The notes under the pieces were generated by a model that ran no database searches, was not told the DNA's origin, and was given only the letters and a program-made list of their open reading frames with translations. The position numbers and the translations under genes were made by a program. A stretch of 64,000 nt of DNA, from the NCBI RefSeq assembly GCF_900101465.1, contig NZ_FMZM01000004.1:173790-237789 (forward strand), written 5' to 3'. The stretch is from Nocardioides lianchengensis (lineage in GTDB: Bacteria > Actinomycetota > Actinomycetes > Propionibacteriales > Nocardioidaceae). Of this stretch, positions 1-64,000 are shown one piece after another (the stretch's first letter is position 1; the number at the start of each line of letters is the position of its first letter).

Positions 1-2785
1 GCTCGGCGACCACGGGCGCTACCGGCTGCTGCTGAAGCCCGGCACCTACCGCGTCACCTACGCCCGCACCGGGTTCACCAACGCGACCTACCCCGGCGGT
101 GACCTGACCCCGGTCGACGTGAAGGTCAACCTCGACGGCACCGTCCTGATCGGGACCACCCCGTCCCCCGAGGCCGAGCTGGCCCCGGTCGAGCTGGCCG
201 ACGCCACCGGCGACGCGGTCCTCTCCGGGCGGGTCGTGTCCGGCGGGGCCGGCGTCAACGGCATCACCGTCGAGGTCTTCCCGTACGGCGACGTCTCCGG
301 CACCCCCGTCGCCACGGCGACGACCGCGACCAACGCCGGCACGCTCGGTGCCTGGTCGCTCAACACCCTGAAGATCGGCACCTACACGGTCCGGTTCACC
401 GACAAGGTGGCGGACGCGAACACCTACATCCAGACCTTCCTCGGCGGCAGCGAGCTCGGGACGGCAGCGCCGGTCAAGGTCGGCCAGGGCAACGCGGTCA
501 CCGTCGCCACCGTCCCCGCCCCCGGCGGGGCCGTGGGCGAGACCGAGATGGCCAAGGAGGGCACGGACACGACGTACCCCGTCGTGGGCGAGCTGCTCGA
601 CGAGGCCGGCGACCCGATCGACGGCGCCACCGTCACCGCGACGCCGCAGAACGGATCCGGCACCCTCGCCAGCGCCGTCACCGGCGCGGACGGCGAGCTC
701 GGCGACCACGGTCGCTACCGGCTGCTGCTGAAGGTCGGCACCTACCGCCTGACCTTCGCGAAGTCCGGGTTCACCGGCGCCACCTACCCCGGCGCAGGGG
801 AGCCTGAGATCCAGGTCGTCGTCGCCTCGGGCGGCATCGTCACCCCGGCCACCCTGGAGTCGATGACGTTGGCCGACGCCACCGCCGGCACCGCCATCAA
901 CGGCCGGGTGGTCGCGAACGGCAGCGGCGTCGCCGGCATCGTGGCCGAGGTCTTCCCCGCGGGCGACCTCGCCCCGGAGAGCCGGGTCGGGGTCTCGGCC
1001 GCGACCACCGCCAGCGGTGCCTGGTCGGTCTCCGGCCTGAAGATCGGCGAGTACACGGTCCGGTTCACCGACAACGGTGCGGCCGCTCCGGCCTACGTCC
1101 AGACCTACTACGGCGGCGCGACGCCCGCGGCGTCCACCCCGGTCAAGGTCGGCCAGGGCAACGCCGTCTCCGTCAACGACGTCCCAAAGGCGGGCGGCGC
1201 GCTCGGCGACACCACCCTGAGCGTGGCGACCGCCGACACGACGTACCCGCTCTCGGGTGACGTCGCCGACGCCAACGGCGACCCGCTCAGCGGCGTCAGC
1301 GTGTCGGTCGAGGTCGTCACCCCCGGCGCCGCCGTCACCCCGGTCCTCACCGACGACGAGGGCGCGTACGCGCTGGCCCTGCGGGCCGGCACCTACCGGA
1401 TCAAGTTCACCCGCACCGGCTTCGCCACGGCGTACCTGCTCAACGGCGACGGCGCGACCGCCCAGGTCGTGGTCGCCGTCGGAGGCGCGGTCAGCATCGT
1501 CGGCGGCGACCCCGTCCCCGGTGGAGCGCTGGAGGGCGTGACGCTGCGCGGCACGACCAACTTTGACCTGACCGGTCGGGTGCTCGGCGCCGGCAACCCG
1601 CTCGCCGGCATCACCGTGCGGGCGAGGACCACGGACACCGAGGTGCCGGCGATCGCCACGACCTCGGCGGCCAACGGCACCTTCACCCTGAAGCTGCCCG
1701 TCGGGACCTACACGATCGAGTACGTCGGCCGCGCGGTCGGCGGCACCACCTGGGACGGCACCTTCTACGGTGGCGTGACCGCGCCGACCTCGATCAAGGT
1801 GGCGAACGACGGCACCCTGTCGGAGGTGGACGGCGAGGTCCTGACCTCGGGCCTCGACGACGTCGTGCTGGCGAAGTCGACCGGCGTCTACGCGATCCGC
1901 GGCACGGTGAGCGACGAGACCGGGGAGCCGCTGGCCGGTGCCACGGTCCGGGCGTTCAAGGCCGGGACCGGCACCCAGGCCGGGGTCGGCACGTCCACCG
2001 CCGAGGGCACCTTCTCCATCAACGTCCCGGTCGGCCGGTACAACCTGCGCTACGAGAAGGCCGGCAGGGCCACGACGTGGCTGCTGAACGCCGACGCCGA
2101 GACCACGGCGTACGCCGTCGTGACGGTCGCCGCGGGCGGCGCCATCACCGCGCCGGGTGTGGGGATCGAGGCCGGTGTCCTGGAGGACGTGCAGCTGCTG
2201 CTCACGGCCCCGCGGATGGTCTCGGCCCCGAAGGTGAGCGGCAAGGTGCTGGTCGGCAAGACCATCACCACGAGCCTCGGCACCTGGAGCCCGGACTTCC
2301 GGTCCACCCCCGGGTGGCAGGACTACGTCACCATCGAGTGGTTCATCGACGGCCGGCCCGCCGACGACTACAGCGACGGCGACCTCTTCGAGAAGTTCGC
2401 GATCCCGGCCGTCGCCGGCGGGCGCACGGTCAGCTACCGGATCACCATCGAGGACCCGAACCCCGACGGCGCGACCCGGGCACCGATCGTCTTCACGAGC
2501 AAGGGGATCAAGGTCCCGAAGGCGGTGCCGAAGCTGGTCGCCACCTACAAGGGCGGCAAGCTCACCGTCGTCGTGAAGGTCCCCGGTCTGAAGCGGCCGC
2601 TGGGCTCGATCGTGGTCAAGGACGGCAAGAAGAAGGTCGGCGCGACCACGCTGAAGGCCAAGAGCAAGGGCAAGGTCGTCATCAAGCTGAAGAAGCTCAA
2701 GAAGGGCAAGCGGAAGCTGACGATCACCTACGGCGGCGACGCCAACGTCGCGCCGATCAAGAAGACGGTCAGGATCAAGGCCTGA
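1..2785 (+). CDS. Large secreted-type repeat protein with carboxypeptidase-regulatory-like domains (5' end missing)
   Basis: The reading frame is open from the first base, so the gene starts upstream; about 927 residues are visible, ending at TGA 2783-2785. The protein is a string of beta-sandwich units of roughly 110 residues with the pattern GxYxLxLxxGTYxxxFxxxGF, typical of carboxypeptidase-regulatory-like/SdrD-B-like domains of surface proteins. Pairs of units repeat about every 670-696 bp at the DNA level. The last 90 residues are rich in Lys and look like an Ig-like domain (YGGDANV near the end), common at the C-terminus of nocardioform secreted proteins. No enzyme motif is seen. A role as adhesin or cell-surface scaffold is inferred. 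The gene at 5236-7749 is a related protein. Confidence 0.8.
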   Translation, partial: LGDHGRYRLLLKPGTYRVTYARTGFTNATYPGGDLTPVDVKVNLDGTVLIGTTPSPEAELAPVELADATGDAVLSGRVVSGGAGVNGITVEVFPYGDVSGTPVATATTATNAGTLGAWSLNTLKIGTYTVRFTDKVADANTYIQTFLGGSELGTAAPVKVGQGNAVTVATVPAPGGAVGETEMAKEGTDTTYPVVGELLDEAGDPIDGATVTATPQNGSGTLASAVTGADGELGDHGRYRLLLKVGTYRLTFAKSGFTGATYPGAGEPEIQVVVASGGIVTPATLESMTLADATAGTAINGRVVANGSGVAGIVAEVFPAGDLAPESRVGVSAATTASGAWSVSGLKIGEYTVRFTDNGAAAPAYVQTYYGGATPAASTPVKVGQGNAVSVNDVPKAGGALGDTTLSVATADTTYPLSGDVADANGDPLSGVSVSVEVVTPGAAVTPVLTDDEGAYALALRAGTYRIKFTRTGFATAYLLNGDGATAQVVVAVGGAVSIVGGDPVPGGALEGVTLRGTTNFDLTGRVLGAGNPLAGITVRARTTDTEVPAIATTSAANGTFTLKLPVGTYTIEYVGRAVGGTTWDGTFYGGVTAPTSIKVANDGTLSEVDGEVLTSGLDDVVLAKSTGVYAIRGTVSDETGEPLAGATVRAFKAGTGTQAGVGTSTAEGTFSINVPVGRYNLRYEKAGRATTWLLNADAETTAYAVVTVAAGGAITAPGVGIEAGVLEDVQLLLTAPRMVSAPKVSGKVLVGKTITTSLGTWSPDFRSTPGWQDYVTIEWFIDGRPADDYSDGDLFEKFAIPAVAGGRTVSYRITIEDPNPDGATRAPIVFTSKGIKVPKAVPKLVATYKGGKLTVVVKVPGLKRPLGSIVVKDGKKKVGATTLKAKSKGKVVIKLKKLKKGKRKLTITYGGDANVAPIKKTVRIKA
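2..1400 (+). repeat. Direct coding repeats inside the first gene
   Basis: The stretch starting at base 2 (LGDHGRYRLLLK...) recurs almost unchanged at base 698, a spacing of 696 bp. The KIGxYTVRFTD segment at 371 recurs at 1040. These are recent duplications of a two-domain module of about 225-232 residues; more diverged units follow to about 2190. Confidence 0.7.
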
Positions 2786-2816
2786 TCCAGGGGCCTGTGG
2801 ACGAGCTCCACGCGTC

Positions 2817-2861
2817 GGGGGCGGGTCGTGCCACGGTGGCACGGCCCGCCCCTGCCCTTTT
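2817..2861 (+). terminator. Rho-independent terminator
   Basis: A 16-bp stem (2818-2833 with 2837-2852, one G-T wobble) has a 3-base loop and is followed by TGCCCTTTT. It lies 33 bp after the stop of the upstream gene and just before the next gene, so the two are probably separate transcription units. Confidence 0.8.
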
Positions 2862-2874
2862 CTCGGAGGCTCCC

Positions 2875-3642
2875 GTGCACGACTGGTACGACGACCGCTA
2901 CGACCCCTACCCCTCCCCCTACGCCGAGCCACCGATCGACCTCGCCGACCGCGTCACCCACCTGGTCTACGTCGGCGGCCGGCTCGTCGAGACCCGTCAC
3001 GAGCACGCCCGCGACACCGCGTGGGAGCAGTACGTCGAGCGACCGGCCCCGCCGCCCCCGCCGCCCGAGCCGCCCCAGCACGTGCGCGTCCTCGACTGGC
3101 TGACCTACCTCTGCGGCGGAGCGGCCGCCGTGGATGCGCTGGACGCCGAGCCCCTGGGCGACGAGACGACCGACCTCCCCACGGACTTCCCGGACGAGAG
3201 GTCGCGGCAGTGGGTCGAGACCACCGCCACGCTCCTCGACGTCGTGGCCGACCGGTGGTTCGATCCCGAGACGTCCGTCGCGCTCCGGCACGCGCTGCTC
3301 GCCCTGTGGGTCGAGGACCCGACCCGGGTCACGCGGCCCAAGTCCGCCGCGCACCTGGCCGGTGGCCTGGTCTGGGCGGTCGGCAAGGCCAACGGTCTCT
3401 TCCAGCCCACCGGTCCACGCCGGATCGGCACCGTGCAGGACACGCTGGGGCTGAGCGGCGGCCTGTCGACCGCGGGCAACGAGGTCGCCGCGGCGCTGCG
3501 CGGCTTCCGCGGCCAGCCGTGGAGCGGTCGGCCCACCGGCGTGCCCGACCTGCTGCCGCTCGGACGCGCCGACGTCCTGCTGGGCGCGACCCGCGAGCAG
3601 CTGGTCCGGCTGCGCGACCGCGCCCGAGCGGCCGCCGACTGA
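2875..3642 (+). CDS. Hypothetical protein, possibly DUF6398-like C-terminal half
   Basis: This encodes 255 residues. The GTG at 2875 is chosen because CGGAGG lies 5-10 bases upstream and the terminator stem ends just before it. The N-terminus is acidic and tyrosine-rich, followed by a run of prolines (about residues 60-70). The C-terminal half holds RPKSAAHLAGGLVWAVGKAN, which resembles the KPxxWAAAxxxxIxRxN pattern of DUF6398-type proteins; that similarity is weak and from memory. No signal peptide or membrane segment is apparent, so it is probably cytoplasmic. It converges on the methyltransferase gene with a 6-bp gap. Function is unknown. Confidence 0.65.
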   Translation: MHDWYDDRYDPYPSPYAEPPIDLADRVTHLVYVGGRLVETRHEHARDTAWEQYVERPAPPPPPPEPPQHVRVLDWLTYLCGGAAAVDALDAEPLGDETTDLPTDFPDERSRQWVETTATLLDVVADRWFDPETSVALRHALLALWVEDPTRVTRPKSAAHLAGGLVWAVGKANGLFQPTGPRRIGTVQDTLGLSGGLSTAGNEVAAALRGFRGQPWSGRPTGVPDLLPLGRADVLLGATREQLVRLRDRARAAAD

Positions 3643-3648
3643 GTCGTC

Positions 3649-5139
3649 CTACGCCGGCTCGAGGAAGCCCTGGGCGACCAGCTCGCGCACGGCCGGGAGG
3701 TAGGTCGCCCGGGTCTCCTCGGCGTCGCGCTCGAGCAGCTGGGCGACCGCGTCGAGGATCTGGCCGACGGCGAGCTCGCCGTCGCACGCACCGACCAGCG
3801 CCGCCTCCACGGTGTCGGCCTGACGGGCCCGGCGCAGCCCGCGCTGCTGGCGCAGCACGACCGCCTCGGGGTCCTCGGCGCCGGGGGCGCCGACGGTCTC
3901 CTGACGGACGTCGTTGCGCACGACCAGCCGCGAGTCGGGTCCGACCCCGTCGGCCAGGGCGTCCACGGCGTCGCCCCAGGCGCCCAGCGCGGGCGCGATC
4001 GGCTGCTCGACGTCGTACGGCCAGTCGAGGAGCTCGCGAGCCGGAGCCCCGGCCCCGGTGTCGGATCCGGAGCGCTTGCGGAGGTTGACCCAGCCGAAGC
4101 CGACCGCCTCGATGCCCTGCTCGTCGAACCAGGACAGCCAGGTGTCGTAGCGGTGCGCGTAGTCGGGTCCCCCGTGGTGGCCCGCGTCCTTGAGCCAGAG
4201 CTCGACGTACCGGGCCGGGTCGACGACCTCGCGCTGCACCACGAGCGCGTCGCAGTCGTCGGCCAGCCAGCCGGCGAGCCGCTCGTCCCACGGCCGGTCG
4301 CGGTCGATGACCCAGTTGGCCAGCACCTGGCACCAGCCACCGGGCGTGAGGTGGTCCGGGGCGGCCCGCACGATGTCCTCGACCACCCGGTCGCCGGGCA
4401 GCCCGGAGTCGCGGTACACCAGGCGCTCCCCCGTCGCCGGCGAGATCACGAACGGCGGGTTGGTGGCGATCAGGTCGTAGCGCTCGCCCCGCACCGGCTC
4501 GAAGAACGACCCGTCGCGCACCTCGACCTTCTCGGCGACGTCGTTGAGCGCGGTGTTGAACCGGGTGACCCACAGGGCGCGCGGGTTGACGTCTGTCGCC
4601 ACGACCGAGGTGCTGTGCGCGGCCAGGTGCAGCGCCTGCACGCCGCAGCCGGTGCCGAGGTCGAGGGCCCGCGCGACCGGGTCGCGCAGCGTCAGCTGGG
4701 CCAGCGACGTCGACGCCGGGCTGATGCCCAGCACGTGCTCGGGCCCGACCCGCTGCGGTCCGCCGTCCAGCCCGGGGGTCAGGTCGCTGACCACCCAGAG
4801 ATCGAGCCCCTCCGTCGCATACGGGCGTACGTCGAGCCGCGCGGCCACCTCGCCGATCGACTGCTCGAGGATCCCCTCGACGGCCAGCCGGTCGACCAGC
4901 CCGGGGAGCGCGGTCTCGGCCTGGCTCGCGGACACCGGTCGCTGCAGCAGGAACAGCCGTACCAGCGTCTCCAGCGGCGACCCGCCCGCGGTCCGTCGTA
5001 CCCCGGGACGGGTCTCGTTGCGCGCCAGCGCGTCGTGGGCCAGCGGGCCCAGGAGCTCGGCGACCGCGTCGTAGGTGAAGGACGCCGCGGTCAGCGCGTC
5101 GCGGAGCCGGTGGGGCAGGTCGCTGGAGGTCACCCGCAC
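3649..5139 (-). CDS. Class I SAM-dependent methyltransferase, HemK/RsmC-like
   Basis: This encodes 496 residues. The N-terminal 150 residues are helical and winged-helix-like (DUF7059-type in actinobacteria). The Rossmann methyltransferase core follows, with motif I ALDLGTGCGVQALHLA and motif IV NPPFVIS. NPPF marks enzymes that methylate amide or exocyclic amino groups, such as the glutamine of release factors or bases in rRNA. The true substrate cannot be read from sequence. The C-terminal 130 residues are an extra domain of unknown role. The start ATG at 5139 is followed by RVTSSDLPHRLRDAL, a plausible N-terminus. The gene is divergent from the secreted protein at 5236. Confidence 0.8.
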   Translation of the reverse strand: MRVTSSDLPHRLRDALTAASFTYDAVAELLGPLAHDALARNETRPGVRRTAGGSPLETLVRLFLLQRPVSASQAETALPGLVDRLAVEGILEQSIGEVAARLDVRPYATEGLDLWVVSDLTPGLDGGPQRVGPEHVLGISPASTSLAQLTLRDPVARALDLGTGCGVQALHLAAHSTSVVATDVNPRALWVTRFNTALNDVAEKVEVRDGSFFEPVRGERYDLIATNPPFVISPATGERLVYRDSGLPGDRVVEDIVRAAPDHLTPGGWCQVLANWVIDRDRPWDERLAGWLADDCDALVVQREVVDPARYVELWLKDAGHHGGPDYAHRYDTWLSWFDEQGIEAVGFGWVNLRKRSGSDTGAGAPARELLDWPYDVEQPIAPALGAWGDAVDALADGVGPDSRLVVRNDVRQETVGAPGAEDPEAVVLRQQRGLRRARQADTVEAALVGACDGELAVGQILDAVAQLLERDAEETRATYLPAVRELVAQGFLEPA

Positions 5140-5235
5140 AGCCTAGGAGCCCGTCCGTGCGGCCCGACTATCCGGGAAACCCGGCGGACAGGGGCCCAGC
5201 CGACTTAAGGTCCTCCGGAACAGAAGAGAGGTCCC

Positions 5236-7749
5236 ATGTCTCCGGCCGCTGGCGCGCGCACGCGCACCGCCACCACCATCGTCGCCCTCGCAGCCCTGCT
5301 GCTCGGCACCCTCGTCGCCGTCCTGGGCACGCACACCCCCGCGGACGCGGCGGACCCGCCCGCGCCGGGTGGGTCCGAGCGGCGCTACGCCCCCGGCATC
5401 GACCCCACGCTCCCCGCCGACGCGACCGTCCGCGGCACGGTCCTCGGCCCCGACGGCCTGCTGCGCGACTACGTGCTCGTCGAGGCGTTCTCCGTGCTCG
5501 ACCCCGGCGGTGAGCCGGTGGCCAGCGACCTCACCTACGAGGTCGGCGACCTCGCCTCGCACGGCGCCTACACGCTGCACGTCCCGGCCGGCGACTACCT
5601 CGTCCGCTTCTCCTCGCCCGACGGGGTGGCGCCCGCCCTCGAACCCGCCTACTACGGCGGCGGCGCCGGTACGACGGTCACCGTCGCGCCCGCGCAGGAC
5701 CTGCTCCTGGACGCCGTCGCACTGGAGCGCGACCGGGGCGTGCCGGTCACCGGACGGGTGCTGGACCAGGACGGACGTCCGATGGGAGGCATCCGGGTCA
5801 GCCTGGTCCGATCGGTGAGCGACCTGGAGTACTCGGTGCGGTCCCAGGTCTGGACCGACGACGACGGCGCCTTCACCTTTCCCGCCGTCGACCGCGGCCG
5901 GACCTTCACGATCTCGGTGTACGGCGCCTACGACATCGACGAGACGCGCCTCGGCCTGCCCACGACCTGGTTGGGCGGCGCACCCAGCATCATCGATGCC
6001 GAGACCTTCACCCTCGGCTCTCGTTCCCCCGGGCGCAGCGTCGGTGATCTCGTGCTCCGTTCGGGCACGCCGGTGACCGGGACGATCACGCTGCGGGACA
6101 CCTACGCCCAGGGAGTCGACGTCGCCCTCGTCCATCTCAACGCCGAGGGCGATCGCGGCTGGGTCGTGGCCTGGGCCTGGCTTCCCAACGGTGTCCGGCG
6201 CTACCGCTTCTCGGCTCTCCCCGGCCGCTACACCCTCGCCGCCATTCCCGCCGACGGACCCGATGAGGGTGAGACCTTCTTCCTCGGTGACACCACCGAC
6301 CTCGGGGAGGCACAGAGCTTCCTCGTCGGGGACCAGGCGTACGACGCGGGGTCGATCCCGGTCGGACCGGGAGCCACCCAGGTCACGTTCCAGCTGTTCG
6401 ACCGCGATGGCGGGCCGGCCGACGGCGACCAGCTGTGGGCCGGCTTGGTCGATCGCGACGGCACGGTGCTCAGCCGAGCGACCGGTCTCGGCGGCGGGCG
6501 CTACCAGGCCAAGGTCCGGTGGAACACCGAGTTCACCGTCTACGTCTACGACCAGGTCCGGAAGGAACGCCGCTATCTGGGCGGCGGCACCGTACGCCGC
6601 GAGGCTCGGTTCCTGTCGGCCTCCCCCGAGTCCGCGACGCTCGACGTCGGCGCGATCTCGTTCCAGCTGCCGGCGCCCACCGCCGCGACTCCGACTGTCC
6701 GCGGCACCGCACGCGCGGGCCAGCGCCTCGCCGTCGACGTCCCGACGTGGTCGACCAGCGAGGTCAGGTCGGCCTTCCAGTGGCGGCGCGACGACGTCCC
6801 GATCGACGGCGCCGTCGATGCGTCGTACCAGCTGACGAGCGCCGACGTCGGGCACGTCGTGTCGGTACGGATCACCGGATCGGCCTCGGGTCGAGCACCG
6901 GGGGTCGTGACGTCACCGGGTCTGCTCGTCGGCGCCGGCGAGGCACCTACGGCCACGACCCCGGCGCCGACGGGGACCGCACGCAACGGGCACGTCCTCA
7001 CCGCGCCCTCACCGGACTGGTCGCTTCCTGAGGTGAGCTCGACCTACCAGTGGCTGCGAGACGGTCAGCCGATCCGCGGCGCCACGTCCGACTCCTACCT
7101 GCTGCGGACCCCGGACGTCGGCCACCGGATCTCCGTGCGCATCACCGGACACCGGCCGGGGCACGAGACCGGCACCGTCACCTCGGCGGCTGTGCCCGTC
7201 GGGCTGGGCGACCCGCCGCCGGTCCTCCAGCGGGGCTTCATCAGGGGCTCGTCCGACCCGGATGGCGGGATCGTGCGCCTGAGCCCCACGATCTGGCCAG
7301 CGGACGCCACCTCGACCCTGCAGTGGTACGCCGACGGTCGCCGCGTGCCCGGCGCCACGAGCACCACCCTGCGGCTCAGCCCTCGACTCGCCCGGACCAC
7401 CCTGACGGTCGTCTCGACCGCGACCCGGGTCGGCTCCGTCTCGGCGACCAGCACCAGCTACTCGTTCCGGGTCTGGTTCGCTGCGCCGCGCATCCGACTG
7501 ACCGCGCGAGGCAGCAAGGTGACCCTGCGGGTGAGCGCACCGGGCGGCCTGCCCACGACCGGGCGCGTCGTCATCCACCACGACCGGCGGATCGTCGCGC
7601 GCACCATGCTCACCGCTCGGCAGCACGGCGTGACGACCATCGACCTGGCCCGGCTGGGCCGTGGCCGGCACACCGTCCGGGTGAGCTACGGCGGCAACGA
7701 CCTCGTCGGACCCACCGGTGGAAGACCGCTGAAGGTCGACATCGAGTAG
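5236..7749 (+). CDS. Secreted repeat protein with carboxypeptidase-regulatory-like and Ig-like domains
   Basis: This encodes 837 residues. ATG 5236 is preceded by AGAGAGG at good spacing. Residues 1-40 form a signal peptide: Arg-rich start, hydrophobic VALAALLLGTLVAVLG, and ADAAD cleavage region. Residues about 55-420 are beta-sandwich regulatory-like domains (GAYTLHVPAGDYLVRFSSP is typical). From about 470 there are three tandem domains with the W-x-R/A-D-G-x-P-I-x-G-A pattern (TYQWLRDGQPIRGATSDSY), as in Ig-like surface proteins, and a final Ig-like domain ending VSYGGND. It is probably exported and cell-wall associated. It ends just before a strong terminator. Function beyond adhesion or structure is not evident. 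Confidence 0.8.
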   Translation: MSPAAGARTRTATTIVALAALLLGTLVAVLGTHTPADAADPPAPGGSERRYAPGIDPTLPADATVRGTVLGPDGLLRDYVLVEAFSVLDPGGEPVASDLTYEVGDLASHGAYTLHVPAGDYLVRFSSPDGVAPALEPAYYGGGAGTTVTVAPAQDLLLDAVALERDRGVPVTGRVLDQDGRPMGGIRVSLVRSVSDLEYSVRSQVWTDDDGAFTFPAVDRGRTFTISVYGAYDIDETRLGLPTTWLGGAPSIIDAETFTLGSRSPGRSVGDLVLRSGTPVTGTITLRDTYAQGVDVALVHLNAEGDRGWVVAWAWLPNGVRRYRFSALPGRYTLAAIPADGPDEGETFFLGDTTDLGEAQSFLVGDQAYDAGSIPVGPGATQVTFQLFDRDGGPADGDQLWAGLVDRDGTVLSRATGLGGGRYQAKVRWNTEFTVYVYDQVRKERRYLGGGTVRREARFLSASPESATLDVGAISFQLPAPTAATPTVRGTARAGQRLAVDVPTWSTSEVRSAFQWRRDDVPIDGAVDASYQLTSADVGHVVSVRITGSASGRAPGVVTSPGLLVGAGEAPTATTPAPTGTARNGHVLTAPSPDWSLPEVSSTYQWLRDGQPIRGATSDSYLLRTPDVGHRISVRITGHRPGHETGTVTSAAVPVGLGDPPPVLQRGFIRGSSDPDGGIVRLSPTIWPADATSTLQWYADGRRVPGATSTTLRLSPRLARTTLTVVSTATRVGSVSATSTSYSFRVWFAAPRIRLTARGSKVTLRVSAPGGLPTTGRVVIHHDRRIVARTMLTARQHGVTTIDLARLGRGRHTVRVSYGGNDLVGPTGGRPLKVDIE

Positions 7750-7761
7750 CCGCAGACGCAG

Positions 7762-7795
7762 AACGGCCCGCCCGGATCGCTCCGGGCGGGCCGTT
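7762..7795. terminator. Bidirectional terminator between convergent genes
   Basis: A perfect 15-bp inverted repeat (7762-7776 with 7781-7795) with a TCGC loop lies between the 3' ends of the secreted protein gene and hppA. T-tracts are weak, as is usual at this GC content. Confidence 0.8.
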
Positions 7796-7811
7796 CGTCG
7801 TACGTCGTCGG

Positions 7812-10151
7812 CTAGAACTGCGCCGTCGGCGTGGGGTCGACCTGGCTCGTCGGCGGCGCCGCGGGCGGGGCCGGCGGCACGTCGTCGCCGAGGGTGACCT
7901 CGCGCTGCTTGGAGACGTAGACGGCGACCGCGATGATCGCCACCGCCACCAGGGCGATGAGGATGCGGACGATGTCGTTCTGGTCGTCGCCGACGCTCAG
8001 CGACACGACGGCGCTGGCGATGAGCAGCGAGACCAGGTTCATCACCTTGATCAGCGGGTTGATGGCCGGGCCGGCGGTGTCCTTGAACGGGTCACCGACG
8101 GTGTCGCCGATGACGGTCGCCTCGTGAGCGGGCGAGCCCTTGCCGCCGTGGTTGCCGTCCTCCACGAGCTTCTTCGCGTTGTCCCAGGCCCCACCGGCGT
8201 TGGCGAGGAAGACCGCCATCAGGGTGCCGGTGCCGATCGCGCCGGCCAGGAAGCCGGCCAGCGCCGTGACGCCGAGGCCGAAGCCGACGGCGATCGGGGC
8301 GAGCACGGCCAGGATGCCGGGCGTGATGAGCTCGCGCAGCGAGTCGCGGGTGACGATGTCGACGACCTTGCCGTACTCCGGCCGGCCGGTGCCCTCCATG
8401 ATGCCCGGGATCTCGCGGAACTGGCGTCGTACCTCGTAGACGACGGCGCCGGCGGCCCGCGCCACGGCGTTGATGGCCAGGCCGGAGAAGAGGAACACCA
8501 CGGCCGCGCCCAGCAGGACGCCCACGATCACCGCGGGGTTGAAGACGCTGAAGTCGAGCAGGTAGAACTCGTCGTCCGCCACGTTGGCATCGGCGAGCGA
8601 CTCGGCGACCGCGGTGGCGTAGGAGCCGAAGAGCGCCGTCGCCGCGAGCACCGCCGTCGCGATCGCGATCCCCTTGGTGATCGCCTTGGTGGTGTTGCCG
8701 ACCGCGTCGAGCTCGGTGAGGATCTGCGCGCCGGCGGGGCTGACGTCGCCGGACATCTCGGCGATGCCCTGGGCGTTGTCGGAGACCGGGCCGAAGGTGT
8801 CCATGGCGACGATGACGCCCACGGTGGTCAGCAGGCCGCAGCCGGCGAGCGCGACGGCGAACAGCGAGACCGTGAGCGCAGCGCCGCCGAGCAGGTAGGC
8901 GCCGAAGACGGCGGCCCCGATCACCAGGGTCGTGTAGACCGCGGACTCGAAGCCGACCGACAGGCCGGAGAGGATGACCGTCGCCGCGCCCGTGAGCGAG
9001 GTCTTGCCGACGTCCTTGACCGGCTTGTACTCGGTGCCGGTGTAGTAGCCGGTCAGGGCCAGGATGCCCGCAGACATCACGATGCCGATGACCACGGCGG
9101 AGGCGGCGATGAAGCGCGGATCCCCGTCGGCGTTGACCAGGTCCGCGGAGATGTTGTCGAAGTCCGCGAAGCTGCCCGGGAGATAGACGTAGGACAGCAC
9201 GATGCTGGCGACGGCCGCGATGCCGGAGGAGAGGTAGAACGACCGGTTGATGGTCTTCAGGCCGTTCTCGCCGGCCTTCGGAGTCGTCAGGTAGACGCCC
9301 GCGACCGCGGTCAGGGCACCGATCGCCGGGATCAGCAGCGGGAAGACCAGACCGGCGTCGCCGAAGGCCTGCGAGCCGAGGATCAGGGCCGCGACCAGCG
9401 TGACGGCGTACGACTCGAAGAGGTCGGCGGCCATGCCCGCACAGTCGCCCACGTTGTCGCCCACGTTGTCGGCGATGGTGGCAGCGTTGCGCGGGTCGTC
9501 CTCAGGGATGTTGTTCTCGACCTTGCCGACCAGGTCGGCACCGACGTCGGCGGCCTTGGTGAAGATGCCACCGCCGACCCGCATGAACATCGCGAGCAGC
9601 GCGGCACCGAAGCCGAAGCCCTCGAGCACGTCGGGCGCCTCGTCCTGGAAGAACAGCACGACCAGGCTGGCGCCGAGCAGGCCCAGGCCGACGGTGAGCA
9701 TGCCGACCATGGCCCCGGTCCGCAGGCCGATCCGCATGGCCGGCTCGCGTCCGGTGGTCTCGGCGGCGGCCGCGACCCGGAGGTTGGCGCGCACGGCGAG
9801 GTTCATGCCGAGGTAGCCGACGGCCGCGGAGAATCCCGCCCCGACGATGAAGAACACGGACCGGAAGATCCGGACCACGGCGTCGTCGGCCGGCAGCACC
9901 AGGAGCGCGAAGAACGCGATGCCCGCAAAGATCGCGAGGGTCCGGAACTGTCGCGTCAGGTAGGCGTTCGCTCCTTCCTGCACGGCCTGGGCGATGGCCT
10001 TCATGTTGTCGGTGCCTTCACCGGCAGCAAGCACTTCCTGGCGGAACATCGCCGCCATCGCCAGCGCGCCGAGCGCGATGAGGGCGACGACGATGACCAG
10101 GACGAGGTTGCCGCCGGAGACTTCCACGACAGCGGGAGCGATCCCCGTCAT
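7812..10151 (-). CDS. hppA: K+-insensitive proton-pumping inorganic pyrophosphatase
   Basis: This encodes 779 residues, usual for the family, with about 16 membrane segments. It hydrolyses pyrophosphate in the cytoplasm and exports protons across the membrane. The signature GGGIFTKAADVGADLVGKVE followed by DDPRNAATIADNVGDNVGDC, with its acidic PPi/Mg-binding residues, is intact. The GNTTKA motif carries lysine where K+-dependent enzymes have alanine, which marks the K+-independent subclass (family knowledge). The start at 10151 has AGGAGG seven bases upstream. A Crp-type palindrome lies about 90 bp upstream, so cAMP/Crp control is possible. The gene looks monocistronic and ends at a shared terminator. 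Confidence 0.95.
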   Translation of the reverse strand: MTGIAPAVVEVSGGNLVLVIVVALIALGALAMAAMFRQEVLAAGEGTDNMKAIAQAVQEGANAYLTRQFRTLAIFAGIAFFALLVLPADDAVVRIFRSVFFIVGAGFSAAVGYLGMNLAVRANLRVAAAAETTGREPAMRIGLRTGAMVGMLTVGLGLLGASLVVLFFQDEAPDVLEGFGFGAALLAMFMRVGGGIFTKAADVGADLVGKVENNIPEDDPRNAATIADNVGDNVGDCAGMAADLFESYAVTLVAALILGSQAFGDAGLVFPLLIPAIGALTAVAGVYLTTPKAGENGLKTINRSFYLSSGIAAVASIVLSYVYLPGSFADFDNISADLVNADGDPRFIAASAVVIGIVMSAGILALTGYYTGTEYKPVKDVGKTSLTGAATVILSGLSVGFESAVYTTLVIGAAVFGAYLLGGAALTVSLFAVALAGCGLLTTVGVIVAMDTFGPVSDNAQGIAEMSGDVSPAGAQILTELDAVGNTTKAITKGIAIATAVLAATALFGSYATAVAESLADANVADDEFYLLDFSVFNPAVIVGVLLGAAVVFLFSGLAINAVARAAGAVVYEVRRQFREIPGIMEGTGRPEYGKVVDIVTRDSLRELITPGILAVLAPIAVGFGLGVTALAGFLAGAIGTGTLMAVFLANAGGAWDNAKKLVEDGNHGGKGSPAHEATVIGDTVGDPFKDTAGPAINPLIKVMNLVSLLIASAVVSLSVGDDQNDIVRILIALVAVAIIAVAVYVSKQREVTLGDDVPPAPPAAPPTSQVDPTPTAQF

Positions 10152-10239
10152 GTGTTTCCTCCTGCAGTAGCTGGGTGGCGTGACTCAGGTCAGAACGAGC
10201 CGGAGTCTACGCAGATGAGACCTGCGTCACGCACGTTCG

Positions 10240-10255
10240 TGTGACCTGGACCACA
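10240..10255. promoter_or_regulatory. Candidate Crp-family operator upstream of hppA
   Basis: TGTGACCTGGACCACA matches the TGTGA-N6-TCACA consensus of Crp/GlxR at 9 of 10 positions. It sits about 89 bp before the hppA start codon in a non-coding gap, and a crp gene is present at 49644. Confidence 0.5.
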
Positions 10256-10303
10256 CGGCGAGTCGTCAGCAGCACGTCCCGGCACGACATCCGGGTACGA
10301 CGA

Positions 10304-10336
10304 ACGCCCCGACGTCCGCGGTGGACGACGGGGCGT
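10304..10336 (-). terminator. Terminator downstream of bldG
   Basis: A 14-bp stem (10304-10317 with 10323-10336, one mismatch) with a 5-base loop lies 15 bp beyond the bldG stop codon, in the gap before hppA. Confidence 0.65.
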
Positions 10337-10350
10337 GCTGGCTGAACGGG

Positions 10351-10689
10351 TCAGCTGCTGGCGAGGGCGGCGTCGGCGGAGTCGTGGATCACGAACACCT
10401 TCGCGAGGCCGGTGATGCGGAAGATCTTGAGCAGGCGGTCCTGGGTGCAGACGAGGTGGAGCGACCCGTCGTGGGCACGCACCTTCTTCAGTCCACCGAC
10501 CAGCACACCGAGGCCGGTGGAGTCGAGGAACTCGACGGCCTCCATGTCGATCACGATGTCGTAGACGCCGGCTGCGACGAGCTCGGTGATCTTGTCGCGC
10601 AGCTTGGGCGCGGTGTAGACGTCGATCTCGCCGCCGACGGCAACGATGGTCTTCCCATCGACGTCGCGCGTTGCAAGAGTGAGGTCCAC
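10351..10689 (-). CDS. bldG: Anti-sigma factor antagonist, BldG-type STAS protein
   Basis: This encodes 112 residues, the same size as Streptomyces BldG, and reads as a clear orthologue ([13 protein letters not shown], then [20 protein letters not shown], then [12 protein letters not shown]). Ser57 in DSTGLG is the phosphorylation site expected from BldG/SpoIIAA. Unphosphorylated protein should bind and sequester an anti-sigma kinase, freeing a SigB/F-type sigma factor. GTG 10689 is the start because it gives the conserved N-terminus and GGGGAG lies upstream. As in Streptomyces it is divergent from the DEAH helicase. The anti-sigma partner that I recall beside bldG in Streptomyces is not adjacent here. 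A possible SigB-type promoter lies upstream. Confidence 0.93.
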
Positions 10690-10749
10690 GTGTACTCCCC
10701 TGGAGGATATTTCCGACCGGCACCTGGGTGGCGGAACGACACGCGCCCG

Positions 10750-10773
10750 ACACCCGGCCTGGACAATGAAACC
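10750..10773 (-). promoter_or_regulatory. Possible SigB/F-type promoter of bldG
   Basis: On the minus strand, GGTT, 14 bases, then GGGTGT resembles the actinobacterial stress sigma consensus GNNT-N14-16-GGGTAY. It lies 61 bp upstream of the bldG start. It would fit feedback of the released sigma factor on bldG, but one mismatch and no experiment keep confidence low. Confidence 0.3.
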
Positions 10774-10882
10774 ATGCCGAACGCTCGCGCGCACAAAGAA
10801 GTAAACAGTGCGGGACGACGGACGGCCAGGTGACCCCCTCCGGGCGGCACCGGTGTCGGTGCCCTTTGCCAGGATCGGGAGC

Positions 10883-13237
10883 GTGACGACGACGGCCACC
10901 ACCCCCCGCAGCAGGACCCTCCTGCCCGGCCTCGTCGAGCGTCTCGCCGCCGTGCCGGGCCGCGAGGACCGACTCACCCACGTCGAGGTGCTGCCGGCCC
11001 GGGCCGGCGTGCGCGCCGACTGGCCGGAGTGGGCCGCCGCCGAGGTGGTCGAGGCGTTCGGTCGCCGCGGCATCACCAGCCCCTGGCGTCACCAGGCGGT
11101 GGCCGCCGACGCGGCGCACGCGGGCCAGCACGTCGTGCTCGCGACCGGCACCGCCTCCGGCAAGTCGCTCGCCTACCAGCTGCCCGCGCTCTCCCGGGTC
11201 CGCGCCGCGCGAGGTGCGCGCGGCCAGCGCGGCGCCACGGTGCTCTACGTCGCGCCGACCAAGGCCCTGGCCCAGGACCAGCTGACCTCGTTGACGGGGC
11301 TCGGCCTCGACGTACGGGTGGCCACCCACGACGGCGACAGCCCGCGCGACCAGCGCGACTGGACGCGCGACCACGCCGAGTACGTCCTGACCAACCCCGA
11401 CATGCTCCACCGCTCGCTGCTCCCCGGCCACGCGCGCTGGGCGGCGTTCTTCGGCTCGTTGAGCTACGTCGTGGTCGACGAGTGCCACCACTACCGCGGC
11501 GTCTTCGGCGCCCACGTCTCCCACGTGCTGCGGCGACTGCGGCGGGTCTGCGCGTCGTACGGCGCGCACCCGACGTTCGTGCTCGCCTCCGCGACCGTCG
11601 CCGAGCCGGAGGTGGCGGCCGGCCGGCTCACCGGCCTCGACGTGCTGGCCGTGACCGGCGACGACTCCCCGCGCGGCCAGGTCTCGCTGGCCCTGTGGGA
11701 GCCGCCCTTCACCGCCCACACCGGCGAGAACGGCGCCCCGGTCCGCCGGGCCGCCTCCTCCGAGACCGCCGACCTGCTGGCCGACCTGGTCCTCGCCCAG
11801 GTCCGCACCCTCGCCTTCGTCCGCTCCCGTCGCGGCGTCGAGCACGTCGCCCTGACGACCGCCGAGCTGCTTGCCGAGGTCGACCCGTCCCTCCCCGGTC
11901 GGGTCGCGGCCTACCGCGGCGGCTACCTGCCCGAGGAGCGGCGGGCCATCGAGGCGGCGCTGCGCCGCGGCGACCTGCTCGGGCTGGCCGCCACCAACGC
12001 CCTCGAGCTCGGCATCGACGTCGCCGGCCTCGACGCCGTGCTGATGGCCGGATTCCCGGGGACCCGGGCCGCCCTGTGGCAGCAGCTCGGCCGGGCCGGC
12101 CGCGACGGCCAGGACGCGCTCGGGGTGCTCATCGCGCGCGACGACCCGCTCGACACCTACCTCGTCCACCACCCCGAGGCGCTGCTCGGGCAGCCGGTCG
12201 AGGCCACCGTCTTCGACCCCGGCAACCCCTACGTCCTCGGCCCGCACCTCTGCGCCGCCGCCCAGGAGATCCCGCTCACCGAGGCCGACCTTCCGCTCTT
12301 CGGTCCGGGCGCCCGCGAGGTCCTCGACGGACTGACGGAGGCCGGGCTGCTGCGCCGCCGCCCGCACGGCTGGTTCTGGACCGACCGTCGCCGCGCGGCC
12401 GACCTGGCCGACATCCGCTCCGCCGGCGGCGCGCCCGTCCAGCTGGTCGAGACCGGCACCGGCCGGGTGATCGGCACCGTCGACGCCTCCAGCACCCACT
12501 CGACCGCGCACGCCGGCGCGGTCTACGTCCACCGCGGTGAGACCTGGCTGGTCGACTCGCTCGACCTCGACGAGCACGTGGCCGAGATCCGCCGGGCGGA
12601 TCCCGACTACTCCACGTCGGCGCGCGAGGTCACCGAGATCACCGTGGTCGGCGAGCGCGAGCACCGCGACTGGGGCGGCTGCCGACTCTCGTTCGGGGAC
12701 GTCGACGTCAGCCATCAGGTGGTCTCGTTCCTGAAGCGGCGCCAGCCCAGCGGCGAGGTGGTCGCCGAGGTGCCGCTCGACCTGCCGGTCCGCACGCTTC
12801 GCACCGCCTCGGTCTGGTGGACCGTGCCCGGTCACGTGCTCGCTGAGTCCGGGCTCGCGGCGAGCGACCTGCCCGGCTCCGCCCATGCGGCCGAGCACTG
12901 CTCGATCGGACTGCTGCCGCTCTTCGCGACCTGCGATCGCTGGGACATCGGCGGCGTCTCGACCGCGCTCCACCCCGACACCGGGATGCTGACCGTCTTC
13001 GTCTACGACGGCCACCCCGGCGGCGCGGGCTTCGCCGAGCGGGGGTTCCGGGCCGCCCGGTCCTGGCTCTCGGCGACCCGTGAGGCGATCGCCTCCTGCA
13101 CCTGCCTGGAGGGCTGCCCCTCCTGCATCCAGTCGCCCAAGTGCGGCAACCAGAACAACCCGCTCGACAAGGCCGGCGCGACCGCTCTCCTCGACGTCCT
13201 GCTCGAGGGCGCTCCGCCGGACCTCACGGAGCAGTAG
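10883..13237 (+). CDS. DEAH/DECH-box helicase with C-terminal DUF1998 Zn-binding domain (YprA/MrfA type)
   Basis: This encodes 784 residues. Order: Walker [10 protein letters not shown] (about residue 92), VVVDECHH box, SAT motif, helicase C domain with [12 protein letters not shown] and [10 protein letters not shown], then a DUF1998 domain with the zinc cluster [17 protein letters not shown] near residue 740. Relatives include B. subtilis MrfA, a 3'-5' DNA helicase in mitomycin repair. In actinobacteria the gene is known as the helicase of the 'helicase/secretion neighborhood', next to tad genes, as here. GTG 10883 is chosen because CAGGAT sits seven bases upstream, fitting a leaderless transcript; an in-frame start further upstream cannot be excluded. 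Confidence 0.9.
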
Positions 13238-13246
13238 CCTCAGCGC

Positions 13247-13558
13247 ATGCTGCTTCTGGGTCTCATCCTCATCGGCGCCGGCGCGCTGGTCATCGTCGCC
13301 ACCGTCTTCACCGCCGAGATCGACGGACGACACCTCGAGGTCCTGGGCGTGACGGTGAGCCCGCTGGCCCTCTTCCTGCTCGGTGTCGGCGCCGGTCTGG
13401 CCGTCCTGTGGGGCTTCGGCATCCTGAAGTACGGCACCAAGCGCTCCCTGCGCCAGCGCCGGGAGTCGAAGAAGCTCGAGGAGCTGTCGGAGAAGCTCGA
13501 GATCGCCGACCGCGAGCGGCACCGCGACAACGACGACGCCGACCACGACCGCAGCTGA
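13247..13558 (+). CDS. Small membrane protein with two helices and charged tail
   Basis: This encodes 103 residues: a hydrophobic helix (about residues 2-20), a short polar loop, a second helix (about 40-60), then a long charged, probably coiled-coil tail (RQRRESKKLEELSEKLEIADRER). No Shine-Dalgarno is seen, but TAGCCT lies six bases before the ATG, consistent with a leaderless promoter inside the end of the helicase gene. Small proteins of this layout often sit beside actinobacterial helicase/tad loci. Function is unknown. Confidence 0.75.
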   Translation: MLLLGLILIGAGALVIVATVFTAEIDGRHLEVLGVTVSPLALFLLGVGAGLAVLWGFGILKYGTKRSLRQRRESKKLEELSEKLEIADRERHRDNDDADHDRS

Positions 13559-13582
13559 TCCACCCCGCACCGACCTGACCGC

Positions 13583-13930
13583 TCACGCCGGCCCGGCCCG
13601 GGCCTCGGCCTCCGGGTCGGTCGCGAGCACCCGCCACCGCGGCCCGTCGACGCGCAGGCCGACCGTGGCCTCGAACCCGTCGACGTCGCACCGGGTGATC
13701 TCCGCCCCGTTGGCGCCGGCCACCCGGTCCGCGGCCGCGCAGCCGTCCCCACCCTCGGCCAGCGCGGTGGCGGCCGCCAGCGCCGCCAGGTCGGCCGCCG
13801 ACTGCGCCGACCGGTGGGCCACGACCAGGGCCGCCACCGCGCCGAGCGCCGCCCCGAGGAGCAGCAGCACCCCGAGGAACGCCAGCGCCGGCACGGTGGC
13901 CGAGCCCCGCTCGTCGCGAACGCCGCTCAC
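13583..13930 (-). CDS. TadE/TadG-like pseudopilin-type protein (helicase/secretion neighborhood family)
   Basis: This encodes 115 residues. It begins RDERGSATVPALAF followed by one long hydrophobic helix, the layout of TadE/TadG-like minor pilins with a prepilin-like cleavage site after Gly. Glu at +5 is absent, which is unusual for a processed pilin. The periplasm-side domain has two cysteines (GDGCAAAD and ITRCDVD) that may form a disulfide. It is the last gene of the minus-strand tad operon and its ATG overlaps the previous stop by 4 bp. It matches the family of Rv3654c-type proteins by position and size. Role in secretion or pilus assembly is inferred. Confidence 0.8.
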   Translation of the reverse strand: MSGVRDERGSATVPALAFLGVLLLLGAALGAVAALVVAHRSAQSAADLAALAAATALAEGGDGCAAADRVAGANGAEITRCDVDGFEATVGLRVDGPRWRVLATDPEAEARAGPA

Positions 13931-14298
13931 GGCCCCTCCTCCTCGGCGGCGGCGACCGCCTCGGCCCGGACGGTGACCCCCGGCAGGAACCCGAAGAGCC
14001 CGCCCGGGCCGTGCACCTCCCCCGACGCGACCACCCGCACCTCGTCGCCGGAGCGACTCAAGGTGACCGTGGCTCCGGCCGGCGCCACCCGGCGTCCCCG
14101 GGCCACCGCCTCGCCCTCGGCGTCACCCCGGGCCGCGGCCCGGGCGGTCTCCCGCGCGGCGTCGACGACCCGGACCTGAGCCGCCCCCACCGCGAGGAGC
14201 CAGACCAGGCCGATGGTGACCGCGACCAGGATCGGCAGGGTCATCGCCAGCTCGGCCGTCGCCGCCCCGCGGTCGGTACGTCGGGGGCGGCGGGTCAT
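13927..14298 (-). CDS. TadE-like minor pilin
   Basis: This encodes 123 residues from ATG 14298. DRGAATAELAMTLPILVAV is a TadE-type N-terminus: Gly cleavage site, Glu at +5, then a transmembrane helix. A soluble mostly beta domain of about 80 residues follows. In Tad systems such proteins prime or cap the Flp fibre. It overlaps the pilin gene upstream and the next TadE-like gene downstream by 4 bp each, so translation is coupled. Confidence 0.83.
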   Translation of the reverse strand: MTRRPRRTDRGAATAELAMTLPILVAVTIGLVWLLAVGAAQVRVVDAARETARAAARGDAEGEAVARGRRVAPAGATVTLSRSGDEVRVVASGEVHGPGGLFGFLPGVTVRAEAVAAAEEEGP

Positions 14299-14498
14299 CC
14301 GATGCCCAGCAGGCCGAGCACGTGGTCGAACAGGGTCTGCAGCAGCTGGTCGCCGAAGCCGCCGGTCAGCATCTTGTAGAGCAGGCCCGCCAGGCCCGCT
14401 CCGGCCGCGGTGCCGACGGCGTACTCGGCGGTGGTGATCCCGCGCTCGTCGCGGACCGGGTGGACGGGCCGGGCGGGGGACGTGTGGTCGTCGTGCAT
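14295..14498 (-). CDS. DUF4244 Flp-like pilin subunit
   Basis: This encodes 67 residues, matching the DUF4244 (Rv3656c-type) family. After a 20-residue hydrophilic leader comes RDERG-ITTAEYAVGTAAGAG: prepilin peptidase site after Gly, Glu at +5, Tyr at +6 as in Flp pilins. A hydrophobic helix follows, ending LGLLGIG. A strong Shine-Dalgarno (AGGAGGAG) precedes ATG 14498. A 142-bp gap separates it from tadC and contains the 34-bp element at 14602, so the three pilin-like genes probably have their own promoter. No prepilin peptidase gene is in the window. Confidence 0.85.
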   Translation of the reverse strand: MHDDHTSPARPVHPVRDERGITTAEYAVGTAAGAGLAGLLYKMLTGGFGDQLLQTLFDHVLGLLGIG

Positions 14499-14601
14499 GA
14501 GGTCTCCTCCTCGTCGTGGCCACGGGGTGCGGCCGGTGGAACGAGCCTGCGGCGCGGACCGGGTACGGCGCCGCCCTCGTCGTCAGCCCTGTGGAACGTC
14601 G

Positions 14602-14635
14602 TGCCGGAGCAGCACCGGTGGACGGTTCGTGGCCC
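14602..14635. promoter_or_regulatory. Copy 1 of a 34-bp element shared by the two tad promoters
   Basis: This stretch matches 18418-18451 at 29 of 34 positions, with the exact core ACGGTTCGTGGCCC. It lies about 104 bp upstream of the pilin gene start, between that gene and tadC. It may be a promoter or operator common to both tad transcription units. Confidence 0.55.
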
Positions 14636-14640
14636 ATCGC

Positions 14641-15375
14641 TCACAGCCCGACCGTCCCGAGGAGCCCAGCGACGAGCGGCACGATGCCGATCAGCACGAA
14701 GGCCGGCAGCAGGCAGAGCCCCAGCGGGAGCGCGGCCTTGACGCCGACCGCCCGGGCACGGTCCTCGACCTCGGCGCGAGCGGTCGCGGCGAGCTCGTCG
14801 GCCAGCCGCTCGACCGACCGGACCACCGGCGCTCCGGAGACCTGGGCCCGCGCCAGCGCGCGGCCGAGCGGGCCCAGTGCGTCGTCGGCCGCCAGCTGCT
14901 CCCAGACCCGCACCGGGTCGGCGCCAAGCGCGAGCCGCGCGGCCACGGGCGCCAGCCGGTCCGCCGCGGCGCCGGGGAGCGCGGCGCACACCACGCCCAC
15001 CGCCTCGCCGGTCGCCGCGCCCGACCGGAGGGCCGACCCCAGCAACCCGACGACGTGGGGCAGGTCGGCGCGGGTCTGCTCCCGGCGCCGCCGGAGCTCC
15101 GCGGGCTCGGCCCGACCGATCACCACCCAGACCCCCACGCCGGCGACCGCGCCGGCGACGGGCCCCGCCGGACCACCGACGAAGACCGCGCCGGCCAGCC
15201 CCGCGAGCAGGCACCAGAGCGAGCGGTAGCGCAGCATCCAGTCGCGACCACCGTCCTCGGCGGGCGAGGGGACGGGCGGACCGTCCCGCAGCCGCGGCCG
15301 CGCCGGGAGCAGCAGGGCCACAGCCAGCGCAGCAGCGAGCGCCGACAGCGCCACGGTCCCCGGCACCGTGCTCAC
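14641..15375 (-). CDS. tadC: Type II secretion F-domain protein, TadC-like inner-membrane platform
   Basis: This encodes 244 residues with an N-terminal membrane helix, a pair of helices near residues 50-80, a cytoplasmic helical T2SSF domain (RRRREQTRADLPHVVGLLGSALRSG) and a C-terminal helix pair ending LLPAFVLIGIVPLVAGLLG. This is the standard TadC fold, which with TadB forms the platform for the TadA ATPase. GTG 15375 is used because it overlaps the tadB stop by 4 bp; open sequence upstream of it lies inside tadB. Confidence 0.82.
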   Translation of the reverse strand: MSTVPGTVALSALAAALAVALLLPARPRLRDGPPVPSPAEDGGRDWMLRYRSLWCLLAGLAGAVFVGGPAGPVAGAVAGVGVWVVIGRAEPAELRRRREQTRADLPHVVGLLGSALRSGAATGEAVGVVCAALPGAAADRLAPVAARLALGADPVRVWEQLAADDALGPLGRALARAQVSGAPVVRSVERLADELAATARAEVEDRARAVGVKAALPLGLCLLPAFVLIGIVPLVAGLLGTVGL

Positions 15376-16148
15376 CCGACCCGGTCGACGTCGCGGGCGA
15401 GCGCCTCGATCCAGGCCAGCCCGGCGACCCCGAAGCCGAGCCCTCCCGCGAGGCACGCCAGGCCGACCGGCTCGCCGAGCAGGAAGCCGAGCGGATCCCC
15501 GCCGGCGCCCGAGCCCATCAGCAGCGCGACCACCGGGAGGCCGGCGACCAACCGCGCCGTGGAACGGGCCGAGGCCAGCTCGCCGCGCACGACCCGTCGC
15601 GTCGCCTGGCCCGCCCGCAGCCGCTCGGCGACCCGGTCGACGGCCTCGGCCAGGCCCTGGCCGGTGCGGTGCGAGACCTGCCAGGCCGCCGCGAGGTGGC
15701 GGAGGTCGCCGGCGCCCGGCCGGCCCGCCACCTCGCGCCAGGCGCCGGGGACGTCGGCGCCCACCGTGAAGGCCCGGGCCACGGGATCGAGCTCGGGCCA
15801 GCCTGCGGCGGCCCGCGAGAGCGCGGGGCCGGGCGGCTGACCGACCCCCAGGTCACCGGCCAGCTGCTCGCAGGTCTCCAGTACCCGGACCGCCGTACGC
15901 TCCGCCGCCAGCCGCGCCCCGCGCTGGCGCCACAGCGCCGCGCCCGCGAACCACGCCGCGCTGGCGACGACCGCGAGGGCCAGCACCCGCGGTGAGGCAC
16001 CGGCCACCAGCACCACCGCCGGCAGGACGCCGAGCGGTAGCAGGGTGCGGACGCCCGGTCGTCGGTCGGGCGGGCGCGGGAGCCGGGCCGGACGACCGAC
16101 CAGCAGCCCGGCCGCGAGCGCGGCCGCGAGGACGGCGACGGCCGTCAC
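15372..16148 (-). CDS. tadB: Type II secretion F-domain protein, TadB-like
   Basis: This encodes 258 residues. Two N-terminal hydrophobic segments are followed by the cytoplasmic helical bundle (VRVLETCEQLAGDLGVGQPP, then LRHLAAAWQVSHRTGQGLAEAVDRVAERLR, a T2SSF hallmark) and two more helices. It pairs with TadC in the inner-membrane platform. It lies between tadA and tadC with 4-bp overlaps on both sides. Confidence 0.83.
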   Translation of the reverse strand: MTAVAVLAAALAAGLLVGRPARLPRPPDRRPGVRTLLPLGVLPAVVLVAGASPRVLALAVVASAAWFAGAALWRQRGARLAAERTAVRVLETCEQLAGDLGVGQPPGPALSRAAAGWPELDPVARAFTVGADVPGAWREVAGRPGAGDLRHLAAAWQVSHRTGQGLAEAVDRVAERLRAGQATRRVVRGELASARSTARLVAGLPVVALLMGSGAGGDPLGFLLGEPVGLACLAGGLGFGVAGLAWIEALARDVDRVG

Positions 16149-17308
16149 GACGCGTCCGCCAGGGCCCGCTCGAGCCGGGCCGCCGCCGGGCCCGTCACCT
16201 CGCGTCCGTCGGCCTCGAACCGTACGGCGGTCTCCATCCGCACCAGCCCGCCCTCGTCCCGAGCCGGGACCGCGACCTCCCGCAGCCGACGGGTGCCGTC
16301 CCGGTCCCGGACCAGGTGAAGGACCAGGTCGACGCCGGAGGCCAGCTGACTGTGGGCGGCGTGGCGCCCGAGCCCGGCGGCCAGGGCCAGCGCCTCCACC
16401 CGAGCGGGTACGTCGGCCGCGGAGTTGGCGTGCAGGGTGCCGCAGCCGCCCTCGTGGCCGGTGTTGAGCGCCGCCAGCAGGTCGACGACCTCGCCGCCCC
16501 GCACCTCGCCGACCACCAGCCGGTCGGGCCGCATCCGCAGCGCCTGGCGGACCAGCGTGCGGACGTCGATCGCACCGGCTCCCTCGATGTTGGCCGGGCG
16601 ACCCTCCAGCCCGACCACGTGCGGGTGGTCGGGCCGCAGCTCCGAGGCGTCCTCGACGACGACCAGCCGCTCCTCGTCCGGGACGGTCGCCAGCAGCGCG
16701 GCCAGCAGGGTGGTCTTGCCGCTGCCGGTGCCGCCGCTGACCAGGAACGCGAGCCGCGCGGCCACCACGGCGGCCAGCAGCCGGGCCGCTCCGGGACCGA
16801 GCATCCCGGCGCCGACCAGCCCGGTCACCGTGAACTGGCGCGCGCTGGGCACGCGGAGGGAGAGGACCGTGCCAGGCCGGGCCACCGGGGCCAGGACGGC
16901 GTGGAAGCGGGTGCCGTCGGCGAGCCGGACGTCGGCGTACGGCGAGGCGTCGTCGAGTCGTCGCCCGGCGGTGGCGGCCAGCCGCTGGGCCAGCCGGCGG
17001 ACCGCCTCGTCGTCGGGGAAACGTACGTCGGTCGCCTCCAGCCCGTCGCCCCGGTCGACGTGGACAGCGCCCGGACCGTTGACCAGCACGTCGGTCACGC
17101 CGGGCAGCCGGAGCAGCGGCTCCAGCGGCCCCGCGCCCAGGACGTCGCGCCGCAGCGCGTCGTGGACGGCCAGGACGGTCGCGTCGCCCACCGGCCGGCC
17201 GGCGCGTCGCAGGGCCTCGGCCACCCGGTGCGGCGTCAGGTCGCCGGCCCGGCTGACCAGGTCGTCGCGGACCGCCTCGAGGACGCCGGCCGGCAGGTCG
17301 GCCGTCAC
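16145..17308 (-). CDS. tadA: TadA/CpaF-type secretion ATPase
   Basis: This encodes 387 residues. N-terminal domain (ADLTPHRVAEALRRAG), then Walker A SGGTGSGKTTLLAALL, Asp-box VVVEDASELR, and MRPDRLVVGEVRGGEVVDLLAALNTGHEGG, the Walker B/His-box of GspE-type ATPases. It powers pilus assembly or secretion at the inner membrane. It belongs to the 'helicase/secretion neighborhood ATPase' subgroup by context. It overlaps the CpaE-like gene upstream by 4 bp. Confidence 0.9.
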   Translation of the reverse strand: MTADLPAGVLEAVRDDLVSRAGDLTPHRVAEALRRAGRPVGDATVLAVHDALRRDVLGAGPLEPLLRLPGVTDVLVNGPGAVHVDRGDGLEATDVRFPDDEAVRRLAQRLAATAGRRLDDASPYADVRLADGTRFHAVLAPVARPGTVLSLRVPSARQFTVTGLVGAGMLGPGAARLLAAVVAARLAFLVSGGTGSGKTTLLAALLATVPDEERLVVVEDASELRPDHPHVVGLEGRPANIEGAGAIDVRTLVRQALRMRPDRLVVGEVRGGEVVDLLAALNTGHEGGCGTLHANSAADVPARVEALALAAGLGRHAAHSQLASGVDLVLHLVRDRDGTRRLREVAVPARDEGGLVRMETAVRFEADGREVTGPAAARLERALADAS

Positions 17309-18351
17309 GCGGCGGCCCGGGTCAGGGCCATCCGGTCCAGGACCGCGCCGGCGCTCCGGCCCAGCGGCCCGCGCCAGGACCGCACCGGGCCGAGCCCGAG
17401 GTCGATCGCCTCGTCGAGCCCGCGCTGGTGGCCCATCTGGGTGAGCACGGGGACGCCGGTCGCCCGCGCCACCTCCGCGGCGTCGAGGCCGCTGCCGCGG
17501 ACCACCAGCCGGACCGCGCCCCGGTCGGGCAGCCGCCCGCAGACCCGACCGGCCGAGGCGACGCCGGCCACGGTCGGCGCGACCAGCACGAGCACCAGGT
17601 CGCAGCGGGCCGCGACCTCGTCGATCACCGGATCGGCCACCCGGGGCAGGTCGACGACGACCGTGTCGTGGCCGCGCTGGGCCGCCGAGAGGGCCTCGCG
17701 CACCGCGAACGCCTGGAGCGTGCCGCGGGAGCCGGCGTGCCAGGTCAGCGCCCCGACGCCGTCGCGGCGCGGCAGCGCTTCGCGCAGGGAGCGGGCGCTG
17801 AGCCGCCCGGTCGTCTGGCAGAGCGCGTCCCAGCGGATGCCGTCGCGCGACTCCACTCCCAGCACCCGGTCGATGCCGGGGCCGAGCGGGTCGGTGTCGA
17901 CGACGACCGCGGGACCGCCGCGGCCCGCGACCTGGCCGAGCGCGCAGGCGAAGGTGGTCGCCCCCGCCCCGCCGGACCCGCCGGTGACCCCGATCGTCAG
18001 GCCCCGGGCCGGCCGGTCGTCGCCGAGGTCGGTGAGGACCTCCACCAGCCAGGCGTCGGAGCGCGGCAGGTCCGTGACGCTCTCGGCGCCGACCTCGAGG
18101 GCCAGCCGGAACAGGCCGTCCGGAGAGGTGCCCCAGGACATCAGGTGCAGGCCACTGCGGCGGGGCGGGCCGAGGCGGGCCATCTCCAGGGCCAGGTCGG
18201 CCCCGAGCAGCACGAGCGGAGCCGCGGTCCAGGCGCGCAGCGCGGCGCCGACGTCGGAGGCGACCTCCGGGGTGACACCGGCGGCCGCGGCCAGCCGGAG
18301 CAGCTCGTCGAGGAGGGTGTCGTCGCGGGTGACGAAGAGGGGTGGGTTCAT
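17305..18351 (-). CDS. CpaE/Ssd-like septum-site-determining protein
   Basis: This encodes 348 residues. The N-terminal receiver-like domain lacks an obvious phospho-Asp. The C-terminal half is a ParA/MinD-type ATPase with the deviant Walker A region GVTGGSGGAGATTFACALG and a VVVDTDPLGPG motif. In this family (Rv3660c 'Ssd', CpaE in Caulobacter) the protein localises the secretion machinery or affects septation. ATG 18351 gives the conserved MNPPLFVTRDD start; an in-frame GTG at 18375 is possible but less likely. It is the first gene of the main tad operon, and the 34-bp element lies 67 bp upstream. Confidence 0.85.
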   Translation of the reverse strand: MNPPLFVTRDDTLLDELLRLAAAAGVTPEVASDVGAALRAWTAAPLVLLGADLALEMARLGPPRRSGLHLMSWGTSPDGLFRLALEVGAESVTDLPRSDAWLVEVLTDLGDDRPARGLTIGVTGGSGGAGATTFACALGQVAGRGGPAVVVDTDPLGPGIDRVLGVESRDGIRWDALCQTTGRLSARSLREALPRRDGVGALTWHAGSRGTLQAFAVREALSAAQRGHDTVVVDLPRVADPVIDEVAARCDLVLVLVAPTVAGVASAGRVCGRLPDRGAVRLVVRGSGLDAAEVARATGVPVLTQMGHQRGLDEAIDLGLGPVRSWRGPLGRSAGAVLDRMALTRAAA

Positions 18352-18417
18352 GGCGAGGACGTTCCCCGCCCGCACCGACCGGTCATGCCGGTCCCGGGTG
18401 GGCCTGGGGACGACGCC

Positions 18418-18451
18418 TGCGGGAGCGCCACCTGTGCACGGTTCGTGGCCC
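18418..18451. promoter_or_regulatory. Copy 2 of the 34-bp tad element
   Basis: Shares 29 of 34 bases with 14602-14635 in the same orientation. It lies in the divergent gap between the CpaE-like gene and the HAD phosphatase gene, 67 bp before the former and 32 bp before the latter. Confidence 0.55.
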
Positions 18452-18482
18452 GCTCCGTGCCTCGGGTCTCTACGATGAGGGC

Positions 18483-19280
18483 ATGACCGCCCCGGTGCCG
18501 AAGCCCACCGCCGCGTTCTTCGACCTCGACAAGACGATCATCGCCAAGTCGAGCACCCTGGCGTTCAGCAAGCCGTTCCAGGCCGGCGGACTGATCTCCC
18601 GGCGGGCCGTGCTGCGCTCGGCGTACGCCCAGTTCGTCTACCTGGTCGGCGGCGCCGACCACGACCAGATGGAGAAGATGCGGCAGTTCATGTCGCAGCT
18701 CTGCGCCGGCTGGGACGTCGCCACGGTCCGCGAGATCGTCGCCGACACGCTCCACAACATCGTCGACCCCCTCGTGTACGACGAGGCCGTCTCGCTCATC
18801 GAGGAGCACCACGCGGCCGGTCGCGACGTCGTCGTCGTGTCCGCGAGCGGGATCGAGGTGGTGGAGCCGATCGCCGAGATGCTCGGCGCCGACCTGGTCA
18901 TCGCGACCCGGATGGAGATCGCCGACGGCAAGTACACCGGCGAGATCGCCTACTACGCCTACGCCGAGGAGAAGGCTCGCGCCGTCAGCGAGCTCGCGGA
19001 GCGCCGCGGCTACGACCTCGCGCAGTCCTACGCCTACAGCGACTCGGTCACCGACGTCCCGATGCTCGCGGCCGTCGGTCACGCCTTCGCGGTCAACCCC
19101 GACCGCGACCTGCGGCGCGCCGCCCAGGACCGCGGCTGGCCGGTCCTGGTCTTCACCCGGCCCGTGACGCTGCGCAGCCGGGTCCTCCCGCCGCGACCGG
19201 CGCTGGCCGCGCTAGCCGTCGGCGGGGTCGTCGCCGTCGGCGGCGTCATCTGGGCCAACGCCCGCAAGCACCGCCGCTAG
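18483..19280 (+). CDS. HAD-IB family phosphatase (SerB-like)
   Basis: This encodes 265 residues. Motif I FFDLDKTII (DxDxT), motif II VVVVSASG, Lys motif near the centre and motif III AYSDSVTDVPML define an HAD subfamily IB phosphatase. Similar actinobacterial proteins (Rv3661, Streptomyces 'inhibition of morphological differentiation' protein) sit at the same place next to the CpaE-like gene. The substrate is unknown; phosphoserine-like or lipid phosphates are possible. A C-terminal hydrophobic helix (ALAALAVGGVVAVGGVIWA) suggests membrane attachment. TACGAT six bases before ATG 18483 suggests a leaderless transcript. Confidence 0.9.
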   Translation: MTAPVPKPTAAFFDLDKTIIAKSSTLAFSKPFQAGGLISRRAVLRSAYAQFVYLVGGADHDQMEKMRQFMSQLCAGWDVATVREIVADTLHNIVDPLVYDEAVSLIEEHHAAGRDVVVVSASGIEVVEPIAEMLGADLVIATRMEIADGKYTGEIAYYAYAEEKARAVSELAERRGYDLAQSYAYSDSVTDVPMLAAVGHAFAVNPDRDLRRAAQDRGWPVLVFTRPVTLRSRVLPPRPALAALAVGGVVAVGGVIWANARKHRR

Positions 19281-19342
19281 CGGCGAAGAGGCAGGAACCT
19301 TCCACCTGCCGCCACCCCCGCCGGCGCGCCTAGCGTCCCCGT

Positions 19343-19837
19343 ATGGAGACGATCGACGCCCCGGGTGAGCAGGGTCCGCAGGTCGGCCTGCGCCTCGTCA
19401 CGACGTACGACGACACGACGCGTCGCGTCGACCTCGCACTGCGCGGCAGTCACGGCCTGCTGGTCGAGGACGGCGTCGCGACCCCGTTCCCGGTCGAGCG
19501 GCTCTGGCCGGTGGTCCGCGACCTGCTGCCGCCGCTCGAGCACCTGCGCGCCGACCCGCCGTCGACGCGGCACCGCACCGGCGGCCCGCCCGGTCCGACC
19601 TTCGTCGAGGACTGCCGCGCGTCGGTGGTGCTGGCGACGGTGGCCGGCAGCGCCGAGTCCGAGCACGTCAGCGTCCGCACCTGGCTCGCGACCGGCACCG
19701 AGCTCTGGTCGGTCACGCCGGGCGCGTCCGGCAACGACGTCCGGCAGGCCCAGCCCGGCAGCCTCGCCGAGCTCCTCGTCTGGGACGTCACCGCCGCGAT
19801 GGAGGCCCTGGTCCGGGCCCTGGAGGCGGCGTCGTGA
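19343..19837 (+). CDS. Hypothetical protein, first gene of the WXG100-hydrolase operon
   Basis: This encodes 164 residues with no recognised domain. It is predicted soluble with alternating strands and a C-terminal helix (SLAELLVWDVTAAMEALVRALEAA). TAGCGT lies six bases upstream of ATG 19343, fitting a leaderless start. Its stop overlaps the GTG of the next gene by 4 bp, so the products are probably functionally linked. By position it could be a chaperone or accessory factor for the WXG100-hydrolase, as small proteins often are beside ESX-type substrates; this is inference only. Confidence 0.7.
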   Translation: METIDAPGEQGPQVGLRLVTTYDDTTRRVDLALRGSHGLLVEDGVATPFPVERLWPVVRDLLPPLEHLRADPPSTRHRTGGPPGPTFVEDCRASVVLATVAGSAESEHVSVRTWLATGTELWSVTPGASGNDVRQAQPGSLAELLVWDVTAAMEALVRALEAAS

Positions 19838-21177
19838 CCACCCTCGGGATGGACACCGACGCCGCCCGCAACGCCAGCAACGACCTGCAGGGCGGCGCCG
19901 ACCAGATCACCGGCCTGGCCCAGCGCCTCGACGGGCTGCTGATGCAGCTGGAGTGGAACGGCCCCGACGCCGAGCGGGTCCGGGCCAGCTGGCAGGAGCA
20001 GGAGCGCCGCCAGCTCGACTCCACCGCCGAGCACCTCACCTCGCTCGTCACCCTGATCCGCCAGGAGGCCGACGCCCAGGACCACGCCTCCGGCCAGGCC
20101 TCCGGTGGTACGACGGGCGGCGGCGTCGACGGCACCCTCGAGCAGGAGCAGGCCGACGGCGGGATCACCGGCTGGCTCGGCGCCCACCTCGGCGCGTTCT
20201 TCCAGGGCGTCGGCCGCACGCTCGACGGTGCCGGCGACCTGGTGGGCAAGCTCGGCGACGTCCTGTCCGGCGAGGACGTCCCGGTCGCCGCGATCGCCGC
20301 CAGCGCCCTGACCACGGTCGGCTCGGCCGCCGGCGCGATCTACAACGGCATCACCGGCGAGGACCAGGGCTGGTTCAAGGAGGGCCCGGGCCTGGCCGGC
20401 ACCCCAAGCGCCGTACCGACCGACCCGACGCAGGCCAGCCAGTTCCAGCCCGCGCTCACCACCCCCACCGACCTGCCGTCGCTGATGCAGGGCGTCTCCG
20501 ACGGCTACCAGGTCGGCGAGGGGCCGGGCAGCACCGGCGACGTGCGGATCACCCGCGTCGACAACGGCGGCACCCCGGCGTACGTCGTCGCGATCCCCGG
20601 CACCGAGAACTGGTCCCCGGCCGGCGGCGGCCAGCCGCGCGACCTCACCGCGAACCTCTCCCTGGTGGCGGGCAGCCCGTCGGCGGCGAGCGAGTCGGTC
20701 GAGCAGGCGATGCAGGCGGCGAACATCCCGGCCGGCTCCCAGGTGCTGCTCGTCGGCCACAGCCAGGGCGGCATCATCGCCGCCAACCTGGCCAGCGACC
20801 CCGCGTTCGTGGAGCGGTACGGCGTGACCAACGTGCTCACGTACGGCGCCCCGATCGACCACGTGGCCGTCGCGCCGGGGGTCGGCGTGCTGCAGGTCCA
20901 GCACGGTGCGGACGTCGTACCCCGCCTCGACCTGGGGGGCGTCGGCACCTCCCACCCGCAGGCGCCGACGGTGACCCTGGACAGCCCCGGCGGCTTCTGG
21001 CAGCCGGGCGTGAACCACAGCTACACCGAGTACGCCCAGTCGGTCCGCGACGAGCTCGGGGCCGACACCGACGCGGGTCGTATCCTCCGGGAGTACCAGG
21101 CCACGCTCGCGCCGTTCCTGGTCGGACCCGGGGGCTCGGCGAGCGCGGTGGACGTCCCGGTGAGCAGAGGAGACTGA
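19834..21177 (+). CDS. WXG100-like N-terminus fused to alpha/beta hydrolase
   Basis: This encodes 447 residues. Residues 1-90 form a helical hairpin with W41-N42-G43 at the turn, as in WXG100 proteins exported by ESX/type VII systems. A Gly/Gln-rich linker and a helical region follow. Residues about 220-430 look like an alpha/beta hydrolase or lipase: nucleophile elbow GHSQGG with Ser310, probable acid Asp360 (HGADVVP) and His395 (NHSYTEY). No Sec signal is seen, so export, if any, would use a WXG pathway; no EccC/EssC-type gene is in the window. Possible roles are a cell-surface lipase or an interbacterial effector. Confidence 0.8.
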   Translation: MTTLGMDTDAARNASNDLQGGADQITGLAQRLDGLLMQLEWNGPDAERVRASWQEQERRQLDSTAEHLTSLVTLIRQEADAQDHASGQASGGTTGGGVDGTLEQEQADGGITGWLGAHLGAFFQGVGRTLDGAGDLVGKLGDVLSGEDVPVAAIAASALTTVGSAAGAIYNGITGEDQGWFKEGPGLAGTPSAVPTDPTQASQFQPALTTPTDLPSLMQGVSDGYQVGEGPGSTGDVRITRVDNGGTPAYVVAIPGTENWSPAGGGQPRDLTANLSLVAGSPSAASESVEQAMQAANIPAGSQVLLVGHSQGGIIAANLASDPAFVERYGVTNVLTYGAPIDHVAVAPGVGVLQVQHGADVVPRLDLGGVGTSHPQAPTVTLDSPGGFWQPGVNHSYTEYAQSVRDELGADTDAGRILREYQATLAPFLVGPGGSASAVDVPVSRGD

Positions 21178-21178
21178 C

Positions 21179-21535
21179 GTGTCGGCGCTGTCGCGACTCT
21201 TCGGCTCCCGCCCCGACGCGGCCGCCGTCGCGGAGCGGCTCGCCGCGGCCGTCAGTGCGGTCCCGGGGGTCGGCGCCCACGACGTCTCCTACAACCACCA
21301 GCAGTACGCCGGCGGCGCCGTCAGCGGCACCGTCGACGTGCCCGACAGCGAGACGTTCGTGGTGGTGCTGCGGGCCGTGACGAGCACGCTGGTCGGTCAG
21401 CTGGGCAAGGACGCGGACCGGGTGACGGTCTACCTCGCGGGCCGCACGCCGGACAGCGACAGCGTCGTCCCCGGCGACCTGGGGTTCTCCCAGCCACCCC
21501 TCGGACGCGAGCTGGTCCGCCGCTTCTCGGGCTGA
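21179..21535 (+). CDS. Small hypothetical protein downstream of the WXG100-hydrolase
   Basis: This encodes 118 residues. GTG 21179 begins one base after the upstream stop, with AGAGGAG before it. The protein is soluble, with an N-terminal helix and then strands (GGAVSGTVDVPDSETFVVVLRAV). No family is recognised. Its size and tight coupling to a putative effector would suit an immunity or regulatory protein, but nothing in the sequence proves that. Confidence 0.68.
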   Translation: MSALSRLFGSRPDAAAVAERLAAAVSAVPGVGAHDVSYNHQQYAGGAVSGTVDVPDSETFVVVLRAVTSTLVGQLGKDADRVTVYLAGRTPDSDSVVPGDLGFSQPPLGRELVRRFSG

Positions 21536-21599
21536 GGCCTCCCCCTCCGACGGACGAAAGTCAAGGGTTGAACCCCCGGGTCGAGGGGCGTAGACAAGG

Positions 21600-21785
21600 A
21601 CTCACACAACTCCAGAGACGTACACGTGAGCCGGGGTACCCACGCGGCGACCTACCCTTCCTACAGGGTGCTCGCCAACCGGATCTGCCGGTGGCAGCAA
21701 TTGGAATGTGCACGCTTGGTAGCCGACGGTCTCTCGTGTCAGCGGTGGCGTCCGAGTCGGTCTCGACTCGGGCGCCACCTGCATC
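21600..21785 (+). ncRNA. Candidate small RNA between the WXG operon and the Fic-like gene
   Basis: This 257-bp gap has no convincing ORF. TTGAAC (21564-21569), 17 bases, then TAGACA makes a possible promoter, and a strong 16-bp hairpin at 21744-21779 could end the transcript. In between are smaller stems (for example GGCGA...TCGCC around a CTACCCTTCCTACAGGG loop). In Streptomyces and mycobacteria the 6C small RNA is, as I recall, encoded beside the same HAD/Fic-like genes. Loops with six consecutive C are not visible here, so identity with 6C is not established. Confidence 0.3.
21744..21779. terminator. Strong hairpin in the gap before the Fic-like gene
   Basis: A 16-bp stem (21744-21759 with 21764-21779, one G-T pair) with a GTCT loop. 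It lies 13 bp beyond the 3' end of the minus-strand gene at 21793 and could terminate that gene, the candidate small RNA, or both. No T-tract follows. Confidence 0.5.
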
Positions 21786-21792
21786 TCGAGGA

Positions 21793-22521
21793 CTACTCCG
21801 CTGTCCGCCGCAGCGGGCTGGCCTCCGCGGCAGCGGCGTACGCCTCGGCGGCGTAGAGCAGCCAGGCGTGCACGCCCGCCTGGGTGGCGCCGGCGTACCC
21901 GCGCAGGTTCGACTCGTACGCCGGCCGCAGCGCGAGGTGCGCCGCCTCGGGCACGATCAACGACTTCTCGTCGACCCCGCGGGTCGTGAGCACCAGCCGC
22001 TCGGCGGCGCGGGCGATGATCCCGTTGTGGGAGGCGAACGGCGCCGTGGTCGCGAGGCCCGCGTGCACGACCGCCGCGACGACCAGCGCCGGCACCTCGG
22101 TGGGAGCGGTCAGCATCCCGGCCAGGTCGCGCAGCCGGCCGGCGGACTCCGCGTCCCGGGGCCGCCCGAGCCGCTCGGGCTCCACCGAGCCGGACGCGGC
22201 GACCGCGTGCAGCCGGGCCAGCGCCTGCAGCGGGGCGGTCCGCAGGGTCGGCACCAGGCCGAGCAGCTGCGTCGAGAGGCGCACCGCGTCGCGCGCGATG
22301 TCGTCGCCCCGGCCCTCGCGCACCTCGGCGAGCGACGAGGCCGACCCCTCCAGGACGGCGCTCGCGTGGGCGCCGCGGAGCAGCGACTCGGCCGTCGTCT
22401 CCGGAGAGGTACGCCGGAGCCCGCGGTCGCGCAGCACCACGTCGATGCCGTCGCGGGCGGCGGCGTACGCGCTCGGGACGCCCTCCAGGGACACCAGCCA
22501 CGCAAGGGGATCGGCGGTCAC
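21793..22521 (-). CDS. Fic/Doc-like protein with degenerate active-site motif
   Basis: This encodes 242 residues, all-helical. VHAGLATTAPFASHNGIIARA (split about residue 160) lines up with the Fic motif HPFxDGNGRxxR but keeps only PF, NG and R: the catalytic His is replaced (APF) and DGN becomes SHN. AMP-transfer activity is therefore doubtful. The related gene beside acs/tad loci of Streptomyces is often labelled oxidoreductase or Fic family. The start at 22521 is a GTG in the divergent gap with the methyltransferase gene; no clear ribosome site is present. Confidence 0.65.
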   Translation of the reverse strand: MTADPLAWLVSLEGVPSAYAAARDGIDVVLRDRGLRRTSPETTAESLLRGAHASAVLEGSASSLAEVREGRGDDIARDAVRLSTQLLGLVPTLRTAPLQALARLHAVAASGSVEPERLGRPRDAESAGRLRDLAGMLTAPTEVPALVVAAVVHAGLATTAPFASHNGIIARAAERLVLTTRGVDEKSLIVPEAAHLALRPAYESNLRGYAGATQAGVHAWLLYAAEAYAAAAEASPLRRTAE

Positions 22522-22556
22522 GGACGGGAGGCTACCCGCGCGTTAGCCTGGACCGG

Positions 22557-23396
22557 ATGAGTGACCTCCACGCCCGTTCCTTCGGCGCCGTGGCCGACGC
22601 CTACGACCGCGGCCGGCCGTCGTACCCGCGCGACGCCGCGGCGTGGCTGGTCGGCGAGCAGCCGACCACCGTCCTGGAGCTGGGCGCCGGCACCGGCAAG
22701 CTCACCCGGCAGCTCGTCGACCTCGGCCACGACGTGCACGCCACCGATCCCGACGAGGCGATGCTGGCGATCCTGCGCCGCGACCTGCCCGACGTGCGGA
22801 CCACCGTCGGCGGCGCGGAGGAGATCGCCGCCCCGGACGCGTCGTACGACGTGGTGGTGAGCGCGCAGGCCTTCCACTGGTTCGACCTCGACCGGGCGCT
22901 GCCCGAGATCGCGCGCGTCCTGAAGCCCGGCGGCCGGCTGGCGCTGGTGTGGAACGAGCGCGACGAGCGGATCCCGTGGGTGAAGAAGCTCGGCCGGATC
23001 ATCGGCACCCAGGACCGGGCGACCGACCCCACCGAGCCGGTGTCGACCTGCGGGCACTTCGGCTTCGTCGAGGACGCGGTCTTCAAGCACTGGCAGGGCG
23101 TCGACCGCGAGTCGATCATCGACCTGGTCCGCTCCCGCTCGAACGTCGCGGTGCTCGACGAGGAGGCGCGGGCCGCCAAGCTGGAGGAGGTCCGCGCGTT
23201 CTACGCCGACTACGGCCGCGGCATGGACGGGATGCAGCTCCCCTACGTCGTGCGCTGCTTCCGCTCGGTCGTGGCCGACCGGATCGTGCGGCACGCGCCC
23301 GCGGTCGAGGAGCCGGTGTCCTCCGACGACGCGACCCCGATGGAGACCACCTCGGACGGCACCGACACGGACATGCTGCTCATCGACTTCCGCTGA
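22557..23396 (+). CDS. Class I SAM-dependent methyltransferase (UbiE/Methyltransf_11 type)
   Basis: This encodes 279 residues. SFGAVADAYDRGRPSYP start, motif I VLELGAGTGKLTRQL, acidic loop ATDPDEAML, and SAQAFHWFDLDRALPEIARVLKPGG are hallmarks of small-molecule methyltransferases. Substrate is unknown. TAGCCT seven bases upstream of ATG 22557 fits a leaderless transcript. The last 35 residues are acidic and low-complexity. It converges on the DUF559 gene across a long inverted repeat. Confidence 0.85.
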   Translation: MSDLHARSFGAVADAYDRGRPSYPRDAAAWLVGEQPTTVLELGAGTGKLTRQLVDLGHDVHATDPDEAMLAILRRDLPDVRTTVGGAEEIAAPDASYDVVVSAQAFHWFDLDRALPEIARVLKPGGRLALVWNERDERIPWVKKLGRIIGTQDRATDPTEPVSTCGHFGFVEDAVFKHWQGVDRESIIDLVRSRSNVAVLDEEARAAKLEEVRAFYADYGRGMDGMQLPYVVRCFRSVVADRIVRHAPAVEEPVSSDDATPMETTSDGTDTDMLLIDFR

Positions 23397-23397
23397 G

Positions 23398-23479
23398 GGG
23401 GCACTCCCTGGGGGCGAACACCTCGCTCCACCCCCGGTATCGCCGGGATCAGGCGACGTTCGCCCCCGGGGAGTGCCCC
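23398..23479. repeat. 22-bp inverted repeat (GGGGGCGAAC element) between convergent genes
   Basis: Arms 23398-23419 and 23458-23479 pair with one mismatch around a 38-base spacer holding a smaller hairpin. The right arm covers the 3' coding end of the DUF559 gene. It probably acts as a two-way terminator. The same GGGGGCGAAC...GTTCGCCCCC arms with nearly the same spacing recur at 62860-62916, so this is a dispersed element. Confidence 0.75.
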
Positions 23480-24306
23480 GCCCCGATCCGACGCAGGCAG
23501 GCTCGGACCCAGTCCGGCTCGTGCATGACCTGCCACCAGGTGAACCGGAGCACCGTCCACCCGGCGACGACCAGGTCGGTGTAGCGGCGACAGTCGCTCT
23601 GGAACGCGTCCTTCCCCGCGTGGAACTCCCAGGAGTCGGCCTCCAGGACCAGCCGACGCTCGCGGTCGACCAGGTCGGGTCGCACCGTGCGGTCGCCGAG
23701 GTCGATCTCCCCCTGCGGCAGCACGTCGAGCCCGGCCTCGACGGCGAGACCACGCAGCACGGACTCGAACGTGTTGGCGGCCAACGGCGACGCGAGCTCG
23801 GCGACCCGGACCGCCCGGGCGGCGCCCTTGCCCCGCACGGCCCGAGCAGCGCGGACGACGAGCTCGTGGTCCACCCCCGCGCGCAGGGCGGAGTCGGCCA
23901 CGGCGAGCGCCTCCGGGAAGGCGCAGCGCCGGGCGCAGTCGACGACGGTGCGCACCGGCGAGGTCACGAACCCGGACTCCTCGGACAGGTCCGCCCAGAG
24001 GACCTGGGCGCGGCGCTCTGCGGGCACCTGCCGGTTGCGCGGCACCGTGACCCACGGCGACGACGGCGCGTGCGGGATCTCCCAGCCATGCAGCTGCGCG
24101 GCGCTCAAGTGCGAGGCCATGCCGCGCAGCTCGACCGCGCGTCGCAGCGCCCGGTCCGCGTCGGAGGTGCGGTAGCGCCCGCGTCCCACGCGGACGATGT
24201 CACCGCGTTCCTCAGCGAGACGAACCCGCTTGGGCGAGGTCAGCCGGACCAGTACGGCGGTCGTCGCCACGCCGCCCAGCTCGGCCATCGCCTCCAGGAC
24301 CTCCAT
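23449..24306 (-). CDS. DUF559 nuclease-like protein with AbiEi-type N-terminus
   Basis: This encodes 285 residues. The N-terminal 60 residues form a winged helix like the AbiEi antitoxin/transcriptional regulator domain (VLVRLTSPKRVRLAEERGDIVRVGRGRYRT). The C-terminal third has RPDLVDRERRLVLEADSWEFHAG..DCRRYTDLVVAGWTVLRFTW, a PD-(D/E)xK Vsr-like/DUF559 nuclease core. Proteins of this kind are very common in actinobacteria; their job is unproven, with phage defence or DNA repair proposed. The ATG at 24306 is divergent from the kinase gene. No partner toxin is adjacent. Confidence 0.8.
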   Translation of the reverse strand: MEVLEAMAELGGVATTAVLVRLTSPKRVRLAEERGDIVRVGRGRYRTSDADRALRRAVELRGMASHLSAAQLHGWEIPHAPSSPWVTVPRNRQVPAERRAQVLWADLSEESGFVTSPVRTVVDCARRCAFPEALAVADSALRAGVDHELVVRAARAVRGKGAARAVRVAELASPLAANTFESVLRGLAVEAGLDVLPQGEIDLGDRTVRPDLVDRERRLVLEADSWEFHAGKDAFQSDCRRYTDLVVAGWTVLRFTWWQVMHEPDWVRACLRRIGAGHSPGANVA

Positions 24307-24358
24307 CCGTCCACCCTCACGCGGATCCGCGGGCGACGCGCGCCGCTCTCCACAGGGC

Positions 24359-24374
24359 GGTGATCGGGGTCACG
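24359..24374. promoter_or_regulatory. Candidate Crp-family operator upstream of the LytS-type kinase operon
   Basis: GGTGATCGGGGTCACG matches TGTGA-N6-TCACA at 8 of 10 positions and is a GTG-N8-CAC palindrome. It lies 18 bp before the start of the four-gene kinase-regulator-symporter unit. Confidence 0.45.
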
Positions 24375-24391
24375 TCGGCGATGATGTCGCC

Positions 24392-25510
24392 ATGGGTCGG
24401 GCCTGGCGACGTACGCACCTCGGGAGCGAGTCGGACCGCGCCACCTTCCGGACGCTGCACACCGCGTCGCTGGCCAGCCCGGCGCTGCGGGAGGGATTGA
24501 CCACCACCAGCGCGGAGCGCTCGATCCGGCACCTGCGCGCGCTGCTCGGCACCCCCGCGCTGGCGCTGACCGACACCGCCGGGCCGCTGGCCTGGGACGG
24601 CGGCGGCCAGCAGCACCACGAGCGTCGTACGGCGGCGCTGGCGGTCGCGACCATCGAGGCCGGCGGGACCCGCAGCTTCGATCGGAGCGAGGTGGGCTGC
24701 GAGGTCGGCGGCTGCCCGATCCGGACGGCGATCGCCAGCCCGCTGGTGGTCGACGAGCGGGTGGTGGGGACGCTGCAGGCGTTCGCGCCGTCCCCGACGG
24801 CCGGGCTGGCGCGGGCCACCGACGAGGTCGCGGGATGGGTGTCGGGACAGCTGGAGCTCGCGGAGCTGGACGCGAGCCGGACCCGGCTGATGGAGGCCGA
24901 GGTCCGCGCCCTGCGGGCGCAGATCAGCCCGCACTTCATCTACAACTCGCTCGGGGCGATCGCCAGCTTCGTGCGGACCGACCCCGACCGGGCCCGCGAG
25001 CTGCTGCTGGAGTTCGCCGACTTCACCCGCTACTCGTTCCGCCGGCACGGCGAGTACACGACGCTGGCCGAGGAGCTGCGGTCCATCGAGCGCTACCTGC
25101 TGCTCGAGGAGGCGCGTTTCGGTGACCGGCTGCGGGTCACCCTGAACGTGGCGCCGGAGGTGCTGCCGGTGGTCGTGCCGTTCCTGTGCATCCAGCCGCT
25201 GGTCGAGAACGCCGTGCGCCACGGGCTGGAGGGGCGCGGCGAGGGCGGGCACATCCGGATCAGCGCGCGCGACCAGGGCCAGGAGGCGGTGATCGAGGTG
25301 GAGGACGACGGGATCGGCGAGGACCCCGAGCGGGTACGACGGGCGCTGGCCGGCGACGCCTCGCTCGACTCGGTCGGCCTCGGCAACGTCGACGCCCGGC
25401 TGCGCAACGCCTACGGCGACGAGCACGGGCTGATCGTCGAGACCGCGCCCGGAGCCGGCACACGGGTGGTCGTGCGGGTGCCCAAGTTCGCGCCGGGGGT
25501 GAGCGTGTGA
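24392..25510 (+). CDS. LytS/YehU-type sensor histidine kinase
   Basis: This encodes 372 residues. A GAF-like sensor domain (about 20-155) includes CEVGGCP, two cysteines that might bind metal or sense redox state. A His_kinase domain of the LytS family follows: RAQISPHFIYNSLGAI with phospho-acceptor His181, FTRYSFR, then HATPase with VENAVRHGLEG and GIGLGN-like motifs. It has no membrane segment, so it senses a cytoplasmic signal. Its stop overlaps the regulator start by 4 bp. ATG 24392 is the best start, although the ribosome site is poor. It probably controls the symporter in the same operon. Confidence 0.88.
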   Translation: MGRAWRRTHLGSESDRATFRTLHTASLASPALREGLTTTSAERSIRHLRALLGTPALALTDTAGPLAWDGGGQQHHERRTAALAVATIEAGGTRSFDRSEVGCEVGGCPIRTAIASPLVVDERVVGTLQAFAPSPTAGLARATDEVAGWVSGQLELAELDASRTRLMEAEVRALRAQISPHFIYNSLGAIASFVRTDPDRARELLLEFADFTRYSFRRHGEYTTLAEELRSIERYLLLEEARFGDRLRVTLNVAPEVLPVVVPFLCIQPLVENAVRHGLEGRGEGGHIRISARDQGQEAVIEVEDDGIGEDPERVRRALAGDASLDSVGLGNVDARLRNAYGDEHGLIVETAPGAGTRVVVRVPKFAPGVSV

Positions 25511-26217
25511 AGGTCCTCGTGGTCGACGACGAGCGGCCGGCCCTGGACGAGCTGGCCTACCTGCTCGGGCAGGACCCCCGGGTGGCCGAGGTGCTGACCT
25601 GCGACAGCGCGACCGAGACGCTGCGGGTGCTGCAGGAGATCGAGGTGGACGCACTGTTCCTCGACGTGCAGATGCCGGGCCTGAGCGGGCTCGAGCTGGC
25701 CCAGGTGCTGGCCCGCTTCAAGGAGCCGCCGCCGATCGTCTTCGTGACCGCCCACGAGGAGCACGCGGTCGAGGCGTTCGAGCTGCGGGCGGTCGACTAC
25801 GTCCTGAAGCCGGTGCGCGCGGACCGGCTCGCCGAGGCCGTACGACGGATCGCCGACGGCGCCTCCGACCGTGGCCCGGCCGGCGACCTGCAAGTGCCGG
25901 TCGAGCTGGGTGGGGTGACCCGGTTCGTGGCCCGGTCGACGATCTCGCACGTCGAGGCGCAGGGCGACTACGCGCGGCTGCACACCGCCGACGGGTCCCA
26001 CCTGGTCCGCGTCCCGCTCTCGCAGCTGGAGGAGGAGTGGGCGCCGGCCGGGTTCGTCCGGATCCACCGCTCGCTGCTGGTCTCGCTGGCCCACGTGGAC
26101 GAGGTGCGGATGGACGCGGGGCGGTGCACGGTGGTGGTCGCGGAGGCCGAGCTGCAGGTCAGCCGGCGGCACACCCGGCAGCTGCGGGACCTGCTGCTGA
26201 AGCGGGCCGGGTCGTGA
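25507..26217 (+). CDS. LytTR-family response regulator
   Basis: This encodes 236 residues. Receiver domain: VVDDE, phospho-acceptor Asp53 in LFLDVQMPG, VTAHEEHAVEAF and Lys in VDYVLKPV. LytTR DNA-binding domain from about 135 (ISHVEAQGDYARLHTADGSHLVRVPLSQLEE and FVRIHRSLLVSL). It should receive phosphate from the kinase encoded just upstream and bind promoter repeats. The start GTG 25507 lies in the 4-bp GTGA overlap. Confidence 0.92.
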   Translation: MKVLVVDDERPALDELAYLLGQDPRVAEVLTCDSATETLRVLQEIEVDALFLDVQMPGLSGLELAQVLARFKEPPPIVFVTAHEEHAVEAFELRAVDYVLKPVRADRLAEAVRRIADGASDRGPAGDLQVPVELGGVTRFVARSTISHVEAQGDYARLHTADGSHLVRVPLSQLEEEWAPAGFVRIHRSLLVSLAHVDEVRMDAGRCTVVVAEAELQVSRRHTRQLRDLLLKRAGS

Positions 26218-26585
26218 CCGAGCGGGTGCGGGTGACCGGACCGCCGCGCCGTCGTACCGCCGATGCGACCGCGCGCTCGTCGCGCGCCCGCGACATCGAC
26301 ACCGACACCCGCCTCGGCGAGATCTACCTGGGCTCGCTGCTGCGCGCGCAGCTCGGCCTGGCCGCGCGGGTGCTCGGGGTGCTGGCGGTGACGGTCGGGT
26401 CGTGGCCGCTGGTCTTCCACGTCTGGCCCGACCTGGCGGCGGTGGAGGTGGCCGGGGTGCCGGTCGCCTGGCTGGTGCTGGGGGTGCTGGTCTACCCGTT
26501 GCTGGTCGGCCTGGGCTGGTGGTACGTCCGCCGCGCGGAGCGCAACGAGCGGGCCTTCGTCGACCTCATGGACACCCGCCCGTGA
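26214..26585 (+). CDS. Small membrane protein, DUF485-like partner of the symporter
   Basis: This encodes 123 residues: Arg-rich cytoplasmic N-terminus, then two transmembrane helices (about 50-72 and 83-105) and a short charged tail (RRAERNERAFVDLM). Size, two-helix layout and position directly before an SSS symporter match DUF485-type accessory proteins of acetate permeases, although sequence similarity to the copy at 39242 is slight. GTGA overlaps on both sides show translational coupling. Confidence 0.75.
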   Translation: MTERVRVTGPPRRRTADATARSSRARDIDTDTRLGEIYLGSLLRAQLGLAARVLGVLAVTVGSWPLVFHVWPDLAAVEVAGVPVAWLVLGVLVYPLLVGLGWWYVRRAERNERAFVDLMDTRP

Positions 26586-28075
26586 GCCCGGCCCCGGGGA
26601 TCGTCGCGATCGTGCTGGTCACCGTGGCCACGCTGGCGATCGGCACCTGGGGCCTGCGGTTCTCGCGGACGACCAGCGACTTCTTCGTCGCGTCGCGCTC
26701 GGTCAACCCGCGGCTCAACGCGAGCGCGATCGGCGGCGAGTACCTCTCCGCCGCGTCCTTCCTCGGCGTCGCCGGGCTGGTGCTGACCTTCGGCGCCGAC
26801 ATGCTCTGGTACCCGATCGGCTGGACCGCGGGCTACCTCGTGCTGCTGGTCCTGGTCGCGGCCCCGCTGCGCCGCTCGGGCGCCTACACGCTGCCCGACT
26901 TCGCCGAGGCCCGGCTCGGCTCGCGCGGGGTGCGGGCGGTCTGCTCGGTGCTGGTCGTGGCCATCGGCTGGCTCTACCTGCTGCCGCAGTTCCAGGGCGC
27001 CGGGCTGACCCTGCGCTCGGCCGTCGGCGCGCCCGTGTGGGTCGGCCCGGTGATCGTCGGGCTGGTGGTGCTGGTCAACGTGACCTCGGGCGGGATGCGC
27101 TCGATCACCTTCGTGCAGGCCTTCCAGTACTGGCTGAAGCTCACCGCCCTGCTGCTGCCGCTGATGGTGCTGCTGGTCGTCTGGGCCGGCGACGGCACCC
27201 CGCCCGCGGCGCGCGAGGTCGCCGGCTGGTCGGTGCCGCTGGCCGACGGGGGCGGGCAGGGGCTCTACCTCACCTACTCGCTGATCGTCGCCACGTTCCT
27301 CGGCACCATGGGCCTGCCGCACGTGGTGGTCCGCTTCTACACCAACCCCGACGGGCGTGCGGCCCGCCGTACGACGCTGGTGGTGCTGGCGCTGCTCGGC
27401 GTCTTCTACCTCCTGCCCCCGGCGTACGGCGCCCTCGGGCGGGTCTACGCGCCGGAGCTGGCCGCGTCCGGGCGGTCCGACGTCCTGGTGCTGGAGCTGC
27501 CGCGGCTCGTCGTACCTGGACCGCTCGGGGAGGTGCTGACCGGGCTGGTGACCGCCGGCGCGTTCGCCGCCTTCCTCTCGACCTCGTCGGGCCTGGCCAT
27601 CGCGGTCTCCGGGGTGCTCACGCAGGACGTCACCCAGCGCCGGCTGCGCGGCATCACGGCGTTCCGGGTGGCGGCGGTGGTCGCCGTGCTCGTCCCCGTC
27701 CTGGTCGCGCTCGCGGTGCCGAACGTGGGCGTCGCCCGGGCCGTCGGGCTGGCCTTCGCGGTCGCGGCCTCGACCTTCTGCCCGCTGCTGCTGCTCGGCA
27801 TCTGGTGGTCCCGGCTGACCGCGGTCGGCGCGGTGGCCGGGTTGGTGGCGGGCGGGGTCGGCTCGGGCGCGGCGGTGGCCTGGACCCTGGCCCCGGCGTC
27901 CGCCTCCGGGTGGGTCGGGGTGCTGCTCGAGCAGCCGGCGGCCTGGTCGGTGCCGCTGGCCTTCGCGACCATGGTCGGCGTCAGCCTGCTCACCCCCGGC
28001 CGGATCCCTCCGCACACCCGCCGGCTGATGGTGCGCCTGCACACGCCCGAGGCGGTCGAGCTGGACCGGGGCTAG
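26582..28075 (+). CDS. Sodium:solute symporter (SSS family, acetate-permease-like)
   Basis: This encodes 497 residues with about 13 membrane helices. TTSDFFVASRSVNPRLNASAIGGEYLSAASFLGVAGLVL is the SSS signature, also present in the ActP homologue at 39600, and GTMGLPHVVVRFYTNPD matches its counterpart. The likely substrate is a short monocarboxylate such as acetate, pyruvate or propionate. It is the last gene of the LytS/LytTR operon, so expression probably responds to that two-component system. The TAG stop is followed at once by a repeat remnant. Confidence 0.88.
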   Translation: MSPAPGIVAIVLVTVATLAIGTWGLRFSRTTSDFFVASRSVNPRLNASAIGGEYLSAASFLGVAGLVLTFGADMLWYPIGWTAGYLVLLVLVAAPLRRSGAYTLPDFAEARLGSRGVRAVCSVLVVAIGWLYLLPQFQGAGLTLRSAVGAPVWVGPVIVGLVVLVNVTSGGMRSITFVQAFQYWLKLTALLLPLMVLLVVWAGDGTPPAAREVAGWSVPLADGGGQGLYLTYSLIVATFLGTMGLPHVVVRFYTNPDGRAARRTTLVVLALLGVFYLLPPAYGALGRVYAPELAASGRSDVLVLELPRLVVPGPLGEVLTGLVTAGAFAAFLSTSSGLAIAVSGVLTQDVTQRRLRGITAFRVAAVVAVLVPVLVALAVPNVGVARAVGLAFAVAASTFCPLLLLGIWWSRLTAVGAVAGLVAGGVGSGAAVAWTLAPASASGWVGVLLEQPAAWSVPLAFATMVGVSLLTPGRIPPHTRRLMVRLHTPEAVELDRG

Positions 28076-28098
28076 CGCTGGTTGAGGCCTCGAAACAC
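28076..28098. repeat. Remnant of repeat family A
   Basis: GCTGGTTGAGGCCTCGAAAC joins the outer arm (GCTGGTTGAGG) directly to the inner arm (CCTCGAAAC) of family A, with the middle missing. It sits immediately after the symporter stop in a convergent 46-bp gap. Confidence 0.6.
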
Positions 28099-28121
28099 CC
28101 GCAGCCCGACCAGCGGCAGGC

Positions 28122-28745
28122 TCAGGCGCTCGCCCGGACCTCCAGCAGCGCCGTCGCGCGGGCGACGACCAGGTCCACGACCAGCGGGTGCGGGCCGATG
28201 ACGTCGGCGACGACGGACGCCCCCACCGACTCCCGGCGGGCGCGGGCGGCGAAGAACCCCTCGGCCAGCAGGTACGGCGAGACCGCGTCCCCGGGCCGGA
28301 CCACCTCGGCGGGGCGGAGACCCTCGCCGGTGAGCGTGGCCAGTCGCACCGGGCCGCCCCAGGCACCGGCGAGCAGGTCGCGGGCGCGGACCAGGTCACG
28401 CATCGCCAGCGGATCGGTCGATCCGGCGGCCACCATCGTCACCGGCTGACCGGCCCGGGCACCGGCGGCCAGCAGCCGGTCGACCTGGGCGGAGGCGAGC
28501 AGCGGGTCGGGACCGAGCGGTCGCGCGCCCCCGAGGTCCTCGCGCACGTGGTAGCCGGTGGACAGCAGCAGCGGGACGACGAGCGACGGCTCGGCCGGCA
28601 GCGAGGCGAAGATCGGCTCGCAGAGCTCGACGTACGACGCCACCGCGGGGAGCCCGAGCCGCTCGCCGGCCGCGGCGGTGAGCGAGCGCGCGACCTCGTT
28701 GCCGGTCGCGTGCCGGGTGCCGTGGGCGACGGTCACGAGCCTCAC
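28122..28745 (-). CDS. Sirohydrochlorin chelatase (CbiX/SirB-like)
   Basis: This encodes 207 residues. TVAHGTRHATG with its metal-binding His and LLLSTGYHVREDL with a second His are the CbiX/CbiK landmarks. The enzyme inserts Fe2+ (or Co2+) into sirohydrochlorin. Its place at the end of the nitrite reductase operon indicates iron insertion to make siroheme for NirB. It overlaps the HemD-like gene by 4 bp. The order chelatase, HemD-regulator near narK also occurs in M. tuberculosis (Rv0259c-Rv0261c). Confidence 0.88.
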   Translation of the reverse strand: MRLVTVAHGTRHATGNEVARSLTAAAGERLGLPAVASYVELCEPIFASLPAEPSLVVPLLLSTGYHVREDLGGARPLGPDPLLASAQVDRLLAAGARAGQPVTMVAAGSTDPLAMRDLVRARDLLAGAWGGPVRLATLTGEGLRPAEVVRPGDAVSPYLLAEGFFAARARRESVGASVVADVIGPHPLVVDLVVARATALLEVRASA

Positions 28746-29860
28746 GAGTCGTTCACCGCCAGCCGGTAGCCGCGCTTGACGACGGTCTGCACGGCCTTGG
28801 TGCCGAGCGCCGCGCGGAGTCGGGCCACCGCCATCTCGACCGCGTGCTCGGAGCCGGCGGTGCCGCTGGGCAGCATGGCCAGCAGGGCGCGGCGGGAGAC
28901 GACGTTGCCCGGGTTGGCGACCAGGGCGTGCAGCACGGCGGTCGGGGCGGGAGAGAGCTTGACCTCGAGGCCGTCGAGCAGCACGTCGTCGCCGTGGAGG
29001 AGCAGCAGCGCCCCGCCCTGCAGGCTGATCGACAGCCCCTCACGGCGCGAGGGCAGCTCGACCTCGAGCTGCTTGACCATCGCGGCCAGCCGGGACCGCT
29101 CGGGGAAGATCGTCGGCACGCCCCACAGCTCGAAGGCGGCCGCGGTGACGGGACCGACGCAGGAGGCGATCACGTCGGCCTGGAAGGCGGTGATCACGTC
29201 GTCGCGCCGCCCGACCGGGCCGGCGGCGTCCATCAGCGCGGCGACGGCCGGCGCGGAGGTGAAGGTGACCGCGTCCAGCCGGCGGTCGGCGATCAGCTCG
29301 ATCATCCGGAACATCGGCTCCGGGTCCTCGGCGCCCGCGACCCGGTAGACGGTCACGACCGTGACGTCGGCCCCGCGCCGGCGCAGCGCGTGGGCGACCA
29401 TGGACAGCGACTGGCCGTGCTCCTGCACGACGATCCGCAGGCCGGTGAGGTCGCGGCCGCGCAGGTGCTCCAGGACGTCCTCGAAGCACTCCGACTCCGG
29501 CGCCCACATCTCCCGCAGACCGCGGCGGCGCAGCGCGCCGACCGACTTCGGGCCGCGCGCGAGGATCTCGGCCGAGGACAGGGCGGCGACGAGCGGGTCG
29601 GCCAGGCCCCACCCGTCGGCGGCGAGGAACCAGGTCCTCATCCCGATGCCGGTGGTCGCGAGGAACATGTCGACCGGGCGGGCCAGCACCTCCTCGGTCG
29701 CCGCGCGCAGCGACGCGTCGTCGACCTGGTTGGGGTCCTGCGAGAGCGCCGGCGCCCACTCGACGGTGGCGCCCCGGCGCACGAACAGGGCGATCTGCTC
29801 CTCCACCTTGCGCGCGGCCGTGACACCCACGCGGAAGCCGGTGAGGGGCAGGTCAGTCAT
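28742..29860 (-). CDS. Uroporphyrinogen-III synthase fused to winged-helix DNA-binding domain
   Basis: This encodes 372 residues. Residues 1-260 form a HemD domain (two Rossmann-like lobes; ARGPKSVGALRRRG and VTFTSAPAVAALMDAA are typical). Residues about 275-372 are an OmpR-type trans_reg_C domain (VSRRALLAMLPSGTAGSEHAVEMAVARLRAALG..VVKRGYRL). The family (Rv0260c-like) may make uroporphyrinogen III for siroheme and also regulate the nitrate operon; which role dominates is unknown. ATG 29860 lies 8 bp inside the end of nirD. Confidence 0.88.
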   Translation of the reverse strand: MTDLPLTGFRVGVTAARKVEEQIALFVRRGATVEWAPALSQDPNQVDDASLRAATEEVLARPVDMFLATTGIGMRTWFLAADGWGLADPLVAALSSAEILARGPKSVGALRRRGLREMWAPESECFEDVLEHLRGRDLTGLRIVVQEHGQSLSMVAHALRRRGADVTVVTVYRVAGAEDPEPMFRMIELIADRRLDAVTFTSAPAVAALMDAAGPVGRRDDVITAFQADVIASCVGPVTAAAFELWGVPTIFPERSRLAAMVKQLEVELPSRREGLSISLQGGALLLLHGDDVLLDGLEVKLSPAPTAVLHALVANPGNVVSRRALLAMLPSGTAGSEHAVEMAVARLRAALGTKAVQTVVKRGYRLAVNDS

Positions 29861-30194
29861 GAGATTCCCTCCTGCGGCCCACGGAGACCACACCGTCGGC
29901 GACCAGGACGTCGTACGTCGGAACCCGGACCGCCGCGTCGTCGAGGCACTGTCCGGTGCGCAGGTCGAACCCCTGCTTGTAGATCGGCGACGCCACGAAC
30001 GGGATCTCGCCCCGGGTCCCGACGATGCCACGGGCCAGCACCGAGGCCCGTGAGAAGGGATCGTAGTTGGAGATCGCGAGGACCTCGTCGTCGTAGGTCC
30101 GGAAGACCGCGACCGCCTCGCCGTCGACCAGGGCCGCGACCCCGCCCTCGACCTCGATCTGGTCGAGCCGGCAGACCGTGGTGAAGGTGGTCAT
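29853..30194 (-). CDS. nirD: Nitrite reductase (NADH) small subunit
   Basis: This encodes 113 residues with a Rieske-like beta fold (CRLDQIEVEGGVAALVDGEAVAVFRT, then FVASPIYKQGFDLRTGQCLDD). The Fe-S ligands of true Rieske proteins are absent, as is normal for NirD. It works with NirB in NAD(P)H-dependent reduction of nitrite to ammonium in the cytoplasm. Its ATG overlaps the nirB stop by 4 bp. Confidence 0.93.
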   Translation of the reverse strand: MTTFTTVCRLDQIEVEGGVAALVDGEAVAVFRTYDDEVLAISNYDPFSRASVLARGIVGTRGEIPFVASPIYKQGFDLRTGQCLDDAAVRVPTYDVLVADGVVSVGRRRESHD

Positions 30195-32716
30195 CGCGGC
30201 GCTCCCACCGGGATCGTCGAGCCAAGCGAGACCGGACCGTCGCTGTCGGCCGGGGCGATCTGGCCGCGCTCGGCGCGGAAGGAGATGTTCGGGTCCGGGG
30301 TGTCGGGGGCGTTGACGAACGACACGAACCGGGCCAGCTTCTCCGGGTCCTCGATGGTCTCCTTCCACTCGTCGAAGTAGGAGTCGACGTGGCGGACCAT
30401 CGCCGCCTCCAGCTCCGAGCCGAGCCCGAGCGCGTCGTCGACGACGACCTCCTTCACCCGGTCCAGGCCGCCGTCGAGGGAGTCGACCCAGGGCGCGGTG
30501 CGCTGGAGCCGGTCGGCGGTGCGGATGTAGTACATGAGGAACCGGTCGAGGTAGCGGATCAGCGTCTCGGTGTCGAGGTCGCCGGCCAGCAGCCGGGCGT
30601 GGGCGGGGGTGGCACCGCCGTTGCCGCCGACGTACAGGTTCCAGCCCTTCTCGGTGGCGATCACGCCGAAGTCCTTGGACCGGGCTTCCGCGCACTCCCG
30701 CGCGCAGCCGCTGACCCCGCCCTTCAGCTTGTGGGGCGAGCGCAGGCCGCGGTAGCGCAGCTCCAGGTCGATGGCCAGCTGAACGGAGTCCTGGACGCCG
30801 TACCGGCACCAGGTCGACCCGACGCACGACTTCACGGTCCGCAGCGACTTGCCGTAGGCGTGGCCGGACTCGAAGCCGGCGTCGACCAGCCGCCGCCAGA
30901 TCTCGGGCAGCTGCTCCATCCGGGCCCCGAAGAGGTCGATCCGCTGGCCGCCGGTGATCTTGGTGTAGAGCCCGTAGTCGCGGGCCACCTCGCCGATCAC
31001 GATCAGCTTGTCGGGGGTGATCTCGCCGCCGGGGATGCGCGGCACCACCGAGTAGGTGCCGTTGCGCTGGATGTTGGCGAGGTAGGCGTCGTTGGTGTCC
31101 TGCAGGGTGCGGTTGCCCTCGGCCAGGACGTGCCCGTTGAGCTGGCTGGCCAGGATCGACGCGATCGCCGGCTTGCAGACGTCGCACCCGCGGCCGGTGC
31201 CGTGCGCCTCGACCACCTGGTCGAAGCGGGTGTGCCCGTGCACCGCGACGACGTCGAAGAGCTCCTGCCGGGTGAGCGCGAAGTGCTCGCAGAGGCTCTT
31301 GTCTACGACCTGCCCGACCGAGGTGAAATAGTCCTCGATGATCTTCTTGACCTGCACCTTGCAGGACCCGCAGGTCGAGCCCGCCCGGGTGGTCACCCCC
31401 GCCGCGGCCGCCGCGACGATGTCGCCCTTGGTCACGTCGTTGCACGAGCACACCTGGGCCTCGTCGGGCAGCGTCACCCCGGCGCCCGACCCGCTCGTGA
31501 CCGGGAGGATCAGCTCCTCCGGGTTGGCCGGCAGCTCGATGCCGCTGGCGACCATCGGCCGCAGCACGCCGTACGCCGAGGCGTCGCCGACCAGGATCCC
31601 GCCGAGCAGCTGCTTGCCGTCGTCGGAGACCACCAGCTTCTTGTAGACCCCCGCGACCGCGTCGGCGTAGACCAGCTCGAGCGCGCCCGGCGTGGTGGCG
31701 AACGCGTCGCCGAAGCTGGCCACGTCGACGCCCATCAGCTTCAGCTTGGTGGACATGTCGGCGCCGGTGAACGAGCCCGGCCCGCCGAGGAGCGCGTCGA
31801 CCACCACCTCGGCCATCGCGTAGCCCGGGGCGACCAGGCCGTACATCCGGCCGGCGGGCGCCGCGCACTCCCCGATCGCCCACACGTGCGGGTCGGAGGT
31901 CCGGCACCGCTCGTCGACCAGGACGCCGCCGCGCTCGGCCAGGTCGAGGCCGGCGCTCCGCGCCAGTGCGTCGCGGGGGCGGATGCCGGCGGAGAAGACC
32001 ACTACATCGGCCTCGATCGGGGTGGCCATCTCCTTCAGCGCCAGCCCCGCCGCTCGACCGTCCCGCTCGACGACGGCGGAGGTCATCGCCCCGGTGTGCA
32101 CCGAGAGGCCCAGCTTCTCGATGTGCCGGGTCAGGACGGCGCCGCCGGCGTCGTCGACCTGCACGGCCATCAGCCGCGGCGCCATCTCGACCACGTGGGT
32201 CTCCAGGCCGAGTTGGGCGAGCGCGTTGGCCGCCTCCAGCCCGAGCAGGCCACCCCCGATCACCGCCCCGACCGTCGCGGTCGCGGCGGCCTCGCGGATC
32301 GCCTCGAGGTCCTCGATGGTCCGGTAGACGAAGCAGCCCGGCAGGTCGTGGCCCGGGATCGGCGGCACGAACGGGGCGGCGCCGGTGGCCAGCACCAGCT
32401 CGTCGTAGGCGAGCACCTCGCCGCTGCTCAGCAGCGCGGTGCGCGTCTCGGGGTCGAAGCCCTCCACGGTGGTGTCGAGCAGGAGCCGGACCCGCGGGTC
32501 GTCGTACGCACCCTCGGGGAGGAACGACAGCTCGTCGGCCCCGCGCTCGAAGAAGGAGGTCAGGGCGACCCGGTCGTACGCCGGCCGCGGCTCCTCCCCC
32601 ACGACGACGAGGTCGTGGGTCTCGGTCAGGCCGCGCTCGATCGCGGCCTGCACGAACCGGTGGCCGACCATCCCGTGGCCGACGACGACCAGCTTCTTCC
32701 TCAGGTGCGGGCTCAT
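30191..32716 (-). CDS. nirB: Nitrite reductase (NADH) large subunit
   Basis: This encodes 841 residues, full length for the family. Order: FAD/NAD(P)-binding domain (VVVGHGMVGHRF), BFD-type [2Fe-2S] domain with CSCNDVTKGDI and TCGSCKVQV (about 425-470), ferredoxin-like half domain, then the siroheme/[4Fe-4S] domain with CVGSTWC and GCAREC. It carries electrons from NAD(P)H to siroheme and reduces nitrite to ammonium. ATG 32716 overlaps the upstream gene by 4 bp, so the block is one coupled operon. Confidence 0.96.
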   Translation of the reverse strand: MSPHLRKKLVVVGHGMVGHRFVQAAIERGLTETHDLVVVGEEPRPAYDRVALTSFFERGADELSFLPEGAYDDPRVRLLLDTTVEGFDPETRTALLSSGEVLAYDELVLATGAAPFVPPIPGHDLPGCFVYRTIEDLEAIREAAATATVGAVIGGGLLGLEAANALAQLGLETHVVEMAPRLMAVQVDDAGGAVLTRHIEKLGLSVHTGAMTSAVVERDGRAAGLALKEMATPIEADVVVFSAGIRPRDALARSAGLDLAERGGVLVDERCRTSDPHVWAIGECAAPAGRMYGLVAPGYAMAEVVVDALLGGPGSFTGADMSTKLKLMGVDVASFGDAFATTPGALELVYADAVAGVYKKLVVSDDGKQLLGGILVGDASAYGVLRPMVASGIELPANPEELILPVTSGSGAGVTLPDEAQVCSCNDVTKGDIVAAAAAGVTTRAGSTCGSCKVQVKKIIEDYFTSVGQVVDKSLCEHFALTRQELFDVVAVHGHTRFDQVVEAHGTGRGCDVCKPAIASILASQLNGHVLAEGNRTLQDTNDAYLANIQRNGTYSVVPRIPGGEITPDKLIVIGEVARDYGLYTKITGGQRIDLFGARMEQLPEIWRRLVDAGFESGHAYGKSLRTVKSCVGSTWCRYGVQDSVQLAIDLELRYRGLRSPHKLKGGVSGCARECAEARSKDFGVIATEKGWNLYVGGNGGATPAHARLLAGDLDTETLIRYLDRFLMYYIRTADRLQRTAPWVDSLDGGLDRVKEVVVDDALGLGSELEAAMVRHVDSYFDEWKETIEDPEKLARFVSFVNAPDTPDPNISFRAERGQIAPADSDGPVSLGSTIPVGAPR

Positions 32717-34071
32717 GCGTGTGCTCCTTCCGTGACGAGCTGCTCGACCGCGGCGGCACAGCCGCCGCAGCCGGTGGTGGCGCGGGTGGTGGTGCGGACG
32801 TCGTCGTACGACGAGCAGGCGCGGATCCGGCCCGCGGTGACGCCCGCGCAGGAGCAGACCTCCGCGTCGTCGGGCAGCCGCTGCGGGACCTCCGCCGTCG
32901 CCCGGTCGGGCATCAGCAGCAGGCCGGGCTCGCGGGCGCCGAGCACGGTCTGCCGGTCGTAGTGCTGGGTGATCAGGCCGATCCGGGACAGGTCGCCGAC
33001 CAGGGTGCCGGCGACGATCCGGCCGTCGCGGACCACCAGCCGCCGGTGCGAGCCGACGATCGGGTTGGTCACCTCGACCACCTCGCCCGCGGCGGTCTGT
33101 GGGTCGCCGAGCACGGCCACGTCGAGGCCGGTCGCGCGCAGCCGGGCGACCGAGCGGGTGCCGGTGTAGACGACCTCCTCGCCCGCGAGGTGCCGGGCCA
33201 GCAGCCCGGCCTGCTCCCAGGCGGGCGGGACGAAGCCCGTCGTACGGCCGCGGTGCTGGGCGCAGTCGCCGATCGCGAAGACGCGCTCGTCGTCGGTGCG
33301 GAGCCGGTCGTCGACCACGATCCCGCGCCGGACCTCCAGCCCCGCGCGGCGCGCGAGCGCGGTGCTCGGACGGCCGCCGGCGGTGAGCACCACGAGGTCG
33401 GTGTCGAGCGTGTAGCCGTTGTCGAGGACCAACCCGTCCTCGGTGAGCCGTACGGCGCGGGCGCCGGTGTAGACCGTCGCGCCCAGCCGCCGGAGGTCGC
33501 GGGCCAGGATCCCCCCGGCCTTCTCGTCGACCTGGCCGCGGAGCAGGTGCTCGCCGCCCTCGACGACCTCGACCGCCAGCCCGCGCACCCCCAGCGCGCG
33601 GGCGACCTGCAGGCCGAGCAGCCCGCCGCCGACGACCACCGCGGTCCGCGCGCCGGCCGTGACCGCCCGGTCCAGCCGGGCGCAGTCGTCGAGGCTGCGG
33701 AACGCGTGCACCCGCTCGTGCAGCCGCCCGTCGACCCGGACCAGCCCGCGGATCGGCGGCAGCGTGGGGATGCTCCCGGTGGCGAGCACCAGGGCGTCGT
33801 ACGGCACCCGGCTGCGGTCGGCCAGCTCGACCTCGCGCTCCTCGCGGTGGATCTCGACCGCCCGGGTCCCGAGCCGCAGGTCGACCTCCGGGCGCAGCCC
33901 GAGCCCGATCGCGCCGACGTCGTGGGTGCCCTCCAGGACCGCCGAGAGCAGGATCCGGTTGTACGGCGGGTGCGCCTCGTCGCCGAGCAGCGTCACCTCA
34001 CCGCCCCGCGCGACCAGGTCGTCCGCCAGCCGCGCCGCCGCCATCCCGGCCCCGACCACCACGGTCCTCAT
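32713..34071 (-). CDS. FAD-dependent oxidoreductase with BFD-type [2Fe-2S] domain (NasC-like)
   Basis: This encodes 452 residues. VVVGAGMAAARLADDL (FAD site), VVVGGGLLGLQVARAL (NAD site), FAIGDCAQHRG, then a C-terminal domain with CSCAGVTAGRI and TTGCGGC, a BFD-like [2Fe-2S] centre. It resembles the N-terminal half of NirB but lacks the siroheme part. Given its place between nasA and nirB, it is most likely the NAD(P)H-accepting electron donor for the nitrate reductase. ATG 34071 overlaps the nasA stop by 4 bp. Confidence 0.88.
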   Translation of the reverse strand: MRTVVVGAGMAAARLADDLVARGGEVTLLGDEAHPPYNRILLSAVLEGTHDVGAIGLGLRPEVDLRLGTRAVEIHREEREVELADRSRVPYDALVLATGSIPTLPPIRGLVRVDGRLHERVHAFRSLDDCARLDRAVTAGARTAVVVGGGLLGLQVARALGVRGLAVEVVEGGEHLLRGQVDEKAGGILARDLRRLGATVYTGARAVRLTEDGLVLDNGYTLDTDLVVLTAGGRPSTALARRAGLEVRRGIVVDDRLRTDDERVFAIGDCAQHRGRTTGFVPPAWEQAGLLARHLAGEEVVYTGTRSVARLRATGLDVAVLGDPQTAAGEVVEVTNPIVGSHRRLVVRDGRIVAGTLVGDLSRIGLITQHYDRQTVLGAREPGLLLMPDRATAEVPQRLPDDAEVCSCAGVTAGRIRACSSYDDVRTTTRATTGCGGCAAAVEQLVTEGAHA

Positions 34072-36368
34072 GCGGGGGTCTCGCCGGTGGTTGACGTGTG
34101 AGAGAAGCGAGCCTCGAAACCCGGTGACCCGAGAGTCGGCCCCGATCCAGGTCGCTGGTGGGCTGCGGGGATCTCGATACGCTCGCTGGCGCTCGCTACT
34201 CGACCAACGACAGCGCGCTCGCTCGCGCTCGCTACTCGACCAACGAGCCCTTCGTTGGTCGAGTAGCCGTCGCGAGGGACGAGCGACGGCGTATCGAGAC
34301 CCACCTCCGCCGCACACACCTTGAACTCCGGCATCCGCGAGGACGGGTCCAGCGCGTCGTTGGTGAGCCGGTTGGCACCGACCCAGTGGAACGGCACGAA
34401 GATCGTGTCCGGTCGGATCGTGTCGACGATCCGCGCGGGCGCGCGCAGCGACCCGCGCCGGGTGGTCACCATGACCGGCTCCCCGTCGCGGGCGCCGATC
34501 CGGGCAGCGAGCATCGGGTGCAGCTCGACGAAGGGGCCGTCGTCGGGGAGGTCGCGGACCCGGCGGGTCTGGGCGCCGGACTGGTACTGCGCCAGCACCC
34601 GGCCCGTCGTCAGGTGCACGGGGTAGTCGGCGTCGGGCTGCTCGGCCGCGCCGGCGTGCTCGACGTCGACGAAGCGGGCCCGGCCATCGGGGGTGGCGAA
34701 CGAGTCCGCGAACATCCGCGGGGTGCCGGGGTGGTCCTCGGCGGGGCACGGCCAGAAGACCCCGTCCTCGGCGCGGATCCGGTCGTAGGTGATGCCCGCG
34801 TAGTCCGCGCGCCCGCCGGCCGAGGCGAGCCGCAGCTCGGCGAACGCCTCCTCGGGGTCGGTCGGGAAGGCCGCCGTCGATCCCAGCCGCGACGCCAGGC
34901 CGGCGTACACGTCGAGGTCGCTGCGGACGCCGTCGGGCGGGGTCACGGCGCGCTCGCGCAGGATCACCCGGCCCTCGAGGTTGGTCATGGTGCCGCTCTC
35001 CTCGGCCCACTGGGTCACCGGCAGCACGACGTCGGCCATCGCGGCGGTCTCGCTGAGCACGATGTCGGCGACCACCAGCAGGTCGAGCGCGGCGAGCCGC
35101 TCGGTGACGCGGGTGGCGTTCGGCGCGGAGACCACGATGTTGGAGCCGAACACCAGCAGGGCCCGCGAGCCGGTGCCCAGCGACTCCAGCAGCTCGTACG
35201 CCGACAGCCCCTTGCCCGGGATCGACTCCGGATCGACGCCCCACACCCGCGCGACGTGCTCGCGCGCGGCCGGGTCGTCGATCATCCGGTAGCCGGGCAG
35301 CTGGTCGGACTTCTGCCCGTGCTCGCGGCCGCCCTGGCCGTTGCCCTGCCCGGTCAGGCAGCCGTAGCCGGCGTGCGCCTTCCCCGGCATCCCCAGCGCC
35401 AGCGCCACGTTCAGCCAGCCGAGCACGGTCGCCGTGCCCTGGCTGTGCTGCTCGGCGCCGCGGGCGGTCAGCACCGTGACCGTCCCGGCGCCGGCGAGCA
35501 GGCCGGCCAGCGCGCGCAGCTCCCCCGCCGACACCCCGGTCACCCGCTCGACCCGCTCCGGCCACCAGGCCGCAGCGGTACGACGGACCGCGGCGAAACC
35601 GGTCGTGCGCGACGCGACGTACTCCTCGTCGACCGCGCCGGCGGCGTCGAGCAGGTGCAGGACGCCGAGGGCCAGCGCCAGGTCGGTGCCGGGCACCGGC
35701 TGGAGGACCGTGTCGGCCCGGGCCGCGGTCGCCGTACGGCGGGGGTCGATCACCACGACGTGCCCGCCGCGCTCGCGGAGCCGGTCGAGGTGTCGCGCGG
35801 CCGGCGGCATGGTCTCGGCCAGGTTGGAGCCGACCAGCACCAGCACGTCGGTCCGCTCGATGTCGGCCAGCGGGAACGGCAGCCCGCGGTCGATCCCGAG
35901 GGCCTGGTTGGCGGCCGACGCGGCCGACGACATGCACCAGCGCCCGTTGTAGTCGATCCGGCTGGTCCGCAGCGCGACCCGGGCGAGCTTTCCGAGCAGG
36001 TAGGCCTTCTCGTTGGTCAGCCCGCCGCCCCCGAAGACGGCGACCGTGTCGGGGCCGTGCGCCTCCTGCAGCGTCCGGAGGCGGGTGGCCACGACGTCGA
36101 GCGCCTCGTCCCACGACGCCGCCCGCAGCTCGCCGGTCGCCCGATCGCGCAGCAGCGGCGTGGTCAGCCGCTCGCGGTGGCCGCGGAGCCCGGTGGCCGT
36201 CCAGCCCTTGCGGCACAGCGCGCCCTCGTTGACCGGGAAGTCGCGCTCCCGGACTTCCAGCCGGCGGCTCCTGCTGGAACCTGCTTGCCCCGAGGAGGCG
36301 AGGGACGAGCCGACTCGAAGGGTCATGCCGCACTGCAGGGAGCAGTAGGGGCAGTGGGTGTCGGTCAA
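34068..36368 (-). CDS. nasA: Assimilatory nitrate reductase catalytic subunit with repeat-derived C-terminal tail
   Basis: This encodes 766 residues. An N-terminal [4Fe-4S] motif HCPYCSLQCGM...GALCRKGW is followed by molybdopterin domains (FGGGGLTNEKAYLLGKLAR, NGRWCMSSA). It reduces nitrate to nitrite using a bis-MGD Mo cofactor. The normal family C-terminus is reached at RMPEFKVCA; about 75 extra residues follow, encoded by repeat families B and A in frame (VGRVASASER twice, GSPGFEAR), before the stop that overlaps the next gene by ATGA. The tail may be harmless or reduce function. The TTG start at 36368 is chosen because it immediately precedes the Cys motif. Confidence 0.9.
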   Translation of the reverse strand: MTDTHCPYCSLQCGMTLRVGSSLASSGQAGSSRSRRLEVRERDFPVNEGALCRKGWTATGLRGHRERLTTPLLRDRATGELRAASWDEALDVVATRLRTLQEAHGPDTVAVFGGGGLTNEKAYLLGKLARVALRTSRIDYNGRWCMSSAASAANQALGIDRGLPFPLADIERTDVLVLVGSNLAETMPPAARHLDRLRERGGHVVVIDPRRTATAARADTVLQPVPGTDLALALGVLHLLDAAGAVDEEYVASRTTGFAAVRRTAAAWWPERVERVTGVSAGELRALAGLLAGAGTVTVLTARGAEQHSQGTATVLGWLNVALALGMPGKAHAGYGCLTGQGNGQGGREHGQKSDQLPGYRMIDDPAAREHVARVWGVDPESIPGKGLSAYELLESLGTGSRALLVFGSNIVVSAPNATRVTERLAALDLLVVADIVLSETAAMADVVLPVTQWAEESGTMTNLEGRVILRERAVTPPDGVRSDLDVYAGLASRLGSTAAFPTDPEEAFAELRLASAGGRADYAGITYDRIRAEDGVFWPCPAEDHPGTPRMFADSFATPDGRARFVDVEHAGAAEQPDADYPVHLTTGRVLAQYQSGAQTRRVRDLPDDGPFVELHPMLAARIGARDGEPVMVTTRRGSLRAPARIVDTIRPDTIFVPFHWVGANRLTNDALDPSSRMPEFKVCAAEVGLDTPSLVPRDGYSTNEGLVGRVASASERAVVGRVASASERIEIPAAHQRPGSGPTLGSPGFEARFSHTSTTGETPA
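34083..34145. repeat. Repeat family A, half unit inside the nasA 3' end
   Basis: Contains a diverged GGTTGACGTG outer arm, then GAGCCTCGAAACCCGGTGAC and GAGAGTCGGCC, shared with copies at 38406 and 58505. It is translated on the minus strand as the GSPGFEAR part of the NasA tail. Confidence 0.75.
34170..34302. repeat. Repeat family B cluster inside the nasA 3' end
   Basis: Three family B arms: ATCTCGATACG...TACTCGACCAACGA (34171-34209), a partial direct copy to 34246, and an inverted copy CGTTGGTCGAGTAGC...GTATCGAGACCC (34252-34302). The outer arms pair to give a long hairpin. The whole cluster is read through in frame in nasA without a stop. Confidence 0.8.
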
Positions 36369-36374
36369 GGCCGA

Positions 36375-37880
36375 TCAGATCCCGGCGTTGGCGAGGCTGG
36401 TCGCGGCCTTGGCCGGCGCCGGCTTGCGGAGGAAGACCGCCCAGGTCACGACCGCGCAGACGACGTAGAAGGCGGTGAAGACCACGAACGCGCCCTTGGT
36501 CGCCTCCATCGGCTGGTCGACCCACGGCGAGCTGAAGGCGATCGGGATCAGGAACCCGCCGACCGCACCCACCGCGCCGATGACGCCGATGGCGGCCGAG
36601 GCCTTCTTGGTGCCGGCGTGCAGCGCGGCCCCGCGCTCCGGGGTGCCTGGCGTCGTGGCCCGCTCGGCCTGGGTCCGGAAGATCGCCGGGATCATCTTGT
36701 ACGTCGACCCGTTGCCGATGCCGGTGCTCGCGAAGACGCAGAGGAAGAACGCGAGGAACCAGGGGAACCAGGACTGGTTGTCGTCCGCGATCGCCGGGCT
36801 CTGGCCGGGGTTCGGCGTCAGCTGCGTCAGCGTCCAGAGGACGGCGAGCGTCGAGACGATCATCCCGGCGAAGGCGCCGAGGGTGACGCGGGCGCCGCCG
36901 TACTTGTCGGCGAGCCAGCCGCCGAACGGCCGGGTCGCGGAGCCGACCAGCGCGCCGAGGAAGGCGAAGTAGGCGAAGTAGATGCCCGTGCCGAGCGGCG
37001 CCGGGTCCGGCACCCAGAAGTTGAGCTTGATCAGCAGCGGCATCGCGGCGGAGTAGCCGATGAACGACCCGAACGTGCCGATGTAGAGGAACGCCATCAC
37101 CCAGGTCTGCTTCTCCTTCACGACCGCCAGCTGCTCGCGCGGCCTCGACTGCGCGGAGGTGAGGTTGTCCATGAAGAAGTACGCCGCCAGGGTCGCCGCG
37201 ACCGCGAGGCCGGCGTACACGTAGGCCGCCCGCTCCAGGCTGATCCCGCCCTCGGCCGCCTTGACCAGTCCGAAGATGCCCGCGCCGCCGATGATCACCG
37301 GCAGGAAGAGCTGGATCAGCGCGACGCCCAGGTTGCCGCCGGCCGCGTTCAGCCCGAGCGCCGCGCCCTTCTTGTCACTCGGGTAGAAGAAGTTGATGTT
37401 GGCCATCGAGCTGGCGAAGTTGCCGCCGCCGAGACCCGCGGTCGCCGCGATCAGGCAGAACAGCCAGTACGGCGTACCCGGGTTCTGCACCGCCACCGCG
37501 AAGCCCAGCGTCGGGATCAGCAGCAGCGCCGCGCTGGCCATCGTCCAGTTCCGGCCGCCGAACCTCGGCACCGCGAACGTGTACGGCAGCCGCAGCAGCG
37601 ATCCGACCAGGTTGGGCAGCGCCACCAGCAGGAACAGCTGCTGCGGCGAGTAGCTGAAGCCCATCGACACCAGGAACGCCGAGCTGACGCTCCAGATCAG
37701 CCAGACCGAGAAGCCCAGGTGCTCCGCGAAGATCGACCAGACCAGGTTGCGCCGGGCCACCCGCCTGCCCGTGCTCTCCCAGAACTCCGGCTCCTCCGGC
37801 CGCCAGTCGTCGATCCAACGTCCGGTACGGCGGGCGGCGGGCACGGTCTCGGCGGCCGCGCGGCTCTCGGTCATCGTCAT
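36375..37880 (-). CDS. narK: Nitrate/nitrite MFS transporter
   Basis: This encodes 501 residues with 12 or more membrane helices. The nitrate-signature region GLGGGNFASSMANINFFYPSDKKGAALGLNAAGGNLG and the later GNGSTYKMIP with a downstream GAVGAVGGFLIP stretch are characteristic of NarK/NasA transporters. It imports nitrate for the reductases encoded downstream. ATG 37880 has AGGAG eight bases upstream; a GTG further out at 37943 would add an odd Arg-rich stretch. As first gene of the operon it should carry the main promoter, which would lie in 37881-38050, but no clear -35/-10 pair was found. Confidence 0.92.
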   Translation of the reverse strand: MTMTESRAAAETVPAARRTGRWIDDWRPEEPEFWESTGRRVARRNLVWSIFAEHLGFSVWLIWSVSSAFLVSMGFSYSPQQLFLLVALPNLVGSLLRLPYTFAVPRFGGRNWTMASAALLLIPTLGFAVAVQNPGTPYWLFCLIAATAGLGGGNFASSMANINFFYPSDKKGAALGLNAAGGNLGVALIQLFLPVIIGGAGIFGLVKAAEGGISLERAAYVYAGLAVAATLAAYFFMDNLTSAQSRPREQLAVVKEKQTWVMAFLYIGTFGSFIGYSAAMPLLIKLNFWVPDPAPLGTGIYFAYFAFLGALVGSATRPFGGWLADKYGGARVTLGAFAGMIVSTLAVLWTLTQLTPNPGQSPAIADDNQSWFPWFLAFFLCVFASTGIGNGSTYKMIPAIFRTQAERATTPGTPERGAALHAGTKKASAAIGVIGAVGAVGGFLIPIAFSSPWVDQPMEATKGAFVVFTAFYVVCAVVTWAVFLRKPAPAKAATSLANAGI

Positions 37881-38057
37881 GTCGGTGCTCCTGGTGGGGT
37901 GAGGTGCCTCCACCCTCGACAGCCGCCGTAACACCGGCGACATGACGCCGTACCGATGTCGTCAACTTCTCCTCACGACCTCACGCCCCTCACGACCTCA
38001 CGGCGGCGACCCCCGCTGCTCGAGGCGCGAAGGCCGCCAGGCCCGACCCTCGTCCCT

Positions 38058-38405
38058 CGCTGGTTGAGGTGCGAGCGGAGCGAGCCTCGAAACCCGACAA
38101 CCCGACAACCAACGCCCAGCGACCCACCACCAAGCGCACAGCAGACAACAACACGAGACCGACCCCGAACTCACCAGGTTTCGAGGCTCGTCGCTAGCGC
38201 TCCTCACACCTCAACCAGCGACACGCCCCCCCGCTGGTTGAGGTGCGAGCGGAGCGAGCCTCGAAACCCGACAACCCGACAACCAACGCCCAGCGACCCA
38301 CCACCAAGCGCACAGCAGACAACAACACGAGACCGACCCCGAACTCACCAGGTTTCGAGGCTCGTCGCTAGCGCTCCTCACACCTCAACCAGCGACACGC
38401 CCCCC
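38058..38405. repeat. Two perfect 174-bp tandem units of repeat family A
   Basis: Unit 1 (38058-38231) and unit 2 (38232-38405) appear identical. Each starts CGCTGGTTGAGGTGCGAGCG, continues CCTCGAAACC, has an AC-rich centre of about 85 bp with unusually low G content, and ends with the inverse arms GGTTTCGAGG and CACACCTCAACCAGCG. The non-coding 38-38.5 kb gap upstream of narK is mostly filled by these units. Confidence 0.9.
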
Positions 38406-38456
38406 CGCTGGTTGAGGTGCGAGCGGAGCGAGCCTCGAAACCCGGTGACCCGACCG
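38406..38456. repeat. Third, partial family A unit before the GIY-YIG gene
   Basis: Starts exactly like the tandem units but switches after CCTCGAAACC to the GGTGACCCGACCGTCGG type seen at 34083 and 58505. It forms an inverted pair with the copy at the end of the GIY-YIG gene. Confidence 0.8.
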
Positions 38457-38530
38457 TCGGCGCCGAGAGGTCCTCCACAGCCCCAGTCGACGTCGTTGCC
38501 ACGGCCCGAGCACCCGGGAACGCTTCAGGC

Positions 38531-38893
38531 ATGCCCTACACCTATCTCCTGCGCTGCTCCGACGACTCCTACTACGCCGGCAGCACGTGGGACCTGGAGG
38601 TACGGCTCTGGCAGCACAACGAGAGTCCCGACCTGGGCGCGGCGTACACCCGCAGGCGACGGCCGGTGGAGCTCGTCTGGAGCGCGTGGTTCGACTCGGT
38701 CGAGGAGGCGTACCTGTTCGAGAAGCGCATCCAGGGGTGGAGCCGGCGCAAGCGCGAGGCGCTCATCCGAGGCGAGTACGACGCGCTGCCGGACCTCTCG
38801 CGTCGTGCGGCCGTGCAGCGGCGGGCTGCGACGTCCGAGGCGACCGGGTCGGCACCGACTCCCGGCTCACCGGGTTTCGAGGCTCGGGCCTAG
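38531..38893 (+). CDS. GIY-YIG nuclease domain protein flanked by family A repeats
   Basis: This encodes 120 residues from ATG 38531. YTYLLRCSDDSYYAG is the GIY-YIG core, RLWQHN supplies the Arg and His, and AYLFEKRIQGWSRRKREALI the metal-binding Glu, as in the YhbQ/UPF0213 group (usually about 90-100 residues). The last 15-20 residues (TPGSPGFEARA) and the stop codon come from an inverted family A repeat. Members of this group are DNA endonuclease-like proteins of unclear role. Together with repeats on both sides, this looks like a small mobile or mobilised unit, which is inference. Confidence 0.82.
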   Translation: MPYTYLLRCSDDSYYAGSTWDLEVRLWQHNESPDLGAAYTRRRRPVELVWSAWFDSVEEAYLFEKRIQGWSRRKREALIRGEYDALPDLSRRAAVQRRAATSEATGSAPTPGSPGFEARA

Positions 38894-39092
38894 CGGCCCT
38901 CACACCTCAACCACCGGGAGAAAGGCCCGGGCCTAGCGGCCCTCGCACCTCAACCACCGGGAGGAGGGCCCGGGCCCGGCGGCCCTCGCACCTCAACCAC
39001 CGGGAGGAGGGCCCGGACCTAGCGGCCCTCGCACCTCAACCACCGGGAGGAGGGCCCGGGCCTAGCGGCTCTCGCACCTCAACCAGCGGGGG
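38862..39092. repeat. 43-bp tandem array derived from the family A arm
   Basis: The string ACCTCAACC recurs at 38904, 38947, 38990, 39033 and 39076, exactly 43 bp apart. Each unit is roughly GGGAGGAGGGCCCGGGCCTAG plus CGGCCCTCGCACCTCAACCACC. This occupies most of the 348-bp gap between the GIY-YIG gene and the DUF485 gene. The remaining 39093-39201 shows no gene or clear signal. Confidence 0.88.
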
Positions 39093-39201
39093 AGGAGAGC
39101 CGACCGCTCGTCGTACGAGAACGACCGCTCGCCGACGCGGCACGCCCGCTGGGCGAACGTCGGGCGCGCACCCCTCTCCGTCGTACGACGACCGCTCCTA
39201 C

Positions 39202-39217
39202 GGTGACGGCGATCACA
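39202..39217. promoter_or_regulatory. Candidate Crp-family operator upstream of the DUF485-symporter pair
   Basis: GGTGACGGCGATCACA matches TGTGA-N6-TCACA at 9 of 10 positions. It lies 24 bp before the GTG start at 39242. Confidence 0.5.
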
Positions 39218-39241
39218 CCCGCTCGTCCGAGAGGACCCACC

Positions 39242-39598
39242 GTGGCGTCACGACCCGATCCGAAACAGGCCTCCCCGCACGACCCCGTCTACCAGGAGCT
39301 GCACGCCCGGCCCGAGTTCACCGAGCTGCGCCGGCTCTACCGCGGCTTCGTCTTCCCGGCGACGGTCGCGTTCCTCAGCTGGTACCTGCTCTACGTCGTG
39401 CTCTCCAACTGGGCGCACGACTTCATGAGCACCAAGGTCGTCGGCAACATCAACATCGCGCTGGTGTTCGGGCTGCTGCAGTTCGTGACCACCTTCCTGC
39501 TGGCCTGGCTCTACAGCCGGTTCTCGACCGCGAAGCTCGACCCGCTGGCCCGCCAGCTCGACGACGAGTACCGCGAGCACCAGGCGAAGGGGGTCTGA
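39242..39598 (+). CDS. DUF485 membrane protein, acetate-permease partner
   Basis: This encodes 118 residues. After a soluble N-terminus (HDPVYQELHARPEFTELRRLYRGFVFP, the DUF485 signature) come two membrane helices and a charged tail. DUF485 genes typically precede actP. GTG 39242 is selected because GAGAGGA lies 8-14 bases upstream; an earlier GTG at 39203 would overlap the Crp-type site. One base separates it from the symporter gene. Confidence 0.9.
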   Translation: MASRPDPKQASPHDPVYQELHARPEFTELRRLYRGFVFPATVAFLSWYLLYVVLSNWAHDFMSTKVVGNINIALVFGLLQFVTTFLLAWLYSRFSTAKLDPLARQLDDEYREHQAKGV

Positions 39599-39599
39599 C

Positions 39600-41216
39600 A
39601 TGGACGACCAGGTGCTCACCACGACCCTGTTCCTCGCCGTCGTCGCCCTGACGGTCGGCATCACGTTCTGGGCCAGCCGGCAGAGCTCGGGCACGGCCGA
39701 CTTCTACGCTGGCGGCCGCTCGTTCTCCGGCGTCCAGAACGGCCTCGCGATCGGCGGCGACTACATGTCGGCCGCCTCGTTCCTCGGCATCTCGGGCGCC
39801 ATCGCGCTCAGCGGGTACGACGGCTTCCTGTACTCCATCGGCTTCCTGGTGGCCTGGCTGGTCGCCCTGCTCCTGGTCGCCGAGATGCTGCGCAACTCCG
39901 GGCGCTACACGATGGCCGACCAGCTGGCCTACCGGATGCGGCAGCGGCCGGTGCGGATGGCGGCGGCCAGCTCGACGGTGATCGTGTCGATCTTCTACCT
40001 GCTCGCCCAGATGGTCGGCGCGGGCGCGCTGGTCACCCTGCTGCTCGGCGTCGACGACCAGGCCGTCAAGAACCTGACCATCGTGGCCGTCGGCGCGCTG
40101 ATGGTCTTCTACGTCACCGTCGGCGGCATGAAGGGCACCACCTGGGTGCAGATCGTGAAGGCCGTGCTGCTGATGAGCGGCTCCGCGCTGATCGTGGTGC
40201 TGGTCCTCATCAAGTTCAACTTCAACATCTCCGACCTGCTCGGCTCCGCCGCGAACAACTCGGGTGCGGGCTCGGCGTTCCTCGAACCCGGCCTGAAGTA
40301 CGGCGCCACGATGACCAGCAAGATCGACTTCCTCAGCCTCGGCATCGCCCTGGTCCTCGGTACGGCGGGTCTGCCGCACATCCTGATCCGCTTCTACACG
40401 GTCCCGACCTCCCGCGACGCGCGGAAGTCGGTGCTGTGGGCGATCGGCCTGATCGGCGTCTTCTACCTCTTCACCCTGGTCCTCGGCTTCGGCGCGGCGG
40501 CCCTGCTCGACACCAGCACGCTCGACGCGGCCGGCAACCTGGCCTCGCCGAAACTGGCCGAGGAGGTCGGCGGCGGTGCCGGCTCGACCGGCGGCGCGAT
40601 CCTGCTCGCCCTGATCGCGGCGGTGGCCTTCGCGACCATCCTCGCGGTGGTGGCCGGACTGGTGCTGACGTCCTCGGCGTCGGTGGCCCACGACATCTAC
40701 AACAACGTCGTGAAGAAGGGCCAGGCCACCGAGCAGCAGGAGATCCGGATGACCCGGATCGCCGCCGCCGCCATCGGCGCGATCGCCATCCTGCTCGCCA
40801 TCCCGGCCCAGAACCTCAACATCGCGTTCCTGGTCGCCCTGGCCTTCGCGGTCGCGGCCTCGGCCAACCTGCCGGCGATCGTCTACAACATGTTCTGGCG
40901 CCGCTTCAACACCCGTGGCGCGGTGTGGAGCATCTACGGCGGCCTGATCTCCTCGGTCGGCCTGGTGATCTTCTCGCCGATCGTCTCCGGCAAGGGCGAG
41001 GACCCCACCGGCAAGAACCTGTCCCTGCTGCCCACCAGCATCGACATCTCCTGGTTCCCGCTGGAGAACCCGGGCATCGTCTCCATCCCGCTCGGCTTCT
41101 TCTTCGGCTGGCTGGGCTCGGTGACCTCCCGCGAGCCCGAGGCCGAGGAGCGCTACAACGAGCTCGAGGTCCGCGCCCTCACCGGCGCGGGCGCCGAGCA
41201 GGCCGTCCAGCATTAG
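39600..41216 (+). CDS. actP: Cation/acetate symporter
   Basis: This encodes 538 residues, the usual ActP length, with about 13-14 helices. GTADFYAGGRSFSGVQNGLAIGGDYMSAASFLGISGAIAL is the SSS signature in ActP form, followed by GTAGLPHILIRFYTVPTSRDARKSV. It imports acetate and other short monocarboxylates with Na+ or H+. It sits directly upstream of acetyl-CoA synthetase, which supports acetate as substrate. The TAG stop is followed three bases later by repeat family B. Confidence 0.93.
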   Translation: MDDQVLTTTLFLAVVALTVGITFWASRQSSGTADFYAGGRSFSGVQNGLAIGGDYMSAASFLGISGAIALSGYDGFLYSIGFLVAWLVALLLVAEMLRNSGRYTMADQLAYRMRQRPVRMAAASSTVIVSIFYLLAQMVGAGALVTLLLGVDDQAVKNLTIVAVGALMVFYVTVGGMKGTTWVQIVKAVLLMSGSALIVVLVLIKFNFNISDLLGSAANNSGAGSAFLEPGLKYGATMTSKIDFLSLGIALVLGTAGLPHILIRFYTVPTSRDARKSVLWAIGLIGVFYLFTLVLGFGAAALLDTSTLDAAGNLASPKLAEEVGGGAGSTGGAILLALIAAVAFATILAVVAGLVLTSSASVAHDIYNNVVKKGQATEQQEIRMTRIAAAAIGAIAILLAIPAQNLNIAFLVALAFAVAASANLPAIVYNMFWRRFNTRGAVWSIYGGLISSVGLVIFSPIVSGKGEDPTGKNLSLLPTSIDISWFPLENPGIVSIPLGFFFGWLGSVTSREPEAEERYNELEVRALTGAGAEQAVQH

Positions 41217-41218
41217 CA

Positions 41219-41463
41219 ACTCGTTGGTCGAGTGGCCAGGCCAACGCGGCGGGTCTCGATACGCCACCTCGTTCCTCGGCGGCTACTCGACCAACGAGAC
41301 CTCAGACCATTGGACGACTCCAACGAGACCTCAGACCGTTGGACGACTCCAACGAGACCTCAGATCGTTGGTCGAGTAGCGAGCGCCAGCGAGCGTATCG
41401 AGACCCGCTGCAGGGGGTCTCGATACGCCCGCTCGTTCCTCGCGGACTACTCGACCAACGAGG
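41219..41463. repeat. Repeat family B cluster with three 29-bp tandem units
   Basis: Arms TTGGTCGAGT...GGGTCTCGATACG and their inverses occur several times (41220, 41366, 41414-41463). In the middle AACGAGACCTCAGA recurs at 41293, 41322 and 41351, a 29-bp period. The cluster fills most of the 298-bp gap between actP and acs and can fold into long hairpins, so it may act as a terminator or attenuate readthrough. Confidence 0.85.
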
Positions 41464-41472
41464 TGCCCCTAA

Positions 41473-41488
41473 TGTGGCGGGTGCCACC
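41473..41488. promoter_or_regulatory. Possible Crp-family operator upstream of acs
   Basis: TGTGGCGGGTGCCACC is a palindromic GTG-N8-CAC site matching the Crp consensus at 7 of 10 positions. It overlaps a possible TAATGT -10 element and lies 27 bp before the acs start. Confidence 0.38.
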
Positions 41489-41514
41489 CTTCGACGCGAT
41501 AACAGGAGTACGAC

Positions 41515-43482
<1,968 letters not shown>

Positions 43483-43493
43483 CTCCCCCGATC

Positions 43494-43525
43494 GCCGAGT
43501 CGGCGCGAGTTCGCGCCGACTCGGC
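43494..43525 (+). terminator. Terminator after acsA
   Basis: A perfect 14-bp stem (43494-43507 with 43512-43525) and AGTT loop lies 11 bp beyond the acsA stop. Confidence 0.75.
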
Positions 43526-43610
43526 GGGCCGGGCGCTCGCGGATAGGGTGGGGCGTGGTGCGCCGGGAAGTCTGGTCGGCAGTCCTGTCGCCGACCCCTC
43601 GAAGGGCCCC

Positions 43611-44933
43611 ATGTCCCAGCACCGCTCCCCCCGCCTGTTCTCCCGCGGCACGTTCCTCGAGAGCTCGCGGATCGCCGCGGTGCTGCGCGCCGAGACGACC
43701 GGCGGCTTCCTGCTCATCGCCGGCGCCCTCATCGCGATCGTCTGGGCGAACACGCCCTGGGCGCCGTCGTACGCCGACCTTCGCGACCTCCGGATCGGCC
43801 CCGAGTCGCTGCACCTCGACCTGTCGCTGGGCACCTGGGCGGCGGACGGGCTGCTGGCGATCTTCTTCTTCGTCGCCGGACTCGAGCTGAAGCGGGAGTT
43901 CGTCGCCGGCGACCTGCGCGATCCGCGGCGGGCCGCTCTGCCGGTCGCGGCGGCGGTCGGCGGCATGGCTGCGCCTGCGATCGTCTACGTGCTGTGGAAC
44001 CTCGGCGCCGACGGCGACCTGACCGGGTGGGCGATCCCGACGGCCACCGACATCGCGTTCGCGGTGGCCATCCTCGCGGTCATCAGCACGCACCTGCCGT
44101 CCGGCCTGCGGACCTTCCTGCTGACGCTGGCGGTCGTCGACGACCTGCTGGCCATCACCATCATCGCGATCTTCTACACCGACGAGCTGCGGCCGTCGTA
44201 CCTCCTGCTGGCGCTGGTGCCGATCGCGCTGTTCGCGGCGCTGGTCCAGCGGCGGATCCGCTCCGGGTGGCTGCTCGTGCCGCTCGCGGTGGTCGCGTGG
44301 GCGCTGGTCCACGAGTCGGGGGTGCACGCGACAGTTGCCGGCGTCCTGCTCGGGTTCACGGTGCCGGTGCTGCGCAGCGAGGCCGCTGGCGGACCGGACG
44401 CCGGTCCCGGGCTGGCCGAGCACCTGGAGCACCTGGTGCGACCGATCTCGGCGGGAGTCGCCGTCCCCGTGTTCGCGTTCTTCGCGGCCGGGGTGGACGT
44501 CGGGGGCCTCTCGGGGCTGACCGACGCGCTGACCGACCCGATCGCGCTCGGCATCGTCACCGGGCTGGTGGTCGGCAAGACGGTCGGCATCGCCGGATCG
44601 ACCTGGCTGCTGGCGACCTTCACCCGCGCGGACCTCGACGACGAGCTGTCGTGGGTCGACGTGGTCGGGATGGCGATGCTCGCGGGCATCGGGTTCACCG
44701 TGTCGCTGCTGATCGGCGAGCTGGCCTTCGGGACCGGCACGCCGCAGGACGACCACGTCAAGGTCGGGGTCCTGGTCGGCTCGCTGGTGGCGACCCTGCT
44801 GGCCGCGGCGGTGCTGCGCAGCCGCAACCGCGTCTATCGGCGCCTCTGCGAGGAGGAGGGGATCGACGCGGACGGCGATGGGGTACCCGACGTCTACCAA
44901 CGCGACCACCGACCCGGTCCCACGGGCTTGTAG
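43611..44933 (+). CDS. nhaA: Na+/H+ antiporter NhaA
   Basis: This encodes 440 residues with about 12 helices. [31 protein letters not shown] and AVVDDLLAI (the paired Asp that bind Na+/H+) are diagnostic. It exports Na+ in exchange for H+ and helps pH and salt balance; Na+ entering with the symporters would be one source. ATG 43611 is the first start giving the conserved N-terminus. TAGGGT at 43544 may be the -10 box, giving a leader of about 55 nt. The last 20 residues ([14 protein letters not shown]) look like a calcium-binding thrombospondin-3 type motif, which is unusual for NhaA. Confidence 0.94.
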
Positions 44934-44975
44934 GGTCTGCACACCGCATCCCGCTCGCCCTCAGGAGAGGTCCGC

Positions 44976-45389
44976 ATGGCCACCGAACCCGTCCCGGCAC
45001 CCCGCAAGGACGACCCGACGATCGGCAAGCTCGTCGCCGACGCCAGCCGCGACATCTCGACCCTGATCTCCAAGGAGATCGAGCTCGCCAAGTCCGAGCT
45101 GAAGGTGAGCGTGAAGGCCGGCGGGATCGGCATCGCGATGTTCGCCGCGGCCGGGTTCGTCGCCGTGCTGGCGGTCATCATGCTCTCGGTGGCGATCGCC
45201 TACTTCATCCACTGGAACGGCAGCGGGCTGAGCCTGCACTGGGCGTTCCTGATCGTCTTCGGCCTCTACCTCGGCATCGCCGGGCTGCTGGTCTTCGTCG
45301 GCATCAAGAAGGTCAAGCAGGTCGGCCCGCCCGAGAAGGCCATCGAGCAGGGCCGCGAGATCCCGAAGGCGTTCAAGGGCCAGTCGTGA
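44976..45389 (+). CDS. Phage-holin-like membrane protein (Actinobacterial Holin-X/DUF1469)
   Basis: This encodes 137 residues. PTIGKLVADASRDISTLISKEIELAKSELKVSVK is the amphipathic helical N-terminus of this family, followed by two membrane helices and a charged tail. Despite the name, such proteins are chromosomal and of unknown function; the M. tuberculosis gene at the same place is Rv3669. AGGAGAGG precedes ATG 44976. Its 3' end overlaps the convergent phosphoesterase gene by 17 bp. Confidence 0.85.
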   Translation: MATEPVPAPRKDDPTIGKLVADASRDISTLISKEIELAKSELKVSVKAGGIGIAMFAAAGFVAVLAVIMLSVAIAYFIHWNGSGLSLHWAFLIVFGLYLGIAGLLVFVGIKKVKQVGPPEKAIEQGREIPKAFKGQS

Positions 45390-46236
45390 CGTCGCCGGTG
45401 ACCGGGTCGTAGACGTAGACCTGCTCACCGGCCCGCTGGTCGCGGGCGTGCAGCACGTGGCAGACCGGTGACGCCGGGCCGTCCAGGTCGATGACCGAGG
45501 CGCCGGCACCGAGCACCGCCCGCACGAGCGGTGGCGGGGCGGTCAGGTCGATCCGGGTGACCACCCCGGGCGTGACCCACACCGGGACGTCGCCGAGCGT
45601 CCCGCTCAGCTGGTGGTGGAAGTGCCCGCACAGGACGGCGTGCACGTCCCTCCCGGCCAGGACGGCGGCCAGCCGCTCCGGCTGCTGCAGCGCCACCGCC
45701 GCCATCGTCGGCACCCCGGGCACGTGGATCGGTGGGTGGTGCAGGGCGACCACCGTGCCACCGGGAGCGGGCGCCGCCAGGACGTCGTCCACCCAGGTCA
45801 GCTGGTCGTCGTCGAGCTGCCCGTGCACGGAGCCCGGGACCAGGCTGTCGAGGGTGACCACGCGCAGCCCGTCGACCTCGCTCACCGCGGCGCAGCCAGG
45901 ACCGCTCCTCGCGGCGAGGTCCCGCCCGTCGGGGCTGAGGTGACCCGACCCGAGCGCGGCGGTGAAGGCGGTCCGGTCGTCGTGGTTGCCGGTCGTGTAG
46001 ACGTGGGGCACGCCGCGCTCGGCGGCGAACGCGCCCACCCGCTCACGGACCACGGAGCACCCGGCCTCCGACCCGTCGTCGGCGACGTCGCCGGTCACCA
46101 GGACCAGGTCGATGCCGGCCACGTCGCGCAGGTCGGCCAGCAGGCCGTCGAGGGCCCGGAGCGCGTCCACGCCGTCCTCGTCGGGGCCCGTGGCGCTGAC
46201 GTGGGTGTCGGACAGGTGCAGGATCCGGTGGCCCAT
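45373..46236 (-). CDS. Calcineurin-like metallophosphoesterase (CpdA-like)
   Basis: This encodes 287 residues. The di-metal motifs are complete: LHLSDTHV (DxH), VLVTGDVADDG (GD), YTTGNHDD (GNHD), ALHHPPIH and LCGHFHHQ (GHxH). The closest known type is cyclic nucleotide phosphodiesterase CpdA/Rv0805-like, but the substrate cannot be fixed from sequence. If it cleaves cAMP it would act on the Crp regulon nearby. ATG 46236 follows the marP stop by 8 bp. Confidence 0.87.
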   Translation of the reverse strand: MGHRILHLSDTHVSATGPDEDGVDALRALDGLLADLRDVAGIDLVLVTGDVADDGSEAGCSVVRERVGAFAAERGVPHVYTTGNHDDRTAFTAALGSGHLSPDGRDLAARSGPGCAAVSEVDGLRVVTLDSLVPGSVHGQLDDDQLTWVDDVLAAPAPGGTVVALHHPPIHVPGVPTMAAVALQQPERLAAVLAGRDVHAVLCGHFHHQLSGTLGDVPVWVTPGVVTRIDLTAPPPLVRAVLGAGASVIDLDGPASPVCHVLHARDQRAGEQVYVYDPVTGDVTTGP

Positions 46237-46244
46237 CGCCCTGC

Positions 46245-47420
46245 CTACCCGGCGCACTCCCCGGTCGAGACCTCGCTGCTGCGCGTGATGCCCTCGGCGG
46301 CCGTGTCGGCGACCTGGGCGGCGGTCAGGGCGTAGCCGGTGTCCTCGTCGGTCACCGACGCGGCGAAGACCACGCCGACGACGTCGCCGTCGCGCGCGAC
46401 GATCGGACCGCCGGAGTTGCCGGGGCGGACCAGGCCGCGCAGCGAGAAGACCTCGCGGATGACCGAGCCCTTGCCGTAGATGTCGGGCGAGCGGAGCCGC
46501 TGCTCGGCGCGGATCCGGCCGGCCTGGGCGTCGTACGGGCCGTCCTGGGGGTAGCCCAGGATGACGACCGGGTCCTGCGGCTCGGCGGTCTCGTCGAGGT
46601 CGAGCGGGGTGCGGCCCTCGGCGTCGAGCTGGAGCACGGCGAGGTCGAGCTGGGGGTCGTAGAGGACGACGGTCGCGGGCACCGAGTCCTCGCCGAGCAG
46701 CACCTCGGGCTCGTCGACGCCGGCGACCACGTGGGCGTTGGTGAGCAGGCGGTCCTCGGCGTACAGGAAGCCGGTGCCCTCGACGCCGCGCCCGCAGCGG
46801 TTGCTGGCGCGGACCTTCAACACGCTCTCCTGGGCGACCCGCACGCGGCGACGCTCGAGGAGCTTGTTGTCGCCCGGCGCGACCTCGACGATCCGCTCGG
46901 GGGCGAACGGCTCGAGGTAGCGCGGGAAGAAGCTGGTGCCGACGACGTCGTTGAAGGCGTTGAGGACGTTGGGCGCCGAGCGGGGCAGCACGCCGTTGAC
47001 CTTGGCCAGCACCGTCGACTCGCGGACCAGCGGGGTGACCTCGCCGATCCGGCTGCCGGAGACCGCGACGCCGAGCGCCCAGGCGACCAGCAGGACGGCG
47101 GCCGCGCTCAGCAGGGCGCCGCCGATCGCGTCGAGGGCGCGGATCGGCTGCCAGGTGATCTTGTTGCGGATCTTGGCGCCGGCGAACTGGAAGAGCGCCT
47201 GGCCCAGGGAGGCGGCCAGGATGACGATGAACAGCGCTCCGAGCGAGACCCACATCGACGGGGAGGCGTCACCCAGCGCGACCGGGGCCAGCCAGACGCC
47301 GAACAGACCGCCCAGCAGCAGGCCCGCGGTCGCGAACGCGCCCGTGATGAAGCCCTGCCAGTAGCCCGACAGCGCGTAGGCGACGACGAGCGCGACGAGC
47401 AGCCAGTCCAGCAGGTTCAC
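46245..47420 (-). CDS. marP: MarP-like membrane serine protease
   Basis: This encodes 391 residues, like M. tuberculosis MarP (Rv3671c), the periplasmic protease needed for acid resistance. Four N-terminal membrane helices (CvpA-like domain, residues about 1-130) precede a trypsin-like domain with TNAHVV (His), LDLAVLQLD (Asp) and PGNSGGPI (Ser). The cysteines NRCGRG and GECAG could form the regulatory disulfide known in MarP. GTG 47420 overlaps the Nudix stop by 4 bp and gives the conserved NLLDWLLVALVVAYALSGYWQG start. Confidence 0.92.
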   Translation of the reverse strand: MNLLDWLLVALVVAYALSGYWQGFITGAFATAGLLLGGLFGVWLAPVALGDASPSMWVSLGALFIVILAASLGQALFQFAGAKIRNKITWQPIRALDAIGGALLSAAAVLLVAWALGVAVSGSRIGEVTPLVRESTVLAKVNGVLPRSAPNVLNAFNDVVGTSFFPRYLEPFAPERIVEVAPGDNKLLERRRVRVAQESVLKVRASNRCGRGVEGTGFLYAEDRLLTNAHVVAGVDEPEVLLGEDSVPATVVLYDPQLDLAVLQLDAEGRTPLDLDETAEPQDPVVILGYPQDGPYDAQAGRIRAEQRLRSPDIYGKGSVIREVFSLRGLVRPGNSGGPIVARDGDVVGVVFAASVTDEDTGYALTAAQVADTAAEGITRSSEVSTGECAG

Positions 47421-48166
47421 CCCGGCTCCTCGTCCTCGTTCTCGTCGTGCGGGTCGTCGTGCTCGATGTCCAGCATCCCGGCCCGGGCGTTGCGCTGCGT
47501 GCGCGAGTCGCCGGCCAGCATGTACGACGGGAGGTCGCGGACGCGCGCATCGTCCCACGGCCGGGACCACCCGAGGTAGTCGAACAGGCGCGCGATGATC
47601 CCGCCCGTGAAACCCCACAGGATGACGTCCTTGTCTGGACCGATGAGGAAGCCCGGACTGGTGTAGCCGTTGGGGTGACGGACGGTGATCCGGTGCTCGG
47701 GATCGACCAGCTCGCTGATCGGCGCGTGGTGGATCGCGTGCACCTCGGCCCGGCTGACCACCGACGCACCGCCCGGCTCGCGCCACCAGCCGAGCACCGG
47801 GGTGACCGCGAAGTTGCTCGGCGGCAGCCACAGCTCGGGCAGGAACCCGAAGACCTCCACCGAGGACGGCGCCACGCCGACCTCCTCCTCGGCCTCGCGC
47901 AGCGCCGCGTCGACGACGCCCTCGCCCGGGTCGAGCGAGCCGCCGGGGAAGGACACCTGGCCGGGGTGGGACCGCATGTCGTGGGCGCGCTCGGTGAGCA
48001 GCAGCTCGCCGCCGGACGGGCCCTCGCTGAACAGCATCAGCACCGCGCCGAGCCGGGCGCCGGCGCCCTCGGGCGGGACGAACCGGGTGAGGTCGGAGGC
48101 CTCGATGCGCTCGGCCGCCGCGCGGACCGGGACCAGCCAGTCGGGCAGGACCACCGGCGCGGTCAC
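47417..48166 (-). CDS. Nudix hydrolase, CoA pyrophosphatase-like
   Basis: This encodes 249 residues. The Nudix box GGSLDPGEGVVDAALREAEEEVG is intact, with the upstream HPGQVSFPGG extension typical of CoA diphosphatases (NudL/CoAse group; Rv3672c at the same place in M. tuberculosis). It probably hydrolyses CoA or related dinucleotides in the cytoplasm. The GTG at 48166 overlaps the tlpA-like stop by 4 bp. Confidence 0.88.
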   Translation of the reverse strand: MTAPVVLPDWLVPVRAAAERIEASDLTRFVPPEGAGARLGAVLMLFSEGPSGGELLLTERAHDMRSHPGQVSFPGGSLDPGEGVVDAALREAEEEVGVAPSSVEVFGFLPELWLPPSNFAVTPVLGWWREPGGASVVSRAEVHAIHHAPISELVDPEHRITVRHPNGYTSPGFLIGPDKDVILWGFTGGIIARLFDYLGWSRPWDDARVRDLPSYMLAGDSRTQRNARAGMLDIEHDDPHDENEDEEPG

Positions 48167-48774
48167 AGGGTGATCCCCAGATGCTCCTCGACCAGCGCCG
48201 TCAGCTCGGCGACGGAGTCGATCCCGCCGGCCGACATCTCGACCGTGCCGTCCTCGCGGAGGAACGCGAAGGTCGGGTAGCCGCGGGGGCGCAGGCCGGT
48301 GCCCTGGACGTCGTTGCCGGGGTCGGCCAGCTGGGGGTACGTCGCGCCGGTGGTCCGGGCCAGCTCCAGGGCCTGCGCGGGGAACAGGTCGTTGGTGATG
48401 CCCACGACCGGGACGCGGTCGCCGTACTGCTCGTGGAACGCCTGGATGGCCGGCATCTCGTGGCGGCAGGGGCCGCAGGCGGCGTACCAGAAGTTGAGGA
48501 CCAGAGGTCCACGCAGCGTGGCGAGGTCGACGTCGGGGCCACCGCCGAGGCAGGCGAGGGTGAGGTCGGGGAGGCCTCCGACGTCCCCGTCGCCAGGCAC
48601 GTCGCCGGGCGCGCAGTCCTCGACCCCGATCTCGGCCTTCAGCTCACGCAGCTCGGGGGTGTCGACGTCGACGCGCGAGGGCCGGGCGCCGCCGATGGTC
48701 GGGTCCTCGGCATCGGGCGCGCAGCCGCTCGCGAGGAGCAGCAGCACGGCCGCCGCTCCGAGGGCCTTCCTCAT
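48163..48774 (-). CDS. TlpA-family thiol:disulfide lipoprotein
   Basis: This encodes 203 residues. A lipoprotein signal ([17 protein letters not shown], lipobox ASGC) anchors it outside the membrane. A thioredoxin fold follows with the redox motif CGPC in [14 protein letters not shown] and cis-Pro in GYPTFAFL. It likely reduces or isomerises disulfides in exported proteins, maybe MarP. Its ATG overlaps the nth stop by 4 bp. Confidence 0.9.
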
Positions 48775-49490
48775 GCGCGACCCTCGGTCTTCACCAGCTT
48801 GGCGGCGGCCTCCGGGTCGGTCGGCCCGGCCCCGAACGACGGACACCACTGGGCGACCGGGCACGCGCCGCAGGCCGGCTTCTGGCTGTGGCAGCGACGC
48901 CGGCCGTGCCAGATCAGGTGGTGGCTGAGCATCGTCCAGTCCCGCTTCGGGAAGAGCGCGCCGACCGCGTGCTCGACCTTCACCGGATCGGTCTCCTCGG
49001 TCCAGCCGAGCCGTCGGGCCAGGCGCCCGAAGTGGGTGTCGACGGTGATGCCGGGGACGTCGAAGGCGTTGCCGAGCACGACGTTGGCGGTCTTGCGGCC
49101 GACGCCGGGCAGCTTCACCAGGTCGACCAGCCGGCCGGGCACCTCGCCGCCGTGGTCCTCGACCAGCGCGGCGCTGAGGCGCAGCAGCGACTCGGTCTTG
49201 GCCCGGAAGAACCCGAGCGGCCCGACGATGCCCTCCAGGGTCGCCCGGTCGGCCGCGGCCATCGCCTTCGCGTCCGGGTAGGCGGCGAACAGGGTCGGGC
49301 GAACGGCGTTGACGCGCTTGTCAGTCGTCTGGGCCGACAGCACCGTCACGACGAGGAGCTGGAACGGGTCGTCGAAGTCCAGCTCGCAGCGCGCGTCGGG
49401 GTAGGTCTCGGCCAGCACCCGGTCGACCTTGCGGGCTCGGCGGACCAGGCTGGTGTCGGGCTTGGTCGCGGTCACCGGGGTCACAGGCAC
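48771..49490 (-). CDS. nth: Endonuclease III
   Basis: This encodes 239 residues. [17 protein letters not shown], helix-hairpin-helix [17 protein letters not shown] with the catalytic Lys, TVDTHFGRL with the catalytic Asp, and the [4Fe-4S] set C-x6-C-x2-C-x5-C ([17 protein letters not shown]) are all present. It removes oxidised pyrimidines from DNA in base excision repair. Several in-frame GTGs (49490, 49484, 49475) could start it; the outermost is used. It is divergent from crp. Confidence 0.95.
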
Positions 49491-49561
49491 GGATTCAGGG
49501 TACGGCGGGGCACCGACAGCGCGGCCGTCGTACCCGCGACTCGCGGGGGTCCGGTGTCGCC

Positions 49562-49577
49562 TGTGAGATACCCCACT
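49562..49577. promoter_or_regulatory. Candidate Crp operator in the crp promoter
   Basis: TGTGAGATACCCCACT matches TGTGA-N6-TCACA at 8 of 10 positions. It lies directly upstream of TAGGAT (49581-49586), a possible -10 box, where binding would overlap the polymerase site and suggest autorepression. Confidence 0.4.
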
Positions 49578-49643
49578 GGCTAGGATCACGACGGAATGCC
49601 TTTGCGCAGGTGAGGGCGGACATCCGGTCAACCAGGAGGACCC

Positions 49644-50321
49644 GTGGACAACGACGTACTGCGTCAGGCGCCGCTGTTCAGCGCCCTCGACGACGAGGCC
49701 GCGACGGCGCTGCGCGCGTCGATGGCCGAGAACCGGCTGCGCCGCGGCGACGTGCTCTTCCACGAGGGCGACTCGGGCGACAAGCTCTACATCGTCCTCG
49801 ACGGCAAGGTGAAGCTCGGCCGTACGTCGTCCGACGGCCGCGAGAACCTGCTCGCCATCCTCGGCCCCGGCCAGATGTTCGGCGAGCTGTCGCTCTTCGA
49901 CCCGGGCCCGCGCTCGGCCACGGTCACCGCCGTCACCGACGCCGCGTTCGCGTCCCTTTCCCACGAGGACCTGCTGCGCTGGCTCGAGGGCCGCCCGGTC
50001 GTCGCCCGCGGCCTGCTCGCCCAGCTCGCCGGCCGGCTCCGCAAGGCCAACGACGTCGTCGCCGACCTGGTCTTCTCCGACGTGCCCGGCCGCGTCGCCA
50101 AGGCGCTGCTCGACCTCGCCGACCGCTTCGGCCGCACCGCCGACGACGGCGTGCACGTCCACCACGACCTCACCCAGGAGGAGCTGGCCCAGCTGGTCGG
50201 CGCCTCCCGCGAGACCGTCAACAAGGCGCTCGCCGACTTCGCCTCGCGCGGCTGGCTGCGGCTGGAGCCGCGCTCGGTCGTGATCATGGACGTCGAGCGG
50301 CTGGCCCGGCGGGCCCGCTGA
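49644..50321 (+). CDS. crp: cAMP receptor protein, Crp/Fnr-family regulator
   Basis: This encodes 225 residues. The cyclic-nucleotide-binding domain has the phosphate-binding cassette [16 protein letters not shown], with Glu, Arg and Ser in place for cAMP. The C-terminal winged helix is [30 protein letters not shown]. It is the orthologue of Rv3676/GlxR by sequence and by position next to nth. As a global regulator it should bind TGTGA-N6-TCACA; five such palindromes occur in gaps of this window. GTG 49644 has AGGAGG six bases upstream. Confidence 0.94.
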
Positions 50322-50324
50322 CAC

Positions 50325-50383
50325 TTCCCCGGTTCACCGGGGAACTAGGACGTTCCCGGGCGTTACTTCGCCCAGGAACGTCC
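50325..50383 (+). terminator. Double hairpin terminator after crp
   Basis: An 8-bp perfect stem (50325-50332 with 50337-50344) and a 15-bp stem with one mismatch (50348-50362 with 50369-50383) follow the crp stop. Confidence 0.75.
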
Positions 50384-50472
50384 GGATTCGGCTGAGAAGG
50401 TCGGAGAAAGTCGGCCCGACCGACCCCCCGGACACCCCCTGCCCGGCGTAGGAGGGGGTGAGAGGGGGTCGG

Positions 50473-50964
50473 GTGACTCACGAGGACGACTTCGACGCGT
50501 TCGTGATGGCGCGCACGAGCGCGCTGGCGCGGACGGCGTACCTGCTCACGGGGGACGCGCACCTCGCCGAGGACCTGGTCCAGACGGCGCTGTTCAGGGC
50601 GGCCAAGGCCTGGTCGCGGATCGAGGGCGACCCCGAGCCCTACGTCCGCCGGATCCTCTACACGCAGAACGTCTCGTGGTGGCGGCGCCGGCGGCTGTCC
50701 GAGGTCCGCCTCGGCTCGTACGACGCCCCCGCCGTCCCGTCCGACCCGGACCTGCGGCTCAGCCTGGAGAGTGCCCTCGCCCTGCTGACCGTGCGGCAGC
50801 GGACGGTGCTGGTGCTGCGCTACTTCGAGGACCTGACCGAGGTCCAGACCGCGCACGCCCTCGGGATCTCCCCGGGCACGGTCAAGTCCACGACCCGGAA
50901 CGCGCTGGCCCGGCTGCGCACCCTCGCGCCGGAGCTCGGCGACCTGGTGGGAGGAGCGTCATGA
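50473..50964 (+). CDS. RNA polymerase sigma-70 factor, SigE family (ECF-type)
   Basis: This encodes 163 residues. Region 2 is FDAFVMARTSALARTAYLLTGDAHLAEDLVQTALFRAAKAW and region 4 LLTVRQRTVLVLRYFEDLTEVQTAHALGISPGTVKS, which define the actinobacterial SigE-family ECF group. GTG 50473 is favoured because GAGGGGGT lies just upstream. Its stop overlaps the next gene (ATGA). The downstream membrane protein is probably its anti-sigma factor or signal receptor. Confidence 0.88.
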   Translation: MTHEDDFDAFVMARTSALARTAYLLTGDAHLAEDLVQTALFRAAKAWSRIEGDPEPYVRRILYTQNVSWWRRRRLSEVRLGSYDAPAVPSDPDLRLSLESALALLTVRQRTVLVLRYFEDLTEVQTAHALGISPGTVKSTTRNALARLRTLAPELGDLVGGAS

Positions 50965-52328
50965 GCATCCACGACGAGCTGGAGCGGATCGCGGCCCGGG
51001 CTCCGGAGGTCGTCGTACCCGCTGACATGTGGGCGCGGGCGCGGCGGGCCCGGCGGCGCGACCGGCTCGGGGTCGTCGCTGCGGTCGTCGCCGTGCTGGC
51101 GGTCGCCGGGACGCTGGCCTGGCTGCCGACGCGGGACGGGCTCGAGCCGGTGGACGGGCGGACGCTCGGGGTGCCGAACCGGTTGTGGGCGGTGCCGGAG
51201 CGGATGTCGGACCGGGAGAACGACGACTCGTGGATGCGGGATGAGGTCTCGTCGCAGCTCGATGTCGGGACGGCCGCCGCCGCCTGGACGACGCCCGGAG
51301 GACTGCCGGTGGTCGTGGGGGCCGCGGACGGCGCGTACCACCTGCTCGATCTCCCGGACTTCGGTGGCAACAACTTCCTCCTGAACTACGGCCTCGGCGG
51401 CTCGCCGGTCGCACTGTCACCGGACGGGTTACGCCTCGCCTACGCCTACGCCCACTTCGGACCAGACGCAGCCACGGAGCCCATCCCGAGCGGCGTGCGG
51501 GTGCTCGACCTCGAGGAGGGTTCGGTAACCGACCACCCGATCCTCGGAGCGGAGGGCACGGCCGTCGGGACCCTGACCTGGTCCTCGGACGGACGGTGGC
51601 TCGGCTGGACCGGTGAGCGCTACACCTCCTGGACCGAGAGCTCCACGGGTAGCGCGTCGCCGTTCGCCGGGCGGATCGATCTCACGACCGGCTCGGTCGA
51701 CCAGATGCGGATCGGCGAGCCCAGTGCCATGACGGTGGCGATCGCCGCCGACGGAGTGCTGAGCATCGTCGGCAACGACCGGATGGTCCGCTGGGACGGC
51801 GAGCGCCGGGAGGCGCGTCGCCTCCGCGGATTCTGGTCGGGCCGCGGCGTCGTCACCGCCGACGGTTCGATCGCCGCCGGAATCGACTCCGAACTCGCCG
51901 TACAGCTGCTCGATCGCCGCCTGAAGGTCTCCACCATCGACGCGAGCGGCGAGCTGAACCCCGTCGCCGGCGGCACCGCCACCGTCCTCGGCATCACCGC
52001 CGATCGGCTCGTGGTCCGCACCAGCACCCTCGACTCGTCGGACGGCGCCCTGCTGCTGCTCGAGCGCGACGGCATCAGCGCCACCGTCGCCGCCGTCGAC
52101 GCCGACGTCCCCGACACCCTGACCCTGGCCACCGACCTGATGACCACCGAAAGGCCCACCGTCGACCGCCCCGAGCCCGACTGGCCGACCGACTGGGGCC
52201 GGGTCCTGACGATCGGCGGCTGGATCCTGGTCGGAGCCGCCGCGCTGGCCCTCCTGGCGTGGACCGTCCTGCTGCGGACCCGGCGCTCGCCGTACTCCTC
52301 CCCCGGCGCGCGGCGTCCTGTCCCCTGA
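50961..52328 (+). CDS. Membrane protein with beta-propeller-like region, putative sigma partner
   Basis: This encodes 455 residues. A short cytoplasmic N-terminus (HDELERIAARAPEVVVPADMWARARRARRRDR) is followed by a membrane helix (about 36-54), a long extracytoplasmic region with repeated SPDGxRLAYA and SSDGRWLGW strands (TolB/WD40-like propeller), and a C-terminal helix with a basic tail. Genes of this layout often follow SigE-family sigma factors. The short N-terminus lacks a ZAS-type zinc motif, so anti-sigma activity is a guess from position. Confidence 0.72.
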   Translation: MSIHDELERIAARAPEVVVPADMWARARRARRRDRLGVVAAVVAVLAVAGTLAWLPTRDGLEPVDGRTLGVPNRLWAVPERMSDRENDDSWMRDEVSSQLDVGTAAAAWTTPGGLPVVVGAADGAYHLLDLPDFGGNNFLLNYGLGGSPVALSPDGLRLAYAYAHFGPDAATEPIPSGVRVLDLEEGSVTDHPILGAEGTAVGTLTWSSDGRWLGWTGERYTSWTESSTGSASPFAGRIDLTTGSVDQMRIGEPSAMTVAIAADGVLSIVGNDRMVRWDGERREARRLRGFWSGRGVVTADGSIAAGIDSELAVQLLDRRLKVSTIDASGELNPVAGGTATVLGITADRLVVRTSTLDSSDGALLLLERDGISATVAAVDADVPDTLTLATDLMTTERPTVDRPEPDWPTDWGRVLTIGGWILVGAAALALLAWTVLLRTRRSPYSSPGARRPVP

Positions 52329-52380
52329 ACAGCGCGATTGCGCCGGTCGTGGGGCCGACGGACCCGAGCCGCGCCGCCGC

Positions 52381-53961
52381 TCAGCGCAGGAACACCCACC
52401 ACAGGACCGGCAGCGACGACAGCGGTACGGCGAGCACGCCGACCACCCAGTCGCGCCGCGTGGCGGCGTCCCAGTCGGGGACGGCGGGACGCTCGGCGAG
52501 GGTGGAGGGGACGGCGGGGAGACGGCGACCGGGAGCGCAGAGCAGCGGGAGGCCGGTGTCGCCGGGCTCGCCGACCACCTCGGCGACGGCGAGGGGCGGG
52601 CCCTCACCGGTGATCGACGAGTCGCGGGTGCCCCAGGACGTGTTGCGCTGGGTGAGCATGGCCCAGTAGATCTGCCAGCTGATCACGGCCGAGTAGGCGA
52701 AGGCGTAGGCGATGCCGCCCCACCAGTGCGGGCTGCGCTTCACGCCGGCGTAGAGCAGGCCGTAGAGCACGGCGACGACCTGCAGGCCGACCAGGTAGAG
52801 CCAGGGCGAGCCGCCGAGGAAGACCGGGCGGATCACCAGGGAATGCAGGGCGACCAGCGGGCCGAGCAGCTGGAAGAGCACGCTGGCGTAGACGCCGAAC
52901 GCGGCGATCAGCGGCCAGCGCCAGGCGAAGCGGACGACGTACAGGGTCTCGCGCAGCCAGGACTTCTTCCAGCGCAACTGCTGGGTCAGGAACGCCTTCC
53001 AGCGGTCCGGCACGAGCGTCGCGCTGACCGCGGTCGACTGGTAGCGGACCTCGCGGCCGCGGCGCAGCAGCGCGTTGGTGAGCGCCCGGTCGTCGCCGAA
53101 GGTGGCCTCCTGGCCGAGGAAGCGCTGGTTCTCCCACTCGTGGAGGACCTCGAGGAGCTCGGAGCGGCGGTACGCCGAGAAGCAGCCGGACGCGCAGGTG
53201 ACCGCGCCGTACCGCGACTCCGCGGCCTTGATGACCCGGAACGCGGCGAAGTAGCGGACCTGCTGCAACCGGGTGAGCAGGTTGGTGCCGGGGTTCTGGA
53301 CGTCGGCGTGGCCGGTCACCGCGGCGACCCGCCCGGTCCGGTCGCCGACGAACGGCTTGACCAGCTCGCGCAGCGCCTGCGGCTCCAGGACCGAGTCGGA
53401 GTCGACGAAGACCACCAGGTCGGCGCCGTCCGCGGCTCGTACGGCGGCCGCCATCGCGGCCCGCTTGCCCCGGTTGCGCGAGAACTTGATGCCGTCCAGC
53501 AGCGGGTGGCGCACGGCGCTGGCCTTGATCCGCGCCCAGGTGTCGTCGCTGGAGCCGTCGTCGACCACGACCACGCGCAGCTTGTCGGCCGGGTAGTCGA
53601 CCCGGAAGAGCGCGTCGATGGTGTCCTCGACGTGCGCCTCCTCGTTGAAGGCGGGCACGGCGATGACCAGGCTCGGCAGGTCGGCGTCGGGCACGGTGGT
53701 GGTGTCGGGGCGGTAGCGGGAGGCCACCGCCACCCGGGTGACCAGGTACGCCGCGAGCAGGTAGGCGTAGACCTGCAGCACCAGCGAGGTCGCCAGCGCG
53801 TCCCCGACCTTCAGCGACAGCACGAAGACGAGCAGCGCGGCGGCGTACGCGACGACGGTGAGCCGCCACAGGGCGTGCGCCCAGCCGACGCGACGGTGCG
53901 GGGCCGGCGTGGGCGCCGGCTCCGCGGGAACGACGAGCTCCGGCTCGAGGACGGCGGTCAC
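52381..53961 (-). CDS. Membrane glycosyltransferase family 2, hyaluronan/chitin-synthase-like
   Basis: This encodes 526 residues. Two N-terminal helices, a GT-A domain with PAFNEEAHVEDTI, VVVDDGSSDDTW, VFVDSDS (metal-binding DxD), GDDRALTN and QQLRWKKSW (QxxRW), then four C-terminal helices. The order and motifs are those of processive synthases (HAS, NodC, cellulose synthase-like) that polymerise and export a polysaccharide. A soluble tail follows before a final hydrophobic segment. GTG 53961 overlaps the GH18-like gene by 4 bp. With the dehydrogenase at 57196 it suggests a uronate- or amino-sugar-containing polymer. Confidence 0.87.
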   Translation of the reverse strand: MTAVLEPELVVPAEPAPTPAPHRRVGWAHALWRLTVVAYAAALLVFVLSLKVGDALATSLVLQVYAYLLAAYLVTRVAVASRYRPDTTTVPDADLPSLVIAVPAFNEEAHVEDTIDALFRVDYPADKLRVVVVDDGSSDDTWARIKASAVRHPLLDGIKFSRNRGKRAAMAAAVRAADGADLVVFVDSDSVLEPQALRELVKPFVGDRTGRVAAVTGHADVQNPGTNLLTRLQQVRYFAAFRVIKAAESRYGAVTCASGCFSAYRRSELLEVLHEWENQRFLGQEATFGDDRALTNALLRRGREVRYQSTAVSATLVPDRWKAFLTQQLRWKKSWLRETLYVVRFAWRWPLIAAFGVYASVLFQLLGPLVALHSLVIRPVFLGGSPWLYLVGLQVVAVLYGLLYAGVKRSPHWWGGIAYAFAYSAVISWQIYWAMLTQRNTSWGTRDSSITGEGPPLAVAEVVGEPGDTGLPLLCAPGRRLPAVPSTLAERPAVPDWDAATRRDWVVGVLAVPLSSLPVLWWVFLR

Positions 53962-55799
53962 GGCTTGCTCCCCTGCAGCTCGGCGAGGTTCCAGATCGTC
54001 TGGTCCTCGCGGCCCAGCCGCCAGAACCCGAGGTTCCAGCCGCGGTCGGCCGCGAGGGCCGCGCGCCGCTGGATGGTGCGGTCGTCGACGTACCAGAGCA
54101 CCCGCTGGGCGCCCGGGACGGACGGGTCGGCGGCGGTCATCACGTTCTCCGCCGAGTCGGTGTCGAACACGTGCGACGTGAACTGACCCAGCACGGCCAG
54201 GACGCCGTCGTACTCGCGTGTCGTCGCGGCGCGACTCAGGCACACCCACTCGACGACGAGCGTGCCCGCCCCCGGCGTGCCCTCGTACGACGTCCGCGCA
54301 CGGGCCGTGCGGCTCGGCACCGGGCAGGCCGGGGCGGTCGGGAACGGCGTGCCCGGCCAGGCGATCCGGTCGGTGCGGACGACGGTCTCGGACCAGTCCA
54401 TGGCGTAGAGGTTGGTGCCGAGCGTGAGCTCCGCGGTGACGTCCGGCCGGTCCTCGAGCAGGTCGTGGAAGTAGTCGGTCACGGCCGCCAGCCAGCGCGC
54501 GTCGGCCACCGGGCCGGACTCGCTGGTCGACCAGTGCAGGCCCCACGACATCACCCAGAGCTCGTCGACGACGGCCCCGAGCCGCGCGTAGTCGAAGAGG
54601 TAGGCGCGTGGGCGGACCGTGCTGGCGGACGCGGAGTCGGTGCAGTAGAGGACCGCCCGGGTCTGCGGGTCGGTGCGGGTGCACCAGTTGGGCGAGACGG
54701 CCACGCTGACCAGGCCGCCGTCGGCGTGCACCAGCGCGGTGATCTCCTCGACGAAGGCGCTGTAGCCGTCGCGGAGCCGCTGCCAGCGCTGCATCTTGGT
54801 CAGGTCGCCGACGCCGGTCGCCGGCATGTTCATCTCGAGGTCGAGGCTGGCGCCGTCGTACCCGCCGTCGCGGACGATCGCGGCGATTGTGGCAGCGCCG
54901 TGGGCGCGGGCGGCCGGGTCGGCGACCAGCGCCTCGATGGCGCCGGGGTCCTCGGAGTGGAAGCGGGGCAGCACCTTGACGCCCCGGTCCTGGAACCAGG
55001 TCGTGAGGGCGGGCCGGCCGGTCCCGGTGACGTCCCCGGCGCGGGAGACCTCGAAGAAGGTCGGGAAGACCCGGTCCAGCTGGCGGTAGTGGCGCTGCGC
55101 GTCGGTGAACGACTCGCCGTCGCTGGTCAGCACGTAGGCGCGGACGTCGCCGGTGGCCTGCTCGGGCCGGCCGGAGGTGGTCCGGAGGGTCACCGGCCGG
55201 GACAGGTTGCCGGCGCGGTCGCGGGCCCGGACCGCGAAGGTGTACGTCGTGCTGGGGCGGAGGTTGCGGGCGACGTACGAGCGAGTCGCCGAGCCGCCCA
55301 GGACGACGCCGTCGCGGTAGACGAGGTAGCCGGTGACGCCGACCCGGTCGCCGGCGGCCGGCCAGGTGAGCCGGACCTCGCTGCCGGTCCGACTCGTGGC
55401 GCTCAGCGTCGCGGGCGCGGTCGGGGCGGTGCGGTCGAGGCAGGCGGGGGTGCGCAGCCTGGCCCCGGGCGAGGCAGCGGAGCGGCGGCCCCGGCGGTCG
55501 ACGGCCACGGCGGTGACGCGGTAGGTGCGGCCGCAGGCGAGCGGCACGGCGACCCGGGAGGTACGGCGGGTGGTGGCGACCGTCTTGCCGCCGGCCTTGA
55601 TCCGGTAGGTGAGCCGGCCGGCGCCCCGCGAGCGGCCGAAGTCGACGACGGCACCCTGCTGGGTCACGGTCGCGACGGTGAGCGGTCCGGGGCGGGTCGG
55701 CCCCGCGGCGGGGGCGGCCTCGGCCGGAGCCGCGGCGAGCAGGCCCAGCCCCAGGCTGGTGAGGAGAGCAGCGACCACGGTCGCGGCGGACGACGGCAC
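53958..55799 (-). CDS. Secreted GH18-like glycoside hydrolase with fibronectin type III domain
   Basis: This encodes 613 residues. GTG 55799 is used because AGGAG lies seven bases upstream; it gives a signal peptide (VVAALLTSLGLGLLAAAPAEA) without the usual positive start, so 55838 remains possible. An Ig-like domain, then fibronectin III (SEVRLTWPAAGDRVGVTGYLVYRDG, about 130-215), then a YaaH/SleL-type GH18 barrel: YDGASLDLEMN with catalytic Glu but Ser for the first Asp, ELWVMSWGLHW, and the terminal RGWNLGFWRLGRED. It may trim the polymer made by the adjacent synthase or act on peptidoglycan or chitin. Confidence 0.82.
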   Translation of the reverse strand: MPSSAATVVAALLTSLGLGLLAAAPAEAAPAAGPTRPGPLTVATVTQQGAVVDFGRSRGAGRLTYRIKAGGKTVATTRRTSRVAVPLACGRTYRVTAVAVDRRGRRSAASPGARLRTPACLDRTAPTAPATLSATSRTGSEVRLTWPAAGDRVGVTGYLVYRDGVVLGGSATRSYVARNLRPSTTYTFAVRARDRAGNLSRPVTLRTTSGRPEQATGDVRAYVLTSDGESFTDAQRHYRQLDRVFPTFFEVSRAGDVTGTGRPALTTWFQDRGVKVLPRFHSEDPGAIEALVADPAARAHGAATIAAIVRDGGYDGASLDLEMNMPATGVGDLTKMQRWQRLRDGYSAFVEEITALVHADGGLVSVAVSPNWCTRTDPQTRAVLYCTDSASASTVRPRAYLFDYARLGAVVDELWVMSWGLHWSTSESGPVADARWLAAVTDYFHDLLEDRPDVTAELTLGTNLYAMDWSETVVRTDRIAWPGTPFPTAPACPVPSRTARARTSYEGTPGAGTLVVEWVCLSRAATTREYDGVLAVLGQFTSHVFDTDSAENVMTAADPSVPGAQRVLWYVDDRTIQRRAALAADRGWNLGFWRLGREDQTIWNLAELQGSKP

Positions 55800-55867
55800 G
55801 TTCGGACTCCTGGAGGTGCGGGTGACCCGGGGGCGCACGGCCCCCGGGTCACCCGGGACGGGATCGG

Positions 55868-57079
55868 TCAGCGCTTCTTGGCGGACTTGACGGTGACCGA
55901 GTACTTCACCGGCTTGCTCGCCGAGACGCCGTCGGACGCCTTCAGGGAGAACGAGTCCTTGCCCTTGTAGCCCTTGTCGGCCACGTAGGTCCAGGACGCG
56001 CCCTTGCGGACCAGGTCGCCGTGCTTCGGCTTCGCGGCCACGGAGATCGTCAGCGCGTCGCGGTCGGCGTCGGCGCAGGTCAGCTTCACCGCGATCTTGG
56101 CCTTCTTGGCCTTGCTGGCCGCCCGAGCCGTGAGCCGGGTGGTGCCGGTGCAGCGCGGCAGCGCGTTGGTCACCTGGACGGCGAAGGCCACGGGGGCCGA
56201 GGCCTGGATGCCGTCGGTGGCGGCCAGGGTGAACACGTCGGTGCCGACGTAGCCGGCGGCCGGCTTGTAGGTCGCCGTCCCGCCCTTGACCGTGACGGTG
56301 CCGTGCTGGGCCTTCGCGACGACCGAGCGGGTCAGCGCGTCGCCGTCGGCGTCGGTGCAGGAGACCGCGAAGGCGGCGGTCCGGTCGTGGACGGTGCGCA
56401 GGGCGCCGCCGGTGCAGGCCGGGCGGGCGTTGGTGACGGTGACGGCCACGGTGGCCGGCGTCGAGACCAGGGCGCCGTCGGTGGCGACCAGCGTGAAGGA
56501 GTCGGCGCCGGTGTAGCGCGGGGCCGGGGTGTAGACGGCCTGGCCGGCGACCACGGCGACGGTGCCGTGCGCGGCGCCCGTCGTACCGGTCTGGATCTGG
56601 AGGGGGTCGCCGTCGGCGTCGGTGCAGACCAGCGGGACGGCCACGGAGGCGTCGTGCTTGACGGTCAGCGGGGCGACGGTGCCGCAGGTGGGCCGCTCGT
56701 TCTCGATGGTGAGGACGGCGGTGGTCACGGGGCTCTCGGCGAGGCCGGTGCGCACGCCCTTGAAGGTGAAGGTGTCGGTGCCGGTCGCGTTGGCGAGCGG
56801 GCGGTAGCTCACGGCGCCGGTCGCGGAGTCGACCGAGAAGGACTGCGCCTTGGTCGGCTGCGTGACGACGACGTACTGGTCGACGGCCTCGCCGTCGGTG
56901 TCCAGGCAGCTGAGGGTGAAGGTGTTCGCCTGGTCGCGCTGCACGTCGACGTTCGAGGAGGAGCAGACGACGGCGTACGACGGGCTGGCGGCCTGGACCG
57001 GCGCGACCGCGGCCACCAGGCCGAGGACGGTCGCGGCGACGGCACCGAAGGCGGTGCGGCGGACGGGGGATGAGGTCAT
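55868..57079 (-). CDS. Secreted Ig-like (cadherin-type) repeat protein
   Basis: This encodes 403 residues from ATG 57079. A signal peptide (AATVLGLVAAVAPVQA) is followed by four domains of about 85-90 residues, each with a CxDxDGDxL motif and GYxGxDxFTLxATDG, like cadherin-like/Big-type surface domains that bind calcium. Each domain has a pair of cysteines. The C-terminus is Lys-rich. It precedes the GH18-like gene in the same direction (68-bp gap) and may be a matrix or surface-anchoring protein for the polysaccharide. The start has AGGAG about ten bases upstream. Confidence 0.82.
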   Translation of the reverse strand: MTSSPVRRTAFGAVAATVLGLVAAVAPVQAASPSYAVVCSSSNVDVQRDQANTFTLSCLDTDGEAVDQYVVVTQPTKAQSFSVDSATGAVSYRPLANATGTDTFTFKGVRTGLAESPVTTAVLTIENERPTCGTVAPLTVKHDASVAVPLVCTDADGDPLQIQTGTTGAAHGTVAVVAGQAVYTPAPRYTGADSFTLVATDGALVSTPATVAVTVTNARPACTGGALRTVHDRTAAFAVSCTDADGDALTRSVVAKAQHGTVTVKGGTATYKPAAGYVGTDVFTLAATDGIQASAPVAFAVQVTNALPRCTGTTRLTARAASKAKKAKIAVKLTCADADRDALTISVAAKPKHGDLVRKGASWTYVADKGYKGKDSFSLKASDGVSASKPVKYSVTVKSAKKR

Positions 57080-57161
57080 GGGAAGTTGTCTCCTGTGAAG
57101 GGGGCGTCCCTCCAGGAGTCGGCCCGGTCCGGGCGGGCCTGAGGACATCGTGTGGATTCGC

Positions 57162-57188
57162 TCAAGATGCCGCCGACACGACCGATGC
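57162..57188 (+). promoter_or_regulatory. Possible FliA (sigma-28) type promoter
   Basis: TCAAGATG, 11 bases, ACCGATGC resembles TAAAGTTT-N11-GCCGATAA. The last base lies seven bases before ATG 57196, which would give a leaderless mRNA. No ordinary -10 box is seen at that spacing. Confidence 0.3.
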
Positions 57189-57195
57189 CGTTGAC

Positions 57196-58497
57196 ATGTC
57201 GCAGACCCAGGAGCGTCCGACCACCGGCGCCACCCTCGTCCCGACCGACGTCCCGACCCTGGCCGTCGTCGGCCTCGGGTACGTCGGCCTGCCCACCGCC
57301 CTCGCCTACGTCGCCAGCGGCGGCCGGGTCGTCGGGTACGACGTCAGCGAGCCGCGGCGCACCGCGATCGCCCGCAACGACGTCGACCTGCTGCCGCGCG
57401 ACCTCGACCGGCTGGCCGGGCTGCAGGGCGACGAGCGGCTCGTCGTCACCGGCGACGCCGACCGGCTCGGCGAGGCCGACGCCGTCATCGTCTGCGTGCC
57501 GACCCCGGTCGACCACCACCTGACCCCCGACCTGACCGCGCTGCGCGCGGCCTGCCAGGTCGTCGTCGAGCGCGCCCGCCCCGGGCAGCTGCTCGTGCTC
57601 ACCTCCACGACGTACGTCGGCACCACCCGCGACCTGCTCGACGGCCCGCTGCGGGCCCGCGGCCTGGTCCCCGGCGTCGACGTGCACGTCGCGTTCTCCC
57701 CCGAGCGGATCGACCCCGCCAACGTCGACTTCCCCGTCGAGGCCACCCCGCGGGTCGTCGGCGGGCTCACGCCGGCCTGCACCGCGCGGGCGGCGGACGT
57801 GCTGCGTCGTACCGCTCCGCTGGTGCACGAGGTCAGCTCCCCGGAGGCCGCCGAGATGACCAAGCTGCACGAGAACACCTTCCGCGCGGTCAACATCGCG
57901 TACGCCAACGAGATGGCCGACGTGTGCCAGCGCCTCGGCCTCGACGTCACCGAGGTGATCGGCGCCGCCGCGACCAAGCCGTACGGCTTCATGGCCTTCA
58001 ACCCGGGCCCCGGCGTCGGCGGCCACTGCATCCCCTGCGACCCGCACTACCTGCTCTGGCAGCTGCGCGCCGACCGCGCCGAGGCCCCGGTCGTCGACGC
58101 CGCCATGCGCGCCGTCGCCGCCCGCCCCGGCCGGGTCGTCCAGCGCGCCAAGGACGTGCTCGCCGAGGCCGGCCGTCCGCTCGCCGGCGCGCAGGTCCTG
58201 GTCGTCGGCGTCTCCTACAAGCCGGGCGTCGCCGACGTCCGCGAGTCGCCCGCCCTGGAGATCATCGAGCGCCTGCGCCGCGGCGGTGCGGAGGTGTCGT
58301 ACGCCGACCCGTACGTCGAGCACGTCGCCGTCGACGACGGCGTCCTGTCCAGCACCGGCCAGCCCTGGCGCCGTGCCTGGGACCTCGTCGTCGTGCACAC
58401 CCTGCACCCGGACGAGGACGTGCACTGGCTCGCCCACGCCGGCCTGGTCCTCGACGCGACCTACAAGCTCCCCGCCAACCTCGGCACCCGCGTCTGA
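57196..58497 (+). CDS. Nucleotide-sugar dehydrogenase (UDP-Glc/UDP-ManNAc dehydrogenase family)
   Basis: This encodes 433 residues. VVGLGYVGLPTALAYVASG (NAD site), VCVPTP, TSTTYVGTT, KLHENTFRAVNIAYANEMA with catalytic Lys, and GPGVGGHCIPCDPHYLLW with catalytic Cys are intact. The enzyme oxidises C6 of a UDP-sugar to a uronate. The GGHCIPCDP and KPYGFMAFNPGPG forms are closest to the UDP-N-acetyl-mannosaminuronate/WecC group, but the exact sugar is uncertain. ATG 57196 gives a sensible N-terminus; sequence upstream of it is not family-like. It is divergent from the Ig-repeat gene. Confidence 0.9.
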   Translation: MSQTQERPTTGATLVPTDVPTLAVVGLGYVGLPTALAYVASGGRVVGYDVSEPRRTAIARNDVDLLPRDLDRLAGLQGDERLVVTGDADRLGEADAVIVCVPTPVDHHLTPDLTALRAACQVVVERARPGQLLVLTSTTYVGTTRDLLDGPLRARGLVPGVDVHVAFSPERIDPANVDFPVEATPRVVGGLTPACTARAADVLRRTAPLVHEVSSPEAAEMTKLHENTFRAVNIAYANEMADVCQRLGLDVTEVIGAAATKPYGFMAFNPGPGVGGHCIPCDPHYLLWQLRADRAEAPVVDAAMRAVAARPGRVVQRAKDVLAEAGRPLAGAQVLVVGVSYKPGVADVRESPALEIIERLRRGGAEVSYADPYVEHVAVDDGVLSSTGQPWRRAWDLVVVHTLHPDEDVHWLAHAGLVLDATYKLPANLGTRV

Positions 58498-58504
58498 CGC
58501 CCCA

Positions 58505-58649
58505 CGCTGGTTGAGGTGCGAGGAGCGCTAGCGACGAGCCTCGAAACCCAGTGAGCCGAGAGTCGGCCAGCACCACCGGCTGCCTCTCGGGCTGCGGAGG
58601 TTTCGAGGCTCCTCCGCTCCTTCGTCGCTCCGGAGCACCTCAACCAGCG
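58505..58649. repeat. Complete family A unit between convergent genes
   Basis: Ends CGCTGGTTGAGGTG and CACACC-type inverse CACCTCAACCAGCG pair perfectly over 14 bp; inner arms CCTCGAAACC and GGTTTCGAGG also pair. The right end supplies the stop codon of the MBL-fold gene (GGT TGA read on the minus strand). Confidence 0.88.
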
Positions 58650-59461
58650 CCGGCGAGATAGGCGAGCTGGGCGCGGACGGACATCTCGGCGGCGAACCAG
58701 ACCGCCTGGTCGACGTCGGCGTACACGACCTCGACCACGCGGCGCGGGAGCGTCTCGTCCTCGGCGAGCTCGGGGGTGAGCGGCTCGCCGAGCTCGCGCA
58801 GCGCGGCCTCGACCTGGCCGAGCCGCTCGCGGCGGTGCACCAGGTAGTGGTCGAGCACCGCGCCGGCGTCGTCGAGCACCGGGCCGTGGGCCGGCCAGAT
58901 GGCCTCGACCTCGCCCGCGGCGACCAGCGCGCGCATCTTCTCGATCGAGTCGAAGTAGGGGCCGAGCTGGCCGTCGGGGTGGGCGACGACCGTCGTACCG
59001 CGGCCGAGGACCATGTCGCCGGACAGCAGCGCCTTCTGCGCGGGCAGCACCAGCGAGATCGAGTCGGCCGTGTGGCCGGGGGTCGTCACGACCCGCAGCC
59101 GCAGCCCGTCGACGTCGAGCTCCTCACCGTCGACGACCGGCTCCGCCCCGAGGCAGTACGCCGGGTCGAGGGCCCGGACCGCGCAGCCCTTGGCCTCGGC
59201 GAACGCCGCCGCGACCTCGGAGTGGTCGAAGTGATGGTGAGTGACCAGCACCAGCCCGACCTCGCCGGTCTCCTCGACCAGCCGGTCGAGGTGGCCGTTC
59301 TCGATCGGACCGGGATCGACCACGACCGCGCGCGCCTGCCCCGCGGACGACGGCTCGCGCAGCACCCAGGTGTTGGTGCCGTCGAGGGTCATCACCCCCG
59401 GATTGGGAGCGAGCAGGCAGTCGGCGCGCGGCGGGAACGCACCGCCCGACCAGGGGGTCAC
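58640..59461 (-). CDS. Metallo-beta-lactamase-fold hydrolase
   Basis: This encodes 273 residues. THHHFDHSE (HxHxDH), TTPGHTADSISL, LLSGDMVLG and WPAHGPVLDD provide the full zinc-binding set. It resembles LACTB2/hydroxyacylglutathione-hydrolase-like proteins and Rv3677c, which has the same neighbours; the substrate is unknown. GTG 59461 overlaps the Nudix stop by 4 bp. The last codons (AGAG-stop) lie inside the family A repeat. Confidence 0.88.
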   Translation of the reverse strand: MTPWSGGAFPPRADCLLAPNPGVMTLDGTNTWVLREPSSAGQARAVVVDPGPIENGHLDRLVEETGEVGLVLVTHHHFDHSEVAAAFAEAKGCAVRALDPAYCLGAEPVVDGEELDVDGLRLRVVTTPGHTADSISLVLPAQKALLSGDMVLGRGTTVVAHPDGQLGPYFDSIEKMRALVAAGEVEAIWPAHGPVLDDAGAVLDHYLVHRRERLGQVEAALRELGEPLTPELAEDETLPRRVVEVVYADVDQAVWFAAEMSVRAQLAYLAGAG

Positions 59462-60324
59462 GCGCGGCGCTCCGCGACCAGCGGGCGCAGCCGGTCGGGC
59501 ATCGACAGGGTCCAGCCGTCGGCGAGCGGCTCGACGCGGGGCGTGAACATCTCGACGCTGCGGCCGGCGGCGACCTCGAGGACCGCGGCCGGGCCGTCGT
59601 ACGTGCCGATCTCGAGGCTGGTGAGGTACGTCGGCGGCATCAGCGCGAGCTCGCCCGCGTCGGCCTGGGCCGCCGCGACCCGCGCGGGGATCCAGGCGAC
59701 CGACGACGACTCGGTCGACACGTCGCGGGTCCGCTGGCCCTCGGGCAGCAGCGCGACGAAGAACCAGGTGCGGTAGCGCTTGGGCTCGAAGACCGGCGTC
59801 AGCCAGGCGTCCCAGACGCCGAGCAGGTCGGTGCGCAGCACCAGCCCGCGGCGGTTGAGGAAGTCGGTCATGGCCAGCTCGCGCGACTCCAGGGCGACCC
59901 GGTCGGCCTCCCAGTCGTCGCCGGTCGTGTCGGCGACGACGGCATCCGCGGAGGTCCCGGCGAGCAGGACCCCGGACTCCTCGAAGGTCTCGCGCACCGC
60001 CGCGCACACCAGGGCGCGGGCGGTCTCCTCGTCGCAGTGCAGCCGGGCGGCCCACTCCGCGGGCGACGGGCCGGCCCAGCCGACGGTCGCGTCGAAGTCG
60101 CGCGGGTCGACGCCGCCGCCCGGGTAGACGCACATGCCCCCGGCGAAGTCCATCGTCACGTGGCGGCGCATGTAGTAGACCTCGGGCCCCTGCGCGGAGG
60201 GGCGCATGAGGACGACGGTCGCGGCGTCGCGCGGGTCGACCGGGGTCTTGCGGCCGGCGTCGTACTCCTGGGCGACGGCGACGATCTTCTCCGGCAGCGG
60301 AACGGGCGGCAGTGGGATGCGCAC
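59458..60324 (-). CDS. Nudix hydrolase (NUDT19/long-type)
   Basis: This encodes 288 residues. RDAATVVLMRPSAQGPEVYYMRRHVTMDFAGGMCVYPGGGVDPRD and CAAVRETFEESGVLL give a Nudix box with a long insertion between the GG and REx2EE parts, as in NUDT19-like (CoA or acyl-CoA) hydrolases. It is cytoplasmic. GTG 60324 begins two bases after the RidA stop, so the two are co-transcribed. Open sequence upstream overlaps RidA and is not part of the gene. Confidence 0.85.
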   Translation of the reverse strand: MRIPLPPVPLPEKIVAVAQEYDAGRKTPVDPRDAATVVLMRPSAQGPEVYYMRRHVTMDFAGGMCVYPGGGVDPRDFDATVGWAGPSPAEWAARLHCDEETARALVCAAVRETFEESGVLLAGTSADAVVADTTGDDWEADRVALESRELAMTDFLNRRGLVLRTDLLGVWDAWLTPVFEPKRYRTWFFVALLPEGQRTRDVSTESSSVAWIPARVAAAQADAGELALMPPTYLTSLEIGTYDGPAAVLEVAAGRSVEMFTPRVEPLADGWTLSMPDRLRPLVAERRA

Positions 60325-60326
60325 CC

Positions 60327-60785
60327 TCAGACTTCTACCAGGATCTCCACCTCGACGGGGGCGTCCAGCGGCAGGGCCGGGACCCCGACCGCGGACCGGG
60401 CGTGGATGCCGGCGTCGCCGAAGACCTTGCCGAGCAGCTCGGAGGCGCCGTTGGCCACGCCGGGCTGGCCGGTGAAGTCGGGGGTCGAGGCGACGAACGC
60501 GACGACCTTGACGACCCGCTTCACCTCCGACAGTTCGCCGACGATGCTCTTGACGGCGGCGATGGCGTTGAGGGCGCACTGCTGAGCGCACTCGTAGGCC
60601 TCCTCGGCCGTGACCTCGCCCCCGACCTTGCCGACCGCCATCAGCTCGCCCGAGCGCATCGGCAGCTGGCCGGAGGTGAAGACCTGGTGGCCCGAGCGGA
60701 CGGCGGGGACGTACGCCGCCACCGGCTTCGGCACCTCCGGGATGCTCAGGCCCAGCTCGGCCAGGCGCTCCTCCGGGGTGGCCAT
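60327..60785 (-). CDS. RidA/YjgF-family protein
   Basis: This encodes 152 residues. VFTSGQLPMRSGELMAVGKVGGEVTAEEAYECAQQCALNAIAAVKS and ARSAVGVPALPLDAPVEVEILVEV are the RidA fold, of the longer actinobacterial type (Rv3678c). The Arg that binds the carboxylate of imine substrates in true RidA appears in the HARSAVGV segment. It likely hydrolyses reactive enamines or imines. The ATG at 60785 lies one base after the stop of the small gene upstream. Confidence 0.88.
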   Translation of the reverse strand: MATPEERLAELGLSIPEVPKPVAAYVPAVRSGHQVFTSGQLPMRSGELMAVGKVGGEVTAEEAYECAQQCALNAIAAVKSIVGELSEVKRVVKVVAFVASTPDFTGQPGVANGASELLGKVFGDAGIHARSAVGVPALPLDAPVEVEILVEV

Positions 60786-60786
60786 C

Positions 60787-60945
60787 TCAGCCCGCCAGCG
60801 GGCGCTTGAAGTAGCCCACCAGGTTCTCGGGGTTCATGCCCGGCGCGATCTGGACGAGCTCCCACCCGTCGGCGCCGAAGTTGTCGAGGATCTGCTTGGC
60901 CGCGTGCGTGAGGATCGGCGCGGTGAGGTACTCCCACTTGGTCAT
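60787..60945 (-). CDS. DUF4177 small protein
   Basis: This encodes only 52 residues: MTKWEYLTAPIL start, then NFGADGWELVQI and NLVGYFKRPLAG. The WEY...GWELV pattern is that of DUF4177, and an equivalent small gene (Rv3678A) sits beside the RidA gene in mycobacteria. Function is unknown. It is probably the first gene of the DUF4177-RidA-Nudix-MBL operon. Confidence 0.85.
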   Translation of the reverse strand: MTKWEYLTAPILTHAAKQILDNFGADGWELVQIAPGMNPENLVGYFKRPLAG

Positions 60946-61017
60946 GGCGCCGACCCTACTCGCGGATCATCCCGTGGGCTGACGCGCTCGCGGGTCCTCG
61001 CGTCTACGGTGGCTCGC

Positions 61018-62166
61018 GTGGACCGGCAGCCCTGGCGACTCGACCCGCGCTGGCACCGCTGGTTCGACCTCCTCCTCGTCGGCGGGCTGCTGCTGCCGGT
61101 GCCGCTGCTGGGCGTCGCCGTCGGTCCGGCCGAGGCCGGGCTCTCGCTGCTGCAGATCGCCCCGCTGGCCCTGCGCCGGAGCCGGCCGGTCGCGGTCTTC
61201 ACGACCGTCGCAGCGGCGAGCGTGCTGCAGGCGGTCCTGATCGACCAGCCGGTGTGGGGGCAGGTCGCGTTCCCCGTCGCCGTCTACTCGGTCGCCCGCT
61301 TCTCGCGCGCCGCGCCCGCCGCGGCGGCCCTGGTCGTCGGGTTCTGCGGCGCGGTGGTGGCGTCGTACGACTGGCTGAACGAGTTCGACACCACCGGCTG
61401 GCAGGCGCTGGTCTCCTACGTCTTCTTCGTCGCCGCGATCGTCGCGACGGCCTGGGCGCTGGGCACCCTCGGCCGCACCCGGGCGGCGTACGTCGCCACC
61501 CTGGTCGAGCGCGGCGAGCAGATCCGGCGCGAGGCCGAGCAGCAGGTCGAGCTGGCGGCCGGCGAGGAGCGCGCGCGGATCGCCCGCGAGATGCACGACG
61601 TGGTCGCGCACGGACTGTCGGTGATCGTCGTCCAGGCCGACGGAGCGCGCTACGCCGCCGAGCACGACCCCACGATCGCGACCCGCACCCTGGAGACGAT
61701 CTCCGCGACGGGTCGCGAGTCGCTCACCGAGATGCGCCGGATGCTCGGCCTGCTCCGTGCCGGCGACACCGGGACCCGGCCGCAGCCGCGACTCGACGAC
61801 GTCGCGGTGCTGGTCGCCGAGGCGCAGACCGCCGGCGAGCAGGTCGAGGCCACGCTGCCCGAGCCGGCCGTCGCCGCCACCGTGCCGGCCGGGGTCGCGC
61901 TGACGGCGTACCGGGTCGTCCAGGAGGCGCTGACCAACATCCGCAAGCACGCGGGGCCGGGCGTCCGAGCCCGCATCGTCGTCACGGTCGGCCGGGAGCT
62001 GGAGGTGCTCGTGGAGGACGACGGGCGCGGGGCGGCCAGCGACGACGACGGCCGCGGGCTGGGTCTGGTCGGCATGCGGGAGCGGGTCGACGTCCACGAC
62101 GGGTCGCTGACCGCCGGGCCCCGGCCGGGCGGCGGCTACCGGGTGTCGGCGAGGCTGCCCCTGTGA
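61018..62166 (+). CDS. NarL-type sensor histidine kinase
   Basis: This encodes 382 residues. Four or five N-terminal membrane helices (about 15-160), a coiled linker, the HisKA_3 dimerisation domain EERARIAREMHDVVAHGLSVIVVQ with phospho-acceptor His193, and an HATPase domain (VVQEALTNIRKHAG, VEDDGRG, GLGLVGMRERV). GTG 61018 is chosen because TACGGT lies seven bases upstream, as in leaderless genes. It overlaps the regulator gene by 4 bp and probably controls the ABC exporter that follows. Confidence 0.9.
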   Translation: MDRQPWRLDPRWHRWFDLLLVGGLLLPVPLLGVAVGPAEAGLSLLQIAPLALRRSRPVAVFTTVAAASVLQAVLIDQPVWGQVAFPVAVYSVARFSRAAPAAAALVVGFCGAVVASYDWLNEFDTTGWQALVSYVFFVAAIVATAWALGTLGRTRAAYVATLVERGEQIRREAEQQVELAAGEERARIAREMHDVVAHGLSVIVVQADGARYAAEHDPTIATRTLETISATGRESLTEMRRMLGLLRAGDTGTRPQPRLDDVAVLVAEAQTAGEQVEATLPEPAVAATVPAGVALTAYRVVQEALTNIRKHAGPGVRARIVVTVGRELEVLVEDDGRGAASDDDGRGLGLVGMRERVDVHDGSLTAGPRPGGGYRVSARLPL

Positions 62167-62846
62167 CGAGACCTGTGAGCGATCCGATCCGCGTCTTCCT
62201 CGTCGACGACCAGCAGATGGTCCGCGCCGGGTTCACGATGCTCGTCGACAGCCAGCCCGACCTGCAGGTCGTCGGCGAGGCCGGCGACGGCGCCGAGGCC
62301 CTCGAGCAGCTCAGGGTCACCCGGGCCGACGTGGTGCTGATGGACGTCCGGATGCCCCGCATGGACGGCGTCGAGGCCACCCGCCTGCTGGTCGCCCGCC
62401 CGGACGCGCCGCGGGTGATCGTGCTGACCACCTTCGACCTCGACGAGTACGCCTTCGCCGCCATCAAGGCCGGCGCCGCCGCGTTCCTGCTGAAGGACGC
62501 CGCCCCGCCCGACCTGCTCAACGCCATCCGCTCGGTGCACGCCGGCGACGCCGTCGTCGCCCCCAGCACCACCCGGCGGCTGCTGGAGCACTTCGCCGCG
62601 GCCCTCCCCGACGCCCCGTCGGCCGCCCCCACCGGCCCCGACCCGCGGCTCGCCGTACTCACGGACAGGGAGCGGGAGGTGCTGGTCCTGGTCGGCCGCG
62701 GACTCTCCAACACCGAGCTCGCCGCCCACCTGGTCGTCGCCGAGGCCACGGTCAAGACGCACGTGTCCCGACTGCTCGCCAAGACCAGCTCGCGGGACCG
62801 GGTCCAGCTGGTGGTGCTCGCCTACGAGGCGGGGCTGGTCGGATAG
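62163..62846 (+). CDS. NarL/LuxR-family response regulator
   Basis: This encodes 227 residues. Receiver domain with VDDQQMVRAGF, phospho-acceptor Asp61 in VLMDVRMPRMDG, and FLLKDA; LuxR helix-turn-helix LTDREREVLVLVGRGLSNTELAAHLVVAEATVKTHVSRLLAK. It is the partner of the upstream kinase. Starts at 62163 (in the GTGA overlap) or GTG 62175 are both possible. Confidence 0.92.
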   Translation: MTRPVSDPIRVFLVDDQQMVRAGFTMLVDSQPDLQVVGEAGDGAEALEQLRVTRADVVLMDVRMPRMDGVEATRLLVARPDAPRVIVLTTFDLDEYAFAAIKAGAAAFLLKDAAPPDLLNAIRSVHAGDAVVAPSTTRRLLEHFAAALPDAPSAAPTGPDPRLAVLTDREREVLVLVGRGLSNTELAAHLVVAEATVKTHVSRLLAKTSSRDRVQLVVLAYEAGLVG

Positions 62847-62849
62847 CAG

Positions 62850-62925
62850 GGCGCTCTGTGGGGGCGAACGGCGGCGACGAGCCCCGCTGAGCCCCTGGTT
62901 GGAGCTGTTCGCCCCCGTGGGCCGC
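62850..62925. repeat. Second GGGGGCGAAC inverted element
   Basis: Arms GGGGGCGAAC (62860-62869) and GTTCGCCCCC (62907-62916) are separated by 37 bases, close to the 38 bases of the copy at 23398-23479. It lies 13 bp beyond the regulator stop and may terminate the two-component operon. The rest of the 162-bp gap shows no gene. Confidence 0.7.
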
Positions 62926-63008
62926 CCTCGCCGTCATCCCCCAGTCGTACGACGGGACCAACCCGCAGCCTGACGACCCGGGGCCCCGATCCGCGAAGAC
63001 TCGTGGCC

Positions 63009-63758
63009 ATGACGCAGACCATGCCGGAGACCACCTCCACCACTGCCGCGAGCGCTCGCGGCCTGACCCGCACCTACGGCCGCGGAGACGCGCAGGTGCA
63101 CGCCCTGCGCGGGGTCGACCTGGACCTGCCCGCGGGCCGGTTCACGGCGATCATGGGCCCGTCGGGGTCGGGCAAGTCGACGCTGATGCACTGCCTGGCC
63201 GGCCTCGACCAGCCCACCGGCGGCAGCGTGACGGTCGCCGACCGGCGCCTGGAGGCGATGAGCGACGACCAGCTGACCCTCTTCCGCCGCGAGCACCTCG
63301 GCTTCGTCTTCCAGTCCTTCAACCTGCTGCCGATGCTGACCGCCGGCCAGAACATCCTGCTGCCCCTGGAGCTCGCCGGCCGCCCGGCCGACCGCGAGCG
63401 CTACGACCTGCTCACCGACACCCTCGGCATCGCCGACCGGCTCGGGCACCGGCCCAGCGAGCTCTCGGGCGGCCAGCAGCAGCGGGTGGCCATTGCCCGC
63501 GCGCTCATCGCCCGCCCGGCGATCGTGTTCGCCGACGAGCCGACCGGCAACCTCGACAGCGAGTCGTCCGCGGAGGTGCTCGGCTTCCTGCGCCGCTCGG
63601 TGCGCGAGCTGGGCCAGACGGTGGTGATGGTGACCCACGAGCTGGACGCCGCGGCGTACGCCGACGACGTGGTCGTCATCGCCGACGGCGCGGTCCGCGC
63701 CCATCTCGTCGACCCGACCGCCGACCAGCTGGTCGCCACCCTGCGGGGCGAGCGATGA
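63009..63758 (+). CDS. ABC transporter ATP-binding protein (LolD/MacB type)
   Basis: This encodes 249 residues. Walker A GPSGSGKST, Q-loop FVFQSFNLLPMLT, signature LSGGQQQRVAIARAL, Walker B IVFADEPTGNLDS and H-loop VTHE are complete. The LPMLTxxxNxxLPLELAG stretch marks the MacB/LolD group that works with FtsX-type permeases. ATG 63009 is preferred because AAGACT lies seven bases upstream (leaderless); GTG 63003 is in the same frame. It overlaps the permease gene by 4 bp. Confidence 0.93.
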   Translation: MTQTMPETTSTTAASARGLTRTYGRGDAQVHALRGVDLDLPAGRFTAIMGPSGSGKSTLMHCLAGLDQPTGGSVTVADRRLEAMSDDQLTLFRREHLGFVFQSFNLLPMLTAGQNILLPLELAGRPADRERYDLLTDTLGIADRLGHRPSELSGGQQQRVAIARALIARPAIVFADEPTGNLDSESSAEVLGFLRRSVRELGQTVVMVTHELDAAAYADDVVVIADGAVRAHLVDPTADQLVATLRGER

Positions 63759-64000
63759 GGACCGTGCTGCTCGCCTCGCTGCGCACCCACGCCCGGCGGT
63801 ACGTCGCCGCCGCGGTCGCGGTGGTCATCGGCGTCTCGTTCGTCGTCGTCACCAGCGCGCTCTCCGCGGCCACCAAGGACGGCCTGGTGGCCGGGGTCGG
63901 CCTGCCCTACGCGGACGCCGACTCCGTCGTCTCGGCCATCGGCACCGACGACGCCGCGACCGTCGTACGACGGGCCGCGGCGGCCGGGGACAGCGCGGCC
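63755..64000 (+). CDS. FtsX/MacB-type ABC permease (3' end outside window)
   Basis: Only the first 82 residues are visible. RTVLLASLRTHARRYVAAAVAVVIGVSFVVVTSALSAA is the first membrane helix of an FtsX-like permease, followed by the start of the extracytoplasmic domain. With the ATPase it should form an exporter or lipid/antibiotic efflux complex controlled by the upstream two-component system. Confidence 0.85.
   Translation, partial: MRTVLLASLRTHARRYVAAAVAVVIGVSFVVVTSALSAATKDGLVAGVGLPYADADSVVSAIGTDDAATVVRRAAAAGDSAA

What the first reader, a model, noticed from the sequence alone, without database searches (positions are those of the whole stretch)
14602..18451. Nearly identical 34-bp element upstream of both tad transcription units
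Non-coding stretches 14602-14635 and 18418-18451 agree at 29 of 34 bases in the same orientation, with the exact core ACGGTTCGTGGCCC. One lies upstream of the pilin-like genes, the other upstream of the CpaE-TadA-TadB-TadC genes. Two matching sites in front of exactly these two units suggest a dedicated promoter or regulator for this poorly understood secretion locus.
Basis: partly seen in the sequence, partly recalled or inferred. Interest (0 to 1): 0.7.

Follow-up and report, generated by a model that had tools for sequence, protein, structure and literature searches.

The report
Shared switch for DNA-uptake genes
The repeated DNA motif in front of the two pilus gene sets is half of a two-part control site that, across the soil-bacterium genus Nocardioides and many other actinobacteria, also stands in front of the genes for taking up and recombining foreign DNA, so it probably marks the long-sought switch for natural transformation in this group.

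Summary
The 34-bp repeat is real (29/34; exact 14-mer only twice in 5.29 Mb). It is the first half of a larger operator: two direct-repeat boxes, consensus CGTCCACAGG, 27-29 bp apart, box 1 preceded by GGSCCAC, then ~38 bp to a -10-like NANNNT. The arrangement is conserved upstream of cpaE (46 of 55 Nocardioides gaps; 2 expected) and flp (20 of 27; 1.6 expected) while flanks diverge. It is not tad-specific. A profile trained only on other species' tad sites found 15 sites (E<0.0013) in the home genome: cpaE, flp, comEA-comEC, yraN-comM-dprA, recA, two ssb, dinB//DUF4192, putative nucleases, an M23 peptidase. The exact two-box pattern occurs ~105 times in 101 genomes against 1 for the reversed pattern, almost never in genes, with start codons at fixed distances. 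The same sites occur in other actinobacterial families. This is most likely a competence/recombination regulon whose regulator is undescribed in the open literature searched. Best candidate: the HTH_17 protein orthologous (by synteny) to M. luteus Mlut_14660, whose mutations raise comEA/EC expression; its promoter carries two such boxes. DnaA, whose boxes share the TCCACA core, is the main rival. Many recA/ssb/dinB sites add a PafBC-type element.

The parts
18441..18451 (-). GGGCCACGAAC, conserved 5' half (GGSCCAC) ahead of box 1 of the cpaE operator
   Evidence: CC 98-100% conserved in cpaE/flp gaps
18431..18440 (-). box 1 of the cpaE operator, CGTGCACAGG
18403..18412 (-). box 2 of the cpaE operator, CGTCCCCAGG, 28 bp from box 1
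   Evidence: held-out profile hit 18358-18452, 49.6 bits
18373..18380 (-). GGTCGGTG, PafBC/P1-like -26 element, 8 nt ahead of the -10
   Evidence: P1 consensus tTGTCRgtg-8nt-TannnT from PMC5656591
18359..18364 (-). GAACGT, putative -10 (NANNNT), close enough to the ATG for a leaderless mRNA
   Evidence: alignment position conserved between cpaE and flp; not mapped experimentally
17305..18351 (-). cpaE/tadZ-like gene, first gene of unit 1
   Evidence: weak ParA-type ATPase match; homologue in 100 of 101 Nocardioides genomes
16145..17308 (-). tadA, secretion ATPase (T2SSE)
15372..16148 (-). tadB (T2SSF)
14641..15375 (-). tadC (T2SSF)
14625..14635 (-). GGGCCACGAAC ahead of box 1 of the flp operator
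14615..14624 (-). box 1 of the flp operator, CGTCCACCGG
14588..14597 (-). box 2 of the flp operator, GTTCCACAGG, 27 bp from box 1
   Evidence: profile hit 14543-14635, E 1.4e-5 in the window
14544..14549 (-). CAGGCT, putative -10 of the flp unit
   Evidence: A and T of CAnnCT 95-100% conserved in flp gaps
14295..14498 (-). Flp-type pilin-like gene (Pfam DUF4244), first gene of unit 2
13927..14298 (-). tadE-like gene
13583..13930 (-). tadG-like gene
38472..38481 (+). possible box-2-only site, CCTCCACAGC, 49 bp ahead of a small gene read by eye as a GIY-YIG nuclease (38531-38893)
   Evidence: profile hit 38462-38524, E 0.0016; sequence

Best explanation
The element is box 1 of a two-box operator controlling a natural-transformation (competence) and DNA-recombination regulon. 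A regulator binds two head-to-tail CGTCCACAGG boxes 27-29 bp apart, at roughly -88/-79 and -60/-51, and controls promoters that lack a good -35 element. One class of targets looks leaderless (start ~51 bp after box 2: comEA, cpaE, DUF4192, M23, putative nucleases); another has a ~40-nt leader (start ~92 bp after box 2: flp, ssb, recA). Co-regulation of the Tad pilus, ComEA/EC, ComM-DprA, SSB, RecA and DinB would produce the DNA-uptake machine and the recombination machine together. Shown by sequence: the operator, its conservation, its targets, its fixed geometry. Inferred: that it acts in transcription, that the programme is competence, and that the binder is most likely the small HTH_17 protein beside a SAF/CpaB-like gene (orthologue by synteny of M. 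luteus Mlut_14660); I put that last step at about 0.35-0.4. A PafBC-type -26 element at 22-24 nt after box 2 in many recA, ssb and dinB-side promoters (and the window's cpaE) would add induction by DNA damage.
For: Two-box architecture in 46/55 cpaE and 20/27 flp gaps at score >=15, against 2.0 and 1.6 in dinucleotide shuffles. Held-out profile from other species' tad sites finds comEA, recA, ssb, ssb2, yraN-comM-dprA, dinB//DUF4192, cpaE, flp in the home genome. Exact two-box pattern ~105 hits in 101 genomes against 1 for the reversed control; of 90 examined, 1 scored as inside a called gene and 80 had a start codon within 260 bp, clustered at 50-54 and 89-95 nt. Same sites at recA, ssb, cpaE, yraN, DUF4192 in other families of the class. 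Tad pili and ComEA/EC are needed for transformation of M. luteus (PMC4322843, PMC12849477). Regulator candidate: EMS mutants in or beside Mlut_14660 raise the comEA/EC promoter (PMC8467076); the home genome has the same HTH_17//SAF divergent pair with two CTCTCCACAGGC boxes in the gap, chance of two TCCACAG there ~2e-5. PafBC-like element enrichment.
Against: No expression or binding data. Not all targets are competence genes (M23 peptidase, AbiEi-like proteins, small secreted protein). The two boxes at the HTH_17 gene are 15 bp apart, not 28, and could not be checked in other genomes (one search found no orthologue in the regions fetched). M. luteus mutants were de-repressed, which fits a repressor better than an activator. 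Natural transformation is not documented for Nocardioides in the open papers searched. The box core also fits DnaA.
Confidence: 0.78

Rival explanations
1. The boxes are DnaA boxes and the replication initiator DnaA is the regulator, coupling competence and repair genes to replication state.
For: Core TCCACA with tolerated TCCCCA is shared with oriC of Nocardioides (TCCACA 116 observed against 10 expected, TCCCCA 32 against 11). Actinobacterial DnaA box TT(G/C)TCCACA, weak box TCCCCA in Caulobacter (PMC4285127). Box 2 is close to oriC boxes; in family f20 it is often TTGTCCACA.
Against: Box 1 prefers C where DnaA prefers T (5' CCG/TCG) and operator boxes prefer G after TCCACA (86/102 against 84/139, p 6e-5; TT 11/102 against 32/139). 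No direct TCCACA pair at 26-30 bp in oriC.
Confidence: 0.2
2. It is the PafBC DNA-damage regulon of mycobacteria, not a competence regulon; the two boxes are an accessory part of PafBC promoters.
For: GTCRG at +22-24 after box 2: recA 2/2, ssb 14/18, DUF4192/dinB 7/10, HNH 4/9, cpaE 12/45; home recA reads TTGTCGGTG-8-TAGCGT and is also flanked by a LexA box. pafB-pafC-tat genes are present.
Against: comEA 0/7, AbiEi-like 2/15, M23 1/7 and the window's flp site lack it, yet all have the two boxes. No upstream box pair was found in the PafBC passages read.
Confidence: 0.15
3. A dispersed repeat or mobile element that happens to lie in front of both tad units.
For: Repeat families exist in the window, and some genomes have near-identical copies at multicopy nuclease genes.
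Against: Flanks diverge, orientation and distance to the start codon are fixed, almost absent from genes, specific gene set.
Confidence: 0.02
4. Chance similarity of two GC-rich gaps.
For: 19 pairs in the window reach 29/34.
Against: Conservation across ~60 Nocardioides and shuffles, about 105:1 against the reversed pattern.
Confidence: 0.01

Closest known systems
Competence regulons of other phyla (ComK box, ComX/CIN box, CRP-S/Sxy; own knowledge)
   Same: One operator shared by DNA-uptake, DNA-processing and recombination genes (com, dprA, ssb, recA, pilus genes).
   Different: Different sequence and geometry: GC-rich direct repeats 28 bp apart upstream of the promoter; Flp/Tad pilus instead of a type IV pseudopilus; no ComK, ComX or Sxy known to be involved.
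PafBC (P1, RecA-NDp) promoters of mycobacteria
   Same: TGTCRG(T/C)G-8-NANNNT core at recA, ssb, dinB-side and some cpaE sites.
   Different: The two upstream boxes, and the comEA, M23 and most AbiEi-like sites that lack the -26 element.
BldC-family regulators (MerR-like, direct repeats)
   Same: The candidate regulator is an HTH_17/excisionase-type protein 39% identical to the home BldC over 54 aa; BldC binds asymmetric direct repeats head to tail (PMC5859096).
   Different: BldC sites are AT-rich AATTXXXX(C) with 9-bp repeats; here CGTCCACAGG with 28-bp spacing.
DnaA boxes
   Same: TCCACA core.
   Different: 5' C and 3' G preference, fixed 28-bp direct pair, fixed distance to the -10.

Membership tests
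Competence regulon (functional class) | One operator in front of DNA-uptake and DNA-processing genes (com, dprA, ssb, recA, pilus) | tested here: met
Competence regulon (functional class) | Genes induced together when cells become transformable | not testable with these tools
   no expression data; the M. luteus comEA/EC promoter is inducible (PMC12849477)
Competence regulon (functional class) | Operator needed for transformation | not testable with these tools
   needs mutants
Element dedicated to the tad locus | Genome matches mainly at tad genes | tested here: not met
   2 of 15 sites
PafBC P1 promoter | tTGTCRgtg-8 nt-TannnT | tested here: inconclusive
   met at recA and most ssb; partial at the window's cpaE; absent at flp and comEA
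PafBC P1 promoter | Dependence on PafBC and DNA damage | not testable with these tools
   pafB-pafC-like pair present
DnaA box | TT(G/C)TCCACA 9-mer | tested here: inconclusive
   core met, first two bases differ
LexA/SOS box | GAAC-N4-GTTC palindrome | tested here: not met
   absent from the two window sites by reading; seen beside the home recA site
BldC operator | AATTXXXX(C) direct repeats | tested here: not met
   box consensus is CGTCCACAGG
ComK box | AAAA-N5-TTTT pairs | tested here: not met
   not in either gap by reading

The most novel reading that the evidence does not exclude
The operator defines an Actinomycetes-wide competence regulon run by a BldC-like HTH_17 regulator (Mlut_14660 orthologue) with its own boxes, joined at many promoters to a PafBC damage-sensing element, so that DNA uptake, pilus assembly and recombination form one programme; the multicopy AbiEi-like, HNH (13E12-type) and Uma2 nuclease genes would be unrecognised members that act on incoming DNA.
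Probability: 0.33. Interest if true: 0.88.

Novelty: new variant of a known kind. Interest (0 to 1): 0.78.

Why it matters
How competence is regulated in Actinobacteria is stated to be unknown as late as January 2026 (PMC12849477). A defined operator, a target list and a candidate regulator make the question directly testable. It also ties the Tad/Flp pilus of this group to transformation by a sequence signature, predicts that Nocardioides is naturally transformable, and gives a first functional context to several multicopy putative nuclease families.

Tried and rejected
Dedicated tad promoter: rejected. Mobile or dispersed repeat: rejected. Known structured RNA: no Rfam match in 13000-20000. 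Second DnaA_C-domain protein (L112) as regulator: its neighbours look phage-derived and such extra copies are sporadic in the genus. LytS/LytTR pair at 24392-26217 as regulator: only a weak two-box match 38 bp apart, and the neighbours are a solute symporter, so not pursued. HTH_17 orthologue search by synteny in four other genomes failed. Open-literature searches for an existing description found none; subscription papers and preprints are not covered.

Full report
OBSERVATION. The two stretches agree at 29 of 34 bases in the same orientation. The exact 14-mer occurs only at these two places in the 5.29-Mb home genome; the three one-mismatch matches are inside genes. The home genome is a Nocardioides: relatives with named records are nearly all of that genus.

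WHAT IT IS. I took the gaps upstream of cpaE and of the flp-like gene from ~60 Nocardioides. What is conserved is a pair of direct repeats, CGTCCACAGG, 27-29 bp apart, box 1 preceded by GGSCCAC (11 bp from CCAC to CCAC), and a -10-like NANNNT starting 48 bp after the start of box 2, at the same distance in both operons. The finding's 34-mer is the GGSCCAC half plus box 1 plus part of the spacer; box 2 was missed. In 55 distinct cpaE gaps 46 reach a two-box score of 15 of 20 (shuffled: 2.0) and 39 reach 16 (shuffled: 0.2); in 27 flp gaps 20 and 18 (1.6 and 0.2).

GENOME-WIDE TARGETS. A sequence-only profile built from 46 tad sites of other species was run on the home genome. The 15 matches below E 0.0013 lie upstream of: DUF4192//dinB; cpaE; yraN-comM-dprA-xerC; ssb; a second ssb; four AbiEi-like genes (one of them only a partial match); recA; a small secreted protein next to a secreted GmrSD_C/HNH-type nuclease; comEA-comEC-holA; an M23 peptidase; flp; and one unassigned partial match. 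AbiEi_4 and MTES_1575 matches are below Pfam's cut-offs and one of the four has no match, so that family name is tentative.

GENUS AND CLASS. The exact pattern GTCCACAGG-N18-21-GTCCACAGG has about 105 matches in 101 Nocardioides genomes against 1 for the reversed control. Of 90 looked at, one was scored as inside a called gene, and 80 have a start codon within 260 bp on the expected strand, sharply at 50-54 or 89-95 nt after box 2. Recurrent targets (own genome included): ssb 15 plus a second SSB family 3, AbiEi-like 13, dinB 10 / DUF4192 9, HNH-type 9, M23 7, comEA 7, cpaE 6, flp 5, recA 2, yraN 2. The exact-box pattern biases base frequencies, so I used mainly the cpaE/flp set for logos and comparisons. 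In 148 genomes of the class, 69 have profile matches (46 of 81 genera). Those read lie upstream of recA, ssb, cpaE, yraN, DUF4192, AbiEi-like, DUF222/HNH-type and Uma2 genes in families f28, f33, f9, f30, f38, f6, f20, f21. Weak matches in large GC-rich genomes can be chance, and several did not show a box pair.

MECHANISM. Boxes at about -60 and -88 relative to a start ~7 nt after the -10, no good -35, and fixed spacing suggest a regulator acting from upstream. At 22-24 nt after box 2, many sites carry GTCRG, the core of the mycobacterial PafBC/P1 element (tTGTCRgtg-8 nt-TannnT, PMC5656591): ssb 14/18, DUF4192/dinB 7/10, recA 2/2, HNH-type 4/9, cpaE 12/45, flp 4/19, expected 1%; comEA 0/7. 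PafBC is activated by single-stranded DNA and adapts sigma A to these promoters (PMC11804915). A pafB-pafC-tatA-tatC arrangement exists in the home genome. So damage induction and the two-box signal are probably combined at repair genes, and the two-box signal acts alone at comEA. This is inference from sequence.

WHO BINDS. In M. luteus, nearly all mutants with a raised comEA/EC promoter had changes in or beside Mlut_14660, a small HTH_17 'excisionase-family' protein divergent from a SAF/CpaB-like gene whose deletion cuts transformation 10^4-fold (PMC8467076). [quoted passage not shown] The home genome has the same divergent pair (G000:C2 ~98.85 kb); its gap holds two CTCTCCACAGGC copies 15 bp apart (chance of two TCCACAG ~2e-5). 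The protein is 39% identical over 54 aa to the home BldC, and BldC-family proteins bind direct repeats head to tail (PMC5859096). This makes it my leading candidate, not a demonstrated binder. Orthology rests on domain, annotation and gene order; I did not have the M. luteus sequence. DnaA is the main rival: same TCCACA/TCCCCA core as oriC, but different flanking preference and no 28-bp direct pairs in oriC.

NOVELTY. Open literature to 2026 states that the regulatory cascade of competence in M. luteus and Actinomycetota is unidentified (PMC12849477), and I found no description of this operator. The search covers open-licence papers only. Competence regulons as such are known, so I file this as a new variant of a known kind.

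LIMITS.

Noticed in passing
window 38462-38524 (+): Single box CCTCCACAGC with the same -10/start geometry ahead of a small gene at 38531-38893 that reads as a GIY-YIG nuclease; the dispersed repeat ends just upstream, where box 1 would be.
   Followed up: partly
window 24299-24367 (+): Two boxes 38 bp apart between a divergent AbiEi-like gene (23449-24306, -) and a LytS-like kinase/LytTR regulator pair (24392-26217, +), upstream of a solute symporter.
   Followed up: partly
window 34088-34140, 38058-38460, 38873-39090, 58534: Dispersed repeat family containing GAGCCTCGAAACCCGGTGACCC, several copies; a similar CTCGAAACCC stretch also lies just upstream of the comEA boxes (L122).
   Followed up: no
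L119 (G000:C17:93253-93331): Home recA promoter stacks a LexA box (GAACACGTGTTC), the two boxes and a PafBC-type element within ~110 bp.
   Followed up: partly
L271, L274-L280 (G240), L147-L149 (G025): Many dispersed copies of DUF222/HNH (13E12-type) genes carry the two boxes, in G240 with a TGTCRGTGG element downstream.
   Followed up: partly
L265, L316, L318: Uma2-type putative endonuclease genes behind two-box sites in Nocardioides and in another family (f20).
   Followed up: partly
L112 (G000:C11:326733-326921) and extra matches: Phage-like proteins carrying one to three DnaA C-terminal DNA-binding domains in several Nocardioides.
   Followed up: no
L373 (G000:C4:11807-12448): A second CpaB/SAF-type gene next to an mscL-like and an FmdB-like gene, with a single box upstream (L134).
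   Followed up: no
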